Part shown: positions 1-64,000 of the stretch, piece by piece | Numbering within the stretch: the first letter of the stretch is position 1 | How the letters are laid out: every line of letters begins with the position of its first letter | Notes under the pieces: generated by a model | The model's database searches: none | Told to the model about the DNA's origin: nothing | Seen by the model: the letters and a program-made list of their open reading frames with translations, nothing else | Translations under genes and position numbers: made by a program | Assembly (NCBI GenBank): GCA_003116875.1 | Contig: BCKT01000022.1 | Location: 87,827-151,826, forward strand | Origin: Takashimella koratensis | Lineage: Eukaryota > Basidiomycota > Tremellomycetes > Trichosporonales > Tetragoniomycetaceae | Direction of reading: 5' to 3' | DNA length: 64,000 nt

Positions 1-328
1 CCAAAGACAATATGTAAGGATTATCACCGTGAGTATGCTTCCCCATCAATATGCAGACTATCTAGCAAGCGGGACTAGAAGGAGCTAAGGGTATTTCTGT
101 CACAATACCTGGTACTGAATAACTCAAACAGGAGTGAGTAATCGAGACTCTGATCATTCCTAGTCGATGCGGCCGACCTCAGTCTCAATGTCCCATTGGT
201 CATCAGTCTTCAACAGGACATGCTGCGTGAATTCTTCGGTTGTCTGATCGTACGTCATTATCGATTCAATCCTGGTCCTTCCATGGATACGGTCATCAGA
301 ATCCTGTTGAAAGAATCGCTCTCGTTCT

Positions 329-1006
329 TCAGCCATGCTCGGTAGAGGGGAGCTGCTGGCTGGAGGACGTCGTGTAAGGAAGGGGGTTCCGTCTTTCAGG
401 ATGACGCTCACCGCCTGGCCGACGAGAGCGACGGGAGGAAACTTCGATCACGACCCCCTCGTTCTGGGCGTCCTCATTCATATCGTGAAAGGCAGTGATC
501 AACTCACGCACGCTGTCTCGTGACCTGTCGTTGTTGAAGTCCGGGAGGTCTTCGGGCCAGCACGTCGATTTATTGAGACGGGGTTGAGAAAGCTCTTGTT
601 TCATTGATCGCACGATATCGTCAACACCTTCACTGACCCTGTGACCGGTGAAGGTTGTGACGCATAGCGTTTTGCCGCCAGCGCTTTGTGTTCCCGTGGC
701 GATGGCAATCTCCATACAATGCAGGCCTCCAGTTAAAATCCGTTTCGTATATATCCCAGCTTTATAAAGACCTTCCGATATAACATTGCCTGCAAGAGCA
801 CTTAACACTTTACGCTCCTCGTCATGTAGGTTGTCCGTGTTCACCAACTGCAACACCTGCGCTTTGACGTTGAAGGAGTCTCCGTTAGCAGATGTCTCAG
901 GGTAGCGCCAAGCAGAAGCAACGGTGGAGAGCATTTGGCTTCCATCGCTTTGATTGGGATCCTTCATCAGCTCGGTTGGTAGATCTTCCTTGATCCAAGT
1001 GGACAT
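329..1006 (-). CDS. A1: orphan family A protein
   Basis: I do not recognise the family. The start chosen is the ATG at 1006 (protein begins MSTWIKEDL). The open frame continues upstream to about 1120, but only from a non-ATG codon, and a TATA box lies at 1131-1139. The protein is about 225 aa with no obvious signal peptide or membrane segment. It shares with A2 a QVLQL motif, a GG(L/V)HC(M/L)EI motif and a WP(E/K)DLP motif, followed by an Arg-rich tail. With A3 and A4 it shares the QVLQL / DE-rich block and the GG(L/V)H turn. It is the leftmost of four same-strand relatives. A further short frame overlaps its 3' end (160-411), so the C terminus could be extended by splicing. Function is unknown; homology inside the cluster is the main evidence that it is real. 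Confidence 0.6.
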   Translation of the reverse strand: MSTWIKEDLPTELMKDPNQSDGSQMLSTVASAWRYPETSANGDSFNVKAQVLQLVNTDNLHDEERKVLSALAGNVISEGLYKAGIYTKRILTGGLHCMEIAIATGTQSAGGKTLCVTTFTGHRVSEGVDDIVRSMKQELSQPRLNKSTCWPEDLPDFNNDRSRDSVRELITAFHDMNEDAQNEGVVIEVSSRRSRRPGGERHPERRNPLPYTTSSSQQLPSTEHG

Positions 1007-1130
1007 GGCAACTGAATGCTTCAACTTTGGTGAGATGTCTTGAGTCTTTTGCGCGTAAGTAGATGATATCAGCTCAATAAGACTGAGTAGCGTTGAAGGA
1101 AAAGACGAGCTTTTGCACAATCCATACCTG

Positions 1131-1139
1131 CCTTTTATA
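1131..1139 (-). promoter_or_regulatory. TATA box of A1
   Basis: TATAAAAGG on the minus strand, about 125 nt upstream of the chosen A1 ATG. It supports that start over non-ATG codons lying nearer to the box. Confidence 0.5.
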
Positions 1140-2070
1140 CGAAGGGGGCGAGGTAGCCATTAGACTGCCTAGCTAGATTACCAGGCTTTTTAGCCTCGGA
1201 TCTTTGTCAACTGTCTGTCGCCGAGTTTCCACGCAATACTGACCATCGGCTGACGAGCCCGACTATATTCCTTTGGATTTACTAAGCGCTAGCCCCGTTC
1301 GGCTCCAAATTCGTCCCAGCTTGAAACCGATTGACGCCGGACGATGCCGAGGAGAGAGCCCCCGAGGACAAAGAGAAAATGGCCTTCGAGTATCATCGAG
1401 CAGAACACCTCCCCCCCACAGCCAGGATTTGAAGGCGACAGTAAACGCCCTCGGTATCTACTTCAACGGACAAGCTGTCAACGATAAAGGAAGTTGCATT
1501 TGGTCCCACTTTGATCTGTAGCGTATAGAGACAGCTGCGTCCGACCGGGAGCTAACGCCAGCAGCAAGCATGCTCGGTATTTATTTTGTGGACGGGTTAT
1601 CCCTTGTCTCTCTCCTCACAGTGAGTATCGAGCAGTCAACCCAACCAACAAAACCCGCAAGGCGGTCTACACACTTGCCAACACTGAGATAGGAGGTAGT
1701 TCGGAGGCAACGGGGGTACTGTCGTACAGAGCTCTTTGGCAAATCTCAAGCGGACTGGGGATCTCTCCCTGACGCCACAGAGTTTGCTGCTGGTTGGGCT
1801 GTCGCTTATCCCCAGCTCAGCTGGATCCACACGCTTTTCGTGGGCTGCACGTATAACGCGAATTCCCACTGACGAATACATCCTGGTCTCACATACATCT
1901 TCGTTCGCCTCCAATGCATTCAAACAGCCAGTGGTGCTGAGTAACGATGGAACTACGAAAGAAACTGCTTGATTTGGACACTCTTCTACACGGCACCTTT
2001 GGGCACACCGTCAACTCTCATCATCGGGGGCCACCGGCAGTACTCCGGAAAGGTTGGGGTGGGCAGATGG

Positions 2071-2103
2071 ATCGGCATCCGAATCGGCATCCGAATCGGT
2101 ATC
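2071..2103. repeat. 12-bp tandem repeat
   Basis: The unit ATCGGCATCCGA occurs twice perfectly, followed by a third partial copy, just downstream of the A2 stop codon. Confidence 0.8.
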
Positions 2104-2126
2104 TTTGCTGACCGATGGGAATCTCT

Positions 2127-3074
2127 CTACCAGTGAGCCGTCTTCATGATTGACTCCTTCGGCGCACCCCAAAAGATCCGCCGCATGATCGGCTGGACGG
2201 GGGATTGGGCGTCGCCGATGAAACTCGAAGTGAGCTGAGTCGAACTTTCACCGGGGACTTGAACCATCGTTCGTTGTAAGCGCTCGCCGACAGTACGTTG
2301 AGAGCGGGGCCTGGCAGTTTGCACGATGACTTGTTGGTCTTCGATTTCTCTTCGCTGCCGAGCGATTTGACCGGACGTGCGGTGCCGATCAAAGGACCTG
2401 CTCGTCGTCCCCATTGCAAAAGAAAAGAGGTCGAGCACTTGATCTGCGTCCACTTGCGTCTCGGCCTCTTGGGATTTGGGGAGGTCTTTGGGCCAATGGG
2501 TCGGGACTTTGGGACCGAAGAGAGAAAGCTCGTCCGACATCTGCCTGAAGAGAATGTAGGGCTCCGGCGCCTTCAAGTGCCCGTTGAAGATGAGGAGACG
2601 CAGAGTTTGAGGTTGCAAAGATGTGGGGGGGTCAGAGGTGATCATGGGAAGTTCCGTACCGATGATCGTGACCGTCGGAATCTCCAAACAGTGTACACCG
2701 CCGATGAAGTCGCTGTCTTGAAGCCTGTTACAGCTGCGCAGATAGTCCATCATCCCCGAGACCGCCAGTCTGATTGAGTCGAAACGAGCTCCAGGACTGT
2801 TTCGTCCGGCGTTGTCATCAGAGAGTTGCAGGACCTGTCCGGTGTCAGGTATGGCATCTGAAGACGCCTGAGGAGGTCCGAGCGGTCCCGAAGTACCTGG
2901 GATGCCGAGAGGGGACCGAGCGGGGTGGCGTAGGCCGAGGCCACGGAGAACAATAAAGACCACTAGTAGGGGCGATGCAGCGCTGCGGCGCACGAGCCCG
3001 CGAGCGGCTGCGGCCGTGGAGAACGACGGGGATGCATGAACGACGCGCAAGCGGTCGAGGCCGATCTGGTGCAT
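2127..3074 (-). CDS. A2: orphan family A protein
   Basis: Single open frame of 315 aa from a genuine ATG at 3074. The N-terminal 90 residues are Ala/Arg/Pro-rich with one hydrophobic stretch (about residues 34-44), which could be a weak membrane or targeting segment. The core aligns with A1: a QVLQL motif, then a helix-like block, a GGVHCLEIP motif and a THWPKDLP motif, then an Arg/Gln-rich tail in which VGERLQR matches GGERHPER of A1. No known domain was recognised. It runs in the same direction as A1, A3 and A4. An unseen intron in the N-terminal part is possible because that part has no match in A1. Confidence 0.55.
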   Translation of the reverse strand: MHQIGLDRLRVVHASPSFSTAAAARGLVRRSAASPLLVVFIVLRGLGLRHPARSPLGIPGTSGPLGPPQASSDAIPDTGQVLQLSDDNAGRNSPGARFDSIRLAVSGMMDYLRSCNRLQDSDFIGGVHCLEIPTVTIIGTELPMITSDPPTSLQPQTLRLLIFNGHLKAPEPYILFRQMSDELSLFGPKVPTHWPKDLPKSQEAETQVDADQVLDLFSFAMGTTSRSFDRHRTSGQIARQRREIEDQQVIVQTARPRSQRTVGERLQRTMVQVPGESSTQLTSSFIGDAQSPVQPIMRRIFWGAPKESIMKTAHW

Positions 3075-4520
3075 TTAAATAGCAGTCTGTAGCGTCGAGA
3101 GATGAATCCCCAACCCGTTGAAACCTAACATCCGGCGACGTCGAGTGCACTTTTTCCCGGGTCGTGCACTGGGTAACGTTGTCGTATCTTGACGATGAAC
3201 GGCGGCGGGGAACCCTGGTCTGGGGAAAGGTCGCTGGTATTTCAGCTTGTCATCCTCGGTGGAAAGCGTTGAGAGCTCGTCTACCGCAAGCGAAAGTCGT
3301 CCAAGACGAGAGAAGAGGGTGCGAAAGGTAAGAAGGATGTGCTGGCAGATCGTGGAAAAAGCTTGGGGGTCGAGTCGAGGTTGGTGAGGTGAATAGTGCG
3401 AGCTGAGGGGTATAGTGGAAGAGACGAAAGCTAAAGTATTTCAGAATCAATTTCCGTCTCGTCAAATAACACACAGCTGCTGACTTTCCGTGAGCCTCAG
3501 TCCGCCTCTTCCGACTTCGCATCCTCCTCTGTCCTTTCATCGGGGAGTCAAGTGGGGCTGGCGCCGTGCGCATGCCTGCTCTTCCGTCACCTGGCGGAAG
3601 ACAAGCAGCTCGTGCTTAACCCTCTGCCGACCACCCTCTCTTTTGTGCATTCTTTGACACTACTTTGAAACTCGGAGAAAGACCGAGCTGTTTGTGGAGG
3701 TGCTATGTTTGAAAGGCTCAGTGTACTCGAAGGCATAGTGCTGCCTGAGGTCTGGTGCAAGGCAAATAGACGGCCAAACGGCGAAGTATCAACTCAGCAT
3801 GAACTCAGCTCGGTCGAGACGAATGATCAGCGGTGAAAGGAGAGACAAAGTTAACGTTTGCTGACAGTGGCTCGGCCGAAAAAGTTCAAGGCCTCAAGTG
3901 TGGCGACTCTAAGAGTTGACAGGGATGGTGTCATGAACTCTTATGTGCCACACGAGGTGTCTCTCAGGCCTTCTTGATGACCCCATGTCGGCCGAAAAGG
4001 TGAGGACCTTGGATCAAGCGGCTCTGTGCGGTCCCAGGAGGGATGTCAGGAGCGAACCTCACTGTCAAGTTGGTTGCTCGTCAACAAGGGCCCAAGGTGT
4101 TGAACTTTCGTTCACACAATGCTCCCTCCTCTCTGCTCCTGATGCCAGCAAGTGAGTTAGAGGTTACGGATGCACTTGTCGGAGCTTCAGGGGTACTATG
4201 AGAGCGGCTCAAGCCGACGCCCGGATACGCAGCAAGAGTGATACGGAAATGACCAGGCTACAGTGCACAAGCAAGTGCTCGCTATCGATGCTCACCTATA
4301 TCGAGCTGACTGGGGTCGGAGGTGATTGTGGAGTATCAGCGTCAGATTCATTAGGACTGGCTCTTCTGCGATAAAAACGTCCTAGTCACAAGAGTATTAC
4401 CTATACCATAGCGTATAACACTCATTCGACCGATCAATCAACCACTAGATATCATTATACAAAAGCAGCCTCGCTGGCGTCCCCTGGAACCATTAACGTG
4501 TCAGCGAACTCATTCTTCTG
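3075..4520. other. Intergenic gap between A2 and A3
   Basis: I see no convincing coding sequence. The short frames here lack similarity to cluster members or to known proteins. It holds one copy of the TGAAAGGAG element (3834-3842) and a TTTAAAT stretch next to the A2 start. Confidence 0.5.
3834..3842. promoter_or_regulatory. TGAAAGGAG element, copy 1
   Basis: Exact copy of the 9-mer shared by both orphan clusters, about 760 nt upstream of A2. Confidence 0.4.
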
Positions 4521-5446
4521 TCAGAACGGCTCAGGTCTGGAGTCTTGCTGGTCAGCCACTTCCATGTTGGGACGGTAGACCGACGTCCACTCCATCGGCT
4601 CCATGGCTGAAGGAACTCCTGATACCATGTCTTGGAAGTACGCATCGAACTCGGATCCGACCTGGGAGACTCCTTGGATCATGGTGACGATGTCATTCAA
4701 TGTCCGTTGGAAAAGAGATGAACATTCTGAAGGTTCCCGCGCAGTAATTGGTAAGCCATTTGCAAAGGACTTGATAAGCTTGGCGTAAAAGGACTTTGCT
4801 GTCTGTCCGGTTGAAATCGGGTTAAAATCCTCGAGCTCGCCTCCAGGGGTCTGCCCAAGGGTGTCTGGCATCCCACGGTATCTGTGAACCCCTTCAAGAT
4901 TCTGATCTTCGTTGGGCTTTTCCTCAAGCGCGTTCCCGTACGCTACGATGGAGGTATCAAGAGAGCCGCAGCAATCCTCACGATCGCAGCCCGCAGATGA
5001 ATGTCCATAGCAGTCCGGCAACATGGTCGTCAGATGGAGGCCTCGAGAAGGGTGACCATCCCGAGCCATCGAGATCGCGCCAGAATCCACTTCATGGAAG
5101 AGGTAAATCTATCCGAAAGGATATCATGGACGCTGCAGTGCCAAGGATGTTCTTCCACCTCAGCTGCACTGGGTTCTCTGGGGACAGCTCGAACCATGAG
5201 ATGATAGATATCATCGAGTTCGTCATCAGACATGGTGAGGTCGGCTCCGGTCCACAGAGAAAGGACTTGAAGGTAGCCATCGTTGCTCTGACGAAGGATA
5301 AACGGGAGGCGGGAGCGAAGGGCTTGAGAGGCCCTCGTCTGGGCGGGGGTGAAGTAAGTCCAGGTGCGACCGTCGACACTCGGAGTTGCAATCGGTGGGC
5401 GAATTCGAGAGAGAACGTCAAGCGGTGAAGGTATGCAGGGCAACAT
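4521..5446 (-). pseudogene. A3: orphan family A gene with a frame break
   Basis: Two overlapping minus-strand frames together match A4 along its length. The first starts at the ATG at 5446 and carries the QVLSL and DDELDDIYHL blocks and a HCSVHD motif. The match then moves to another frame near 5104-5114 and continues as FHEVDSG, GLHLTTMLPDCYGHS, TPGGELE and an acidic C terminus ending at 4521. A4 reads through the same region in one frame, so a one-base deletion here is the simplest explanation. The alternative is a 50-nt intron (GTGGAA...GGATAG) that would restore the frame but remove the residues most conserved with A4. A TATA box at 5529-5535 suggests that transcription is still possible. 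Family unknown. Confidence 0.5.
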
Positions 5447-5528
5447 GACTCAGAAGTGAGGTTCCGACTGAGTAGGGAAAAGTGGATGTCGATAGTGAGA
5501 AGCGTGTATTCCGAAAGGTCAGTGGGCC

Positions 5529-5535
5529 ATTTTAT
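5529..5535 (-). promoter_or_regulatory. TATA box of A3
   Basis: TATAAAA on the minus strand, 83 nt upstream of the A3 ATG. Confidence 0.5.
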
Positions 5536-5559
5536 ATTCACAAAACTTGGGGGGGAGGG

Positions 5560-5562
<3 letters not shown>

Positions 5563-5597
<35 letters not shown>
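5563..5597. repeat. Poly-G tract (35 G)
   Basis: Uninterrupted run of 35 G, preceded by G-rich sequence broken by single A bases. It lies in the region upstream of A3. Confidence 0.9.
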
Positions 5598-5599
<2 letters not shown>

Positions 5600-5677
5600 G
5601 ACAGAGCAGGTGCACCGACAACACTCCAAAAGCTGATGTGTCACCTTTGACACGCTCTCACCTATAATACTCTTAAC

Positions 5678-5686
5678 CTCCTTTCA
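5678..5686 (-). promoter_or_regulatory. TGAAAGGAG element, copy 2
   Basis: Reverse-complement copy (CTCCTTTCA on the plus strand), about 235 nt upstream of the A3 ATG. Confidence 0.45.
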
Positions 5687-6133
5687 TGATCATCACCATT
5701 GTGTTACCTTTCACGAGCATCGGCAACGTCGGCTTATCGCTTATCGACGGAGGAGCTCATGAACGGAGCAAAAACGTTTCAGACGTCGACGCGGTTTAGG
5801 CCGGTAGTCGTGGGTGCTTTACCGCGCTGAGCTGGTTATGCGGCTATGCACGGTACTGCTCAGTGCTCTTCCGGCTCAGCTTGCCCCTCTACTGTATCCC
5901 ATCTCGTCTTCCAAGACTGACACACACTGTCCCTCCTGTCAGCAAACTTCGGCAGGGATGTACTCTTCTCAGCCACGAAAAGATATTTGGGAGTATCAGC
6001 AGCAGAGTTTCCTGGATAGAAGCGTCGTAGATGTAAAGGGTTGTGGGTTGCAAGAGGCTACGAGGGCGCGACAGAGAAAGAATGATGCATGTAAGAACTC
6101 AGCCTGCCGTTCTGGGTCAAAGGCAGAAGCTAA

Positions 6134-7249
6134 TTAGTCCGAATGATGTTCCTCCGAATGATACCCGTTGGTGAGTGGCGGCTCCTCCTCCACCATGGTG
6201 GTCTCGCCCGTGGGCAGTGTTGGTCGCACTGGTGCGGATGAGGAACCGGCCGCCTGGTCGTTCTGTCGGGTCGCTCCTGGCCCGTTGCCGCGATGAACCT
6301 CGGCCCACTCCTCTCGGCTGTCGGTCAGAGAAGGTCTCGACACGAGATCGTCGTAGAAGGTGCGGAATGTAGCCCCCTCGTCAGAGATTCCACGTACCAG
6401 CGCCGCAGCTCGCTCCAGCAGCGTTGGACCGGGTGACGAAGACAGGGATCCGGTGCCTTGACCGGGACTGCGATGCAAGCCGCGTGCGAATGCGTCGACG
6501 AGCCCGCCAAGATGAGTGAGGAGGACATTGGTCGGTTGGATAGAGGGATCCATGTCCACGGCCCTCAACTCGCCGCCGGGAGTTTCTTGAAGGGTCCCGG
6601 CCATTCCTCGGCGCTCGCGAGCGAACTGGAGATGTGCTGCGTTGGTTGCGGCTGTTGGGTTCTGGCAGGGACCAGCGAGGACCTCTGTGCCGAAGCAATT
6701 CTGGGTTCGGACGCCGCAGGGGTCCTGAACAGAATGTCCGTAGCAGTGGGGCAGCATCGTGGTAAGATGAACGCCGCCATGCTGGCTCGTGCCATCGTCT
6801 GTCGAAGTCATGACGGAACCGAATTCGTGGAAAATCCAGGATCGGTCCAATGAATTGTGGTGGAGGCTGCAATGCGTTGGCGGAAGAGATTGGTAGGGGG
6901 TGTTTGGAACGGAGTCGATGAGGAGACGATCGATTTCTCTCAGGTCATTGTCGGAGATGGTGCGGTTGTGAAGTGTGAGGAGCTGGAGGTGACCGTCACC
7001 GCTGTAACGGAAGATCTGGCGCGAGCGAGACTCTGCGGGCTGGTTGACGCCGTGATATAGCCAGGAGCGACCATCGGGACTCCGAGACGAATTCAAGGCG
7101 AGAGCTTGAAGCCGAACCGAGTCGAAAGCTTGAGACGCTGCAGTAGACAGTCCCTGCATCGTGCCGAAACGAAAAGTCGAAGATCGATTGTCGAGTAGAA
7201 TTCGATAGGGAAGGGTAAAAGGCGAAACAAAAGGGTCAGCATGCACCAT
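6134..7249 (-). CDS. A4: orphan family A protein
   Basis: Open frame of about 370 aa from the ATG at 7249 (MVHADPF); an alternative ATG lies at about 7159 (MQGLSTAAS). The frame extends upstream only from a non-ATG codon. It is the most intact family A member. Blocks in order are a SWLYHG motif, GDGHLQLLTL, an acidic helix (NDLREIDRLL), HCSLHH, WIFHEF, GGVHLTTMLPHCYGHS with Cys and His residues, TPGGELR, and a Ser/Pro-rich then acidic tail. Most blocks recur in A3; the QLLTL block and the GGVH turn recur in A1 and A2. The Cys/His content of the central block could bind metal, but this is a guess. No signal peptide or membrane helix is evident. Confidence 0.65.
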   Translation of the reverse strand: MVHADPFVSPFTLPYRILLDNRSSTFRFGTMQGLSTAASQAFDSVRLQALALNSSRSPDGRSWLYHGVNQPAESRSRQIFRYSGDGHLQLLTLHNRTISDNDLREIDRLLIDSVPNTPYQSLPPTHCSLHHNSLDRSWIFHEFGSVMTSTDDGTSQHGGVHLTTMLPHCYGHSVQDPCGVRTQNCFGTEVLAGPCQNPTAATNAAHLQFARERRGMAGTLQETPGGELRAVDMDPSIQPTNVLLTHLGGLVDAFARGLHRSPGQGTGSLSSSPGPTLLERAAALVRGISDEGATFRTFYDDLVSRPSLTDSREEWAEVHRGNGPGATRQNDQAAGSSSAPVRPTLPTGETTMVEEEPPLTNGYHSEEHHSD

Positions 7250-8026
7250 TAAATACCCCAAGTCCTCATGCAACTTCACCACACACACGCACCTCTCCGA
7301 CGAGTCATTTGTCGCCTGACCTTCAGCCCTCACGCCTCTACACGCAGGCTTACGACTTGGCCGGTCGATATCCTTTCAGCAGCCTAGAAAGCGTCTCACT
7401 CGTCGAGTAGACCCGAGGTGAACGAAGTGAGGGCTCAGGTCTGGTGCCCTATAGCGGTCCGGCTGTATGGGTCTGCGAGACTGTCCTGAGCAAGCTATGA
7501 CTCTTGAGCTGCTCGAGTTGTAAAGGAGGTAGCCGAGTACAATCCCCCTCGCCTTCTTGCCGTCCTCCACGCTGACTCATCCCCTCTCTCTTTCCGTACA
7601 TCCCTCAACCCCCTCATCCCCAGCCCAAAGTCGACCGAGTTAATCCCCACGAAGGCTTCGAACAAAAGCCGAACGAGGCGAACCACGCAAGGCGGCTACA
7701 CCATTTCCCGACCCCCCCTCGCCTTCTCGCACTCTTCACGGCCGCCCGCCATCTGGGTCACGTTCGGCCGAGAACGTCGACTGCAGGCCGGCGACAGACC
7801 CTCGGCGACATTTCCGAGTCGACACGGCCGATGCGCCGACCAACGCGCAACTGTTAACGGGCGGTCGTCAATGAGCGAGGGAGATCCACCCCGTTAGTAC
7901 GATGAGAACAAGGAAAAGGTCGGCCGAGCTTGTAATATTAGTAAAGTAGATAAGAACCGACACTATGGGGTCGATGCATAGCAAGGATTTGCAAGTCCCA
8001 AGGTCGTATGAGACATCGACAACCGA
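7250..8026. other. Gap between A4 and MIP1
   Basis: It contains the A4 promoter and the 3' flank of MIP1. Short frames on both strands have no recognisable product. Confidence 0.5.
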
Positions 8027-11000
8027 TCACCCTCGGCCGGTGTTCACTGGAACTGCGCGAACCCGACGACTCCCACTGGTCCGACTGGGCCTCAACTTAG
8101 CCGGCGTATTCCGCTCCCACGACAAGTTACCCAGATCCACCTCGTCCCATGCGATCCCAGCTCCAATATCAACGTGAGTTTCGTACCCCTCGTCGTTCAA
8201 TTCCTCACTCCGAGGCCCAACAGGCTTCCCACCTACACCGGCTGTCTTCCGAGCCGACCTGGCCGCTGACCTCGATGCTGGAGTCCGAGTCCGAACGGCG
8301 ATATCCGACCAACCGTTGTCTTTCCCCATACCCTGAGATTTGAGCCAGTCACGCGCGGCGGCGCGGTTCGACTCTGCCTGAACTTGTAGAAACCTCCTGT
8401 GTTCGTTTGACCGAATATCGGAGAAGATCCGGACTGGCGGAGGAAGCGTCGACTGCGGTTGTTCGAGATCGGGCCCGGTGGGTGGTCCGAGGTCCCCTCC
8501 GCCAGTCTTCTCCAGGAGAGAAAAAATGTCCACGCTCTCACCCGGTGCGATAGCGTTCGGGTGGCTTGGCGTGACACAAGACATGTCTGTTTCTTTTCGA
8601 AGTACGTGGTCGATATCGACCGCGGAGAAGAAGAGGACCCCCTGTGGCACATCGTCCAGGCCTAAGTTGTAGCAGAAGAGCGCGCGAGTCCAGGCGTTGG
8701 CGATCTGAAGCGCGAGGGCGGCGCGGTACTTGTCTTCCTCACGGGCGAGGTACCGAACCTCGTCGTGTACCGAGAGGAGGTATCGAGCATTGATGGAGTA
8801 TCGGGTAGTCAGATACTCCATGGAGGCGATGAGGAGGTGGAGGTAGTCAACACCCGAGGACTGGACGACCCAATTGATTCGTGATGGCAGGTAAGACTGC
8901 ACGTCGTCTAAGTAGTCTCGGCGCAACGCCCGGGTAACTCCACAGCCCAGCGCAGGGGTTGTAGGTCGATCGAGGAGCGCGATGGATTCGAGCGTGTTGA
9001 AGAGATAACTCTCTGACCCACCATGCCAGAGTTGGTCTCGGCCCGGCCGGGGTTCTTTACCCGCCCGACGCGTTTTCGTACCCTTGGTCGCTTCGTACAG
9101 GCTCCGCGCGAGAGCCTCGGCAGCAGGCTTGGTCAGGCTGCTGTCCCCCTGCATAAGCAGCTGGACAGCGTGCGGCTGGCCCGCACCGTAGATCCGCGAG
9201 TAGTTGAACACCTTCGCAGCATCGCGTGAGATCTTCAAGATACTCGCCGTCTTCGAATGCAGGTCGGTCCCCGCCGACTTTGTCCCTTCGAGGGTCATCC
9301 ACCCGATCGCAGTCGCGCCGTGTAAGCCGAACTGAGAGTCACCCATGACGCTAGAGATCCAAAGCTCCTCTGAATCGACATCGGCACCAACGATCGCGTA
9401 CCCCTCGGGCGCACGGACCATCGCCTTAAGCTCGGACCCGACTCGGTTCTTCTTCGCGTTGGACGCAGTCAACCACGTCGATTCGACCGCACGGCGCGTC
9501 ACCGTCCCCATCGTGATCACTTTCGGGAGGATCATACCATGCTCCTCATCCCGCCAGACAACCATCTGGTCCATGATCCGCTCGCGGGCGCCGATCCAAT
9601 AACTACACTGCGCGTTCATGTTTGTCGCTGCAGACGCAGCCTTGGCCGCAGCGCTATCCCCATCCCCACTAACTGCCGACGCGAGCTCACCAGATTCCAG
9701 AGCATCGAGAAAACTCTTCGTCAACGGGTTCCCGACATTGCTCTCCTCACCGTCCTTGTGCGGGAGCTTGAAGTAGAGATGCTGGGAATCCGCCGCGAAT
9801 CGCTCGTCGCCTTTCATCGGAGTAAATTTGACAGCCTTCTTGGGATCGACGGCGGCGTTGGTGTTGGGAGCGACGGATTCTGTCGATACAACCTCGATGT
9901 CAACCTCGCTCAATTCAGTCGGGGTAGCCTTGGCTTGATTTTTCGGCACACGGTACATCCACTTGTGCTGACGACTGAGGAAGAGCGGGAAACCGTTCCA
10001 TTGCATTCTCAGGAGAAGCGGGGCGACCGACTTGCGGACCGTCAGATCGAGCTCTCCAAACGGCACTTTCTTGTTGCTCGCAGGCGCCGAGAGGTCCCAA
10101 TACCATTTGGGCCACGAGGCGGACCCGCTTAACCGCGATCGAGACGAACGAGGCGATGCGATGACCGAGTCCCCATTGGACGATACTGCCGGTGACGATT
10201 CCCTCCAGTCCAGCTGCATCCCCCAGTCATCGTCCGGCCCAATCTCCTTCATTTTCGCCGCACACGCCGCCAAGTCGTCCGTCACACTCGACAAATCCGC
10301 CTGCAAGACTTTCTCCAGAACGTCAGGGTAAGGACTAGTAATCAGTCCGTCCTTGACGTCCTTCTTCACCGCGTGACCGCCACCGACGAGTTTCGCGCGC
10401 CGGTTCTCGCCCGGCGGGGGGATCCGGAAGAACGCCGAGGTTTCTGCGGCCGATTCGAGGTGGACATCCTTAGGTCCTAGCTCAACGGGCAGCCCGTGGG
10501 CCTGGATTAGGTCGGAGATGGCGGATTGAGGGACCTTGAAGCACCAGAAGTGCTCGGCGAGTTGAACGACTGGGTAGCCCTTGTAGGACATGCGAAGGAT
10601 GAGGGGTATGATATCGCGTTGATATCGGATGTCGAGAAGGGATTGAGAGTTGGCCGCGATGGGAGCGTACCACCGTGGCAGTGAGGTAAGTGGGGTAGTC
10701 GTGGCAGGGGTGGTAGGCGTTTGCTCCGTCAGAGTTAGAGCTATTGCTTCGTTGGCCGTAGCACTCGATAATTTTGGTGTGTCTTCTTGCCCAGAGACGG
10801 ATTCCTTCGTCAAAATTTCATCGTATTCCGGACTATCCTCCCATCTCGCCGGTTTGAGCGACCAATCGAGCTGACCAGACCAAGGATCGCCCTCTTTCGG
10901 CCCCTCTTTTCTCAACTTCTCTGCCAACAGCCTCAACGCCTTCTTCACTCCCTCTCCCATCTCCTGATATTTCCCCTCCGCATCTTGGAGATACTTTTCC

Positions 11001-12844
11001 CAGCTCTTATCAACGGGCAAGAACGCGTTACCCATAGCTAACACGCCTGCAAACGTCGCTGGATGAGGACATGAAGCGAGGAAGAGCGGAAGGACGACTT
11101 TGAACACATCGTGTGTCACTCGCACATCGGTCGCGCAGTAACTCAGGAGGTCATGGAGTTCGGGTCGAAGCATCGAAGCATGGCTGATCGAGTCGTCACT
11201 GAATCGGTCACGCGTAGACTTGTCCATCTCGATCCCGCAGTGGAGGCTAGCGACTTCGGCGAGAGAGTTGATCGAAGTCGTATCTTCCCACCGTTTCTGC
11301 GCCGCATCAGAGGCCGAAACGAGCTGTCCGTTGACCCAAGCATCTTCACTGATCTCGGCAAGGCTCTGAGCAAGCATCTCGCCTCCTTCCTGTTCCGCCT
11401 GCTCACGGAGGACCCGCATCGCGTCCTCTGCTTGAGAAGTATTCACTTGCTTGCGCTTGCGATGAAGCATCCACGCCGAGCGTTGGACCGAGGTGATACC
11501 CCTTGTGGCCACGTGGAGGGACAACGTATCGAGCCACCGTGTTGGCGTTCGGTCAAGCGAGTATTCCTCGAGCACTCGAGCACGGTCGTATCCGACGTTA
11601 TGGCCGATCGCGATCGTCGGTCGCTTCCCATCGAACAGCGGGATCAGGTCGTGTGGGAGGTGTCCGGGCGCTCGGGTATCCCACCGAGCCCGAGCCTCGG
11701 GCGGTGAGTCTGAGGTTGGCGGATCGTCGAAGATGGATGGTGAGAGCCACGAGTACCATGCCTTTGGACTCGCAGCTGTCGCCATCACAGGGTACGGCGA
11801 GATCTTGTGCAGGGTCTCGACATCAAACGAGACGATATCCTCCAACACGTGGTCGACAGGGGTGACGCTGCCGTCCGCATCGTAGCGATACCAACCAGGC
11901 GCCGAGGTTTCCCATTGTTCCGGGAGAGGAGGGAGGTCGATATCCGCGAGCTGCTTCGCCATGGACAGGTAGGGCTCAGCGGTCGCGTTACCGAGCGCTT
12001 GGAAATGCGCCCGGATGTCTTGGCCTTGTAGCGGCGGCATGTCGAATGAAATCTCAGGGAGAACGGCAGCACTCTCGGGCGAGAGACCGTGATGCTTGAG
12101 GTGACGGCGCGAGAGGTCGAGCAGCTCAGGAGGAGGGGAGGGAAGAGGCGGACCGGGGAAGAGTTGGGAATGGAGAGAAGGGGAGAGGAGTTGTACGCCG
12201 ACGGCGTTGCGCCTGGGCTGAAGGGTGGGTTGGATCGTGGGATCGAGGGAGGGCGGAGTCGAGGCATGCTCTTTCTCTTTGCCCTTGGCGGTGGGCGGGG
12301 TACGATCGGCAAGGCGCGAGGGGCCAGAAACGGGTTCTGGAGGTAGGGTTTCAGGCCATTGCGAGCTGAGCACGGCAGGCTGCGATGAGCCCGACGACAG
12401 TGGCGGGTATGCCGAGGGGTCCATCAACGACGGCAGCCTCGGGTTCCTCTTGGTCGTCACTGCAGTATACATGTCAGTGTCATGTTCCGTCCTCTGCGCC
12501 AAAGACTGCTCACCCGGCTGCGCTTGAGCCGATTTCTCCATCTCAACAGCGAGGAGGTAATCGTTGTACTCTGCGCGCCTGGGATGCATTGATACCCTAT
12601 GTCCACGATCGGCTCCGCTACCACCGCACAAGCCAGAGGATACATTATCATTGAGGATGGTGCCATTTTCATTGCCGCTGGTGTGATCGTTGTCGTTATC
12701 GGCTTCGTCGTCAACAGGCTGGACGGCAGCAGACAAGGGTCGTCGTGTGACCGATACCGAGGCGCAAGGACGGTGCCGCCTGACCCGCACAGAGGGGCGG
12801 ACCAACACCGCACGCAGGCGAGGGAGGTCGCTGAGGCCACGCAT
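8027..12844 (-). CDS. MIP1: Mitochondrial DNA polymerase gamma (catalytic)
   Basis: Family A DNA polymerase that replicates and proofreads mitochondrial DNA. It is one uninterrupted frame, unusual in this intron-rich window. I start it at the ATG at 12844 (MRGLSDLPRLR), because the following Arg-rich, acid-poor stretch looks like a mitochondrial presequence; an upstream in-frame ATG at 12949 exists. The 3'-5' exonuclease motifs are visible: VSFDVET, GHNVGYDRARV and YCATDVRVT. Polymerase motifs A (VGADVDSEELW), B (RDAAKVFNYSRIYGAG) and C (SVHDEVRYL, with the catalytic HDE) are intact. At about 1605 aa it is longer than yeast Mip1; the extra length is low-complexity sequence near the N terminus, in the spacer and at the C terminus. 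It shares a short divergent promoter of about 250 nt with LNP1. Confidence 0.96.
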   Translation of the reverse strand: MRGLSDLPRLRAVLVRPSVRVRRHRPCASVSVTRRPLSAAVQPVDDEADNDNDHTSGNENGTILNDNVSSGLCGGSGADRGHRVSMHPRRAEYNDYLLAVEMEKSAQAQPGEQSLAQRTEHDTDMYTAVTTKRNPRLPSLMDPSAYPPLSSGSSQPAVLSSQWPETLPPEPVSGPSRLADRTPPTAKGKEKEHASTPPSLDPTIQPTLQPRRNAVGVQLLSPSLHSQLFPGPPLPSPPPELLDLSRRHLKHHGLSPESAAVLPEISFDMPPLQGQDIRAHFQALGNATAEPYLSMAKQLADIDLPPLPEQWETSAPGWYRYDADGSVTPVDHVLEDIVSFDVETLHKISPYPVMATAASPKAWYSWLSPSIFDDPPTSDSPPEARARWDTRAPGHLPHDLIPLFDGKRPTIAIGHNVGYDRARVLEEYSLDRTPTRWLDTLSLHVATRGITSVQRSAWMLHRKRKQVNTSQAEDAMRVLREQAEQEGGEMLAQSLAEISEDAWVNGQLVSASDAAQKRWEDTTSINSLAEVASLHCGIEMDKSTRDRFSDDSISHASMLRPELHDLLSYCATDVRVTHDVFKVVLPLFLASCPHPATFAGVLAMGNAFLPVDKSWEKYLQDAEGKYQEMGEGVKKALRLLAEKLRKEGPKEGDPWSGQLDWSLKPARWEDSPEYDEILTKESVSGQEDTPKLSSATANEAIALTLTEQTPTTPATTTPLTSLPRWYAPIAANSQSLLDIRYQRDIIPLILRMSYKGYPVVQLAEHFWCFKVPQSAISDLIQAHGLPVELGPKDVHLESAAETSAFFRIPPPGENRRAKLVGGGHAVKKDVKDGLITSPYPDVLEKVLQADLSSVTDDLAACAAKMKEIGPDDDWGMQLDWRESSPAVSSNGDSVIASPRSSRSRLSGSASWPKWYWDLSAPASNKKVPFGELDLTVRKSVAPLLLRMQWNGFPLFLSRQHKWMYRVPKNQAKATPTELSEVDIEVVSTESVAPNTNAAVDPKKAVKFTPMKGDERFAADSQHLYFKLPHKDGEESNVGNPLTKSFLDALESGELASAVSGDGDSAAAKAASAATNMNAQCSYWIGARERIMDQMVVWRDEEHGMILPKVITMGTVTRRAVESTWLTASNAKKNRVGSELKAMVRAPEGYAIVGADVDSEELWISSVMGDSQFGLHGATAIGWMTLEGTKSAGTDLHSKTASILKISRDAAKVFNYSRIYGAGQPHAVQLLMQGDSSLTKPAAEALARSLYEATKGTKTRRAGKEPRPGRDQLWHGGSESYLFNTLESIALLDRPTTPALGCGVTRALRRDYLDDVQSYLPSRINWVVQSSGVDYLHLLIASMEYLTTRYSINARYLLSVHDEVRYLAREEDKYRAALALQIANAWTRALFCYNLGLDDVPQGVLFFSAVDIDHVLRKETDMSCVTPSHPNAIAPGESVDIFSLLEKTGGGDLGPPTGPDLEQPQSTLPPPVRIFSDIRSNEHRRFLQVQAESNRAAARDWLKSQGMGKDNGWSDIAVRTRTPASRSAARSARKTAGVGGKPVGPRSEELNDEGYETHVDIGAGIAWDEVDLGNLSWERNTPAKLRPSRTSGSRRVRAVPVNTGRG

Positions 12845-13092
12845 GGAGGAGAAGGGAGGGAGTTGGTCGAGCTGGATGTGGTTAGATGAGGTCCATGGGT
12901 GGTGCTGAGGTGAGATCAAGGTGAGATGTCCAGAGGTGAGATTGGCCACCCGTCTATGCTGAAAACATCAAATGCACATCGGAGCGGAAGCAAATCTGGC
13001 TGATTTTGGCCTTTGGTCGGCTAGGGTCACGTCACGGTCAGTCCGCCTCCTGCCTCCTGCCTCTTCTCCATCCTCCACATCAAGCACAAGCA

Positions 13093-14890
13093 TGGGCTCG
13101 TGGTTCTCAAAGGTAAGCAAGCACCTCGCTCTCACTGCCTCACACATCCCGCTCGCTACTGACCGCTGCCCGCTGCCTGCTGATACCCCATAGTCCGAGT
13201 CGAAAGACTACGAGACCGTCCTCGCCCGCCTTGCAACCGAGATCAACGAAGCCAAGACCCACCTCTCCGAGATCCGGCTGCGTGAGCGACGCTTCACTCT
13301 CCTCCTCTTCGCGTACGGGCTCGGGCTGTGGGCGCTGTGGGTCGCGCTGTGGTGGATCCGGGGACTGCCGTGGGGCCTCGTAGGATGGGCAGCGGAGGGG
13401 ACAGAGGCCAAGGTCGCTGGTGCCGTGGGAGTGGTTGCAGGTCCAGTTCTGTGAGTGGCTGCGTTCGAGAATTGTTGCAAGACAAGCCCAAGAAGAGAAG
13501 TACTTTTTCAAGTAGCTGGAGATAACTGAGGCGCTCATGATCATGCTGACTTGTCACTTTCTCTCCTCATCGCATCTCTGCTATAGGCTGTGGTCGTTCA
13601 ACCGCCTGGTACACCTCTTCTTCACCCGACAACGGACGGCAGAGGAGACCCACCTCCGCACACTGCTATTAAAGCAGCGCAAGCAGGTAGACGATATCAA
13701 GAAAGCCACAAACTTTGATTCCACACGCAAGCTGCTGGAGCAATACGAGGAGGGTAATGGTATGCAGGTGAGTCGCAAGGTTGCCCGTTCACCTCGTGCA
13801 GGAAGACCAGGCCACCAGCTGACATTCACAACCCAGCGAGCACCACAGACTCCTATGCAGGCAGGACAGCCGTCGCCCCGACCAGGATCAAACTTTTCAA
13901 CCCCGCAACGGAAAGGTGGCGGCAAGGCCGGCTCGCCTGCGAATGTCACACCTGGGCAGCCTGGACAACCTGGTCCTGCATCAGGTACCCCGCGCGCTCC
14001 AGGGCACCTTGTTGGGATCGCTGGGACCCCAGGTCGTAAGTCTATATCTCTTCCTGGCCCGCGCAGCACCCAATCACGACGATTGACATCGCTGACTTCA
14101 TTGTAGCCGGAGCAGTTCCCGGTACCCCTGTGATCGTCCCCGAAGGGCTCAGCCCGGAACAGGCCGCCGCCCTCCACATGCAGATGCAGGCGGTCCAGCC
14201 TGTCCTCCCGACCCCTGAGAAGAAATGGTACGACCGACTCGCTGACTCGATCCTTGGCGAAGATCCCAGTGAGTCGAGCTTGACGTGCAAGGAAGGGAAA
14301 GGGCGCTAATGGGAGTGATGCTGGGAACTACGTATAGGCCAAGCAGTGCAGAGCAAGTATGCTTTGGTGTGTGGAGAGTGCTTTAGACATAACGGGCTGG
14401 TTGGGAGCAAGTACGAGTGGGAGCGAATGAGTGAGTGTTGCCTTTGATGCCTGACTTGGGTGAAGAGAGAGCATTTGCTGACCTCTACCCGCAGAATGGA
14501 TCTGTCCAAGTGAGTGTCCTCGCAGATTTTACAGACGAGGCATCAATCTGACCTCTTGCAGGATGCAATCACCTCAACCCAGCGCCCATCAGCCGACCAG
14601 AAACACTCGACTCCCTCGGCCCATCAGGCCCCAACCAACCCTCCCAGTCCCTCCCCGCTCCCAGCTCCACGCCCACCACTTCCGCCTCGCTCACGCCGTC
14701 GACACCCGTCCCGCCCTCCCCTGTCACCCCATCACATGTGCCGCACCTGCGGGCGTCTCCGCGGCCCCGGCGGCATCTGGGCGAGAAGGGCACCCCGCGG
14801 TCCTCCAGGCTCGGGCAGGAGGTGTTCTCCGCCTCGTCAGAGGATGATGATGATGAGGACGCGACGGATAGGATGGAGGTGGATAAGTGA
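13093..14890 (+). CDS. LNP1: Lunapark, ER three-way-junction protein
   Basis: Integral ER membrane protein that stabilises three-way junctions of the tubular ER. Eight exons inferred: 13093-13113, 13194-13450, 13587-13767, 13837-14035, 14107-14268, 14338-14430, 14495-14509, 14562-14890. It starts MGSWFSK, where Gly2 is a plausible N-myristoylation site. A short coiled coil follows, then two hydrophobic segments (around LLLFAYGLGLWALWVALWW and the Gly/Ala/Val-rich stretch after it), a second coiled coil (KQRKQVDDIKKAT), a Gly/Pro/Gln-rich linker and the Lunapark zinc ribbon with two Cys pairs (CGEC ... CPRC). A Ser/Pro-rich and acidic tail ends the protein. The seventh exon is only 15 nt and lies inside the zinc ribbon. 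All joins keep frame. Confidence 0.93.
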
Positions 14891-17618
14891 AAGAAGTGCA
14901 AGACGTGAGAGGGGTACCGCGGGACTTGGCAGAAAAGGGAATGATGGGTCCTGAAGAGATAGGGGTTTGCATGTCTCTGGGCTATGTTCCTCATTACATG
15001 TTGGCGTGTTTCGAATGACTACAGATGGTGATGATCATTGACGATGATGAATGAGACGCAATGCAGAGATGCGATCAGACGAGATGAGACGTGGCGAGAC
15101 GAGGTGAACTGCCACTTTTGCCGCATTTGCCGGACCTGTGCTTCCATGAGCAGTTCTGTGCTGTTCATGTCTCGGCCTGGTACTTGAGTGTTTCGCACTC
15201 GCTGCTCGTCGCTCTCTGTCTTGGTGTTTGTTGTTTTTGGGTCCGCTCCGTTCCGATGGACCAGGACCCCGTGGACCCTGGGTGGAGAGATGAGAGGAGG
15301 GATGCGCCTGAACGGTGTTTAGACTTTTTGCTTCACTGGCATGAAGTTCAGGTCAACTCCAGACCAAGAGTATGGGACTCGGCCGCCGACCCTGTAGAGA
15401 CTGTGGGCAAGAGGCAGGGAGGAAGAAAGAGCTCAGGGATGCAGGATAGGACGGTGGTGGGCAAAGGGGCAGGGGGCAGGGGGGGAAGGGTGCATTTGAA
15501 TGAACCTAACTTTGACCCCGAAAGAGCAATTTTTGGAATCACCCCCCCGGTTGGTGTTCGCGTAAAAATTGGCCATCCCAGCCAGGCTGCCAGGGGATGG
15601 ATTGCCAGTGTCAGAGGCGGCGCGTTACAGAGATCCTAAAAACAGGGTAGCTAGCTGGTTGAGGAATCTGAGGTCTGTGCAGCCTCGTTGGCGAGGGGGG
15701 AGCGAGGGAGAGACTATTCCCAGTCTGGAAGATCAGTGACAGCCCGGAACAACGAGAACAGGGAGCAGGGCATCTTTGCGCATCTCGAACGCTACCCCCT
15801 TACAGACCTTTAGTCATAGCTTCCAGCCCTGGGTCCCTCGTCTGTCTGACCCTAGCCACGATCCGGACTTTCGGCTGCTGCGTTCAGTCCCGAGTCTCGG
15901 ACCCCGAGCCCGACCCCTTTCCCCCGTCGAGTTTTCGTCAGGAAGAGTCAGCGTCAGAGTCAGGACAGCGGCGACTCTGGACCCCCGACCCCCCATCCCC
16001 TTGCTCTTCCCCTCACTGCCTTGACCCTTGTCGCTGGCCCCGACGCACCGACACACCAACACATCAACACACTGACCCCGCCCACATCCCGACCGCAGGC
16101 ATCCAGGACCCAGGTAGCCAAGGCCAAGTCCTGACGAGGCCAGGAGAGATTTCCGAAACGCAAACCCGACCAAAGCGGCAGTGTTCAAAGTGGTCGCAGT
16201 GGGTTTGTGGAAGCAGTGGAACTAGGAGAAAAAATAAACCCAGCACTGGCCCAAAATCCAAAAAAAATCCCAGCCAACAGTCAAACGCCTTCCGACCCGA
16301 TCGACCACCACCCATTGCCATCTCCATCTCCATCTCTCTGTTTGCTCCTCCAACACCACCTGTACCACCCCCCACCACTTACCCATCTCGACCCGGCCTC
16401 GACACTCAGTACCTCACCCCATTCGACGAACGACAAACCCACGCCTGTGACATTACTTTTTTCTTTTCTCAGAACCACGCTGGCCCTTCGCTTCCGCCCC
16501 GTCTCTCATCGTGCTCCCTTCCCACCCGTCTCTTCCGTCCCCGCGCCAATAATAATAAAAAAAAAATTAGACCAGGAGCGCGACGCTATAGCATAGCATA
16601 AACGATCAGGACCACAGGACCGCAACGTAAACGGTAAAGCAATATCACGCAGCGCAAGCAGCACGAGGGGTAGAGACAGAGACAGAGGCAAGGAACGCTC
16701 TGGTTTGTCATTTACTTTACGAAGAGGGTTCGACCGACCGGTTGTGAGAGGCAGAGAGAGACTGGCAAGCACATAGACAGGAAGCAGGGCAGCAGCGCAG
16801 TATACAGGGAGCGACGACACCAGTGGTCATCTTCCTACCCCTGTTACTCCTCGACTAGCTCTTCGGCCATCCCCTAGTCGACCCTCGACCCTCGACCCCC
16901 CCTCTCCACCGTCCATTCCCCGACGGATCCTGCCCACCGAGCGGCCTATCCACCGTCTCACCACCCCCTTGTCCCCCGACCACCCGGTCCGTGCACGCGA
17001 GTGGACGAACATCCAGCCAACCGCAACCACAACTCACGCCTACCTCGTCGTTGTGGTTCTTTGTCAACAACACAGCACTCTCGCACGTCTTTCCGACAAC
17101 GAGATCCAGCGGCTCGACGTATCGAGCGGATCCATCTTCCGCCCCTCTGTCGTCCCACTTTCCACTTCAACCCATCTCTTACCCATCCCATCCTAGCCAG
17201 AGTCACAAAGGTGCGAAGGCCATACCTATCCGTGACGACGATTCCGAATCACGGATCACGAATCATTCACGGACCGCCCATACCCCTCGTCGCCTCCCTC
17301 CTCCACCGTCCGTCGCATTACCCCGACCGTGCACGACCTCCAAGGCCTCCCCTCTTCGCCGTTTCTGTGCATCATCTCTCTTTGTCCATCACCCATCACT
17401 CCATCGGCCATCTCGCCATTGTCGCGCCCGCGACCCACCCGCGCCTCACTTAGCCGCCAGCACGCCCGACCCGAGCGTCTCCATCTAAAGGCGGTTGCCC
17501 ACATCCTTCCCCCTTCCACTTCCCCTTCCCACCCTCCAGCGTCCCTTTCTACACCGCCCTAGTTGCGGCGCATTACTCCTGAACCCGTAGGCAGCAGCCC
17601 CCCTCATCGCTGCCTGTC
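14891..17618. other. 2.7-kb non-coding leader/promoter of the bHLH gene
   Basis: A long stretch between LNP1 and the bHLH gene. The plus strand from about 15.8 kb onward is strongly pyrimidine- and C-rich, as expected of a long fungal promoter or 5' leader. Several short frames with ATGs are present (for example 16207-16596 and 16991-17488), which would act as upstream ORFs if transcribed. None looks like a conserved protein. The 182-aa frame at 15091-15639 has mixed composition and no recognisable domain. Confidence 0.5.
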
Positions 17619-20600
17619 ATGGCGACCCCACTATCCGTGTCGTCGCCGAGCACGCATTACCCACAGCATAACGAGTACCTCTCCTCTCTCGACTTTCTCT
17701 CCCTCGCCGGACTCGACGGGACCCCGCCCGCCATCCCGTCGCCGCAAGTCATAGACTCAACCGTGCAACAATCAATTCCCCCACCACAACATCCCCTGCA
17801 ACACCAGCAACACCAGCCGCAATCTCACCTCCTCCAGCTCCAGCAGCAGCAACAGCAGATGATGCAGGGCGGCGGCGGGCTCAGTAGTTTACCGCCGCAC
17901 GAGAGCGTAGGCGACCCAGGCCCTTCGTCAATGACGCACCACATGCACGCGGGTTCCAACGGTCTCGGCGCAGTGGGTGGCGGCGGTGGGTCGAACTACG
18001 GCTCGCCTTCGGATCGGAAAGAGGCGGAGTCGGCGCGCGCAACAGGTAGCGGCAAACCGCGCGGGCGGCCGCCGAAACGTGCATCCACGACGGGGGGCAA
18101 GCCATCAAAGGACCAGTCGTCCAAGCAATCCTCGAAACAGCCTGCCCAGCAACAACAACAACCCCACCCTAACCAACAACAACAACAACAGTCGCAACAG
18201 CAGCAGCAGCAACAGAACCTGCTCGCTCAGCAGCAGCAGGTGCACAGCGGACCGTTGCATCCAATCTTGTCAGGAATGGTCCCGCCAGATATGGAGATCG
18301 ACCAAGCCGCGTTCCAAGATCCCCAAGGCAATGTCCAGCATTTGGAGTCGCTCGATTTCATTCACGGCTCGCCGTTTGACGCCGCCAACTTGCTTCAACA
18401 ACAGGCACGTTTCATCTCTCTTCTCCTACCCATCACCCTCAGACCATGCCCACTTCTCCCCTTCCCTCTTCCTCTTCCCCCTTCTCCCTATCCTTGTCCC
18501 TAGGCTTTGCTCCAAGGCAACGTCTCCCTCTTTCTTGCCCTTGCCCCCGTTCGCTGACTTTCATCCTCTCTTCAACTCATCACCACAGCTCGAGCACATC
18601 CACATGCAGTCCCCCTTGTTCGACCCGAACAATCCACAAGCGGCGTACCATAATCAGATGGCGCAACTATTCCTTGCGTCCCCCGTGATCCCGCAGGGCC
18701 CATCATCTGGCGGTCCTACGCCGCCCGCGCCGATGCAGAGCGATCACCCGATGGGCGAGAGCCTAGACCAAGAAGGCAAGCGGTGGGCGCCGATCACGTC
18801 GCTAGGCGGGATTCTTACACCAGGACCGAGCGGAGAGATGGTCCCAGAGCTCAGGATGGATATGATGAGCCCCATGCAGCTCGAGCTCCTCGTCCGCGGC
18901 GAGATCGATGCGGCTGACGTGAGTCGAGCGCGTCTTGATTGAAGCCAGGGATAGTATAAGATCAACATGCTAACAAGATCCATCACCGTAACCGAACAGC
19001 TCCACAACGTCGTCCCGCTCCTTTCGCCCGCATTGACGCAGCACCCATCCGGATCGACGTACGCTTCGCCCGCGAACCACGCCGCTTTCGGGGGAGCCGA
19101 GGGCCAGGGAGGCGAGTTTGGCCAGGTCGGTTTGGAGCAACTACAGCAGCAACAACGGCAGTTCCAGGAACAGCTCGCTATTCTTCAACAGCAGCAACGT
19201 CAACTCGAAGCTTCAGCGATTGTTGGCCCGTCCAACTCGACCTCGACCTCACCGTACCAGACTGGACCAGGCAGCACTGGCCGGCCGGCGATCACGCCCG
19301 GTGTGCAGTCGACGGGATCGATCAACACTCCTTCGCCGGGTTATTTCTCCCCCTTAACTTCTCCCGCGCTCGAGGCGTCGATGGGCGGGCGAGCAAACTA
19401 TGGCGTGAGGCCTTACTCCCCCTCGGTCTCTACGAGCCAACACCAAGTGCGCCCCCCGCACCCGCTCTCGGCACTTTCCTCGCCCGCGCTCAACCCGGTT
19501 GGCTCCTCTGGCGGCGCTCAGCAGACACTCTCTCCGGCGCTCGGACCGCAGAACGCGTCCGACATGGCTGACCCAGACTACATCGCCACGCTCCAGGGGA
19601 TGCTCGAGGCGAACGCTGCCGCTGCAGCTGCGCTGAACGCTGGCGGTGCTTTGCCGCAGAACACCCAGGCTTACTACGGCCCGACCAACCCGGCCCCGGG
19701 CCAGCAGCAGCAGCAAGGATCAACAACGACGCAGAGCCCCCTCGCGTCACCTGCGATCACAGCGAGCGTCGGTGGACCTCATAGAGGAAGTTTGCCGCCA
19801 AAATCACGCCCGTCGCCGATGATGAAACCTTCTCTACACCGGTCACATAGCCGTCACGCGTCGGGTTCTGTCCCCGCCTCGCCCATGTACAAGTTCCACA
19901 ACGGCCCAGCCTCGGGATTGGGTTCCCTCCCACCTGCCGCGATCGACCAGCGTGGCGTCCTCCAACACCAGCAACAACAACAGGCTCTTCAGTCCTCGGC
20001 GGCATCGACATCGTCTACCCCCTCACCGGTTGACTTGAGCGCAATCATGCCGCCCCCGCCGGTACCCGCGACGGGACCCAAGTCGCTCAAGCCCATGACA
20101 CCAGCGAGCTTAATGAACCTCAAGGGCGAGGGAGACGGGCCGTCGATGGCGCACGACAACAGCTCGGGTTCGGGCGCGGCATCTGGATCGAGAAGAGGGT
20201 CGGCAATGAGCATAGATGGGAATGGAGCTGCTGGTGCGGCCGCATTGGCGCCACCGGTCAGGGCGGCAGCGAAGAAAGCGACAGCAGTAGTGCACTCGGC
20301 GCAGAAGAGGGGAAGTAGACTCGTGCCTGCCGGAGGAGCGGCGGCGGCTAAACGTGCGCTGGCGATCCGACCTCCAGGTGGTGTTGGTGTCCGCACAGGT
20401 ATGTGCTGTTTCGCCCTATTGGCCCTTTGCCTAATATCCTTCTCTTTGACTACTCTTCTTTAGGCTCTGAGCATCGCTGACAATCCTCACAGCGACCAAA
20501 GGTGCAGCGGCTGCAGCTGCCGCGGTTCTTAATCCCGAGCCCGAAGCACGCAAGACCTCTCACAAAGCTGCTGAGCAAAAACGCCGTGATTCTCTCAAAG

Positions 20601-21217
20601 CCGGATTCGACGAACTTCGCCTCTTGCTACCCGCTATCAACGTTGAAGCACTCGACCCTGAATCCGGTGAACCGATCCCAGGCTCTTCCGCACCTCGCCT
20701 TCTCCCTAAATCCTCTCTTGTCCCCGATGACAACCCGAACCGGGGTGTCTCCAAAGTCGCGTTGCTCAAGTTCTCAAACGAGTACATTGTCCGCCTTCAT
20801 TCCAAGGTCGAGAAGAGGGACGGGTACATTGATCGCCTGCGGGATGAGATCAGGCGGTTGAGGGGGTTCGGAGACCCGAGTCGCGCCCACGAGGAGATCA
20901 GGGGAGACGAAGGGGAGGATCTGTTGGATATGGAGATGCTTGATGGAGAGGAGGATGACTTGGGTGGGGATGAAGACGAGGAAGAGCCCGGGGATATGGA
21001 CCTTGATGGGGTTTTGAATGGGTCAGGGGTAGATGGGAAAGCGGTTAATGGGACACCGGCTCCGAGTACACCGTTGATGTCGGGGAAAGCGGGATCATCG
21101 CACGGGTCGGGAACAAAGGTTGGGAAGAGCCCAGCACTGGGACCGACGAAACGACCAAGTCTCTCGCATCGCGGCAGCTCGTCGGCCACCGTTACCCCCA
21201 AGTCGCGTAAGGAGTAG
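17619..21217 (+). CDS. Glutamine-rich bHLH transcription factor
   Basis: Nuclear DNA-binding regulator. The N-terminal 700 or so residues are low-complexity with several poly-Gln runs, Ser/Pro-rich tracts and an AT-hook-like GKPRGRPPKR. The C-terminal part holds a bHLH domain: basic region with HKAAEQKRR, helix 1 (LKAGFDELRLLLPAI), a long loop of about 40 residues, and helix 2 (VSKVALLKFSNEYIVRLH) running into a leucine-zipper-like helix. The His/Glu/Arg pattern fits E-box binding. An acidic region and a Ser-rich tail follow. Four exons: the first intron (about 18405-18589) appears to use a GC donor, the second starts at GTGAGT after 18918, and the third starts at GTATGT after 20397. The target pathway cannot be told; it resembles basidiomycete bHLH factors of the SREBP/Ino class only in general form. 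Confidence 0.88.
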
Positions 21218-22550
21218 CCCAGTGAGCTTCTCCACGTGCCGAGACGAACTCCCTTTCTGTCCCGGTACCGCTTGAGCACCCAAACCCGCAACACAAACCA
21301 AAACACACCGATTCGACACGACTCGAATCGACGTGATTTATCGATAATCTTTCAACAAAAAACACCCTTCTCATCCATTCGTTTTTCGCTGCATCGACTA
21401 TTTCTTATCTTTCTTCCCTCGCCCCTTGCGTTTCCTTTTAATCTTCGCCTCGCCCAGTGAAGAGCGCGATATTCAACGACCTTCACCCGCCTCTCAACTG
21501 CGATTCCGACTATGACTGCGACTGTCTGACGCCTGCCTCCCTTGTCTGTTTGTTTGTGTCCACCACCTTGTTCGCATCTTGACGGAATACCCACCACATC
21601 CTTACCCCTCTCCTTTTCCCCTACCCTTCAAATGGTCGACCTATACAACTGTAGTGTGTACTCTCCCCGCGATTTTGAGCTGTATGAGTTTGCCTTCTCT
21701 GCCTCGTTTGATCCGGGTCTGCATAGAATACCATACAAGTGGACGAAGGGGATGAGAGTGGGGAAAGTGGGGGAAGGGGAAGCAGTGGGGAAGTGCTTAG
21801 TTGGTTGGGTCGGGTTGACCTCGATTCGTTTAATCCTGTTTTCATACGATAGGTACAGTACAAACATACAAAAAAAGAGCGCCCCACGGCATGCATGTAC
21901 ACGACGTAGCGTCTAGGCTCTAGTAACGAGACCTGGAGCTGATTCCTCACTGAATTTATTCGCATATTCATACAGCCTTATGGTCTTGCGGTCTTGTGGT
22001 CTTGTGGTCTTGCGGTCTGTTTGAAATGGTGAAAAAGAGGCTGAAGTCATCGACCCAATTGAATGGTGTTCAGTCGAGAGTACCCCACCCGTGCTATAAT
22101 TCCATTTGCGTCAGGCCACGCACAATGACGACTGGTCCTAGTCTCCCATCTCCAACTTTCTCTGTCTCATATCTACGTTCCAATAGATAATGTAACTGTA
22201 TCTTTTACTCAACTTGTCGATGCTCCGTCTGCCCAGTCTGGGTAGGGGAGGGATGCGATCGAGTCGACCGGTTATTGAGATTGACTGCAATTGGCAATCT
22301 GTCTCCACCCGGTATCGAGTCATCATCACCTACCCAAGTCGTGAATTTCCACATGGGTGCACTGGGTTCCCTACGCACTGGGAGGGGGGGGGGGAGGGGC
22401 TCATATAACCCTCGAGAGTTGGCATGAATGTTATTCTTACACCATTGTCCGTCCCCAGAGGACAGATTCCAGTGACCTAACAGCAACCAGTGACTGGAGA
22501 TACTTGACCACCGCTGAGCATCAGTCACGTACCTACCATCTAACACCTCC
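21218..22550. other. Intergenic region between bHLH and GNAT1
   Basis: No convincing gene. It holds the pyrimidine-rich 3' flank of the bHLH gene, an 8-bp tandem repeat at 21983-22014 and a G-rich stretch near 22384-22398. Confidence 0.5.
21983..22014. repeat. 8-bp tandem repeat
   Basis: Four consecutive copies of GTCTTGYG, with the sixth-to-eighth bases alternating GCG and GTG. Confidence 0.85.
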
Positions 22551-23780
22551 ATGTCCGTCCGCCGCCTTGTCAACCCAACAGGTACGTCTCTCACCTCCTG
22601 ATACCTCCTAACCGCCTTTTCCTACCCCACCTACTCCCCTCTAGTCCCTTCTGTCCTTACCCAGGGCAATGCTGACTCTCGCAGCGGCGCAACTCGAGAC
22701 CGCCGCCTCGGTCCTCGCGTCTGCTTTCTCCACCGACCCGGGGTCAATCTTCCTGACCAACGGCGGGGACCCGTCCATTGCGCGCCTGCACTACCTCAAG
22801 ACGGTAACCACCGCTGCCCTCGACGGGGAGCTGTGGGTGGCCACTGTGCCACCGGGAGCGAGGAGGCGGACCGAATCGGTCAGCACGATCAAAGCGCCGC
22901 CGAAGCCAAACACGGTCGAACCCAAGGTTCCGGTGGAAGTGGCTGAGAAATCGGAGAAGGAGAAAAAGGCGGAGACGGAGATGGGCAAGGAAACGGAAGG
23001 GGAGGATGAGAAAGGGGAGGTGAAGAACAAGGGAAAGGGGAAGGAAAAGGATCTGATAGAGGAGAGAGAGAGGGAATTGGAGGAAGAGATGAAAAGGAAC
23101 AAGGAGAAGGAAGCGTGGGAAGATGCAGGTGTACCTTTTGCGAGAGGTGGGACGGCGGCGGCGCTCACGAGAAGGTTGAGCGCGGGTCTCGTCTGGGCAG
23201 GAACGAAGGCGATCGAGACTGCCCTGGGCGCGGGGCGAACCTCTCACTCCGATACCACCACCAATGCTGAGACAGCCGTCAAGGCCGATACCAACGCCAA
23301 CGCGACTACCGACGTGACGCCCGCCACCACGGGTCGGCGCGGAAGCCTATTCGGCATGGTAGGTGGCGGGTCATCGACTGAAGCCGCTGCCAAGGGAGCC
23401 GACGAACATCCTCACCTTGCCGATACCGGACCGGTGACTATGGTTCCTGTTCGTCTTCCGATCGGGAACAAGGGCGTCGTCTGGGTCCGTCGAAGCAGCT
23501 TGGACGTCGGCGGACCAGCAGCAGGGACAGGCCTAGATGCAGGAGGACCAGGCGGAGGAGGAGGGGGGACAGTGCTTGTCCCCGCTGCGTCTCCCGGACC
23601 AGGAGGAGAACTCGAAGCGGAGAAACAAATGAAGATAGCGGAAGATGGACATGTGATCCCACCTGAACCACTGGCGACGACGACTCAACCTCTCCGACGA
23701 GCGAGTATCGCACCGGAAGATGACTTTGGAGCGGTAATGTGCCTTTACCCGCCCGGCCTGGTCTACGGCGAAACGTGAGT

Positions 23781-23855
<75 letters not shown>

Positions 23856-24808
23856 TTTCCTCTTTGCCAGACCCAAAGATACCCAGGAAACCAAGAGCTG
23901 GACCTCAGAAAAGCGGGAGCATGGATTGGTCACGGCGATGGCATATCCAATGTCAAGATGATTGGACCCAATAAATTTGTTCATCAGGTACTGACTATGA
24001 CTACCTTGATTAGGCCAAACGCACATGGACCCCACGCACAAGCAGCTACCGCCGCCTACCCTCCCGCTGGCCGAGCCTACTTTGAGAGAGTACGTTACCC
24101 AACTCTCCCTGATTCTACTTCTCCCCTTTTCTCCCTCCTACTCTCCTACCTTGCCCGTTATCTTTCCCGTCCTCCTTCTCTCCCTGCATTCCCTTCGATG
24201 CTCGCCTCGCTGACAAGAACCACAAGGTCACTACCGCGTGGCACGAGCTCGAACTCGTCGCTTATGGGCCCGACCGCACCGTTCCGACATTCTACATCAG
24301 CCACTTGGGTACTCGCCGCGATGCACAGGGACTCGGGCTGGCCGGGGCGTTGTTGAGTGGGTTGATGGAGAGGGCGTCAGAGTGGGGGGATCGAGTGACT
24401 TTGATCACTCAGAACGAGACGAATGTGAGTGGACCCAAGGTAGCGAAGATACGATGTGAACGAGCTAGTCTATTCTCGGGCTGGCAGGCAGAAAGGGAGA
24501 TTGGGAAGATGAGGCGAGATCGTAGCTGACACAATGCGCAGGTCAAGTATTACACCCGATTCGGGTTCAAACTCACCTCGGACGCGGCGGTCCACGCGAC
24601 GGGTTTCGACTCGCACTGGTGGGCTATGGTCATGGACCCGACTTCGGCCGATGCCGGGTCCGAAGCGAGCAAAGAGGTCAAGGAGCGCTCAGCTGGGGAG
24701 GGTGTCGAGGGAGAGGAGGGAGAGGGGAAGGAGGACAGCACCGAAGGGACGGAAGGGAGCGGGGTTAATAGTCCTAGCGTGAACGCGGCGAGTACCGTGG
24801 TTGCGTAA
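22551..24808 (+). CDS. GNAT N-acetyltransferase-like protein 1
   Basis: Predicted acetyl-CoA-dependent acyltransferase of the GNAT superfamily; substrate unknown. Five exons: 22551-22581, 22685-23774, 24014-24089, 24227-24424, 24542-24808. It begins MSVRRLVNPT. The acetyl-CoA loop is DAQGLGLAGALLSG (Q-x-x-G-x-G/A type), and the protein ends in a YTRFGF motif and an acidic tail. Its tandem neighbour has introns at the same four positions and in the same phases. Unlike the neighbour, it carries a disordered insertion of about 270 aa, rich in Lys/Glu and then Gly/Ala/Thr, between DGELWVA and FGAVMC. The third intron position aside, the second intron is long (239 nt) and filled with a CT/TG microsatellite. 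The duplication is clear; the direction and age are not. Confidence 0.85.
23784..23854. repeat. CT/TG microsatellite inside a GNAT1 intron
   Basis: About 28 CT units followed by about 7 TG units, beginning only nine bases after the 5' splice site of the second intron of GNAT1. Confidence 0.9.
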
Positions 24809-25465
24809 GAACAAGAGAACATGGTCACGGAAGGTTATGGAAGTACAAGACACGCGATCCGGAGAAGAGAAGGGGTAATGTGAGATCTGGGAATGATAGG
24901 TAGAAGACATGTACAATACTGTGCCATTGTATGAAGCGGTTCGGCTCGATTGATAGACTCGTCGTTGTGAAAAGGGGCGATCACTGTCGATCGCTTACCC
25001 CTTTGACCCATAGTCGAGCCGGTATTTGGGCGACTCACTCTCGCGATCACGCGATTTGGTCCAATCATGACGCAAGTACAGGTGTAGTAGTAGTAGTAGT
25101 AGTACCCTAAATACCTCGAAGTGCGTTGAAGTGCGTCGAAGAGGGTAGAAAAGCATGGAGGTATGGTAGCATGTGGCTTACGCGGGCGCCGAAGGCCGCC
25201 GCCACCGTCATTTTCGGAGTGGGCACCAGGGCTACAGGGCACCAGACGAAGCACATGGTCCCCGGTCGGTTATCTGTCTTCGGGGCCCGATTCACGGTCA
25301 ACTCAACCCGCTATCTTCATCGTCTCCACGTTGACATTGACATTGACATTGACGACTTTGACAACTATCACATCGCCTGTCTGCATCATAAATCTTCTCC
25401 AGCTCCTGCTTTGATCAAGTTCTCAGCTCAGTTCCTCACCAACACCAACATCACCAAGAACAACA

Positions 25466-26569
25466 ATGTCTATCCGACGTCTCACCAACCCAACAGGCAA
25501 GTCCTCCCCACCTGGCTTTCCCTTGTCCGCGTTGCTCACCCCCTGACCCCTTCATCCAGAGGCGCAGCTCGAATCCTGCGCTCGCGTCCTCATGTCCGCC
25601 TACTCCACCGACCCCGGGACTGTCTTCCTCACCAACTTGGACCCGGTCGTCATGCGTCTCCACTATCTCAAGGGCGTGACGACGGCCGGTCTGGATGGCG
25701 AGTTATGGGTCGCGCCTATGAAGCCAAAGGCCGCCCAGGGAGAGGCAGAGGCAGGAGGAGAAGGAGACGAGGAGCAGTTTGGAGCGGTCATGTGTGTTTG
25801 GCCCCCAGGGTTGGATATGAGCGAAGGGTGAGTACCTCTTGGTATTGCTTCCTGAAGAGAAACTGACAAGAAACTCTGTCTAATGATCGTCTATACAGGC
25901 CTAACTCAAATGGACCACACGCAAAAGCTGCAAACGAAGCGTACCCACCTGCTGGTCGAGCCTACGGCGAGAGAGTAAGTATAGTTTCCCCACGATATTT
26001 GTCAATATCCACATTGTTTCATGTTCTCGATACCTTGTCGTCCTGGTTTGCCTGTCTTGCATATCTTGTATGATAATCGGCTACCGACCTTCATTCTCCA
26101 CTCGCAGTTCACAGCTCGCAGCTCGGAGCTAACCTTCACAGGTCATCGCCGCCGGCCACGACCTCGAAGTCAACGCCTATGGTCCCGGCCGTACCAAACC
26201 AACATACTACGTCAGCCAACTGGGTACCCACGAAGACGCGCAGGGCCAAGGTCTCGCCGGGGCGTTGTTGAGGAGTGTCGTGGCTAGGGGAAAAGAGGAA
26301 GGGGAGAGGGTCACACTCATCACGCAGAATGAGGGAAATGTGAGTATCTCTTTGCGATTGGAACCAAGGCCACGGCGAAAAGTGCAAGCTAGATCGAGGA
26401 TGAGAATGAGAGAAGATGGGTGAAGGGAAGAGAGTGGAAGCTGATAATGACACAGGTCAGGTATTATGGAAAGTTTGGGTTCACCAACCGTGCCGAAGTC
26501 ACCGTTGAAGCTCCCGGATACGACTCGCATTGGTGGGCTTTGTGTATGGACCCGAAGGAGGCCAAGTAG
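25466..26569 (+). CDS. GNAT N-acetyltransferase-like protein 2
   Basis: Tandem paralogue of the preceding gene, about 220 aa and without the disordered insertion, so close to a minimal GNAT fold. Exons: 25466-25496, 25560-25827, 25899-25974, 26142-26339, 26456-26569. It starts MSIRRLTNPT. The acetyl-CoA-binding loop is DAQGQGLAGALLRS, followed by ERVTLITQNEGN and YYGKFGF, and it ends near the shared DSHWWAL motif. All four intron positions and phases match its neighbour. The first intron begins GCAAGT, giving a GC-AG intron where the neighbour has GTACGT. Substrate unknown; a small-molecule or antibiotic acetyltransferase is as likely as a protein acetyltransferase. Confidence 0.87.
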
Positions 26570-26850
26570 GCAAAGTTTCGTCTGAGACGCAGTATCGCAG
26601 TGTTTGCCCACAGGTATAGTGATCCGTAGCCACAAAGTTACCAGTGTAGACTGTAGATGATTTGACATGTATCATACGCAGCAGAGTTGGGTGGGTCAAT
26701 GTATGGATGTTTGTGAATTGGGGGTTGGGTGTTTGTGATTTGTGATTTGAGATTTGAATGATGAGAGACTGCGTAGTGGTCTATGTAACGATTCAAGTCA
26801 GGAAGGCGAGACCGACGCGAGACTGGAGCAAGAACGACGGCGTTTTCGGC

Positions 26851-28000
26851 TTACTTGCCAAGGCGCTTACGCTCCGCCCTTGTCGCCTGTACTTGTCAGC
26901 CAAGAGCATCTCCAAGACCTGATCCCATCCCAACTCACCTTTCTCCTCTTCTTGTACTTGTGCTTGTTGATCTTCTTCTTGCGCTTCCTCTTGACGCTAT
27001 CCATGATGACGCCCTCGTTTGTCGCCAACTCAATCTCTCCGCCCAGCGCTACATTCGAGGCTGGGATCCGAGCAAGGAGGGTGACGAGGTCTGCGACAGC
27101 TCCGTCGAGGGCCGCAGCGTCGGATCGGGTCTCGATCTCAGGCTCGACGGGGAGGTTCCCGCCCGTCGTTGGGGCACGAGGGGCACGAGGGGCGGGGCCG
27201 GCTTGGAGACGAGTGAAGAGAGCGTCGAGTTCCGAGCCAGCGTAACCCCACTTCGCCTGCGCGTCACCGATGATACGTGCGAACGCGAGGGGCTCGGAAG
27301 GAGAAGCGGTGGGTTTGGAGGCAGATGAGATGTCTTCGAGGACAGCTTGGATAAAGGTGTGCTCGTTGACGGCCGTGTCGGCGTCAGCGGGGTCGGCGCC
27401 AGGTTCCGAGAAAGGGTTGGAAGAGGCATTAGGTGTCGCCGGGCTGGTGAAGAGCTCGTCAATGGAGATATGGGAAGGGTTGAAGTGGGCGGAGGAGGGG
27501 TGGAGAGGGGCAGGCAGGGATGGGGCGACAGTGTACAGAGAGGTGCCGAGGTTGAGGGGGAGAGGGAGGTGAGGTGGGTTGAAGGCAAGGTGGAGTGCGA
27601 GCGGGACAGGCGCGGGTCGGATCGCTTCAAACCCGAACGAAGGGGAAGGAGAGGAGGTGGAGAGAAGGGAAGGGGAGAGGGTGAAGGTGCGGCGTTTCCG
27701 ACCCCGAGTGGAGGGTGGGAGAGAAGCAGAAGGGTGGACGAGGTGGCGCAAAGCGAGCTGGGAAGAGGAGGACGGCTGGGGTGCGGGTCGAGCGCGGGCC
27801 ACACGAGTCCGACCCCGCGGTCGAGATGCAAGGGTCTCGGGGGAAGTAGAGGTGCGAGATGCGGACGAAGGAGAGGACGAACGCGATCCGGATGAAGAAG
27901 ACGAGGAGGAGGAGGAGGAAGAGGCGGAGGCGGAGGTTGTTTGCGTCAAGAGAGCGCGGGTGACGCGCGAGGTCACGGACGAGTAGAGGCGTCGAAGCAT
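26851..28000 (-). CDS. COX24: Mitochondrial small-subunit ribosomal protein mS38
   Basis: Homologue of yeast Cox24 / human AURKAIP1, a protein of the mitochondrial small ribosomal subunit. Two exons: 26939-28000 and 26851-26886. Only the C terminus is conserved: a Lys/Arg-rich helix (VKRKRKKKINKHKYKKRRK) that continues across the intron into ATRAERKRLGK and the stop. The last exon has just 12 codons including the stop, and without it the ORF would end wrongly. The first residues (MLRRLYSSVTSRVTRALLT) are a good mitochondrial presequence. The long middle part is Ser/Pro-rich and not conserved. At about 365 aa it is longer than many relatives because of this middle part. Confidence 0.88.
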
Positions 28001-28338
28001 GGCGAGTGAGCCCGGCGGGGGGCGGCGGGGGGCGTAGACAGAGGGTCGAAAGGGAGAGATGGAGAAAGAAAGGGTGGGGTGGGTAGGTGAGTTAGACAGC
28101 TGGTGAATGAAGAGATTGAGAGGACAAGGGATGTTGAAGATTGAATCGGACGGAGCGGGACAGTTTCGGTTTTTCGTCGGACAGAGGGGAAAAGGTCACG
28201 TGATCACTGGGTGGACTGGGGAAAATCTTGAATCGGGAGAGCCAGTGGAAGCCAAGAGATCAGTCACCGTATCGCCAACTACACCAATCACAACCACACC
28301 AACAACACCGCGGTATCGATAGATAGTCACTTCACGCA

Positions 28339-29835
28339 ATGACGAAGAGACAGCGAGAAGATGACGAGGGGTCGGCGGCCGTTGTCGCTGAAGTTAGCTC
28401 GACTGCCGCGGCACAGGCACTGCTTCGTGAACCTCAAGTGAGTAGGCTCTTTTTAAACGACAACGGCTGTTGGGTTGGTCCCATCGATGTGCATGAGTTG
28501 TAGCCGTCCCATGGGGTATAGCTGCAGTGTATAAAGCAGTATGGAGGGGGGGCTACTTGCGTTCAAAAGGATTGAGAACAAAGCGCTGATCCGTTCTCTA
28601 GAAACGATTCTATAGACAACGTGCACACGCCAATGTCTTTATTGATCACGTCCTCGACTAGTAAGTCCCGTTCCACCTGAGACCGCAAACGGGGGGTCTT
28701 GTATGAAGATCAGACAAGCCGAGTGTCGAGGTGGTGTTAAAGTGGGCGATGAGGTGGTATGAAGTGTTGTTGTGCTGGGTCTTGAACTACATACTAACTC
28801 ATCCCAGCCCGCCGGGACCTAGCGAAATGGACTGGTCCACCCACTTCCCGGCGTACTTTAACGAAGGCGCTCGAGGGCCTACTGGGGTAGATGGGAAAGC
28901 CGTCGAGTGGGCAGACGTAGGATGTGGATTTGGAGGGCTTTTGATGGCTCTTGCCCCACAGTTCCCCGATACACTGATGCTTGGTGAGTTGCAGGCGCAG
29001 GTCTTAACGTCCCTTCCTCGAGTTTGAGCTTGTCCATTCTGAGCCTCACTAGGCATTCACTAAAATGCACGCACTCCTGCTGTCTGAGCTACCGCTGATA
29101 ACACTTTACTTTGACCTCTGCGTGGTATCGTTTGTGTTGGCAGGAATGGAGATTCGCACTTCGGTCACGCAATACGTCGCGGACCGTATCGCCCACGCTC
29201 GACAAGTCGACGCCCTCCTCCCTCCTTCCGACGACGCCACCATCCCCACCCCTCCCGTTGCGACCGAGTCTGCCGTCTCCGCCTCTGCCTCCATAACCAC
29301 TCCTACACCCGCTAGCGCTTCTGCCGCAGTCACAAACCCAGTTCGTACACCCGGCGGCTTCCAAAACGTCTCCGTCATTCGCGCCAATAGCATGAAACAT
29401 ATGCCCAACTTTTTCGCCCGTGGTCAACTCTCCAAAATCTTCTTCCTCTTCCCTGACCCGCATTTCAAATTGCGTAAACAAAAGGCGAGGATCGTGACAA
29501 CTGCGTTGGTTGCAGAGTACGCATATGTCTTGAGACCTGGGGGGATCGTGTATACCGTTACCGATGTGAAAGGTGAGTCGAGTCGACTGAAGTTTGAGGG
29601 AGACAGAATGGAGGATTGTGGACTAAATTTTTTTTTTTTAACAGACCTGCACGAATGGATGGCATCCCACCTCAACAAACACCCGTTGTTCGACCCTATC
29701 CCAGCTTCAGAACTAGTCGATGACCCAATCTTACACGCCGCCAAGACGGCCACTGAAGAAGGTCGTAAAGTAGAGCGAAACCAGGGCGATAAGTGGGTTG
29801 CGTGTTTCCGACGTCGCGAGGATCCGCCGCTCTAA
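28339..29835 (+). CDS. TRM8: tRNA (guanine-N7-)-methyltransferase catalytic subunit
   Basis: Forms m7G46 in tRNA variable loops, using S-adenosylmethionine and acting with a Trm82-like WD40 partner. Five exons: 28339-28437, 28602-28660, 28808-28983, 29144-29572, 29645-29835. It starts MTKRQREDD. The conserved segments are KRFYRQRAHANVFIDH, the AdoMet-binding VGCGFGG, LGMEIRTSV, IRANSMKHMPNFF and FFLFPDPHFKLRK, the family's signature, which contains the catalytic Asp. Between the MEIR helix and the IRAN strand lies a Pro/Ser/Thr/Ala-rich insertion of about 45 residues that is absent from short homologues. The partner gene is not in the window. Confidence 0.93.
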
Positions 29836-30515
29836 ACACCCGAGTTGAGGAGGGGAAGCGATATCAAGGTGTGGGAGGAGGTAACGAATGACAGGTAGCG
29901 AGATAGTGAGTCCTTGGAGTCAAAGCTAGCCAACAGGACAACGAAGTGCGTGGGTTTGGTATTTGTTGTATCATTATACTCTCTTTCATAAGGTTATATA
30001 TCATCAGAATCCCAATGCAGGAATCAGTTCAGCGCTCCAGTAAAGACAATGGATCCTGCCAAGGTAGCAGCTGGGAGGGAGTCATAAGTGACATTGGCCG
30101 TTGTCATTCTTGAAAATGAACAATGCAGAAGAAGAGCAGTAAGAAGGGAAGAACGCCTAAGCGAACGAGAAACAATGGACCTTGAGGATCGAAATGGAAT
30201 CAACTGGCTAAAACATAACATGACACCTAGAATATACGGTCTCTCCTACTACTCTCTCTTCTTTCGCAGCGTATCTGTTTATTTTCTCTTCCAGTGCATG
30301 AGAGGTAGAATGTGAGTGGCTATCTATGACAAGATGACCTCAAGGGATGGAAGAATTGTGGGATGTGGAGTATGTGAACAAGGCGATGGAGGTAAAAGGG
30401 ATCGGGATGGAAAGTGGGCGTTGCGTGCGTGCATGTCCGTAGTTGTACGGCTTTCATTCTTTACTCATTTCTCTACGCGTTTATCTAAGCACAGTGTCAG
30501 TATGTGTTCTTCTTT
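29836..30515. other. Convergent 3' region of TRM8 and SEC24
   Basis: AT-richer sequence that would carry both 3' UTRs. No gene seen; short frames are without similarity. Confidence 0.5.
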
Positions 30516-33500
30516 CTACTGTGTCATGTTGGATTTTCTCATTCGCTGCTTTGCGACAGCTTGACTCACCTTGTTCTTAACCGTCGTGAGGAACTGAGCA
30601 TAGCTACTCATCCTATCCATCCTATCCTCAATGAGCAAGCTCAGTGCCCAACTCCTTAGCGCTGGTTCTGCGTCGCTCTTCACGACATATAGGTGCGGCC
30701 TGTACACTCCTCTCCTCAATTCACGAGTCTTCGCTACCACCGCGTTGACACGCTGGTTGAATGGGTTGTCCAATTGCGGAAGGGTAAACTTCCCACCCGT
30801 CAATTCGGCGTAACCAGGCAAGTCGAAGACGTCTTGTACGAGTCGGGGGACAGCCTCGTGGCCGACCCAGAGGAAGATGTTTTGACCGTCTTCGATCAGG
30901 TAGAGACCGTGGCGCTCGAGTTTCTCCGAAGTGAGGTTGAGAGGAGGAGGGAGAATGACACCCCGGTCGCCGATGGTTCCCGCCTCGGGGGGCATGTTGT
31001 GCAGCGAGTAAAAGCGAGGGTGGATGTAAGGCACAAGAGCCTGGCAAGGGAGGGTGGTGAGGAGGCAGAGAGCGTACGCGCGAAGATCCGGTGGGATCGT
31101 CGAGCCTTCTCGAAGTCCAACGTGCTTCACCAGCGCAGCCATGAGCAGCGGCAAGAGCGCGAGGTTGGAAGGGAACGCCAACTGAGCCGACGCGCCAGCC
31201 GACCCCGCAATCTGGTTCTTGAAAACCGACATCATATCACCCAGCTTGTTGACGATGAGGGTACGGGCTTCCTCAAGCGAAGAACCGATCGCCTTCTCGG
31301 CAGACTTTTGGACGAGGTACGCCGCGATAGCAATCTGGTCCGCGCCCGCATACATCTCTGCCACCGAGTCGGTCGTCGGCAGCGCCTGGGTGATGACTCG
31401 AATCCGCCGCTCGCCGTAGCACGTGGTATGCAGGATAGCCGTCTGGATCACCACCGTGGCGGCCTTGATATCGTCCTCGAGCTGGAGCTCGATCACGTAG
31501 TTCTGGTCCGTGGGGACGGTCGGGAGCGCGAGTAAGTCACTCGCCCGGTGGAAGAAGTTGCCGTGGAACGCGCTCTGTCGGATCCCGCGAGACGCACGGA
31601 CTCGGATAACGGCCTCGGACCCGATCGGCATCGCAAGGACTTTACCAAACTCGGCAGCAAACTTGATCGCATCCTCGGCGCGCGAAGCGTTGAATCCCGG
31701 GTACAGATAGGTCTGGCCAGCAAGGTAACGCGGGAGGCAGCTGAGCGTGGCCACGTCCGTGTACGACGCGGCGAAGAGGAACATGTCAATCGAGACATGC
31801 TTGCTGGAACAGTCGACCGCGAACGTCTTGTAAAAGTTGTTCTGCGCCTGGAGGAGCGTCGACTCTTTGCTTGTCCCGAGTAATTTGGGGTCGTCACGCG
31901 CCTTGAGCGCGGCATGGCCAAGCGTTGGCAAGCTACCGCAGAGCGCGATGATCTTGCCTCCAATTTTGTTGATCAGTTCGAACGCCGACTGGAGCGCCGA
32001 GCCGAGCGCATTACCGACGACGTTGGACTCCTGGAACATGTCGCTAAGTCGGTTAAGCAGGTTCTCGATCGCTGGGCGGGACTCGGTGAGATTAACGAGC
32101 AGGTCGACGGGCTTGGGCAAGAAGACGTCGGCGAGATCCGAGACGACGAGCATCGATGGCTCCGACGACCCCGCGGGGAGGGAGAAGAAATGCAAGCTGG
32201 TAGAGACGGCAATGAACGCGACCTTGGTCCGGTTGTCCGCGTTGGGCAAGTTGTCGAGGTTTTCGAGAATCGTTCGCGCGGCAGTCGCGACCATACCTGA
32301 CTGGATCGCGGCCTGCGAAACGTCGATCACAAAGCAGTAGACCGAGGGTTGAGGCGGTCGGACCATGTACTCTGTCGGCGCGACAAACTCGACGACCGAG
32401 TGAGTGAGCTCCTTGCGTGAGAATCGATCGGCGGGTTTGTTCTCGGCCTGGTTCCAGTCAAAGAGCTGGGGGACCTCATTACTCAAACCACACATGCAAC
32501 ACTTCCACCTGTTCCCGCCCTCGATAAACGTCACGAAAGGGTTGATGTACGCGCGGCATCGGCGACATCGAGCGATGATAGTGTCGCTCACCACGGCCAC
32601 GGGGTCGTCGCCGTCGCTCTCGCGGTACGATCGGTAGGGAGCCATGACGAGCGCGAGCGGGAGCTTGGACTTGTTCAACAGCGACTGCGTGGTAGGGACA
32701 GAGGTGAGCGTGCATCGCTGGTACGATGGGTCCGGGATGTTGTGCGGGGACGGGATGATCGCCGCGTTGGAAGCGAGGAACGTGGGTGGAGGAGGCGCGT
32801 CGAGACCCTCGACGTTGGGTTGCAGGCCGATGAGATTGATGGTGGACATTTGGTGAAGTTGCTTTTGCTCGGCGTATCCACCTGCCGCGGCACCGACTGG
32901 CGCGCCGTAGCCTGCGGCTGGCCGGCCGCCGACGCTGCCCGCACCACCGACGTTCATCTGGCCAAATTGGTTCGCGACCTGGTCGACACCGTACGCCGGC
33001 TGCTGGCCCTGGTAGCCCCCGCCGTAGCCTCCGGCCCCCTGCGGTGCTCCCCCGGCGACCGGCTGCTGCTGCCCGTACGCCGCGGCGCCCGCGTCCTGTG
33101 CCTGCATCTGGCCGGGCGTAAAGAACTGAGGCGAGAAACCCGGATCAGAGTATCCAGCTTGGGCAGGTTGGCCGTTGACGTCGTATCCGGGCCCGCCGGA
33201 TGCAGCGCCCGCAGCAGCACCACCGGCGCCGCCGTAGACCTGCTGCATCTGCGCGACGGGGTACTGTCTCCGTCCTGGGCGGTGAGACGAGGCCGGCGCG
33301 GCAGACGGGTCACCGGCACCCGGTGGTGGAGACTGCGAAGGGTGGGACGTAGGGTAGGTCGGTTGTGTAGGGGGCTCCCATTGTGATTGGCCCGTCGCTT
33401 GGTCTGGGGAGGGAAGTCAGTAGCTGGACGCGATGAGGTAGGTGGCAAGGGTTGGAGGGACGTGTGAAAGGAGCTGGCGATGAGATGGTTCGCGTACTGA

Positions 33501-33704
33501 TGTAGACGTATTGGTTTGACGCGGGATCTCTGCAAGTGGCAAGGGAGGAGGGCTTGTTAGCTGGAGTGTTATGTGGTATAGGTGGTGATCACGCGTCGAG
33601 TGAGAGGCAAGACTGCAGCCGCGCGAGGTGGAGATGACCGGGTGAAGCTGTACTCACAAGCGAGCTTCCCACCCTTGCGGAAGCATGAGAGGCTGGGCGC
33701 TCAT
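30516..33704 (-). CDS. SEC24: COPII coat cargo adaptor SEC24 with N-terminal WW domain
   Basis: Cargo-selecting subunit of the COPII vesicle coat at ER exit sites, partner of SEC23. Exons: 33704-33658, 33529-33498 and 33403 to the 3' end. The long exon has a Gly/Gln/Pro-rich region, the four-cysteine zinc finger (CRRCRAY ... CCMC), the trunk with YCFVIDVS, a beta-sandwich/helical part and a gelsolin-like C terminus. The first three exons together encode a WW-domain-like unit: LPQGWEAR, then [10 protein letters not shown], then [12 protein letters not shown], with both Trp residues, the aromatic pair and the Pro in place. Both joins preserve frame. The last 51 nt before the TAG look like an optional in-frame intron. 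It shares a 0.5-kb divergent promoter with SEH1. Confidence 0.92.
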
Positions 33705-34216
33705 GGTGGGTTGGGCGTGGTGGGGCGGGTCGAAGGGGGTCAAGGGCGGGGTGAGGTCGGGTCTTTTGAGGGAGGTGTATGGTGAGGTATGATAGGGTGT
33801 AGACGTGGAGATTGAGGTGGAGAGGGGCAGGGGCAGGGGTGAGGGGAGTGGATGTGGATGTGGATGTGGATGTGGTGGTGGTGATGGATGGTGGTGACGA
33901 TGCCGAGTGGCAGACTGGCAGACACACACACACACACATACACACACACACACACCACCGCGCTGGAAGGGGAAGGGAATCCGGTAGCAGGTGGCACAAC
34001 GCTCAGCCGCCACAGTCCCGATCGACTCGGGATTATCGAAACCGTAGCCATCGGGGTTATAGCCGATTTGCTAAAGGGCAGACCAGTTCCGAGGTAGCCT
34101 AGCCCGGAAGCAGTTGCTATGCGCTGGCCCCAGATGAGCAGATCCCTTTCTGTTTGCGAGTCCACCCTCACTCGACTTTGACGTTGACATCCACCACCAC
34201 CACCATCCCGCCCAGC
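33705..34216. promoter_or_regulatory. Divergent SEC24/SEH1 promoter with microsatellites
   Basis: The 512-nt region between the two start codons. It contains a GTGGAT hexamer repeated about four times near 33848-33872 and a CA-rich dinucleotide run near 33921-33955. The SEC24 5' UTR must lie here. Confidence 0.5.
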
Positions 34217-36153
34217 ATGCTTCAGACAAACCTCATCGCTCCCGGTCACGCAGACCTCGTCACTTGTGAGTAAGAGTTCATTCTTATCCTCAGGAACCGA
34301 CTCTCCAGGTAACCAGGCTGTTACCTGCTGTGTACTGCCTGGCTTTTGATCGGTTGTCCCAGGAGGTGGAGGTCAGCCCGAGTCGGGCAGGACAGCCGAA
34401 TGTTACTCATAGCATAGCCAAGCTGACACGGTCTCAGATGCGACCTACGACTTTTACGGTGAGAGACGTGAGTATCTGCCAGACTCGAAGAGTGGAACAA
34501 TCCTCTCCCCTTCTACTACTCAAGAAACAACTAGCAATGGGTAAGGGATTGTCTACTGACAAGAATTGCTCGACCAGTCGCGACGTGTTCAGCCGACCTC
34601 AAGGTCAAGCTGTTCCGAAAGTCCATAGATGCGTGGGAGCCCGAAGCCGAGTGGAAAGTAAGTCCTAACTCTGTTCCATAGGGCAATTCCCTCACTCACT
34701 TTCACCTCATCCTCTTCTCCTTCCCCCGGCCTCGCTGAAACTTCCAGGCTCACGACGCGCCGGTTCTGCACCTTTCGTTCGCGCACCCAATTCAAGGCTC
34801 TCTCCTCGCAAGCTGCTCACATGACCGAACTGTGCGGGTATGGGAAGAGCCCTCATCCTCTTCCACCTCGTCCTCAGCCGCCAATTCGGCGCCTATCACA
34901 CCGGGCCAGCAGCCAGGCCCTGCGGCGCAGCAGGCCGCTCCATCAACGGTATGCGTGTTGGGCGGGCCAAGTGGCAGTAGGTGGGTCGAGAGAGCGGTGT
35001 TGTCGGGTGCGAAAGGGAGCGTGAGAGCAGTCGAATTTAGCCCACCGAACCCATCGTATGGTCTTCGTTTGGTAAGCCCTTCTTCGCACGACTCAAGCGT
35101 CTTTCCCCTCCTCAGCATCTATTTCCCTTCAGATCTCCTTTCTTGATTCACTTTCCATTTCTTTATTTCGGTCCAGAGTTGGTACTGATATTCGCAGGCA
35201 TCTATATCGACCGACTCGCACTTGCGTATCCACGCCTCCCTCGACCCGGACTTGTCGGACTGGTCACTCGCGCACGACATTCACATCCCGACCCTCCCTG
35301 CCCCCGGGTCGTCAGACGACCCCACCGCGCCCGCAGGCACGCCCGTGACGCTCTCTGCGGCCGATGGGCAGGCAGGGTCGGCGAATGAGATGGCAATGGG
35401 CGCGTGGGGGATCAGTTGGTGTAAGGAGAAATGGTGGGGGAGCGTTGTTGCCGTCTTTACGGGTTTGAACCCGACAGTCAAGGTTAGTCGAGAGGCAAGG
35501 ATTTCTTGGCCGCTGCTTTACTCTTCACTCCCTTTTCTCTGAAACACTGATCTCAACCTTGAATGCTGACAAATGATGCCATCCGTAGATCGTCTCACTC
35601 GACCCAACGCCAACGACCCTCCTCCACCTGACCCCCTCGTCTTCTTCCCCTCTCACATCCGTCGCGTGGGCACCTTCTTGTGGTCGGTCATACCACTTGA
35701 TCGCTACGGGCTCTCGAGACGGCTCAGTCCGGATCTGGCGTGTAGAGCCGCCTTCGTCCGACGCCGGAGATCGAGAAGGGTGGAAGGCCGAGGTGGATGC
35801 CGAGTTCCCAAAGGGGCCCAGGATCGGGATGGTCGCGGTGAGTCCAGGTAGCAAGAGGGCACGAAGGGATAATGTGTAAGGTTGGGATGAAGCTGATGAG
35901 GAACGATACTGTTTAGTGGAACGCGACGGGAACGACGTTGACGACGTCGGATGACGAGGGCGTTATCAGGATTTACAAAGGTCAGTGGCAGCGATCAAGA
36001 GAGTAGAAAGAGGATGTCGAGCTAGAGATAGTCGGGAAAGCTGACTGTCTACCTATTTCCCTTTGTCTTCATTATTCAGCAACGTACGCAAAAGCATGGA
36101 AGTTGTTGGGCAAGATGAGCGCAGAAGAACCTCCTTCGGAAGATACCGCCTAG
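34217..36153 (+). CDS. SEH1: Nucleoporin / SEACAT subunit SEH1 (WD40)
   Basis: WD40 propeller shared by the Nup107-160 (Y) complex of nuclear pores and the SEACAT/GATOR2 complex of TORC1 signalling. Eight exons: 34217-34265, 34438-34467, 34578-34657, 34748-35071, 35198-35482, 35589-35837, 35917-35980, 36080-36153. The N-terminal HADLVTYATYDFYGERLATC is the SEH1 signature. Later blades include LLASCSHDRTVRVWE, RLASISTDSHLRIH, GSRDGSVRIWR and TSDDEGVIRIYK. Blade insertions are Ser/Pro-rich and longer than in yeast. The second exon is just 30 nt. It ends in a short acidic tail. Confidence 0.93.
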
Positions 36154-36577
36154 TCCACTCCCACCTCGATACCGGGCTAAACTCACATGGCCTTGGTCCT
36201 CGACGTTTTTGGGTCGAGCGCCTACATACAGTACATTAGAATTCACAAAAGATGTTTTAATTTCTTTGCATATCTGTTTTGGTCATGAGTTTGGGCTGAA
36301 GAACCTCCCCAGGGTTTCTGGGACCATGCGATGAAGGGAAGTGGAGGATTAAAGAAAGGGTCAGAGTGGATCTGCATGCATACGACCAGGAATCTTCTCG
36401 TATTTCCCATCTCTCTCAGACAGACATCTCTCTCACACTGTCTGAAATTCACTCTCACTTCACTCTCTCTCTCTCTCTCTTTCTCTGGGCTGTACATTTC
36501 CCTTCAACCCAATCCAATCTAGTCCACAATCCGACTCTGCTCTACGTCTCGACGCCTCAATGCCTCGCGCTTTTGGT
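36154..36577. other. Convergent 3' region of SEH1 and THS1
   Basis: 424 nt without a gene; it contains CT-rich sequence near 36440-36490. Confidence 0.5.
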
Positions 36578-39500
36578 CTAGAGCTTGGACACGATACTCC
36601 TGCTCTCCTTGAGCTTGACGAGCTTGGTCACGGCGTCCTCGAGTTTGACGACTTCTTCACGACCTTGAACCTCGTCGTCCCTGTTTCGGATGTTGACAGC
36701 TCCCGCATCGGCTTCGTCTTGCCCCACAACTAAACACATCAGCAACTGTTGCACAACGAGGAAGGAAGAAAAGACAAGAAAAGAAAGGAAAGAGAGAAAG
36801 AGAATAATAACTCCGATTTCACATCCGTTTTCTGAGAACGTCGATGGAATACCAGACTCACCCATGATAAAGTTCCACTGAGCGATTTGGGCATTTCGAA
36901 TCTTCTTCGGCAATGTGTTATCCGACAAATCGACTTCTGCAAAGATCCCGGCGTCCGAGAAGGTCTTGGCGACTTTCCCAGCGTACTCTTTGTACACCGC
37001 AGCGACGGGGATGACGACGACTTGGCGAGGGCTGAGCCAGAATGGCCTGTATCGCGAATCAATAGTCATGAATGTGAACCGGAGAAAGACTGGTCAGCTA
37101 CATTCCAGTCACCAGTCAAACAGAGAATGAAGACCATAGTTGAAAGTCTGGACCCGGGACTAGAATTTCGAGCTCTGACTTGAACGCGATTTAGACTCGA
37201 ACTCACCACTTGCCGCCAAAGTTCTCAGTGATGATAGCGATGAACCTCTCCATGGAGCCCAAGATAGCTCGGTGAATCATGACGGGCCGGACAAACTGGC
37301 CACCACCGCCGGCACTGCCCGAGGTATCGGGACCGCGGTACTTGAGGTCGAAGCGCTCAGGGAGCTGGAAGTCGAGCTGGATAGTACCGCATTGCCATTT
37401 CCGGCCAAGCGCGTCGCTCAGCTGGAAGTCGAGCTGCAGGAAGGTAATATCACCTGGTCAGATACCCATTCTCGCATAGCAGTTGATCATCCAAACTCGA
37501 AGCTCAGACCCCAACTCGGACCTACCTTGGGACCGTAGAAAGCGGCGTCGCCCTCGTTGATGTTCCAGTTACCGGGAACCTTGTCCTCGAGAACCGACTT
37601 GAGCGTCGACTCGGCCTTGTCCCAAACGGCCAGGTCACCCATCCACTTGTCAGGGTTTCGCGTAGACAAGCCGACTTTGTATTGGAATCCGAACGGAAGG
37701 TAGACGGCGTTGAGGAAGTCGAAAGCGGCAATCAACTCGCCCTCGATCTGGTCGACCGTGCAGAAGATGTGTGCTGCATGGAAGGCAGTCGTCAGTGAAA
37801 AGCTTGCCTGACATTTCTGCAGGGATGCCGCGCTGTTAGAGAACAGCGTTGTCAAGACCGCAATCATGACCAGCGGACCACTCACCATCGTCCTGAACGA
37901 ATCGGCGAACTCGAGTAAGACCTGACAAAGCTCCACTCGCCTCATTACGGTGTAACACGCCAAACTCGGCAAACCTCAACGGCAGTTCACGGTACGACCT
38001 CTCCCTCGAATCAAAGACGAGACAGTGACCGGGGCAGTTCATAGGTTTCAGACCAAACATCTCTTCCTCAACTTTGAGTTGGAACATGTCGTCCGCATAG
38101 TGTTTCCAGTGACCAGAAGTCTGCCAGAGCTTGGCGTTGAACATGTTGGGAGAGCCGACTAAGAAGATTGTCAGTGCAAGTGTAAGGAAGGGAGAGAGAT
38201 ATTAGGCCTCTGTCTGGATAGGGAGTGCGGAAACATGACCTACCCTCAACAAAGCCACGCTCGTGGTACTCAGCCTAGACAAGTCAGAACAATCGAGGAG
38301 CATTCACATCGCCAGACCCTACTCACCCTAATGAACGACATGAGCGTGTTGTAGATCCTCATACCCATGGGCAAGAAGAACGGCGAACCGGGACTGAGGT
38401 CATTGAAAAAGTACAATTCCTGCTCTTTCCCGATCTTTCGGTGGTCTCGCTTCGCTGCCTCCTCCTGCAATTTCTTCCACTCGGTCATCTGTTTAGAATC
38501 GGGGAAGGACATGCCGTAGACGCGCTGGAAGGAGTCGTTGTCTTTGTCGCCGAGGAAGTAAGACGACGAGTTCTGTCATTATAGAGTAAGGAGAGAGCGA
38601 TGATTAGTGATCATGCTCAGTTGCTGAGAGGATGAGAGGAAAGGGGAGAGAAGAGCCTGGCTTACCTTGGTGACCGCAAGAGACTTGATACGGCCAGTAT
38701 GGGGAACGTGGGGACCGAGACACAGGTCGATGAGAGGGCCACAGCGGTAGACGGTGGACGAGGTGCCGTCGGGAACCTTGTCTTTGATATAGTGCTGCTT
38801 GTACTTGTTGTACTGGGGGGATGGTCAGTCCCATTTCTCTTGATTTCACGATGAGCCAAGCTCTCCCACTGCCGATATGACCTTCCCTCGACCCAACTTG
38901 AGTGACCCCGCACTCACCTTGAACATCTCAAGCAAGACCTCTTTTGGCAATTCCAAGCGCTCAAACGCCTGTTTCTCCTTGACCGCGCGTTTCGCGACCT
39001 CCTCGATCCCCTTGTAATCCTCATTGTTGATCGTGCGACCACCTGCGAGGCCCATATCGTAGAAGAACCCACCTTCGGGCAAAGGCGGGCCGTAGCCGAG
39101 GCAACAACCATCAAAGCTCCTCTCGCACGCCTCGCCCAACACGTGTGCGGACGAGTGCCAGAAGACCTGACGCGCCTCGTGGTCGTTATCCGGCGAGTCA
39201 AAGTCGAGCAGAGCGAGAGAGCAGGAAGACTCGAGAGGTCGGTTAAGGTCCCACAACTCTTGGTTGTTCACTTTGGAGATAATGATTCGGTCGGCAAGGG
39301 AGGTGGAAATGTCACGAGCGACCTTCATAGGCGTGGTCTCCCATGCGACACCCTCGACGGTCTTGCCGTCAGGCAAGGTGATCGTGATCGCGTCTCGCGG
39401 TTGCTCTGGTCGTATACAACAATGAAACATCAGCAACTTCCTTTCTCTGAACTTCAATATCCAGCATGACAAAGGAATTCGGGCGCCTGGACTCACCAGA

Positions 39501-39968
39501 GACCCATTTATCGTACTTGGCCTTGTACTCGTCGTAGATCTTGATACGCTCCTCGAAGAACTCGGGAGGAGGGGAGAGCTCGGTAACGCCTCCACCTGCT
39601 GCTTTCTTCTCCTTCTTGTCCTTCTTCCCTTCCTTGCCCTCTTTGGCGGGCTTAGCGGGGGCAGGCGAGGGGGCGGTGGGGGTCGCAGCGTCGACGCCCT
39701 CGACGTGGTCGAGCGGCTTGGCGGGCTCGGCCGTCGAGCTCACAGGGTGCGCGGCGGTCGCAGACATGCTACGGAGCTGGGTCTGGTGCAGTGATCGAAA
39801 GTGGTAATTGAGCAGCTGAGGTTGGAGTCGGGGCTTGAGTTGGAGTTGGGGTTGAGGCCGAGCGAGCCGGAGGGGGAGGAATGGGCGAACGTTGGAGGAC
39901 AGTCGGAGTGGTGAATAGTAGCGAGAAAAGACAGAGGCAGGGGAGACGGCCAGACGAGCTGCTGTCAT
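36578..39968 (-). CDS. THS1: Threonyl-tRNA synthetase, probably dual-targeted
   Basis: Charges tRNA-Thr. Ten exons: 39968-39497, 39405-38918, 38812-38666, 38572-38327, 38274-38244, 38158-37886, 37773-37526, 37433-37207, 37046-36862, 36729-36578. The order is a Lys/Glu-rich N-terminal part, TGS domain ([18 protein letters not shown]), the editing domain with [10 protein letters not shown] and YKGIE, and the class II catalytic core. That core shows motif 2 ([20 protein letters not shown]), DDGHIFC and motif 3 ([12 protein letters not shown]). The anticodon-binding domain ends the protein. The first ATG (39968) adds 67 residues rich in Arg, Leu and Ser with few acids, like a mitochondrial presequence. 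The second, at 39767 (MSATAAHP), would give the cytosolic enzyme. All joins preserve frame. Confidence 0.95.
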
Positions 39969-39973
39969 ATATA
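39967..39973 (-). promoter_or_regulatory. TATA-like sequence touching the first THS1 ATG
   Basis: TATATAT on the minus strand overlaps the first two bases of the upstream ATG. If it is a working TATA box, transcripts would start downstream of this ATG and make only the short form. Confidence 0.35.
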
Positions 39974-40323
39974 CCTGCGCGCCGGGATAGGAGGTAGGGG
40001 GTCGGAGATGGGCTCGAGTCGAGCTACCAAGGAGCAGGTGTCAAGGGAGGTGGGAGGTGGGAGGTGGGACGGAGGTGTGATGCTCCTTTTTTTCTACTCG
40101 AAATCTCAAACTCGTCTAGCACAGCAGCGCGCCTATTTATCCCCGTCCACATGGCAGTTGCAGCAAGTAGCAGCCACTGGCGCCTACGGTTTCTGGACAA
40201 GAGCTCTCGCACGCCTATCTACTCGTCAGTCACCATCCTTCTCCACTTTTCCAGTCGTGTTTCCTCTCCCCACCTCACCTTGCCCCTCCCCCCTCTCCCC
40301 TCCCCCCCTCCGACCCACCCACC
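39969..40323. promoter_or_regulatory. Divergent THS1/CTR9 promoter
   Basis: 355 nt between two divergently transcribed genes. The plus strand next to CTR9 is strongly pyrimidine-rich (TTTCC/CCCTCC tracts), as often seen near fungal transcription starts. Confidence 0.5.
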
Positions 40324-43300
40324 ATGGAGCACGAAACCCGCACCATCGTCATCGTTGGCCAAGGCGGTATCCAGACCGATCTGGACCTCGACACCCTCGC
40401 CGACAGCGAGGTCGCAGACGTCATCCCCGATATGCTCGTCGATTACTCGGCAGAGTGCAGGGATTGGACGTTGATTGCGAAAGAACACTGGCGCGCAAAT
40501 AGGTGGAGCAGAGCAGAGGACTTGTTGCATCGTGGTCTCCAGTGTGAGTAGGGATAGAAGCTAGGGAACATGGGACAAGAGCGGCTGTGAAGGCCGCGGC
40601 TGGAGCTTGATGGTGCGAGAAGAGCTTGATGCTGATTGAAACAGTCTTTGGAGGAGGAGGAGCAGGTCGGCATTCAGACCCAGGAGCACTGGTCAACATT
40701 CATGCAATGCTCGCACACCTTCACCTCGCAGCAGCACGAACAGCACCAAAAGTGATCATCCCCCATGCCCGTACGTATCCTCTCGCACCTCGAAAACACT
40801 TTAACAGCTGTCACAATTAAGCTCACCTCTTAACCCCTCTCTTCGCGTATCATAACAGGTTACGATATTATCCAACCCAATACGCGGACAAAAGAGTACC
40901 ACTACACTGAAGCGACGGCAAACTTGAACCGTGCCGACGACGCGCTTCGTGCTTCTGGCGCTGCACCAGAAGACGAGCCCGTCAGCGTTGCAATGGGCAA
41001 GAGTGAGCTTTCCTCTCCAACCCACCTCATTCCCATCCTCCACCGCAATGTGTGCGCCTGACACCTCCTAGTTATTCTCTACCTCGCTCGTGGGCAACCC
41101 GCCGTCGCCCATCCCCTCGTCGACCACCTCCTCCAACGGCAACCTACCAATCTCGTCGCGCTCGCTGCACAAGCACGTTTGCAATTCGCGCGAAGAGCAC
41201 ACGAGGCTGCGTTTGCGACTTACCAAAAAATGCTAGGACTCGACCCGGAGATGAAGCCCGACCCGCGGATAGGTCTGGGTTTGTGTGCGTGGATGTTGAA
41301 TGACCGGGAGCGGGCACGAAAGGCGTGGCAAAGAGCGTTGGAACGGGTGAGTTTGAGACTTGAGAGACTTCTGCAAATGGTGGTCACGAATGTCACTCAT
41401 TGGTTTGAGTGTTTGCTAACAGGATCAGGATCCGCAAAGCTGGGTGACTCTCCTCCTTCTAGGCTTGGGAGCTCTAAATGGCGCCCGCGAGCCATTAGTC
41501 GACACCGAGACGCGACTTCAGCTCGAGATGGAGGGAGTCGACTATATCCAGCGCGCGTTCAAGCTTAACAACAAGAGCGCAGCATCGGCTCTTGCCCTTG
41601 CTAGCGTCGCTGCACGCGGAGGCAAGGTCCCGCTCGCTGCCAAGCTCGCCGAACACGCGATTCAGTACGCGGACAACAAGCGACACAGCGTATTGGCCAA
41701 TGCAGAGAGAGGGAGGCTTGGATTCGTAGCGGGAGACGTGGCGGACGCGGGACCGTTCATTGCCGCGGCTAAAGGGGAGGAACCAGCGGGTGTCAACATC
41801 TTGGCTGAGTTGACGCTGAGTCAAATTGCTATCAAGAACGGTGAGGAGTTTGCGTGTTCAACTATTTATTAGGGTTGCTGACGCTTTGGTTGATTAGGCA
41901 ATCTGCGAGAGGCGCTCAACTTTGTGGAGCAGACGGTGAAGCGGCTGGGAGGAAAGGGACCCGTCGAGTTCACCGTAATTCACGCATCTCTACTCGCCTA
42001 CCCGCACCCGGGTATGCCACCCGACGAGCTGGCCCGGAACCGCGCGACGGCTCGGTCGATGCTCACCGACCTGCACACTCAAGTGACCTCGGCCGCGACA
42101 GACGAGGACGTCGCCAAGCTCCGCGGTGTCATCGATGACGCCGATATCTTTGTTGAGCTTGCCAAGCTGTGGCAAGATGAGAGCCTCGAGAAGAGTATCG
42201 CCGCCTACAGAACGGCAGTCTCGATCAAGGCCGACGCCGAAGCCGACGCGGAGGAACAGCAGTTGTCTGACTCTCTGGCAGAGTCGCAGGACCGAAAAGT
42301 CGCCACGGACTACACGGCTGTGCGAATGTCGAGTAATCTCGGATCGTTGTTCGCGCTCCAGGGGAACGCGGAGACAGCGGAGAGGATGTACCAGGAGTCC
42401 CTGAAAAAGCTCACTTCGGATAGCGGCAAGGACGCAGAGGTATTGAAGACGGTGTTGGCGTTCAACTTGGGCCGAGCGTGTGAGGACGGAGGAGAGGTTG
42501 TCAAGGCTGCGCAGTGGTATCGTGATGTTCTCCGGCAACATCCGGAGCACATGGAGTGTGAGTGAAGATTGACCACCTCGGCCTTGCGCATTGCACTTCT
42601 ACCTAGAGTCCGACTGACAATCCTTAGCCAAGATCCGCCTCGCGTCCCTTGCGATGAACGCCGGCCGCAACGCCGACGCCCACCGATTGTTGAAAGAATG
42701 CTTACAAGCGGATGAGACCAACCTCCTTCTTCGTTCCGTCTACACCCACTTCCTCATCTCCATCGGATCCTACAAAGAGGCGTTGGCATTCACCACTCAG
42801 ACGTTAAAGCACGACCGGTCCGATGTTTACACGTTCTGTTCGTTGGGGTGGCTGCATTTCACGCTCGGTCGCGAGGCGAGGGGCGGGCAAGAATTAGCAG
42901 AGAGGAACAAGCAGTACCTCCGTAGTGCGGAGGCATACGAGCGCGCCCTCGTCCTTGACCCTACATGTGCGGTTGCCGCGCAGGGACTGGCTATCGCGCT
43001 CGCGGAGGATACACTCGCGCCGAAGCAGCAACAACTGGCGAACGCGGTCGACGAGCAGAAACAGAGGATCAGGATGGCAGGACAGGCGTTGATGATCTTC
43101 AGCAGGATCAAAGATTCGATTGCCGAGGGAGGTGCGGTCAATGTGAACATCGGGCACTGCTACTTTGCCCGAGGCGAAGAGGAGCGAGCGATCGAGGCCG
43201 TGAGTAGATTGTTGTGGTTCGGTTGAGGTCGGAGAGTGGCTGATTCGAGGGCGTTTATCTTTTGAATTACAGTACGGTGCAGCGTCAACAGCTTACAAGG

Positions 43301-44784
43301 GCCGTAACGTCTCCGTACTCCTCTACCTCGCTCGAACATGGTACGTGTACGCAAACAGGGAGTCCAACTTTTCCGCGATGAGCCAGGCTCTGTCTTACTG
43401 CCAAAAGGTACGTATCAACGCCACGAGCCCGAGAGTGTGCTTTATGACTGACTGGTATACTTGACTAGGCTATGCACATCCAGCCGAGCGACCGGGCGAT
43501 CCTTTACAACATCGCCATGATCCAGCAAAAAGCAGCGGAGATGTTGCTCGCTATCGACCCGTCCAAACGTACTCTCGATGAGCTCAAGACCGCCCTCACT
43601 CAGGCTCAGCAGGCTGTCAAGTAAGTCCAGAATATCTCAATCTGTACTCTGATAAACATTCACTGACTTGCTGCAGCACTTTCCGAGCATTGGCAGACGA
43701 CCGATCAGGTGTACTCGCTTACGATGCCGACTTGGCCGATCAGCGCGCCCGATACGGCGAGAGTCTGTTACGAAAGGCGCCAGAGCAAATTACACGGCAA
43801 GAAGCGTATGAGAACGAGGCGCAGGCACGGGTCGAGGAGGCTCGCAAAGCTCGTGCTGAGGAGCAGGCGCGCATTCAGGCTGCAGAGGTGGGTTATCACA
43901 CTTGAGTGTTGGAGAAAGATAACACTGACAAATCCCCCCACCTGAACAGACTACGCGGCGTGCAGAGATCGAGGCCAAGGCTGCCGAGCTTGCCGAGCAG
44001 CGTCGGATTGCGCGCGAAGAGGCTCAGAAATGGCAAGAAGAGCGAGCTGCCCAATTGGCCGAAGAAGAACTTCGTAAAATCGATCGTATCGAACAACGGA
44101 AACGGAAGAAGGACGTGGTGGAGAAGGATGACGAAGTGTATGAAGGTGAAGACGGGGAAGTGATCGTCAAGCCTAAGCGGAAGAAGAGGGCGGCAGGGGC
44201 GGAGAAGGAGAAGAGTGGGGGAGGAGGGAGGAAGGGGAGAAAGGTTAGGAGTAAGAGTGAGATTGAAGAGAGTGAGGAGGAGGAGGTCATGGATGAGGGT
44301 TTGGAGGAGGATGAAGATGAGGAAGAAGGAAGTGGAGGTGAAGAGGTTAAGCAGAATAAGATCAAACAGAGGCTGGCGATGCTTAGGGTGAGTGGAAGGG
44401 AGCTCTGGGTGTTGATGCTGTTGGCGCGAGGTGAAGACAGTGTAAGGCTGACGTGATTCTGCAGAAGAAGAAGAAAGCGCCAAAGCGACACGTTGAGGAT
44501 CCAGATGAGGGTGAAGACGTGGGCGCCAACCGAAAGGGCAAACAATTGTATGTGACTCTTGATAACTTGTACAGGTCATCCTCATCCCAAGTCGAGATGA
44601 CTTACTGATTCTTCTTTGTAGCAAGTCCAAGGCGTTCATTGAGGACTCTGACGATGAGGACGAGGAGCTTGGGCCTGCTGCCGATGCTGACGACGACGAA
44701 GGGGATGGTGATGCCGAGATGAAAGATGACGATGAGGAGGAGGAGGCGCCCGCTCAGAACGGGGATGACGAGGACAACGAGTAA
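40324..44784 (+). CDS. CTR9: Paf1 complex subunit CTR9 (TPR protein)
   Basis: Scaffold of the Paf1 transcription elongation complex, which associates with RNA polymerase II and supports histone H2B ubiquitylation and H3 methylation. It starts MEHETRTIVIV. The gene is split into roughly a dozen exons, with strong GTGAGT/GTACGT donors after, for example, 40543, 42558 and 43405. Conserved TPR segments run through the body: the WTLIAKEHWRANRWSRAEDLL block, VTLLLLGLGALNGARE, LAELTLSQIAIKNG, SNLGSLFALQGNAETAERMY, VYTFCSLGWLHFTLGRE and MHIQPSDRAILYNIAMIQQK. A coiled coil rich in Glu/Arg/Ala (QEERAAQLAEEELRKIDRIE) follows, then a basic stretch and a long acidic Glu/Asp tail. Length of roughly 1,000 aa is normal for the family. 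Confidence 0.94.
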
Positions 44785-45068
44785 TCCGAATCGTCGTCAA
44801 CAGCCACGCAAAACCACTTTACATATTCTTGTCACGGTGATATCTTCATTTCATATGTCACTTTTCCAAACATCTACGGCCAAGGGGTAGACTGGGTTAT
44901 GGTCACTTGATTGTCAATGCATTGATCAGGATCTATGACTTGTTTGAGAATTGAATATGGGCTTTGTGATGCGAACAACGTTTTAAATGATAGAACGGCT
45001 GTTTCAATCTTCCTCTCTCGCCAGTTCCTCTTCTCGTCTCTTCCCTTGCTTTCACCTTCATTTCCTAC

Positions 45069-47790
45069 TCACCTCGCACGATCGAGGACATCCAACAACG
45101 CATTCGCGCCTGTGCACACATCAATACTCCCACTCCCTTCGGCCAGATCCCTCAACCTCGATTTAAGCTGATACGGCTGCAACAAATCCACAACCGCCTG
45201 CCTGGGCCGGTGCGTCCTCGAGCTCGACTCGACGAGGTGGCGTAGTGCCCGGAGGGCGGCCGACTTGGCGTCGTCTGAGGATCGGGAGAGCGCCGAGGAT
45301 AGAGTCTCGATGAGGTCGAGTCGGGAAGTCAAAGAGGATCGGAGTCGATCCGTTCCCAAAGCCAGGTTGGAGATGATCAGGATCGCCTAGAGTTGTTAAA
45401 AGGGGGTGACGTTAGCCCTCAAAATCATTTGGATCCACAGGGGAGACAAAGACGTACCGGGACGAAAATTTCGTTGTCTGATTCTTTGGCTGCAGCTTCC
45501 ACGAGGTCAAGCAAAGGACGTTCCCCAAAGTTATCAACGAACCGAGAAATCTCGGCAATCGTCATCTCCGATAAAGTGTTCTGAACCACCACGAGCACTT
45601 GAGCACGCTGACCTGGCGGTGTTTCGCGCGACATGAGCCTGTTCACAAAAGCAAAGAACAAGGCCGAACGCCAAACAAATTCAGTGTCAGCGCTGGGGAC
45701 TTCACATGGAACAATCCAAGTCTGAGCTCACCGCTTAATCCGCTCCAGACCTAGACCCTGGATGATCTGCGCCTTGTCCGATTCCGAAGCTTGGTACGAC
45801 ATATTCTTGAGTGCCCAGAGCGCGTTGATGGTTAGCGGCTCGTGTGGCGTCAGACTAAGCTTGACGAGCATCGGTATCCCGCCGTCACGTATAAGCGCTC
45901 CCCGAAGGGGTGAAAAGTTGACGACGAGGTTACAGATCATGGCTGTCGCCGCCTCTTCGACGGTGTATCCGCTCGCTCCGCGGTCAAGAAGAGACTCCAA
46001 GGGCCCGTCCATCCCTGATCCCGGTGCCTCTTCGGTGCCAGGTGGTGTGTCCCAGCTGGCAACCTCGCGGCGAAGGGTAGCAATGACTTCTTGTCCGACC
46101 CCGCTATCGATCAGGCTCGTTCGTAGGATCGCCGTGGCCCGGCTGAGCGCACGGGCGAGCTGACATGCTGCCGCTCGGACGCCATACGAAGGGTGGCTCA
46201 GCGCGGCTTTGAGGCGAGGGAGGAACGCCGGACTCGCTTCAGCGATCAAAGTGCGTGTCCCGTCGTGTTGGAACGCCAAGGAAGCGAGAGCGAGGATACA
46301 AGCTTCTCGAGTCTTGGCGGATGTGTCGGACCCCATTGTCCCGGCTTCCTCGGCTGCATCGAGCTTGTTCAGAGCCTGCAAGAGAAGCGCGGGGCAGCCT
46401 TGCTCAGCACCGAGCTCTTGCAACTTCTTGTCATCGGACACGAGCGTCGCTACAGAGGTATTAGAGAGAGGATATTCCAAGTAGCATGGGATGGACAGTT
46501 AGGATACGTACAGAGCACAAAGCAGAGTTTCGTGTGAAAGTACTCATTCTGCAACAGCTTGACGATCGCTTCGAGTAGCTGCTGGCTGATAGCCCTGGAT
46601 CGAGCCTTGTTTGGTCCCCTGTCCGCTTTGACCACATCTGTCAAGCTGTTGAAGGACCTCGTTGTCAGTTGAAGAAGAACAGTTGATCCCCGGGCAACTC
46701 ACCACGACGCTGCAGCTACGCGAACACTCGTTGGGCCCGATTGCACCAGATCCAGCAAGTAGTCCAGCAGATCTTCATCGTTCTCCAGTCTGAAAGCACG
46801 TACGACGGCCGCCGTCGCTGGTTGACCGTACACGAGCGCGCCCACGAGGTCAAGCGCAGCCTCGATGACTTTGGGGTTGGTCGGTGCGGTGATGGTATAC
46901 AGGAGGTGATCGAGGAGGAAGGGCTTGCCGGATGGAGGGGCCCATTCAGCCAGCGCGAGGCGGTGACTGGGCAGGATGGTGAGGCCTGCCAGGAGTTGGT
47001 AGAGTGGGAGAAGAGTTTGCGAGTCGGGATGAATGTAAATGAGGTACATCAATGCTGAGAGTGTGTCCGGCTGCATCCAGGTCAGCTAACAGCTTGCGTT
47101 TCCAGCAGCAGACTCACCTCAAACACCAGCCCGAGGACACGCGAAGCCTCGGATCGGTAGTCAAGCCTCTCCACCTGCTTCCCCTTGGACGAGACCACGT
47201 CGTTGCCCACCAGTCCTGTGCCCACGAGCTTCCCTTCGACCCCGACCCCCCACTTGTGACCCCACACCATATCCGTCGTCGCTTGCAGCACGTTGCGAAG
47301 CGCGCGGAGCGCGGGCGCGAGGACCTTTGTCGTGCTGGGTGAGCTGGCAGCGCCGGATAGCGCGCAAATGAGGTCGAGTAGCCGAGAGGGAGCGGACGCG
47401 AGGAGGAGGGGTTTGAGGGTAAGTGCACCAACTAGAGGTCATTAGCTCGTCGTCTCGGCCAGGATGAAAAATTCAAAGCTTACCACTAGCAAGTGTGCCG
47501 ATGATGACGGTCGTTTCAGACACGATCTCGGCAGACCCCGAGGAGAGGAGCGACAGCAGACTGTATCACCATGCAATACACAGCTGGCGTGAGCTTCCAT
47601 CTCTAGCTTCAATGGCAAGAGTCAGGCAGGGCACCTACGTATCGAGCAGTTCCGAGTCGTCGGCTATGTCGACTTTCTTCCAGGTATTCCCAATGACTGC
47701 ATTTTTGAGGTCCTTGAGCACAGCGAGCTGCGAGTCGGACCCCGAGAGACCCTTGAGCGCCTGTACGGTGGACTGTGAGGATGCTGCCAT
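45069..47790 (-). CDS. VID28: GID/CTLH E3 ligase armadillo subunit (VID28/GID5, ARMC8)
   Basis: Armadillo-repeat scaffold of the GID/CTLH ubiquitin ligase, which in yeast recruits substrate receptors that target gluconeogenic enzymes. It starts at the ATG at 47790 (MAASSQSTVQALKG). The early LKDLKNAVIGNTWKK matches the family's N-terminal signature. Armadillo-like helices follow in several exons, including EAIVKLLQNEYFHTKLCF, LSHPSYGVRAAACQLARALS, TAMICNLVVNFSPLRGALI and PLTINALWALKNMSYQ. The stop is at 45069. Introns are short with canonical signals. Its target enzymes are not nearby apart from aldolase, 12 kb away, for which I draw no link. Its 5' end lies 170 nt from the stop of orphan gene C1. 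Confidence 0.85.
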
Positions 47791-47960
47791 GGGCCGAGAG
47801 GTGGATGCGGGTGGATGTTGGAAGCTGGATGCTAGATGGGTGGGTGGTGGGATAGGTAGATGGGGGATGGGTAAAGTACGACACGAGTATCCGACTCGGA
47901 GGAAATGACGACACACCCTTGTGGCGCGTCCTTCCTCCGAGGAACGATTTTGTCAAGACT

Positions 47961-48661
47961 TCACACATCGACAGGAAGTTCGTACGCCGAGTCAGAACAG
48001 GCGACCAAGCTCGAGAGGGGTGCCGACCTAGTCCCGTTCAAGGACGAAGGACAGCAGGTCGAGCGACTTGATCGGTTCTTCGGAACCAAATTCAACTTGA
48101 TGATGTACCACAAACCCGCGCTGAAATCTTCGGAATCGAACATCCTGAGAGAAATTTCCATCAATCTAAACTCGAGACCCTCCCCGCATTTAGTTTCAAT
48201 CTCCTCCTTGAGGTTTTGTATGTTGTACTCCTCAGAGTCAGCGGTCAAAGAGCTCAGATCTAACACTTTCACCGCCTCGAGGTTTTCCAGCGAGTAGCTG
48301 GCCGCAGCTTGAGGATCGACTTCGCGCACCGAGAAGTGGGGCGGAGGAAGTGATAACAGGTAAAGTCGCTCGCGGTGAAAGTTGTTGTGGAGGAGACACA
48401 CATTGGGACTAGGAGTCAGCGTCAACAGAAACTCACTGACCACGTAAGGCCCGACTTGATCGGTTTCGAATTCTGATCCCAAGTAGGACCTAGTGACTTC
48501 CAGAGTCACCGGTCCATCATCCCACCACATAAGCTTCCCCATCTCCTCCTCACTGGTCACGCCGTTTAACAAAACTCCGCGGGTTGTAACAATGTCAGTT
48601 CCGGTCAGAATCAATCCTCAGAGAGCTTACATTTCTCGAGGCGCCTTCCCGGGCGCGACAT
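47961..48661 (-). CDS. C1: orphan family C protein
   Basis: Two exons, 48661-48631 and 48574-47961. The first codes for ten residues (MSRPGRRLEK) and ends in phase 1; the codon across the intron is Phe (T|TT). A GPVTLEVTRS strand, PPPHFSV, the YSLENLEAVKVLD block and a GLEFRLMEISL strand follow, ending near KLNLVPKN and a Ser/Cys-rich tail. These blocks recur, divergent, in C2, C3, C5 and C6. The acceptor is GAG rather than YAG, so the first join is less sure. About 215 aa, with no signal peptide. Family not recognised; alternating hydrophobic strands suggest a beta-rich fold (inference). Confidence 0.6.
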
Positions 48662-48941
48662 GAGGTGATTGTTGTGGTTGCCGCGACAAGGAATGGTGGT
48701 CCAGAGGAAGAGTAGGTTGGTGAGAAAGTAAGCAGTCCCGATATTCGTGAGCAGTATTTCGCTGTTGGTGATATGACGGATAAGTGTTTGAAGGAATGAA
48801 GTCCCCCAGAATCAGAGTGGTTGGGTTGCAGGGTGGCGGCGAATAGCTGAAGAGCGCATGTTCGCTCTTTAGCGGGAAGGCCAGAGACCTGCTGCTCATT
48901 CGTACGACACGCCTGATGTGAAGGAGGACGGGAGGGGTGAA

Positions 48942-48950
48942 TGAAAGGAG
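48942..48950 (+). promoter_or_regulatory. TGAAAGGAG element, copy 3
   Basis: Exact copy, about 285 nt upstream of the C1 ATG. Confidence 0.45.
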
Positions 48951-49224
48951 GTATGCCTGTTCGGCGACAGAGGGTGAGAGTGGACAAGAGAAGGCCAGAG
49001 AATATGCCTGGGTAAGGGGGGTTTGCTGTGGGGTTCGGAGGGGGAGGTGGAGAGGTGGCACTGTGCGCAATGATTATCACCCTCGGAAAACTCTGCATCC
49101 TGAACAAACCCCGTACTCAAACCGAATCAAACATGTACAAAACCCGGAGGGGAACAGAAATGGGACTCGAAATGGGGCGTCGACAGGACCCCGGGGGATC
49201 CGTGGGGAGGTAGGAGAGGGGTCG

Positions 49225-49924
49225 TCAGGTGGGGCCGCCGGTGAGGCTTTTGGGGACGAGCTTGAAATGGAGAGTGTAGCAAAGGAGGTGGCCCTCGGGG
49301 ATAATTTCGAAGGATTCGATATGAGTCTTGTCGCCCGACTCATCGAACGATTCAAGTTTGATCTTGGTCCACTTGAATTCGTGATTCTCACCTTCCGAAT
49401 CTTCGATCTTCTTGTTGAGATCCTGCTGGTAGTATTCCGGGTCATACTGACATTCGGGGTCGTGAACCAAGTCTCGCGAGTCGTAATAGGGGTCTCGCAC
49501 TTCGACGCCCTCCAGGTTGGCCACAGGGTATGTGGCAGAGATTTGGGAATCGTTTTCGCCAACCGAGAAAACTGGGGTGGCGCGGTCGGCTTCAAGTAGA
49601 GGTGGCTTTTGTCGTACCCTTCGGGCGTCTCACCCAAGCTGGTGCCGGTGTCGATCGTGAGACTTCCCAGGATATCGCAGACCACGTAGAAGTTGTTGTC
49701 GTCGGACTGGTCTTGGTGGATTTCCGAAGTGGAGAATTGACGCGAGACCTCCAAGGTCACTTCGTCTTTGCCCTCCCGAGAACCCAAGCGAGCGAAGCCC
49801 AGGAGTAGGAGTTGGCAACACCTTTCAATCCAACTGTCCAAGCAGCAATAAGGTTAGGGTCAATCTTGGAGATAGATAAAAAGTACTCACAGATGTGCCT
49901 ACGGTGAACCGTGCGATCTGACAT
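49225..49924 (-). CDS. C2: orphan family C protein
   Basis: First exon 49924-49891 (MSDRTVHRRHI), phase 1, with Phe (T|TT) across a 57-nt intron; the next exon starts at 49833 with GLKG. A second intron (GTGTTG...GGCAAAG) would join this directly to DEVTLEVSRQF in frame; without it there is a frame break. A third intron (49571-49633, GTGAGA...CCCCAG) restores frame between GTSL and VFSVGENDSQ. The C-terminal block YPVANLEGVEVRD, then HEFKWTKIKLE and LHFKLVPKS, matches C1, C5 and C6. Many acidic residues (DPYYDSRD, EDSEGE) give an acidic middle. The exact structure of the second exon is uncertain. Confidence 0.55.
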
Positions 49925-50058
49925 GTGGAGCAAAGCGTTGTTATTGGCGATGAGTAGGTGTAGTAACATCAAAAAGTCAGAGTAATTCAAAACGAGTCGA
50001 AGTGGGCTCTTGAACTACGTTGAGTGTTGCGTTTGCAGGCTATGTGGTGGAGCTGGAA

Positions 50059-50067
50059 TGAAAGGAG
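50059..50067 (+). promoter_or_regulatory. TGAAAGGAG element, copy 4
   Basis: Exact copy, about 140 nt upstream of the C2 ATG. Confidence 0.45.
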
Positions 50068-50950
50068 GGAATTATACAGTAGTCAGGCGGACTGAGGGGC
50101 AGAAGTTGTGAAAGGGCTGGTGAAAACTCCCAGCGGGCTTTGAATTTGTTCAAACGAGGTTTTTTCTACCTCGAGGACGGCAATAACAACCCATTCGCTC
50201 ACTCCACAGCGAGAGGTCCAGAACCCTGCTATTGGTGGGACAGACTTACATCTGTAAGTGGTTTCTGACGAAGTTGAAATGTTCGCGTGGTGCTGTACGT
50301 GCTGGTGTTTGAGGCAAAAGTGAGAATTTCGCGTAGCCAGAGATCAAAAAGGCTATGAGTCTGACTCACTTGCAGCATGCACCTACTGCGAAGGCAGTGG
50401 AGCCGAGTTAAAAGGAGGGGCCCCTATTCTGACAAGAGGCTGCATGTGAATGGATGAGCCAAAGTCTAGGCCTCTTGCAGATCTTCATGCTACCTCTTTT
50501 GTTGAGATGAGCGAGTGCATGTCGCACGTTCATGCCATGTCGAGGTGCTTGAGAGTTCATGCACGCCTCTGGGGGAGGGTGGGGGAGGGTGAGATCGAGA
50601 GTGAAAGGTTGTGCCTCTTTCCTATGTATGAGGGTGAGACTGAATGTGAGAGGCAGACAAAGGAGAAAAAACGAACTGCTGTCTAGGTGGCTCAACGACT
50701 TGTAACGACTTGTAGGGGTTGGTAGGGGAGGGAACAGACAGAGCTGGGAAGAGGAGGGGCAGGGTCATTCGAGTTGCGGGTATACTGTCCATTGACGAAC
50801 GACGAGGAGCTCAACACCGTCAGTCAGCTGACAGAGCATTGGACATCAACGCAATTGAGACGACTGCATGCCATGTCCAGAATAAACCTCATGTACTTGA
50901 CCCCTCCGCCGACCATCTGCTTCCCTTTTCGTCTCCATGTCCCTTCGCCA

Positions 50951-51920
50951 TCATTCAAGCTCCCTCGTGTCCAGCACACATAGCTGTATGGAGAGTGTAG
51001 ATACTGTCAAACTCGAGCAGGTCCTAGAGAGGAAGGATGACCACCTGAGTCGATGCCCCTCTTTCACCCTCGTCGGCTCTTCCTTTGGCTTCAAGCCGAA
51101 TTTCAACCTCCAGAGGAACCCGCTCGCTGATTCTGTGTCGTCTTTCGCCGGGGTACTGACGGATTTGCCGCGTGTGATCTTGACGCGCCTCTCGAGGCTC
51201 TCGATGACTTCCTCGTGGGGTCGGACTTCGTCAGCGTGGAGGTTGATTGCATCTTCGCCGCCTTCCTCGCTGTCTTCGTGAAAAGCGTTGTCGGCTTCGG
51301 GGATCTCGGTCTTGTGTTTCGGAGGGGTGAACTCAACAGCATCGAGCACGAATGTGCGATTCTCGCAATTGCGGATGTGCTTGCGCAAATCCTCAGCGGT
51401 GTACTGGCCGTTGTTGAGGACCTGTGTCTCTGCGAGATGCGAGGCAGAGTATTCGATGATGGGCAAGGAGGACGTGCTTTTGTAGACTCCCTCAGTCTGG
51501 GTGACCGACACCCCAAGGCTGATGTTTCCGTGAGTCGTCTCTCGCAGGAAACGAGTGAAAACGAAGAAAAGCTCCGGAGAGTCGTCGGTCTCAGCGGAAT
51601 GTTGCACCGGAACCGGTATCTGAGGGTAGACGACGAGTTCGGTCTCCGGTTCCGTCGTGATTCCGGTCTTGGACTCAGTCACGGGTCTGGTGTTGGGGTC
51701 AAGAAAGGCGCCGATTTGCATTTGACGGTGAGCTTCGCACGCACGTTGGAGCCTAGCGAGAACCCTTTCGGGATAACTAACCAAAACGCTCACGTTAACT
51801 GTGGACAGTCGATGGACTGGGATACTTACACTCGAAAGAGGAAGGGGCGACACTCAGGGCATCAGTTGGCGCAGTCACGCTGATAGACGGTGCAGTGGTG
51901 GCGTTCGATTGTTCATTCAT
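50951..51920 (-). CDS. C3: orphan family C protein with ambiguous reading frame
   Basis: First exon 51920-51830 (MNEQSNATTAPS...), phase 1. The best intron is 53 nt (to 51777), giving Phe (T|TT) and the family motif FIPKGFSLGSN. That frame stops after about 30 residues, while the similarity continues in another frame: FFVFTRFLRETTHG aligns with FFISSFLKTTSHG of C4, and YSASHLAETQVL and FVLDAVEF with other members. A 123-nt second intron (GTGCGT...CCTCAG) would restore frame; otherwise it is a frameshift. The C-terminal part is longer than in relatives, acidic, and ends near RLKFGLKPKEEP. The last 30 residues of the frame may be read through an intron. Confidence 0.5.
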
Positions 51921-52480
51921 GGTTTGGTTGGTCGTGAAGCCGTGTGAATACTGGAGCAGTAATGTTGTAAGATCAAGAGCACGATAGGGGTCTTTGTCTT
52001 CATGTACCACTCTGATGAAAGTTAGGACTCCACTGCCGACGTAGCAGCTACAGAGAGCGTAACAGGCCCAAGCAACATTGAGACCCATTATCTTTTATTT
52101 GTTGATCGAGTAATGCACCCCTTCAAAACAACAAGACTTGTGAAGCAGGTGACGACGAGGAGCGTCTGTCTCACTGGGAAATAAAGGAAAGGCGCAAGGT
52201 CTGAGACCTTGCCGACTCGGCTGACTCAGCTCCCTCTTTCTCTGGTCGTCCGCCTTTTCCCGCCTTCTCCTTTCCGGCCTCCTTCACCAACAGCGCCCCG
52301 TCAGCGCACGGGCTGGTCTAGCTTCAATGACACCTGAGCGTGGTTTGCTGTTGTTATGAATACGTTGACAGGACGAAGTGGCACTTGTACAGTATCCACA
52401 CAGGCGTCCCAGAAATAAGGGGACATTCGGAAGAGAGTAGATACTATCTGCATGAAAATGTTTGTATCTAAAGTCGCTTC

Positions 52481-53140
52481 CTATGGCAATTGCGAAAAGA
52501 TGGAGGTAATCGCCCTGTCCAACAATTGGCCAGCAAAGGTAGAGAGTGTTGGCAAGGGAACCTCAACCGGGTCTGGAACTTGACCTGTCTTGAAGTATAA
52601 AGCGCGATTGGCGTAGAAGGTCGGGTCACCGTCCACAACCCGCGAGATATCGGTGAGTTCCACCTTGCTGAGCCAGAAGGGGCCTTTGACACTCTCGTTT
52701 ATGACAAAAGACTTTCCAGTGGGATCAGTGTCGAGCATCTCTTTGACTTTGTCAAGAGAGTAGGAGATGCGAATATTAGACCTCTCAGTGCTCAGATTGT
52801 CGATAATTATCTTGCCAGGCTCCCGTCGCTCAGTTTCCATATTGCTCAAAGCGAAGCCGCTCTCACCATGGCTCGTCGTCTTGAGGAATGAACTGATGAA
52901 AAAAGTCTTAGTGATTTCTCCCCCATTGAAGAGGGCTGTCAGCCAGTGGTTGAACGTCTTCGAGACCGGAGTCGGTTGCTCGGTGCGAATACATAACGTG
53001 GGGTCATCACTTGGACCAAAGACTGAAGCCAACTCGTTGGAGGTCACAGGTAGACCTGGTGGAACATCTATGACGAAAGTCAGTGCTCTGAATTCTCCGG
53101 AAGAGGACTGACATTGTGTTGTATATTGACTCGATTCCAT
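52481..53140 (-). CDS. C4: orphan family C protein
   Basis: ATG at 53140 (MESSQYTTQ). A 45-nt intron (GTCAGT, CTGAC branch site, CATAG) ends the tiny first exon in phase 1 and rebuilds Tyr (T|AT), followed by VPPGLPVTSN, matching FIPKGFSLGSN of C3. The intron is a multiple of three without stops, so the unspliced frame is also open. Later blocks are TEQPTPVSKTF, FFISSFLKTTSHG, a basic/acidic middle, SFVINESVKGPFWLSKVELT, and a C terminus ending LDRAITSIFSQLP. About 205 aa when spliced. No signal peptide. Two tandem TTGRAAGGAGTGAC-like repeats lie in its promoter (53267-53294). Confidence 0.6.
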   Translation of the reverse strand: MESSQYTTQCQSSSGEFRALTFVIDVPPGLPVTSNELASVFGPSDDPTLCIRTEQPTPVSKTFNHWLTALFNGGEITKTFFISSFLKTTSHGESGFALSNMETERREPGKIIIDNLSTERSNIRISYSLDKVKEMLDTDPTGKSFVINESVKGPFWLSKVELTDISRVVDGDPTFYANRALYFKTGQVPDPVEVPLPTLSTFAGQLLDRAITSIFSQLP

Positions 53141-53281
53141 TGCAATGAGTGCAGCTGAAGACGAAGCGCGTTTGACTTTGGATAAACGAAAGCACCTTGG
53201 GTTATATGTCTTGCAGATTTTTGTCTGCCTGCGACGTAAGTCGAGGCAGCTGGGGACGAAGTCCATTGGAAAGGAGTGACT

Positions 53282-53290
53282 TGAAAGGAG
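53282..53290 (+). promoter_or_regulatory. TGAAAGGAG element, copy 5, in a tandem repeat
   Basis: Exact copy about 145 nt upstream of the C4 ATG; it forms the second unit of a directly repeated sequence (TTGGAAAGGAGTGAC then TTGAAAGGAGTGAC). Confidence 0.5.
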
Positions 53291-53991
53291 TGACTCATAT
53301 TCAAAGGAAAAGTCGATTTGGCAGACCGGCTGATCGCTACAATGTCTCACCGATACCCAGGCATGAGCTGTACTGTGCAGCGCCGTTGAAGTGCACGGTC
53401 GGAAAAACAATGCGGGCTCTGATCACGAGAAAAGGAATGTCGGGAGGAGGCCGAGACCGGACTGTGTTGTCCTTTCTCTTGCGGTGGGACAATGGAGAAA
53501 AGCCGAGAGAGGTGTGAATGGGTCGCGACCACCATACCTTCTCCACTTTTTCCCCACAAGCTGTGGTGTGGGTGAATGGCTTATGATGCGCCAGACAAAG
53601 GCGATCAACGGACGAGTGGAACATTTGGGAGCAATAGATACACAACGACCTTCTTTGTGGAGCAAAAACTGCTCTTCTCCTCCGCTCTCAGCCTACAGCA
53701 CTTCCAGCGTGCCCCTTGCCCCTCCCACAAAAGAGGCAGCATAGCCTGATGAGCCTGTCGATTGCTGTTCAGCGCATCTCGACTCTTCTCATGCACCCCA
53801 GAAAGTTAGCGTTCCACACCCGCTTACAGACGACCCAAGCAGGACAAAAAGAATGCACGCTCTACACATGGAAATAGCCCTGAGGATCCGTACCCCGATT
53901 GTACTCAGCAATGTTGTGTAAATACTGCATATTTTCAAGGTCTCTACGTGTGACGGATGTGAAGAAGATGTCATCGGACTCCATGACTGAT

Positions 53992-54585
53992 TCAAGGACT
54001 TGCCCCAGAGAGTTCAGTCGCCGAGCACAGCTTGAACGTGAGTACGGGGCTGAGGTCTGGGTACACGTCAAAAGAGGGCGGAACGAAGAAAGAGACTGAT
54101 TCCAAGCGAAACGCTTCACCGATACTTGATTTCAGGGAGGCCTCCAAATTCATGATGACGTAAGCCTCCTCCTCGTCGCTGTCGACGTCGTCTCCGACCT
54201 CCAGTACCTGGACACCATTGAGCTGCCAAATTGGGTATTGGATGTTTAGCTTGGGGTAATGAGTCAGTGTTACAAAATCCTTAGGATTGTCGGGAAGAGT
54301 TGAGAACAGGAAAAGGCAGTCGTCAGGGTTGGTTGTGTACTTGAGGAACTCGCAGGATAAGACAACATTTCCATTCTCGAGCTTCTTAACAGTGACAGCC
54401 GTTTTCGAATGGACAGTCAACGTTGCCTCTTGCTTGGACGCTGTGAGCTCGGCAATCCATTTGGACGCGACAGTCAACCCCTTCGGAATGACTAAGGGTG
54501 GATTTCGTCAGCGCGACTGTATTGAGGGGTGAGCAAATGTCGAACTCTCACACTTGTAATAGGAGTCTGAATCGTTAGCGCTCAT
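53992..54585 (-). CDS. C5: orphan family C protein
   Basis: Tiny first exon from the ATG at 54585 (MSANDSDSYYK), phase 1. The intron ends CCCTTAG, and Phe (T|TC) is rebuilt, followed by IPKGLTVASKW, which matches the C3 motif. The second exon carries EATLTVHSK, VVLSCEFLKY, LFLFSTLP, YPIWQLNGVQVLE, an acidic loop, EAFRLESVSFFVPPSFDVY and LTFKLCSATE, then the stop. About 175 aa. This is one of the cleanest members: two exons, one uninterrupted frame and every family block present. Function unknown. The repeated DE-rich loop between two strand-like segments is a family trait. Confidence 0.65.
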
Positions 54586-55562
54586 TTCAAGTGCCGTTGT
54601 TTGCGGCAGAGGTACACAAGGTGGATATACGAAAACGGTAGAGAGATTTAAACCTCTCCTTGCGTCGTATTCGCTTGCTCTCGAAATGAGTGGGACCGGG
54701 TGGAGGTGGATACGGGAGCTTTTTCGGTTCGAAGGCGAGCCGGGTGGGTATATCCACACCGTATTGAGCGGCAACGCCTTCGCGGAGCATCTATTACCAC
54801 CGCTTTCCACCTTTGTGGGGGTTAGTTTGTTGCCGTGAGACCCCTTTCTAGCGTATTCGCCTTCGAGAGCGGCGTTGTCGACATTTCTTTCGCTCAACCG
54901 ATTTTCCGCGCTCAAAGCATCAGCATGGCTGCCACAAAGTCGCCTGCAGGCGCGATAAAAAGAGGGGAGTATTGGGAGTAACACTGCCTAGCAGTACTGT
55001 AATTATTTGTGCCGCAAGCACAAACATAGCGACAAAAGCACCCACGAAGGGTTCATCATCTCCACTAACGGCGTGACTTGATTGCAACCTCATGTATAGG
55101 CTCAAATCGAGTGTCTGCAACCTATTACATCTGTGCAAGTCTGACACCTCGCTCAGGAAGTAGTTCCTTCAATGAGTTGCTCTATTCCACCAATGTGTAT
55201 GTAAACAGTGACAGCCTTGTCCGCGCTGCCGTGGCTGTGCAAGTATGCAACGCCTGCTGGTTTTCCAACTGGCCGAGATCCATCCGCACCAGTTGAACTT
55301 GGCCGGGTACCAGGAGGTACGATCGGGAGGGACAACCCCATCCCCCTCGTGCCGCCAACCAGTCACGGTGCATGTTACATCAAGCTAAGAATACATCAAT
55401 CACAGAAGAGACACCAAGCGAGCACCATAGATCTGCATAAGCTGTACCCCGGTGCAACAGAGCCATGCATGTGTATGATGAGACTGACTTCCATGTGAGT
55501 CGCAAATAGAACGATTGACACTGCACACCTTGTCTTCATGTACTCAGCGCAGCTGCCTCAGA
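54586..55562. other. Intergenic region upstream of C5
   Basis: I see no supported gene. A long open frame on the minus strand (54508-54984) reads through the C5 first exon, but it lacks family similarity upstream of the C5 ATG. Confidence 0.45.
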
Positions 55563-55829
55563 CTAGCCACTTGATGAAAGTAGCTTAAACTTGAGTGTGG
55601 GATTGAACTTCTTGAAGCCCCAGGAAGGTATGTAGAAATCCACTGTTTCCAAACGAAAGGCTTGACCACGATCAGGTATTGATTGAAGGGCAATCCTCAA
55701 GTCCTGCGTGACGTAAGTGCTTTCTCCCCCTTTCTTGCCCCCCTCCGCGATCACCTCCACGCCTTCGAGGTGGTCAATAGAGTGCGGACTGAATCTGAAA
55801 CCGCTACGCTTCTGCTCCGATACTTGCAC
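55563..55829 (-). pseudogene. C6: partial orphan family C copy
   Basis: Only the C-terminal half of the family is clear: HSIDHLEGVEVIAEG, a YVTQDLRIAL helix, GQAFRLETVDFYIPS and a final LKFKLLSSSG, very close to C5. The upstream boundary given is a non-ATG codon. Sequence at 55830-56150 shows short segments that may be remains of the N-terminal half (for example VYIKGAS), but no ATG plus intron like those of the relatives. Either an unrecognised exon structure or a 5'-truncated copy. Confidence 0.5.
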
Positions 55830-56181
55830 CTTTGATATACACCTTTGGCTTAGGGATCGGTCTCAACGGAAGAGGTTTCGGGGATAGGTGAAGCCCGGCG
55901 CAGTCGACTTCCTTTGTACTCAAGCTGCACCTCTGAGCTTGCCGCCCGAGCTCGGACACCGAGCTGCCAGCGGCCTAAGGCAAAGGAGAAGGGTCTTGGG
56001 GCAAGCACAAGCCATCAGTACCGTCGACAGCCTCTTAACAAAAGCGACTCCAGTAGGGAACCGCAACTTGAGCCTCACCACATTTTGCATGACTGCATCA
56101 CCAGCCTCGTCTCTGGTAATGAGGGCTAGTCCGAGCAAGCTATGGATTCCGAGCAGGTCTTAAGGCTGATTAGGAAAAATA

Positions 56182-57145
56182 TCATACACCAGGGTATATC
56201 GCTCCGCTGCGTAGCTTTCGGAGGTAAAGGTCGGGATCATCCACAGAGTTGTCCAGCTTGTCAGAGTCAGGCTCGGGAAGACTTGCGTTCCTGCCTACAT
56301 TGGGCTCGAAGGAAAACACGAGTTCCCACTTGACGGGGTTGTAGACCTTGTTAGTCGAAACTACTCGCATGTCGCCCCATTTTTCTTGCTCGTGGTGCGT
56401 GATCACTGGATCGAGCATGTGCTCACGGCTTTCCCCTGTGCAATCGGGGACAAAGCCCAGACAGTCAGTCAGCCGTAGTTTTCCATCGGCTAGTTTGACA
56501 GAGCAACCTTGCCTCAAAAGGAAGCTGTCGATGGTCATGATGAATTCGGGGTGCTTCTCGGCGTTGTAAAAGATAGACACAGGGAACTTGTCTCGGCCTA
56601 GTCCTGAAGCTGTCCATAAACCTCCGCGACGTTGACCTGTGGTCGCGAGGACTTCTCTGTAACCAAATAGGGAGTCGGGAAGGGCCAGGATCATCCCATT
56701 ATGCGTGGTCTCGTCGAGGGCCGAGGAGTCGATCATGTACTGGGAGGGAATAGTCACGTCCGCTTTTGATTCAGTGTTGTCCTCGCTGACAATCCTCGCC
56801 GACAATATCCTCTTCGGTCTTGCCTTCGTCGGTGTTGTCGTCCTTATGGGGCTTGTCAATCTCATACGTCTTATGTGTGAGAGATCCGCTCATGCTCCTC
56901 TCGTCCGGCGGGCAGATGCGGAATTCTACCAGTCTGCCATCTTCCACCTTGATCTTGGTTAAAAAATACTTCTGCTTCCCGTGTCCAACTTGGATGACTG
57001 ATGATTTCAGGGTAGGCAGTGGCCGGGAAGATATCAGCGAGAGACGGGTGTAGTGTGGTAAGTACTTACAGGTCTGATGACCGTTGGATGAAGGCGTTGA
57101 TGTGGGCGCCTGCCTGGTTGGGGCGGCCAAGGAGCTTTCTGCCAT
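56182..57145 (-). CDS. B3: orphan family C protein (B subgroup)
   Basis: First exon from the ATG at 57145 (MAESSLAAPTR...), phase 1; Phe (T|TC) is rebuilt and followed by IQVGHG. A KIKVEDGRLVEFRI block follows. The frame then needs a second intron (GTATGA...TTGTCAG, about 82 nt) that joins HKT to EDNTESK and continues as YMIDSSALDETTH, GGLWTASGLG, FPVSIFYN, TIDSFLLRQGC, LRLTDCLGFVPD and WELVFSFEP. B2 shares the IDSFL-x-x-QGC and FVPD motifs, B1 the IDS-x-AL-x-x-TTH motif. About 290 aa, ending in an acidic tail. The second intron is inferred only from frame and similarity. Confidence 0.55.
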
Positions 57146-57277
57146 GCTACTGTATTTGAATGCGAGCGTGAGTATGGATCCTATAGAAGAAAATTGAAGA
57201 CCACAATGAGGCGTTCTTGTCGACTCTGTCAGTGCACCAGCATATCGAGAGCTCTAAGCTGAAACCTCCCAGCCTGC

Positions 57278-57286
57278 TCCTTTCAC
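57278..57286 (-). promoter_or_regulatory. TGAAAGGAG element, copy 6
   Basis: Reverse-complement copy (CTCCTTTCA), about 135 nt upstream of the B3 ATG. Confidence 0.45.
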
Positions 57287-57417
57287 TCGACTTGGGTCAC
57301 CTTTGAGGATAAAAGCCGGGAGCATGGAGCCGGGCAACGAGTCGTCCTTTGCGTTCACCCCCATTGTCCAAGTCTGGCATGTCAAAGGCAATGCAAAAGA
57401 CTGATTTGAGCCCGAAG

Positions 57418-57426
57418 TGAAAGGAG
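57418..57426 (+). promoter_or_regulatory. TGAAAGGAG element, copy 7
   Basis: Second, oppositely oriented copy upstream of B3 (about 275 nt). Confidence 0.4.
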
Positions 57427-57671
57427 AGAAGCCTTGGGATCAGTACGGGTCAATCAGTATAATCACTGGCTATCCTTTCAGCGCGACAACAGCAGTATCC
57501 GCGACATTGTCATCCTATACCTGCATGATCTCTTTGAAAAGCACTGAACGCCCACCAAGAGCAGACCCCTGATGAGGGTAGCTCATACCAGTGTCTAAAC
57601 CGACCTGGTTTCAACCACCCTTAGCTAGGATCTTCTCCGGCCTCCGTACCAGACTCATCCGGGTCCTCACT

Positions 57672-58452
57672 CTATACGTTTACTTCCCTAGGCATGACTG
57701 AGAAGTGGATCTGTGTATGCGCGGGCACAAAGAGCTTGGTTTTAAACGATCCTCGATCGTCGCTTTCCCATGAGCGTTGAGCGTACTCCGGATCCTGGTA
57801 GAATTTCCTGTTTTCGTCTTTCGCGTCAGGAACGAAGACCAAAGCAGCAGTAGCCTTTAGCACTTCATCCGTGATACTGGTCTTGCAACCTTGGGTTTCC
57901 AAGAAACTATCAATCTCCTGGACCAATTCCTTGTATCGCCCAATTGCAAACGTAATAGGTGTCGTAGGAGTGTGCTCATCCTCGCTGTCGTTGTCAAGAC
58001 TTGAGAAAGTCCACAGGCGTCCGCCTGGATGCGTATCCGAGGGGTCAATGTTGTTAAACCTCGGTTCGGCAGAGATTTGAAGCTCTGGCAAACCATGCGA
58101 GGGCGCTTGCTAGTCGTACGAGGTGAGTTTGAGGGTTGGCGCATCAAGTAGGTATTGTGAGTTCCCGTTGGCGTATGTCCTGTGCTTGAGATAGCCGCAC
58201 TTGGTACCAGCCTCAGATGGAATGAGGCGTAGATCCAGTACCCTGCTCTCATGGACACGGACTGACACTGTCAGACCTTGCAGACCTGCAGTATCTGTAT
58301 CAGGTAAGCGAACTGAGCAGGGATGTCAGCTACCTTACCACCTTGTGTCGCAGCAATGTAGATCAACGTGGCTTACACTTTTGTGAGACGATGTTTGAGG
58401 CCACCGAAGGGGTGTCCATTTCTGTTTGGTTCAGTGAAGGGGTTTCTGCCAT
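57672..58452 (-). pseudogene. B2: orphan family C gene with in-frame stop
   Basis: ATG at 58452 (MAETPSLNQTE), close to the B3 start. The phase-1 intron has donor GTAAGC and acceptor ATACAG, and rebuilds Tyr (T|AT). The second exon reads VSVRVHESRVLDLRLIPSEAG and QYLLDAPTLKLTSYD. It then meets a TAG at 58110-58112 and continues in the same frame with LPELQISAEP, GGRLWTFSSLD, EIDSFLETQGC, LVFVPDAKDENR and a final IHFSVMPREVNV. The downstream half is well conserved with B3, so the stop looks recent, or the gene makes only a short product. Confidence 0.55.
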
Positions 58453-58578
58453 GGTGAACAATTGTAATATCGTCCAAGTGGAGAAAAGGTTGCAGGCCAT
58501 GCTCTTTTATCCAGCGCTCGTGTACTCCGGACGTATTTGAGCTGTCATGGTACACCTTTCACGAGCGGTCTCACAAAT

Positions 58579-58587
58579 CTCCTTTCA
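58579..58587 (-). promoter_or_regulatory. TGAAAGGAG element, copy 8
   Basis: Reverse-complement copy, about 130 nt upstream of the B2 ATG. Confidence 0.45.
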
Positions 58588-58738
58588 CGGGCACAAATCA
58601 GCTACCGTGACACTTGTTCAAAAGAGGACGAAAGCGTTCACCGGTGGAGATGAGCGTTCGCCGTAGCGCACTCTCCGAGCTGACGGACTCGACGAGGGGG
58701 GATGGGGGCCGAACCGACAGGCTTATTTGCAGCCGAGT

Positions 58739-58739
<1 letters not shown>

Positions 58740-58772
<33 letters not shown>
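58740..58772. repeat. Poly-G tract (33 G)
   Basis: Uninterrupted run of 33 G between B2 and B1, nearly the same length as the run upstream of A3. Confidence 0.9.
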
Positions 58773-58775
<3 letters not shown>

Positions 58776-58776
58776 G

Positions 58777-58785
58777 TGAAAGGAG
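58777..58785 (+). promoter_or_regulatory. TGAAAGGAG element, copy 9
   Basis: Exact copy four bases after the poly-G tract, about 325 nt upstream of B2. Confidence 0.4.
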
Positions 58786-58923
58786 CCCCGAGGTGAGACC
58801 AGTCGGTAGTGACATCAATAGCTTTCAGGAAGAGTCGCAACAGTCGGGGTGCGGTATGAAGCGAAATGCGATTTGAACATCACCACCACTTACATGTAAC
58901 ATCAAGCGACCTTGCATCAAGTA

Positions 58924-59477
58924 TCATGAGTATTCTACGAGCAACGTTTCATACTGGATAGAGACGGGAGAGTTAGTCTCGCCCAGAGATAAAAACCAGA
59001 GACACCCATGGCCCTCTGGGAAGTTCATGATCGTCAGAGTCACCGGGAGCTTGAGTCGCCGCTGAGTATGCGTGGTCATCTCGAGAGCGGGACTGTCGAT
59101 GAAATACTCGTGGTCTCCAGACTCATTGGTCTTTCGGATAACAAAGTCCGGCTGGGCGTTTAACAGCCCAGGAGCGAACTGGAAATCCAGTAGTTCGCCT
59201 TTATGCAATGTAGTTAGGACTGTAAGAGACCCGTTCTCATGTCCAGGCGGGATGACTAGGGATCGATTGAGGAGGGGGATCGTGGAAGTGTAGGGAAGAA
59301 GTTTAGCGAGAGTCATCTCAATAGTCATCGATAGAGCAGACACTTACAGTGATTACCCCTTTTGGCCGTCCGATATAGCTGCGCCTTCCGAATACTGTAC
59401 AATCGATAACTGGCACTGATTTTCCTTTCACTCGTATGCTGTTGGTAGGGGATTGAGAGGAGCGTTGAGAGAGGCAT
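58924..59477 (-). CDS. B1: short orphan family C protein
   Basis: First exon from the ATG at 59477 (MPLSTLLSIPY), phase 1. The intron (GTAAGT...CCCTAG) rebuilds Phe (T|TC), followed by IPPGHENGSLTVL, the clearest match to C5 (FIPKGLTV). Then GELLDFQFAPG, YFIDSPALEMTTH, GCLWFLSLGE, PVSIQYETLL and a stop at 58924. B2 and B3 continue beyond this point for about 80-100 residues (IDSFL-x-x-QGC and FVPD blocks), so B1 lacks the C-terminal half. The region after the stop holds the poly-G tract and no remnant that I can see. Confidence 0.55.
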
Positions 59478-59860
59478 TGCACGGTCAAGCTATCCTTTGC
59501 GTCTTGACCCCGTGTAAAGTTGGAGAGTCAATTTGCTGAGACATACACGTTCTCGAAAGGAGAGAAGGCGGGGAACAGAGTAGTCGATCAGTATCTTCAA
59601 TCGCCATGTGACGATCTCTATCCCATAACTTAGATGACCAAGTTGCTACGAGTTTGGCATGGGTTTGGGTATTCCTTCTAATCCATTCGACGACGTTACG
59701 ATCTGATCTTTCCTTTCTTCACTGAGCCTGAGCCTGGTTTGAGTCCGGCGGAAAGAGGAGGAGACTAAGGTAGGGGGGCAAGTGAATAGGGTATGGTAGG
59801 TAAGGGGTGGGAGGGAAGCGCCGAGGGGACGGTCGGCAAGAGGGTAGATGGACGACACGC

Positions 59861-60879
59861 TTAGTTGCGGCCGACGTTGCCGAGGTCCTCGCAGGCGACC
59901 TTGACACGGGCGGCAAGGGTCTTCTCACCCTCACGAACCCAGACACGGGGGTCGTAGCTGCGTCAAATGTCAGTACATGGCTATCGGACGACCAAAGTAC
60001 AGAAGCCATAAATCAACAATACTCACAACTTCTTGTTGGGCTTGTCCTCGCCCTCGGGGTTGCCGACCTGGGACAACAGGTAGTCCTTCTTGTTGAGGAC
60101 AAAGTCACGAACACCGGAGAGGTAAGCGAACTGGGTGTCGGTGTCGACGTTCATCTTGACAACACCGTTCTCGACGGCCGTCTTGATCTCCTCCTTGGAG
60201 GAACCCGAGCCACCGTGGAAGACAAGGAAGCTGTGTCCAGTCAGCTTGATCAACAATTGCCAACGTGAACGACTCAAACAACAACCACAGCAGTCGAGAG
60301 AAACGGGAACTGGGGGTTGAGGGATGTCACACCAATATGACACCCCCTTCCCCACGACCCGCGCATTTTACAGCTGCTCAAAAGGAGCCAGCACGCAGAG
60401 ACAAGCGCCCAGGCAGCAAGGCTGCCCGGCATTGAAGGGTAGGGGAAGCAGGCTCTAAATGTGGTGTAGGATCTATCTTCGCTGACCGGAATCGCCGCCA
60501 ACCTTCATTGGAGGAAGGGACGGCACTGTCTATGTAGGTAGCGTGTGGGGTAGGGGTGGGGTGGAGATAAAAGCGCGAGAGAAGTAAATGCGAGAGGGCT
60601 GAGGCGCCGAAAAAACACAGCAGACGAGACAAGAGTAACGAAAACTTTACTCACAGAGGCTTGCTGTCGGGCTTGCCAATCTGCTCCTCGGCGTAGAGCT
60701 GGTGAGACTGGAGGAGCTCGGGGCGGAGGACGACGTTTCCGGGCTTGTAAACACCGTGGACGTTACCGAAGGCAGCGGCGATGGAGAAGTTGGGGGAGAT
60801 CTTGGAGAGGGCCTCGTGGACGGCGAAGACGTCGGCGGGCTGAGTGTAGAGGGTCGAGTTGTCGGCGCTGGAGTTGTCG

Positions 60880-60911
<32 letters not shown>

Positions 60912-61986
60912 CTCCATCTCGAGCCACTCTGCACACTGTCAGAGCTTGCACACGAAAGACTGGAGGGTGTAGCTCACGGTTCATCTTGGCCATGCGGGTG
61001 AAGTACTTGACACAGTCGGCAATGTTCTCCTCGTGGGTCTCCTCGGAGAGGTCGAGCATGTGGGAGCTGAAGAAATTGCCGGCGGTAAGCTACGTCATCT
61101 TTGGGGAAATGCAGGGTCAAATTTGGGGGGAAGGCTCGCTTACGAGTAAAGGGGCTCGCCGTGCTCCTTGAAGTAAGCCTCGTCGGCGTCGAGGAGACCG
61201 TCGAACCAGGGGAGGAGCTTCTTGGCGCAGTGGTCGGTGTGGAGAACGACGGGGCTGAGCGGGCGTCAGTAGGGTGTTGACTGAAATTTTTGGGGCGTGC
61301 GAAGGGGAAAAAAAAGTTTCCCTCAATCTCGTATCGCTCGTGTAGCTCGTGAGAAGATAACGAAAAAGAAAAGAGAAAGAAAACTTACACGCCGTAGTAA
61401 GGAGCAATGGCACGGATGTAGTGAGCGGCAGCAATGGCACCGGCGATCGAGGCCTCCTGCTTCTCAGTGTTCTTGAGGCCCTTGCCGCCGAAAAAGGCGG
61501 AACCACCCTGCGAGAGCTGGAGGATGATCGGGGACTTGATGTCGCGAGCGGCCTCAAGGGTGGCGTTGACGACCGACGACGAGGTGACGTTCTGAGAAGG
61601 GTTAGTGCTGGGTAAGATGTGAAGATGAAGAGGGGAAGGTTGAGCGATGAGGGTGAAAGGGGCAGGTACTCACGATGGCCTGGGTGAGAAATTCCCAAGA
61701 AAAGGGGTCAGGTCAGTATTTCGTTAGAACATAGTTGTCAAGCAGGTCGCTCTGGACATACCGGGATAGCGTACTGGAGATCTCCGTCAGCTCCTGCTTG
61801 ATGTTATGGGAACAGCCGTCAGACTCACCTGGTACTTCTTGGCGTGCTCGAAGAGCTTGCGCACGTTGTCACCAGTGATGACACCGGCCTGGAGAAGGGA
61901 GCAGTAGTGTTAGTGCAGGTTCTCTCTGCAATCTGGGAGATGACGAGGGGGATGCTCACGGGGACGATGGAGAGAGCGCCAGACAT
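59861..61986 (-). CDS. FBA1: Fructose-bisphosphate aldolase, class II
   Basis: Zinc-dependent cleavage of fructose 1,6-bisphosphate in glycolysis and the reverse step in gluconeogenesis; cytosolic. Ten exons: 61986-61960, 61888-61829, 61773-61762, 61679-61674, 61591-61389, 61254-61144, 61066-60978, 60928-60655, 60230-60027, 59957-59861. Conserved parts are AGVITGDNVRKLF, AIPAINVTSSS, QLSQGGSAFFGGKG, the zinc-binding HTDHCAKK, LEMEIGITGGEEDGVDN, FGNVHGVYKPGNV, FHGGSGS and NVDTDTQFA. The C terminus is a normal DPRVWVREGEKTLA ending. Length, about 360 aa, is typical. The third and fourth exons are only 12 and 6 nt; without them the invariant AIPAI segment would be lost. Intron signals are canonical throughout. 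Confidence 0.96.
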
Positions 61987-62712
61987 GATGTGTGTAGATG
62001 GGGTGGTGTGGTGGTATGGACAGAAGAGGGAGGAGAGAAAGACGACGACGAGGAAAAGAGAGCGGGAAGTGACGGCGTAGGACTGGGGGCAAGGGGAACT
62101 AGATGGCAAATCGTCATAGTTCCCCACCGCTGCAGCCAATCACACTGCGTTATTCACTCCCCTCCTCTACCCACCAGCGGCCGTCGTGAAAAAATGCGGG
62201 GTACAGCCGACAAAGCCCGATGTGGCACCATCCTCAGAGACCATCGTCACGGCTTCACCCCGCATTCTACCACCGGCCCGAATACCCCGGGGGCCGATCC
62301 GGCGCACAAACGTGTCCAGCCCAGTGAGCAAGGGACACCTGCGATAGCCGAGATGTGCCGGGCCGCGAGGGCAAGGGGCACAGAGGCGTGTTTGGGAACG
62401 GAACTCCGCCGTGGAATTGGGATTTGTGTTGTTGACGAAAGCAAACCTCTCCTTGAAGGGTCCGGGGTCCGGGTTCCGGCTTCTTGAGATGTCCCCGTCT
62501 CGTCCGATCCGTCCTTGAACGGCGGGTGGGGTTGGAGGGACAAACATCAGCCATCAGTTGATCATGGCAGTGTCCTATGTATGGCAATGCAGTTAAAGTC
62601 CGTCATTTTGTAGCTCCTTCGTGGTCAGATTGCAACCTGGGCATCGCTGCCACACACATGTTCACAACCAAAGCTCGCATCTGCCATCATCCATACCCAC
62701 ACATCTGAACCG
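61987..62712. other. FBA1 promoter and ESF2 3' flank
   Basis: 726 nt between two same-strand genes. Overlapping frames on both strands (62167-62587) have proline/arginine-rich, non-conserved translations, and I do not treat them as genes. A GGGTCCGG direct repeat lies near 62458-62475. Confidence 0.5.
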
Positions 62713-63677
62713 CTATCCAAAGATACTACCCAACACGCTCTCCATACCCTTCTGTTCCAGGCCCTTGGCCCTATCCACGGCTTCACGCTGCTTGTACTTT
62801 CTCGCTCCCTTAGACTCCGTTCCATCTCCCCCGTTTGCTCCTGCTCCAGCTCCTGATGCCTTGCTCCCACCAGCTCCAGCCGCGGTGTCGTCACCCGCCC
62901 CACCGGCCTTCTTCGCCGCACGCTTGTTGAGCACCCGCGCGAGCTCAACATTCTTGAGGTATTCGGTCTGCTCGGTCTTGCTCCGTGCGATCTCGTTCCG
63001 CAGGCGAGCTTGGTGCGCTTGTCGCTCGTACGCTGAGATGAAAGTCAGCATGTGTCCTTCGATCCCTATCCAAGCGGTCTTGCAGTCCCTGAACTCTAAG
63101 ACTCACCCATCTGCTCGCCGAGCATCTCCCACCTGAACCCTGACAGGTACTTCATCGTCCAAATATCGTCTCGCCACCTATATGTCCCCGTCAGCTCCTA
63201 CTCCCTTCTCCAGCTCCCAGAGCCATACCAGAAACCAGTCACTCACCTATCACCTTTCTTCCCTCCAATGACCTGGGCATTCAACATCTCCGCAACCGTC
63301 TTCGCCACTCCCTTCTCCATAAACTCTACCCAGGCTTCACTAAAGTTCGCCGCCATATGTTTCTTCTTCTTACTCGCATTGGCCCCGGCATTCGGATCGT
63401 AGCCCGTAGGTGCGTCTCGGCGCTGGGCGTAGACGCGTCCAATCTCGCCCCATCGGCCCATGAGGTGCTTGACCTTGTGAGGGGTCATGCCGGGCGGTAA
63501 GCGGGAGATGTAGACAATTCCAGGTGTGGGCTTGGACGATTTCTTCAACGCTTTGGAGGGTTTCTTCGACGGACCAGCGATGGGAGCGTCAAGGAGGTTG
63601 GCGTCGGCGTCAGAGTCTTCGCCGTCATCGTGGCGTGGTCGTTTGCTGGCTGTCTTATTGAGAGCTGCGTCCGACAT
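62713..63677 (-). CDS. ESF2: Pre-rRNA processing factor ESF2/ABT1
   Basis: Nucleolar RRM protein of the small-subunit processome, which in yeast activates the Dbp8 helicase during 18S rRNA maturation. Exons: 63677-63247, 63177-63107, 63032-62713. I start at 63677 ([13 protein letters not shown]); an in-frame ATG 96 nt upstream lies in sequence that looks like 5' UTR. An acidic/basic N-terminal region is followed by the [32 protein letters not shown], an insertion with Lys-rich [16 protein letters not shown] and [33 protein letters not shown], a family signature, spans the first two introns. A coiled coil and a Gly/Ala-rich then basic tail end the protein. Confidence 0.93.
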
Positions 63678-64000
63678 GTCTGCGAAGGTGGAGAGGTGTG
63701 TTGATCTCGATTCAAGGTGGACCAGCCAGTCGAAAAAACTTTGAAACATGGAATCTAGAATGCTATGATACACACCATAAAATACTCTGCAGCATACTGT
63801 TTGTTCTCAGGTAGTGAAAATGTATTTTTCCCCCTGACCCTGAACGTTTTCCCCCGGCTTAACTATGAAAGGACCTGTTTATTCCCCCAGTGATGGCCAA
63901 AATTCAGACCGTTGCGAACGCCTCAATATTGCAGCTACCATCTTGATATTTGAAGACATGCATCTCACTTGAATCCGCCATCCATTCGTGCACTCAGTTC
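63678..64000. other. ESF2 upstream region at the window edge
   Basis: No further gene seen. AT-richer sequence with an ESF2 upstream frame that I judged to be 5' UTR. Confidence 0.45.

Follow-up and report, generated by a model that had tools for sequence, protein, structure and literature searches.

The stretch of Takashimella koratensis DNA analysed here ('the window') is 64 000 nucleotides long and belongs to contig BCKT01000022.1. Between positions 47961 and 59477 it carries nine loci, all on the minus strand, in the order C1–C6 followed by B3, B2 and B1. On the spliced models the ends of this array are exact, 47961 being the C1 stop and 59477 the B1 ATG. A preliminary description had named the flanking genes VID28 and FBA1. 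On the putative VID28 side, at 45731-46498, Pfam recognises Arm (E 4.8e-9) as well as HEAT repeats, and on the other side it confirms FBA1 as a class II fructose-bisphosphate aldolase (PF01116, E 5.9e-15, 60654-60917). All of the loci were translated in three frames, and spliced models were built for eight of them; the resulting coordinates are collected in Table 1. The preliminary description had counted nine consecutive minus-strand genes. The nine loci, their strand and the end points stand, but nine intact genes do not, since only C1, C4 and C5 are intact with a single intron. The contig is 151,826 bases long and the window ends where it ends; no telomere repeat was seen by eye in the last 401 bases of the contig, so that nothing there points to a subtelomeric position. 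Orphan frames also form another tandem group, at 329-7375, which extends beyond the window start; no relatives of the array pieces were found in it at E ≤ 0.05.

Table 1. Loci of the array, with the position of the phase-1 intron and the state of each locus
Locus	Coordinates	Strand	Phase-1 intron	State and basis
C1	47961..48661	-	48630-48575 (exon 1 48661-48631; acceptor GAG)	intact, 214 aa; spliced model
C2	49225..49924	-	49890-49834	frame broken after intron
C3	50951..51920	-	51829-51777	spliced model and block search
C4	52481..53140	-	53112-53068	intact, 204 aa
C5	53992..54585	-	54551-54492	intact, 177 aa
C6	55563..55796	-		fragment, C-terminal half only
B3	56182..57145	-	57069-56998	spliced model
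B2	57692..58452	-	58376-58313	in-frame TAG 58112-58110
B1	58924..59477	-	59347-59256	153 aa

The state of the individual loci varies considerably. The unspliced frame of C4 is open as well as the spliced one, because its 45-nt intron contains no stop. In C2, the frame breaks leave two pieces, 49578-49769 and 49228-49575, and one formal single-intron solution exists, at the cost of conserved sequence; judged on its frame, C2 is probably a pseudogene. B2, with its in-frame TAG, is likewise a probable pseudogene; 12 formal intron solutions bypass the TAG. The final stops of C3 and B3 are reached only with a second intron, for which formal GT-AG solutions of 40-159 nt were enumerated, giving 12 for C3 (e.g. 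51744-51620) and 18 for B3 (e.g. 56867-56786, which yields a protein of 269 aa). The stop of B1 precedes the C-terminal half of the domain, and neither the translations nor the profile scan revealed an exon 1 or an N-terminal half for C6. Damage or truncation therefore affects four of the nine loci (C2, B2, B1 and C6). Poor assembly is unlikely as a general cause of the frame breaks, because the window also contains two long frames without interruption, one of 1646 aa (8027-12967) and one of 966 aa (30516-33416), the latter identified as SEC24 by its matches in a public protein database. A single-base assembly error at an individual break is possible.

The loci that retain a 5′ exon have the same gene structure at their start. 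In all eight spliced models the first intron is in phase 1, and in all eight it interrupts a codon of the form T|TY or T|AY, which encodes the F or Y residue that opens the domain. The splice choices were made with this motif known, and a filter that admitted only strong donors and YAG acceptors shows that they were nearly forced, a single donor–acceptor pair being left in six of the eight loci. Under this filter C4 retained two pairs, both of them phase 1, and C1 retained none, because its acceptor is GAG; without the filter, the chosen C1 intron is the only open solution. The filter was fixed after the sites had been seen, and the GTCAG donor admitted for C4 is used by C4 alone. If the three phases are taken as equiprobable, agreement of phase in eight out of eight loci would be expected by chance once in 2187 cases, a figure which leaves the codon type and its position uncounted.

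Short sequence blocks are also shared. An F-[IV]-P-x-G start block, weaker in C1, C2, B2 and B3, and an S-x-x-L-x-x-T-T-H block are both present in the array. A C-terminal strand was found in seven loci, reading KLNLVPK in C1, FKLVPK in C2, FGLKPK in C3, FKLCSA in C5 and FKLLSS in C6 within the C group, and FSFEPN in B3 and FSVMPR in B2 within the B group. It was not seen in C4, and is missing from B1 because B1 ends earlier. Blocks of this kind had been listed in the preliminary description, and all three prove to be real; the first two score above shuffles. Sets made up of one member from each pairwise-unjoined group were searched, without guidance, for their highest-scoring ungapped block of 13 residues, the one width used. 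The F-[IV]-P-x-G block was recovered from one set and the S-x-x-L-x-x-T-T-H block from five sets. In each of the six sets, which overlap in their members, the block score was reached by none of 60 shuffles; for the set C3, C4 and B3 the score was 78 against a shuffle maximum of 77.

Pairwise phmmer comparisons, in which 484 non-array frames of the window served as decoys, joined C1, C2, C5 and C6 into one group and B1, B2 and B3 into another, through the pairs C1-C2, C5-C6, C1-C5, B3-B2, B2-B1 and B3-B1. Starting from C1, C2 was found with E 1.5e-7 and C5 with E 9.3e-4; from C5, C6 with E 6.4e-8 and C1 with E 4.5e-4; and from the 3′ piece of B3, B2 with E 1.1e-12 and B1 with E 3.1e-4. One decoy reached E 0.051 against C5, the others being at 0.3 or weaker. 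C3 and C4 were not joined to the rest of the array (best phmmer E 0.7-0.9), and in the profile test C3 (E 0.11) did not outscore an exon of FBA1 (E 0.10). Nor did phmmer or the profile comparisons, repeated with cleaner groups, join B to C. Words of five residues are common to only 5 of the 36 array pairs.

Although the profile tests fail, we take the B and C groups to be one family, because of the common phase-1 intron and the block search. The single divergent family originally proposed is thus borne out by the intron in eight of eight loci and by blocks that score above all shuffles. The alternative, that unrelated genes or chance open frames were grouped by eye, would account for the very low identity between the groups and for the failed profile tests. 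Set against the intron that the loci have in common and against the shuffle test, however, it is extremely improbable, and for chance open frames these two results rule it out.

The age of the copies and the selection acting on them were assessed by Nei–Gojobori counts for seven array pairs, over aligned segments at 26–45% identity. pN was lower than pS in all seven pairs, six of which contain a broken or truncated member, and pS was saturated in five; these are pair averages, which can mask positive selection at single sites, and they come from local alignments, which are biased to conserved segments. The two measurable pairs, each including a broken member, gave dN/dS of 0.53/1.03 and 0.69/1.87. 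Given that pN is below pS, that pS is saturated in five of the seven pairs, and given the values for these two pairs, the copies are old and loosely constrained. The low identity had been read as a sign of fast divergence. The low identity itself is confirmed, but speed is not its sole cause, since the relation of pN to pS and the saturation indicate that age contributes as well. The diversifying selection that had also been suggested is not detectable over the aligned segments.

It is quite possible, though we lean against it, that the array is decaying and mostly functionless, a set of leftover duplicates of which one or a few members are active. The broken or truncated state of C2, B2, B1 and C6 fits such a history, as do the two dN/dS values, which we judged to be high for well constrained genes and which come from pairs that include broken members. 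On the other hand, open frames and splice sites have been kept in C1, C4 and C5, and C1 is intact despite synonymous change that is saturated relative to both C2 and C5.

No Pfam family was matched above its cut-off by any member, so that the absence of a known domain noted previously holds. One match below the cut-off was to DUF7104, on a piece of B2 (E 0.1; 12.9 bits, where the cut-off is 26.1). Eight pieces compared with NCBIfam gave three matches, all below cut-off, the best at E 0.0044 and 16.8 bits against 310, and sequence searches of the PDB returned nothing convincing (best E 0.38 for the C alignment A1, 0.64 for A2 and 0.058 for C1). AlphaFold2 models of C5 (from seven rows) and C1 (from four rows) had mean pLDDT values of 44.1 and 38.8, respectively, both below usable confidence. 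In the C1 model, values of 60-65 are attained only in the blocks 121-140 and 161-170, which comprise a helix and portions of two strands. With the low-confidence C5 model, Foldseek returned 103 matches at E ≤ 10, of which none reached E ≤ 0.001. The residue pattern, taken together with these low-confidence models, suggests that the domain is probably beta-rich.

In six proteins tested by hydropathy there was no membrane segment (largest 19-residue Kyte–Doolittle mean 1.18) and, by a crude criterion, no signal-peptide-like start of the sort expected in a small secreted effector (largest N-terminal 10-residue mean 0.37-1.23). The preliminary description had reported neither feature, and the low hydropathy of all six agrees with it, within the crudeness of a test based on hydropathy only. 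The calculated pI is 4.5-5.6 in five of the proteins and 7.1 in B1. Since no stretch resembles a membrane segment or signal peptide and all but one of the six are acidic, the products are predicted to be soluble, mostly acidic intracellular proteins.

A more specific identity for the domain, namely a nucleoplasmin-like (NPL) jelly roll that has diverged very far, was considered; the products would then be histone-chaperone-like. By eye, the order and spacing of strands in C5 and B1 are NPL-like, and an acidic stretch follows the last NPL-like strand in C5. One proper NPL gene was found in the genome (PF17800; locus L009, C8:44425-44919), in which the first intron likewise follows the first aromatic residue, a tryptophan. 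The likeness to PF17800 thus comprises, by eye, the order of beta-strands, the acidic stretch and an intron close to the first aromatic position. However, Pfam gave no NPL match in any member. In a ranking by a home-made NPL model of four rows, the array pieces were interspersed with shuffles and decoys; 10 of the 12 pieces were listed, the best at rank 43 among 807 listed from 1096 targets. In addition, the supposed NPL domain is trailed by a further conserved helix-strand-strand part, and the first intron of the NPL gene, read by eye, is in phase 0, whereas those of the array are in phase 1. In view of Pfam, the model and the intron phase we rejected the NPL domain, which we regard as highly improbable.

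Searches of the genome with C5, the 3′ piece of B3, C4, C1, B1 and C3, in which only the top candidates were scored and introns were ignored, detected no paralogue outside the array. The search with C3 gave one weak match on another contig (E 0.32); its frame, inspected by eye, shows no array block, and it was not accepted as a member. The exon-junction pattern occurs at seven places in the genome, compared with one for the reversed pattern. Three of the seven are C3, C5 and B1, and the other four were discarded, there being by eye no family block downstream.

Among about 5.8 billion public proteins, no homologue of C5 was found at E ≤ 10 (52 candidates) and none of alignment A1 at E ≤ 1 (3251 candidates). 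As a control, SEC24 from the same window found 1599 relatives in the same database among 7992 scored candidates, many of them from Tremellomycetes. The best named match, among those listed, was from Cryptotrichosporon argae, with 75% identity over 98% of the query; further matches listed came from Kwoniella, Cryptococcus, Vanrija, Cutaneotrichosporon, Tremella and others. In the best 120 of the 1599, identity did not exceed 81%, matches without a species name reaching 79% over 85% and 81% over 67%; the matches listed thus appear to include no close relative. The public null result for C5 and A1 is only moderately strong, because the search is word-based and requires shared 5-residue words, which few of the array pairs have even among themselves. 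In the literature, titles and the opening parts of abstracts contained no account that we recognised of this locus or family. Given the other orphan array at 329-7375, arrays of diverged local families may be common in the T. koratensis genome, in which case the present array would be less exceptional.

These distributions bear on whether the array is a product of conflict, that is, an arms-race family (for non-self recognition, for defence against viruses or transposons, or as a selfish element) whose copies track changing targets. Tandem copies that are 26–45% identical over aligned segments and frequently damaged are what such a family might look like, no public homologue was found for the C members that were searched, and no copy was found off the locus. 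Like the decaying array, a conflict family is a serious rival, but we consider it unlikely: pN is below pS throughout, with pS saturated in five pairs and segment averages that give no sign of positive selection, and the members have neither a known domain above cut-off nor a membrane segment.

The reading that we prefer, and hold to be likely on the gene structures and blocks described above, is common descent followed by birth-and-death evolution. The ancestor would have been a gene with a short, variable and polar first exon and a phase-1 intron splitting an aromatic codon. Its second exon would have encoded a domain of 160-200 residues, probably beta-rich. Repeated local tandem duplication of this gene would have given rise to the array, in which, by birth and death, some copies would remain intact under weak purifying selection and others would decay in place.

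The closest known systems are lineage-restricted tandem multigene families of the kind that evolves by birth and death. The array resembles them in its single locus, its single strand, its mixture of intact and damaged copies, its low identity and its lack of a known domain; it differs in that no positive selection was detected. The family is genuine, and the kind of evolution it shows is an ordinary one. A precedent of method is provided by the bicycle genes of aphids, which are described as a very divergent family of putative plant gall effectors in which homology is argued from gene structure when searching by sequence reveals little (PMC9168663). The parallel with what is described there is one of method only; the array proteins have no signal-peptide-like N-terminus by the crude hydropathy test.

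As to function, the mechanism that we favour over others, though with low confidence, is that each product would be a small binding or recognition module, the copies differing in their partners and their diversity being the useful property. More doubtful still, indeed improbable, is that the array represents an undescribed fold or recognition domain, locally diversified into an intracellular recognition set directed, for example, at mobile elements, viruses or non-self.

Families that have diverged past the reach of profile search are easily missed, or their members are taken in annotation for single genes with no relation to one another. In the present array, genes that the profile tests used leave unjoined are linked by a conserved intron phase. 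Orthologues in related fungi could in practice be sought by the same means, with a search between VID28 and FBA1 for the junction of the exons and for the two blocks. If the copies are recognition proteins, the locus would be a ready diversity set; if they are not, it would be a clear-cut example of birth and death in a tandem array.

A second set of orphan frames, also on the minus strand, occupies window 329-7375 and carries on ahead of the window start into the preceding stretch of the host genome (8090-9447 of L026, in its own coordinates). No Pfam match above the cut-off was obtained for the group. The frames are related in pairs, as listed in the table, and the frame at 329-1159 has additional relatives immediately ahead of the window (E 3e-16 and 5e-10).

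Orphan frames of the second group
Feature	Window position	Strand	Homology
Orphan frame	329-1159	-	weak, to 2127-3074 (E 2e-4)
Orphan frame	2127-3074	-	weak, to 329-1159
Orphan frame	4521-5108	-	to 6134-7375 (E 1e-19)
Orphan frame	6134-7375	-	to 4521-5108

Within the main array, a run of about 40 consecutive C, read from the sequence at approximately window 58732-58771, lies between B2 and B1. Window position 64000 is the terminus of the 151,826-base contig, and no telomere repeats were seen by eye within its final 401 bases.

The only gene with a nucleoplasmin-like (NPL) domain found in the host genome is L009 (C8:44425-44919), in which the domain carries a long acidic insertion and intron 1 reads as lying in phase 0, following the first tryptophan.
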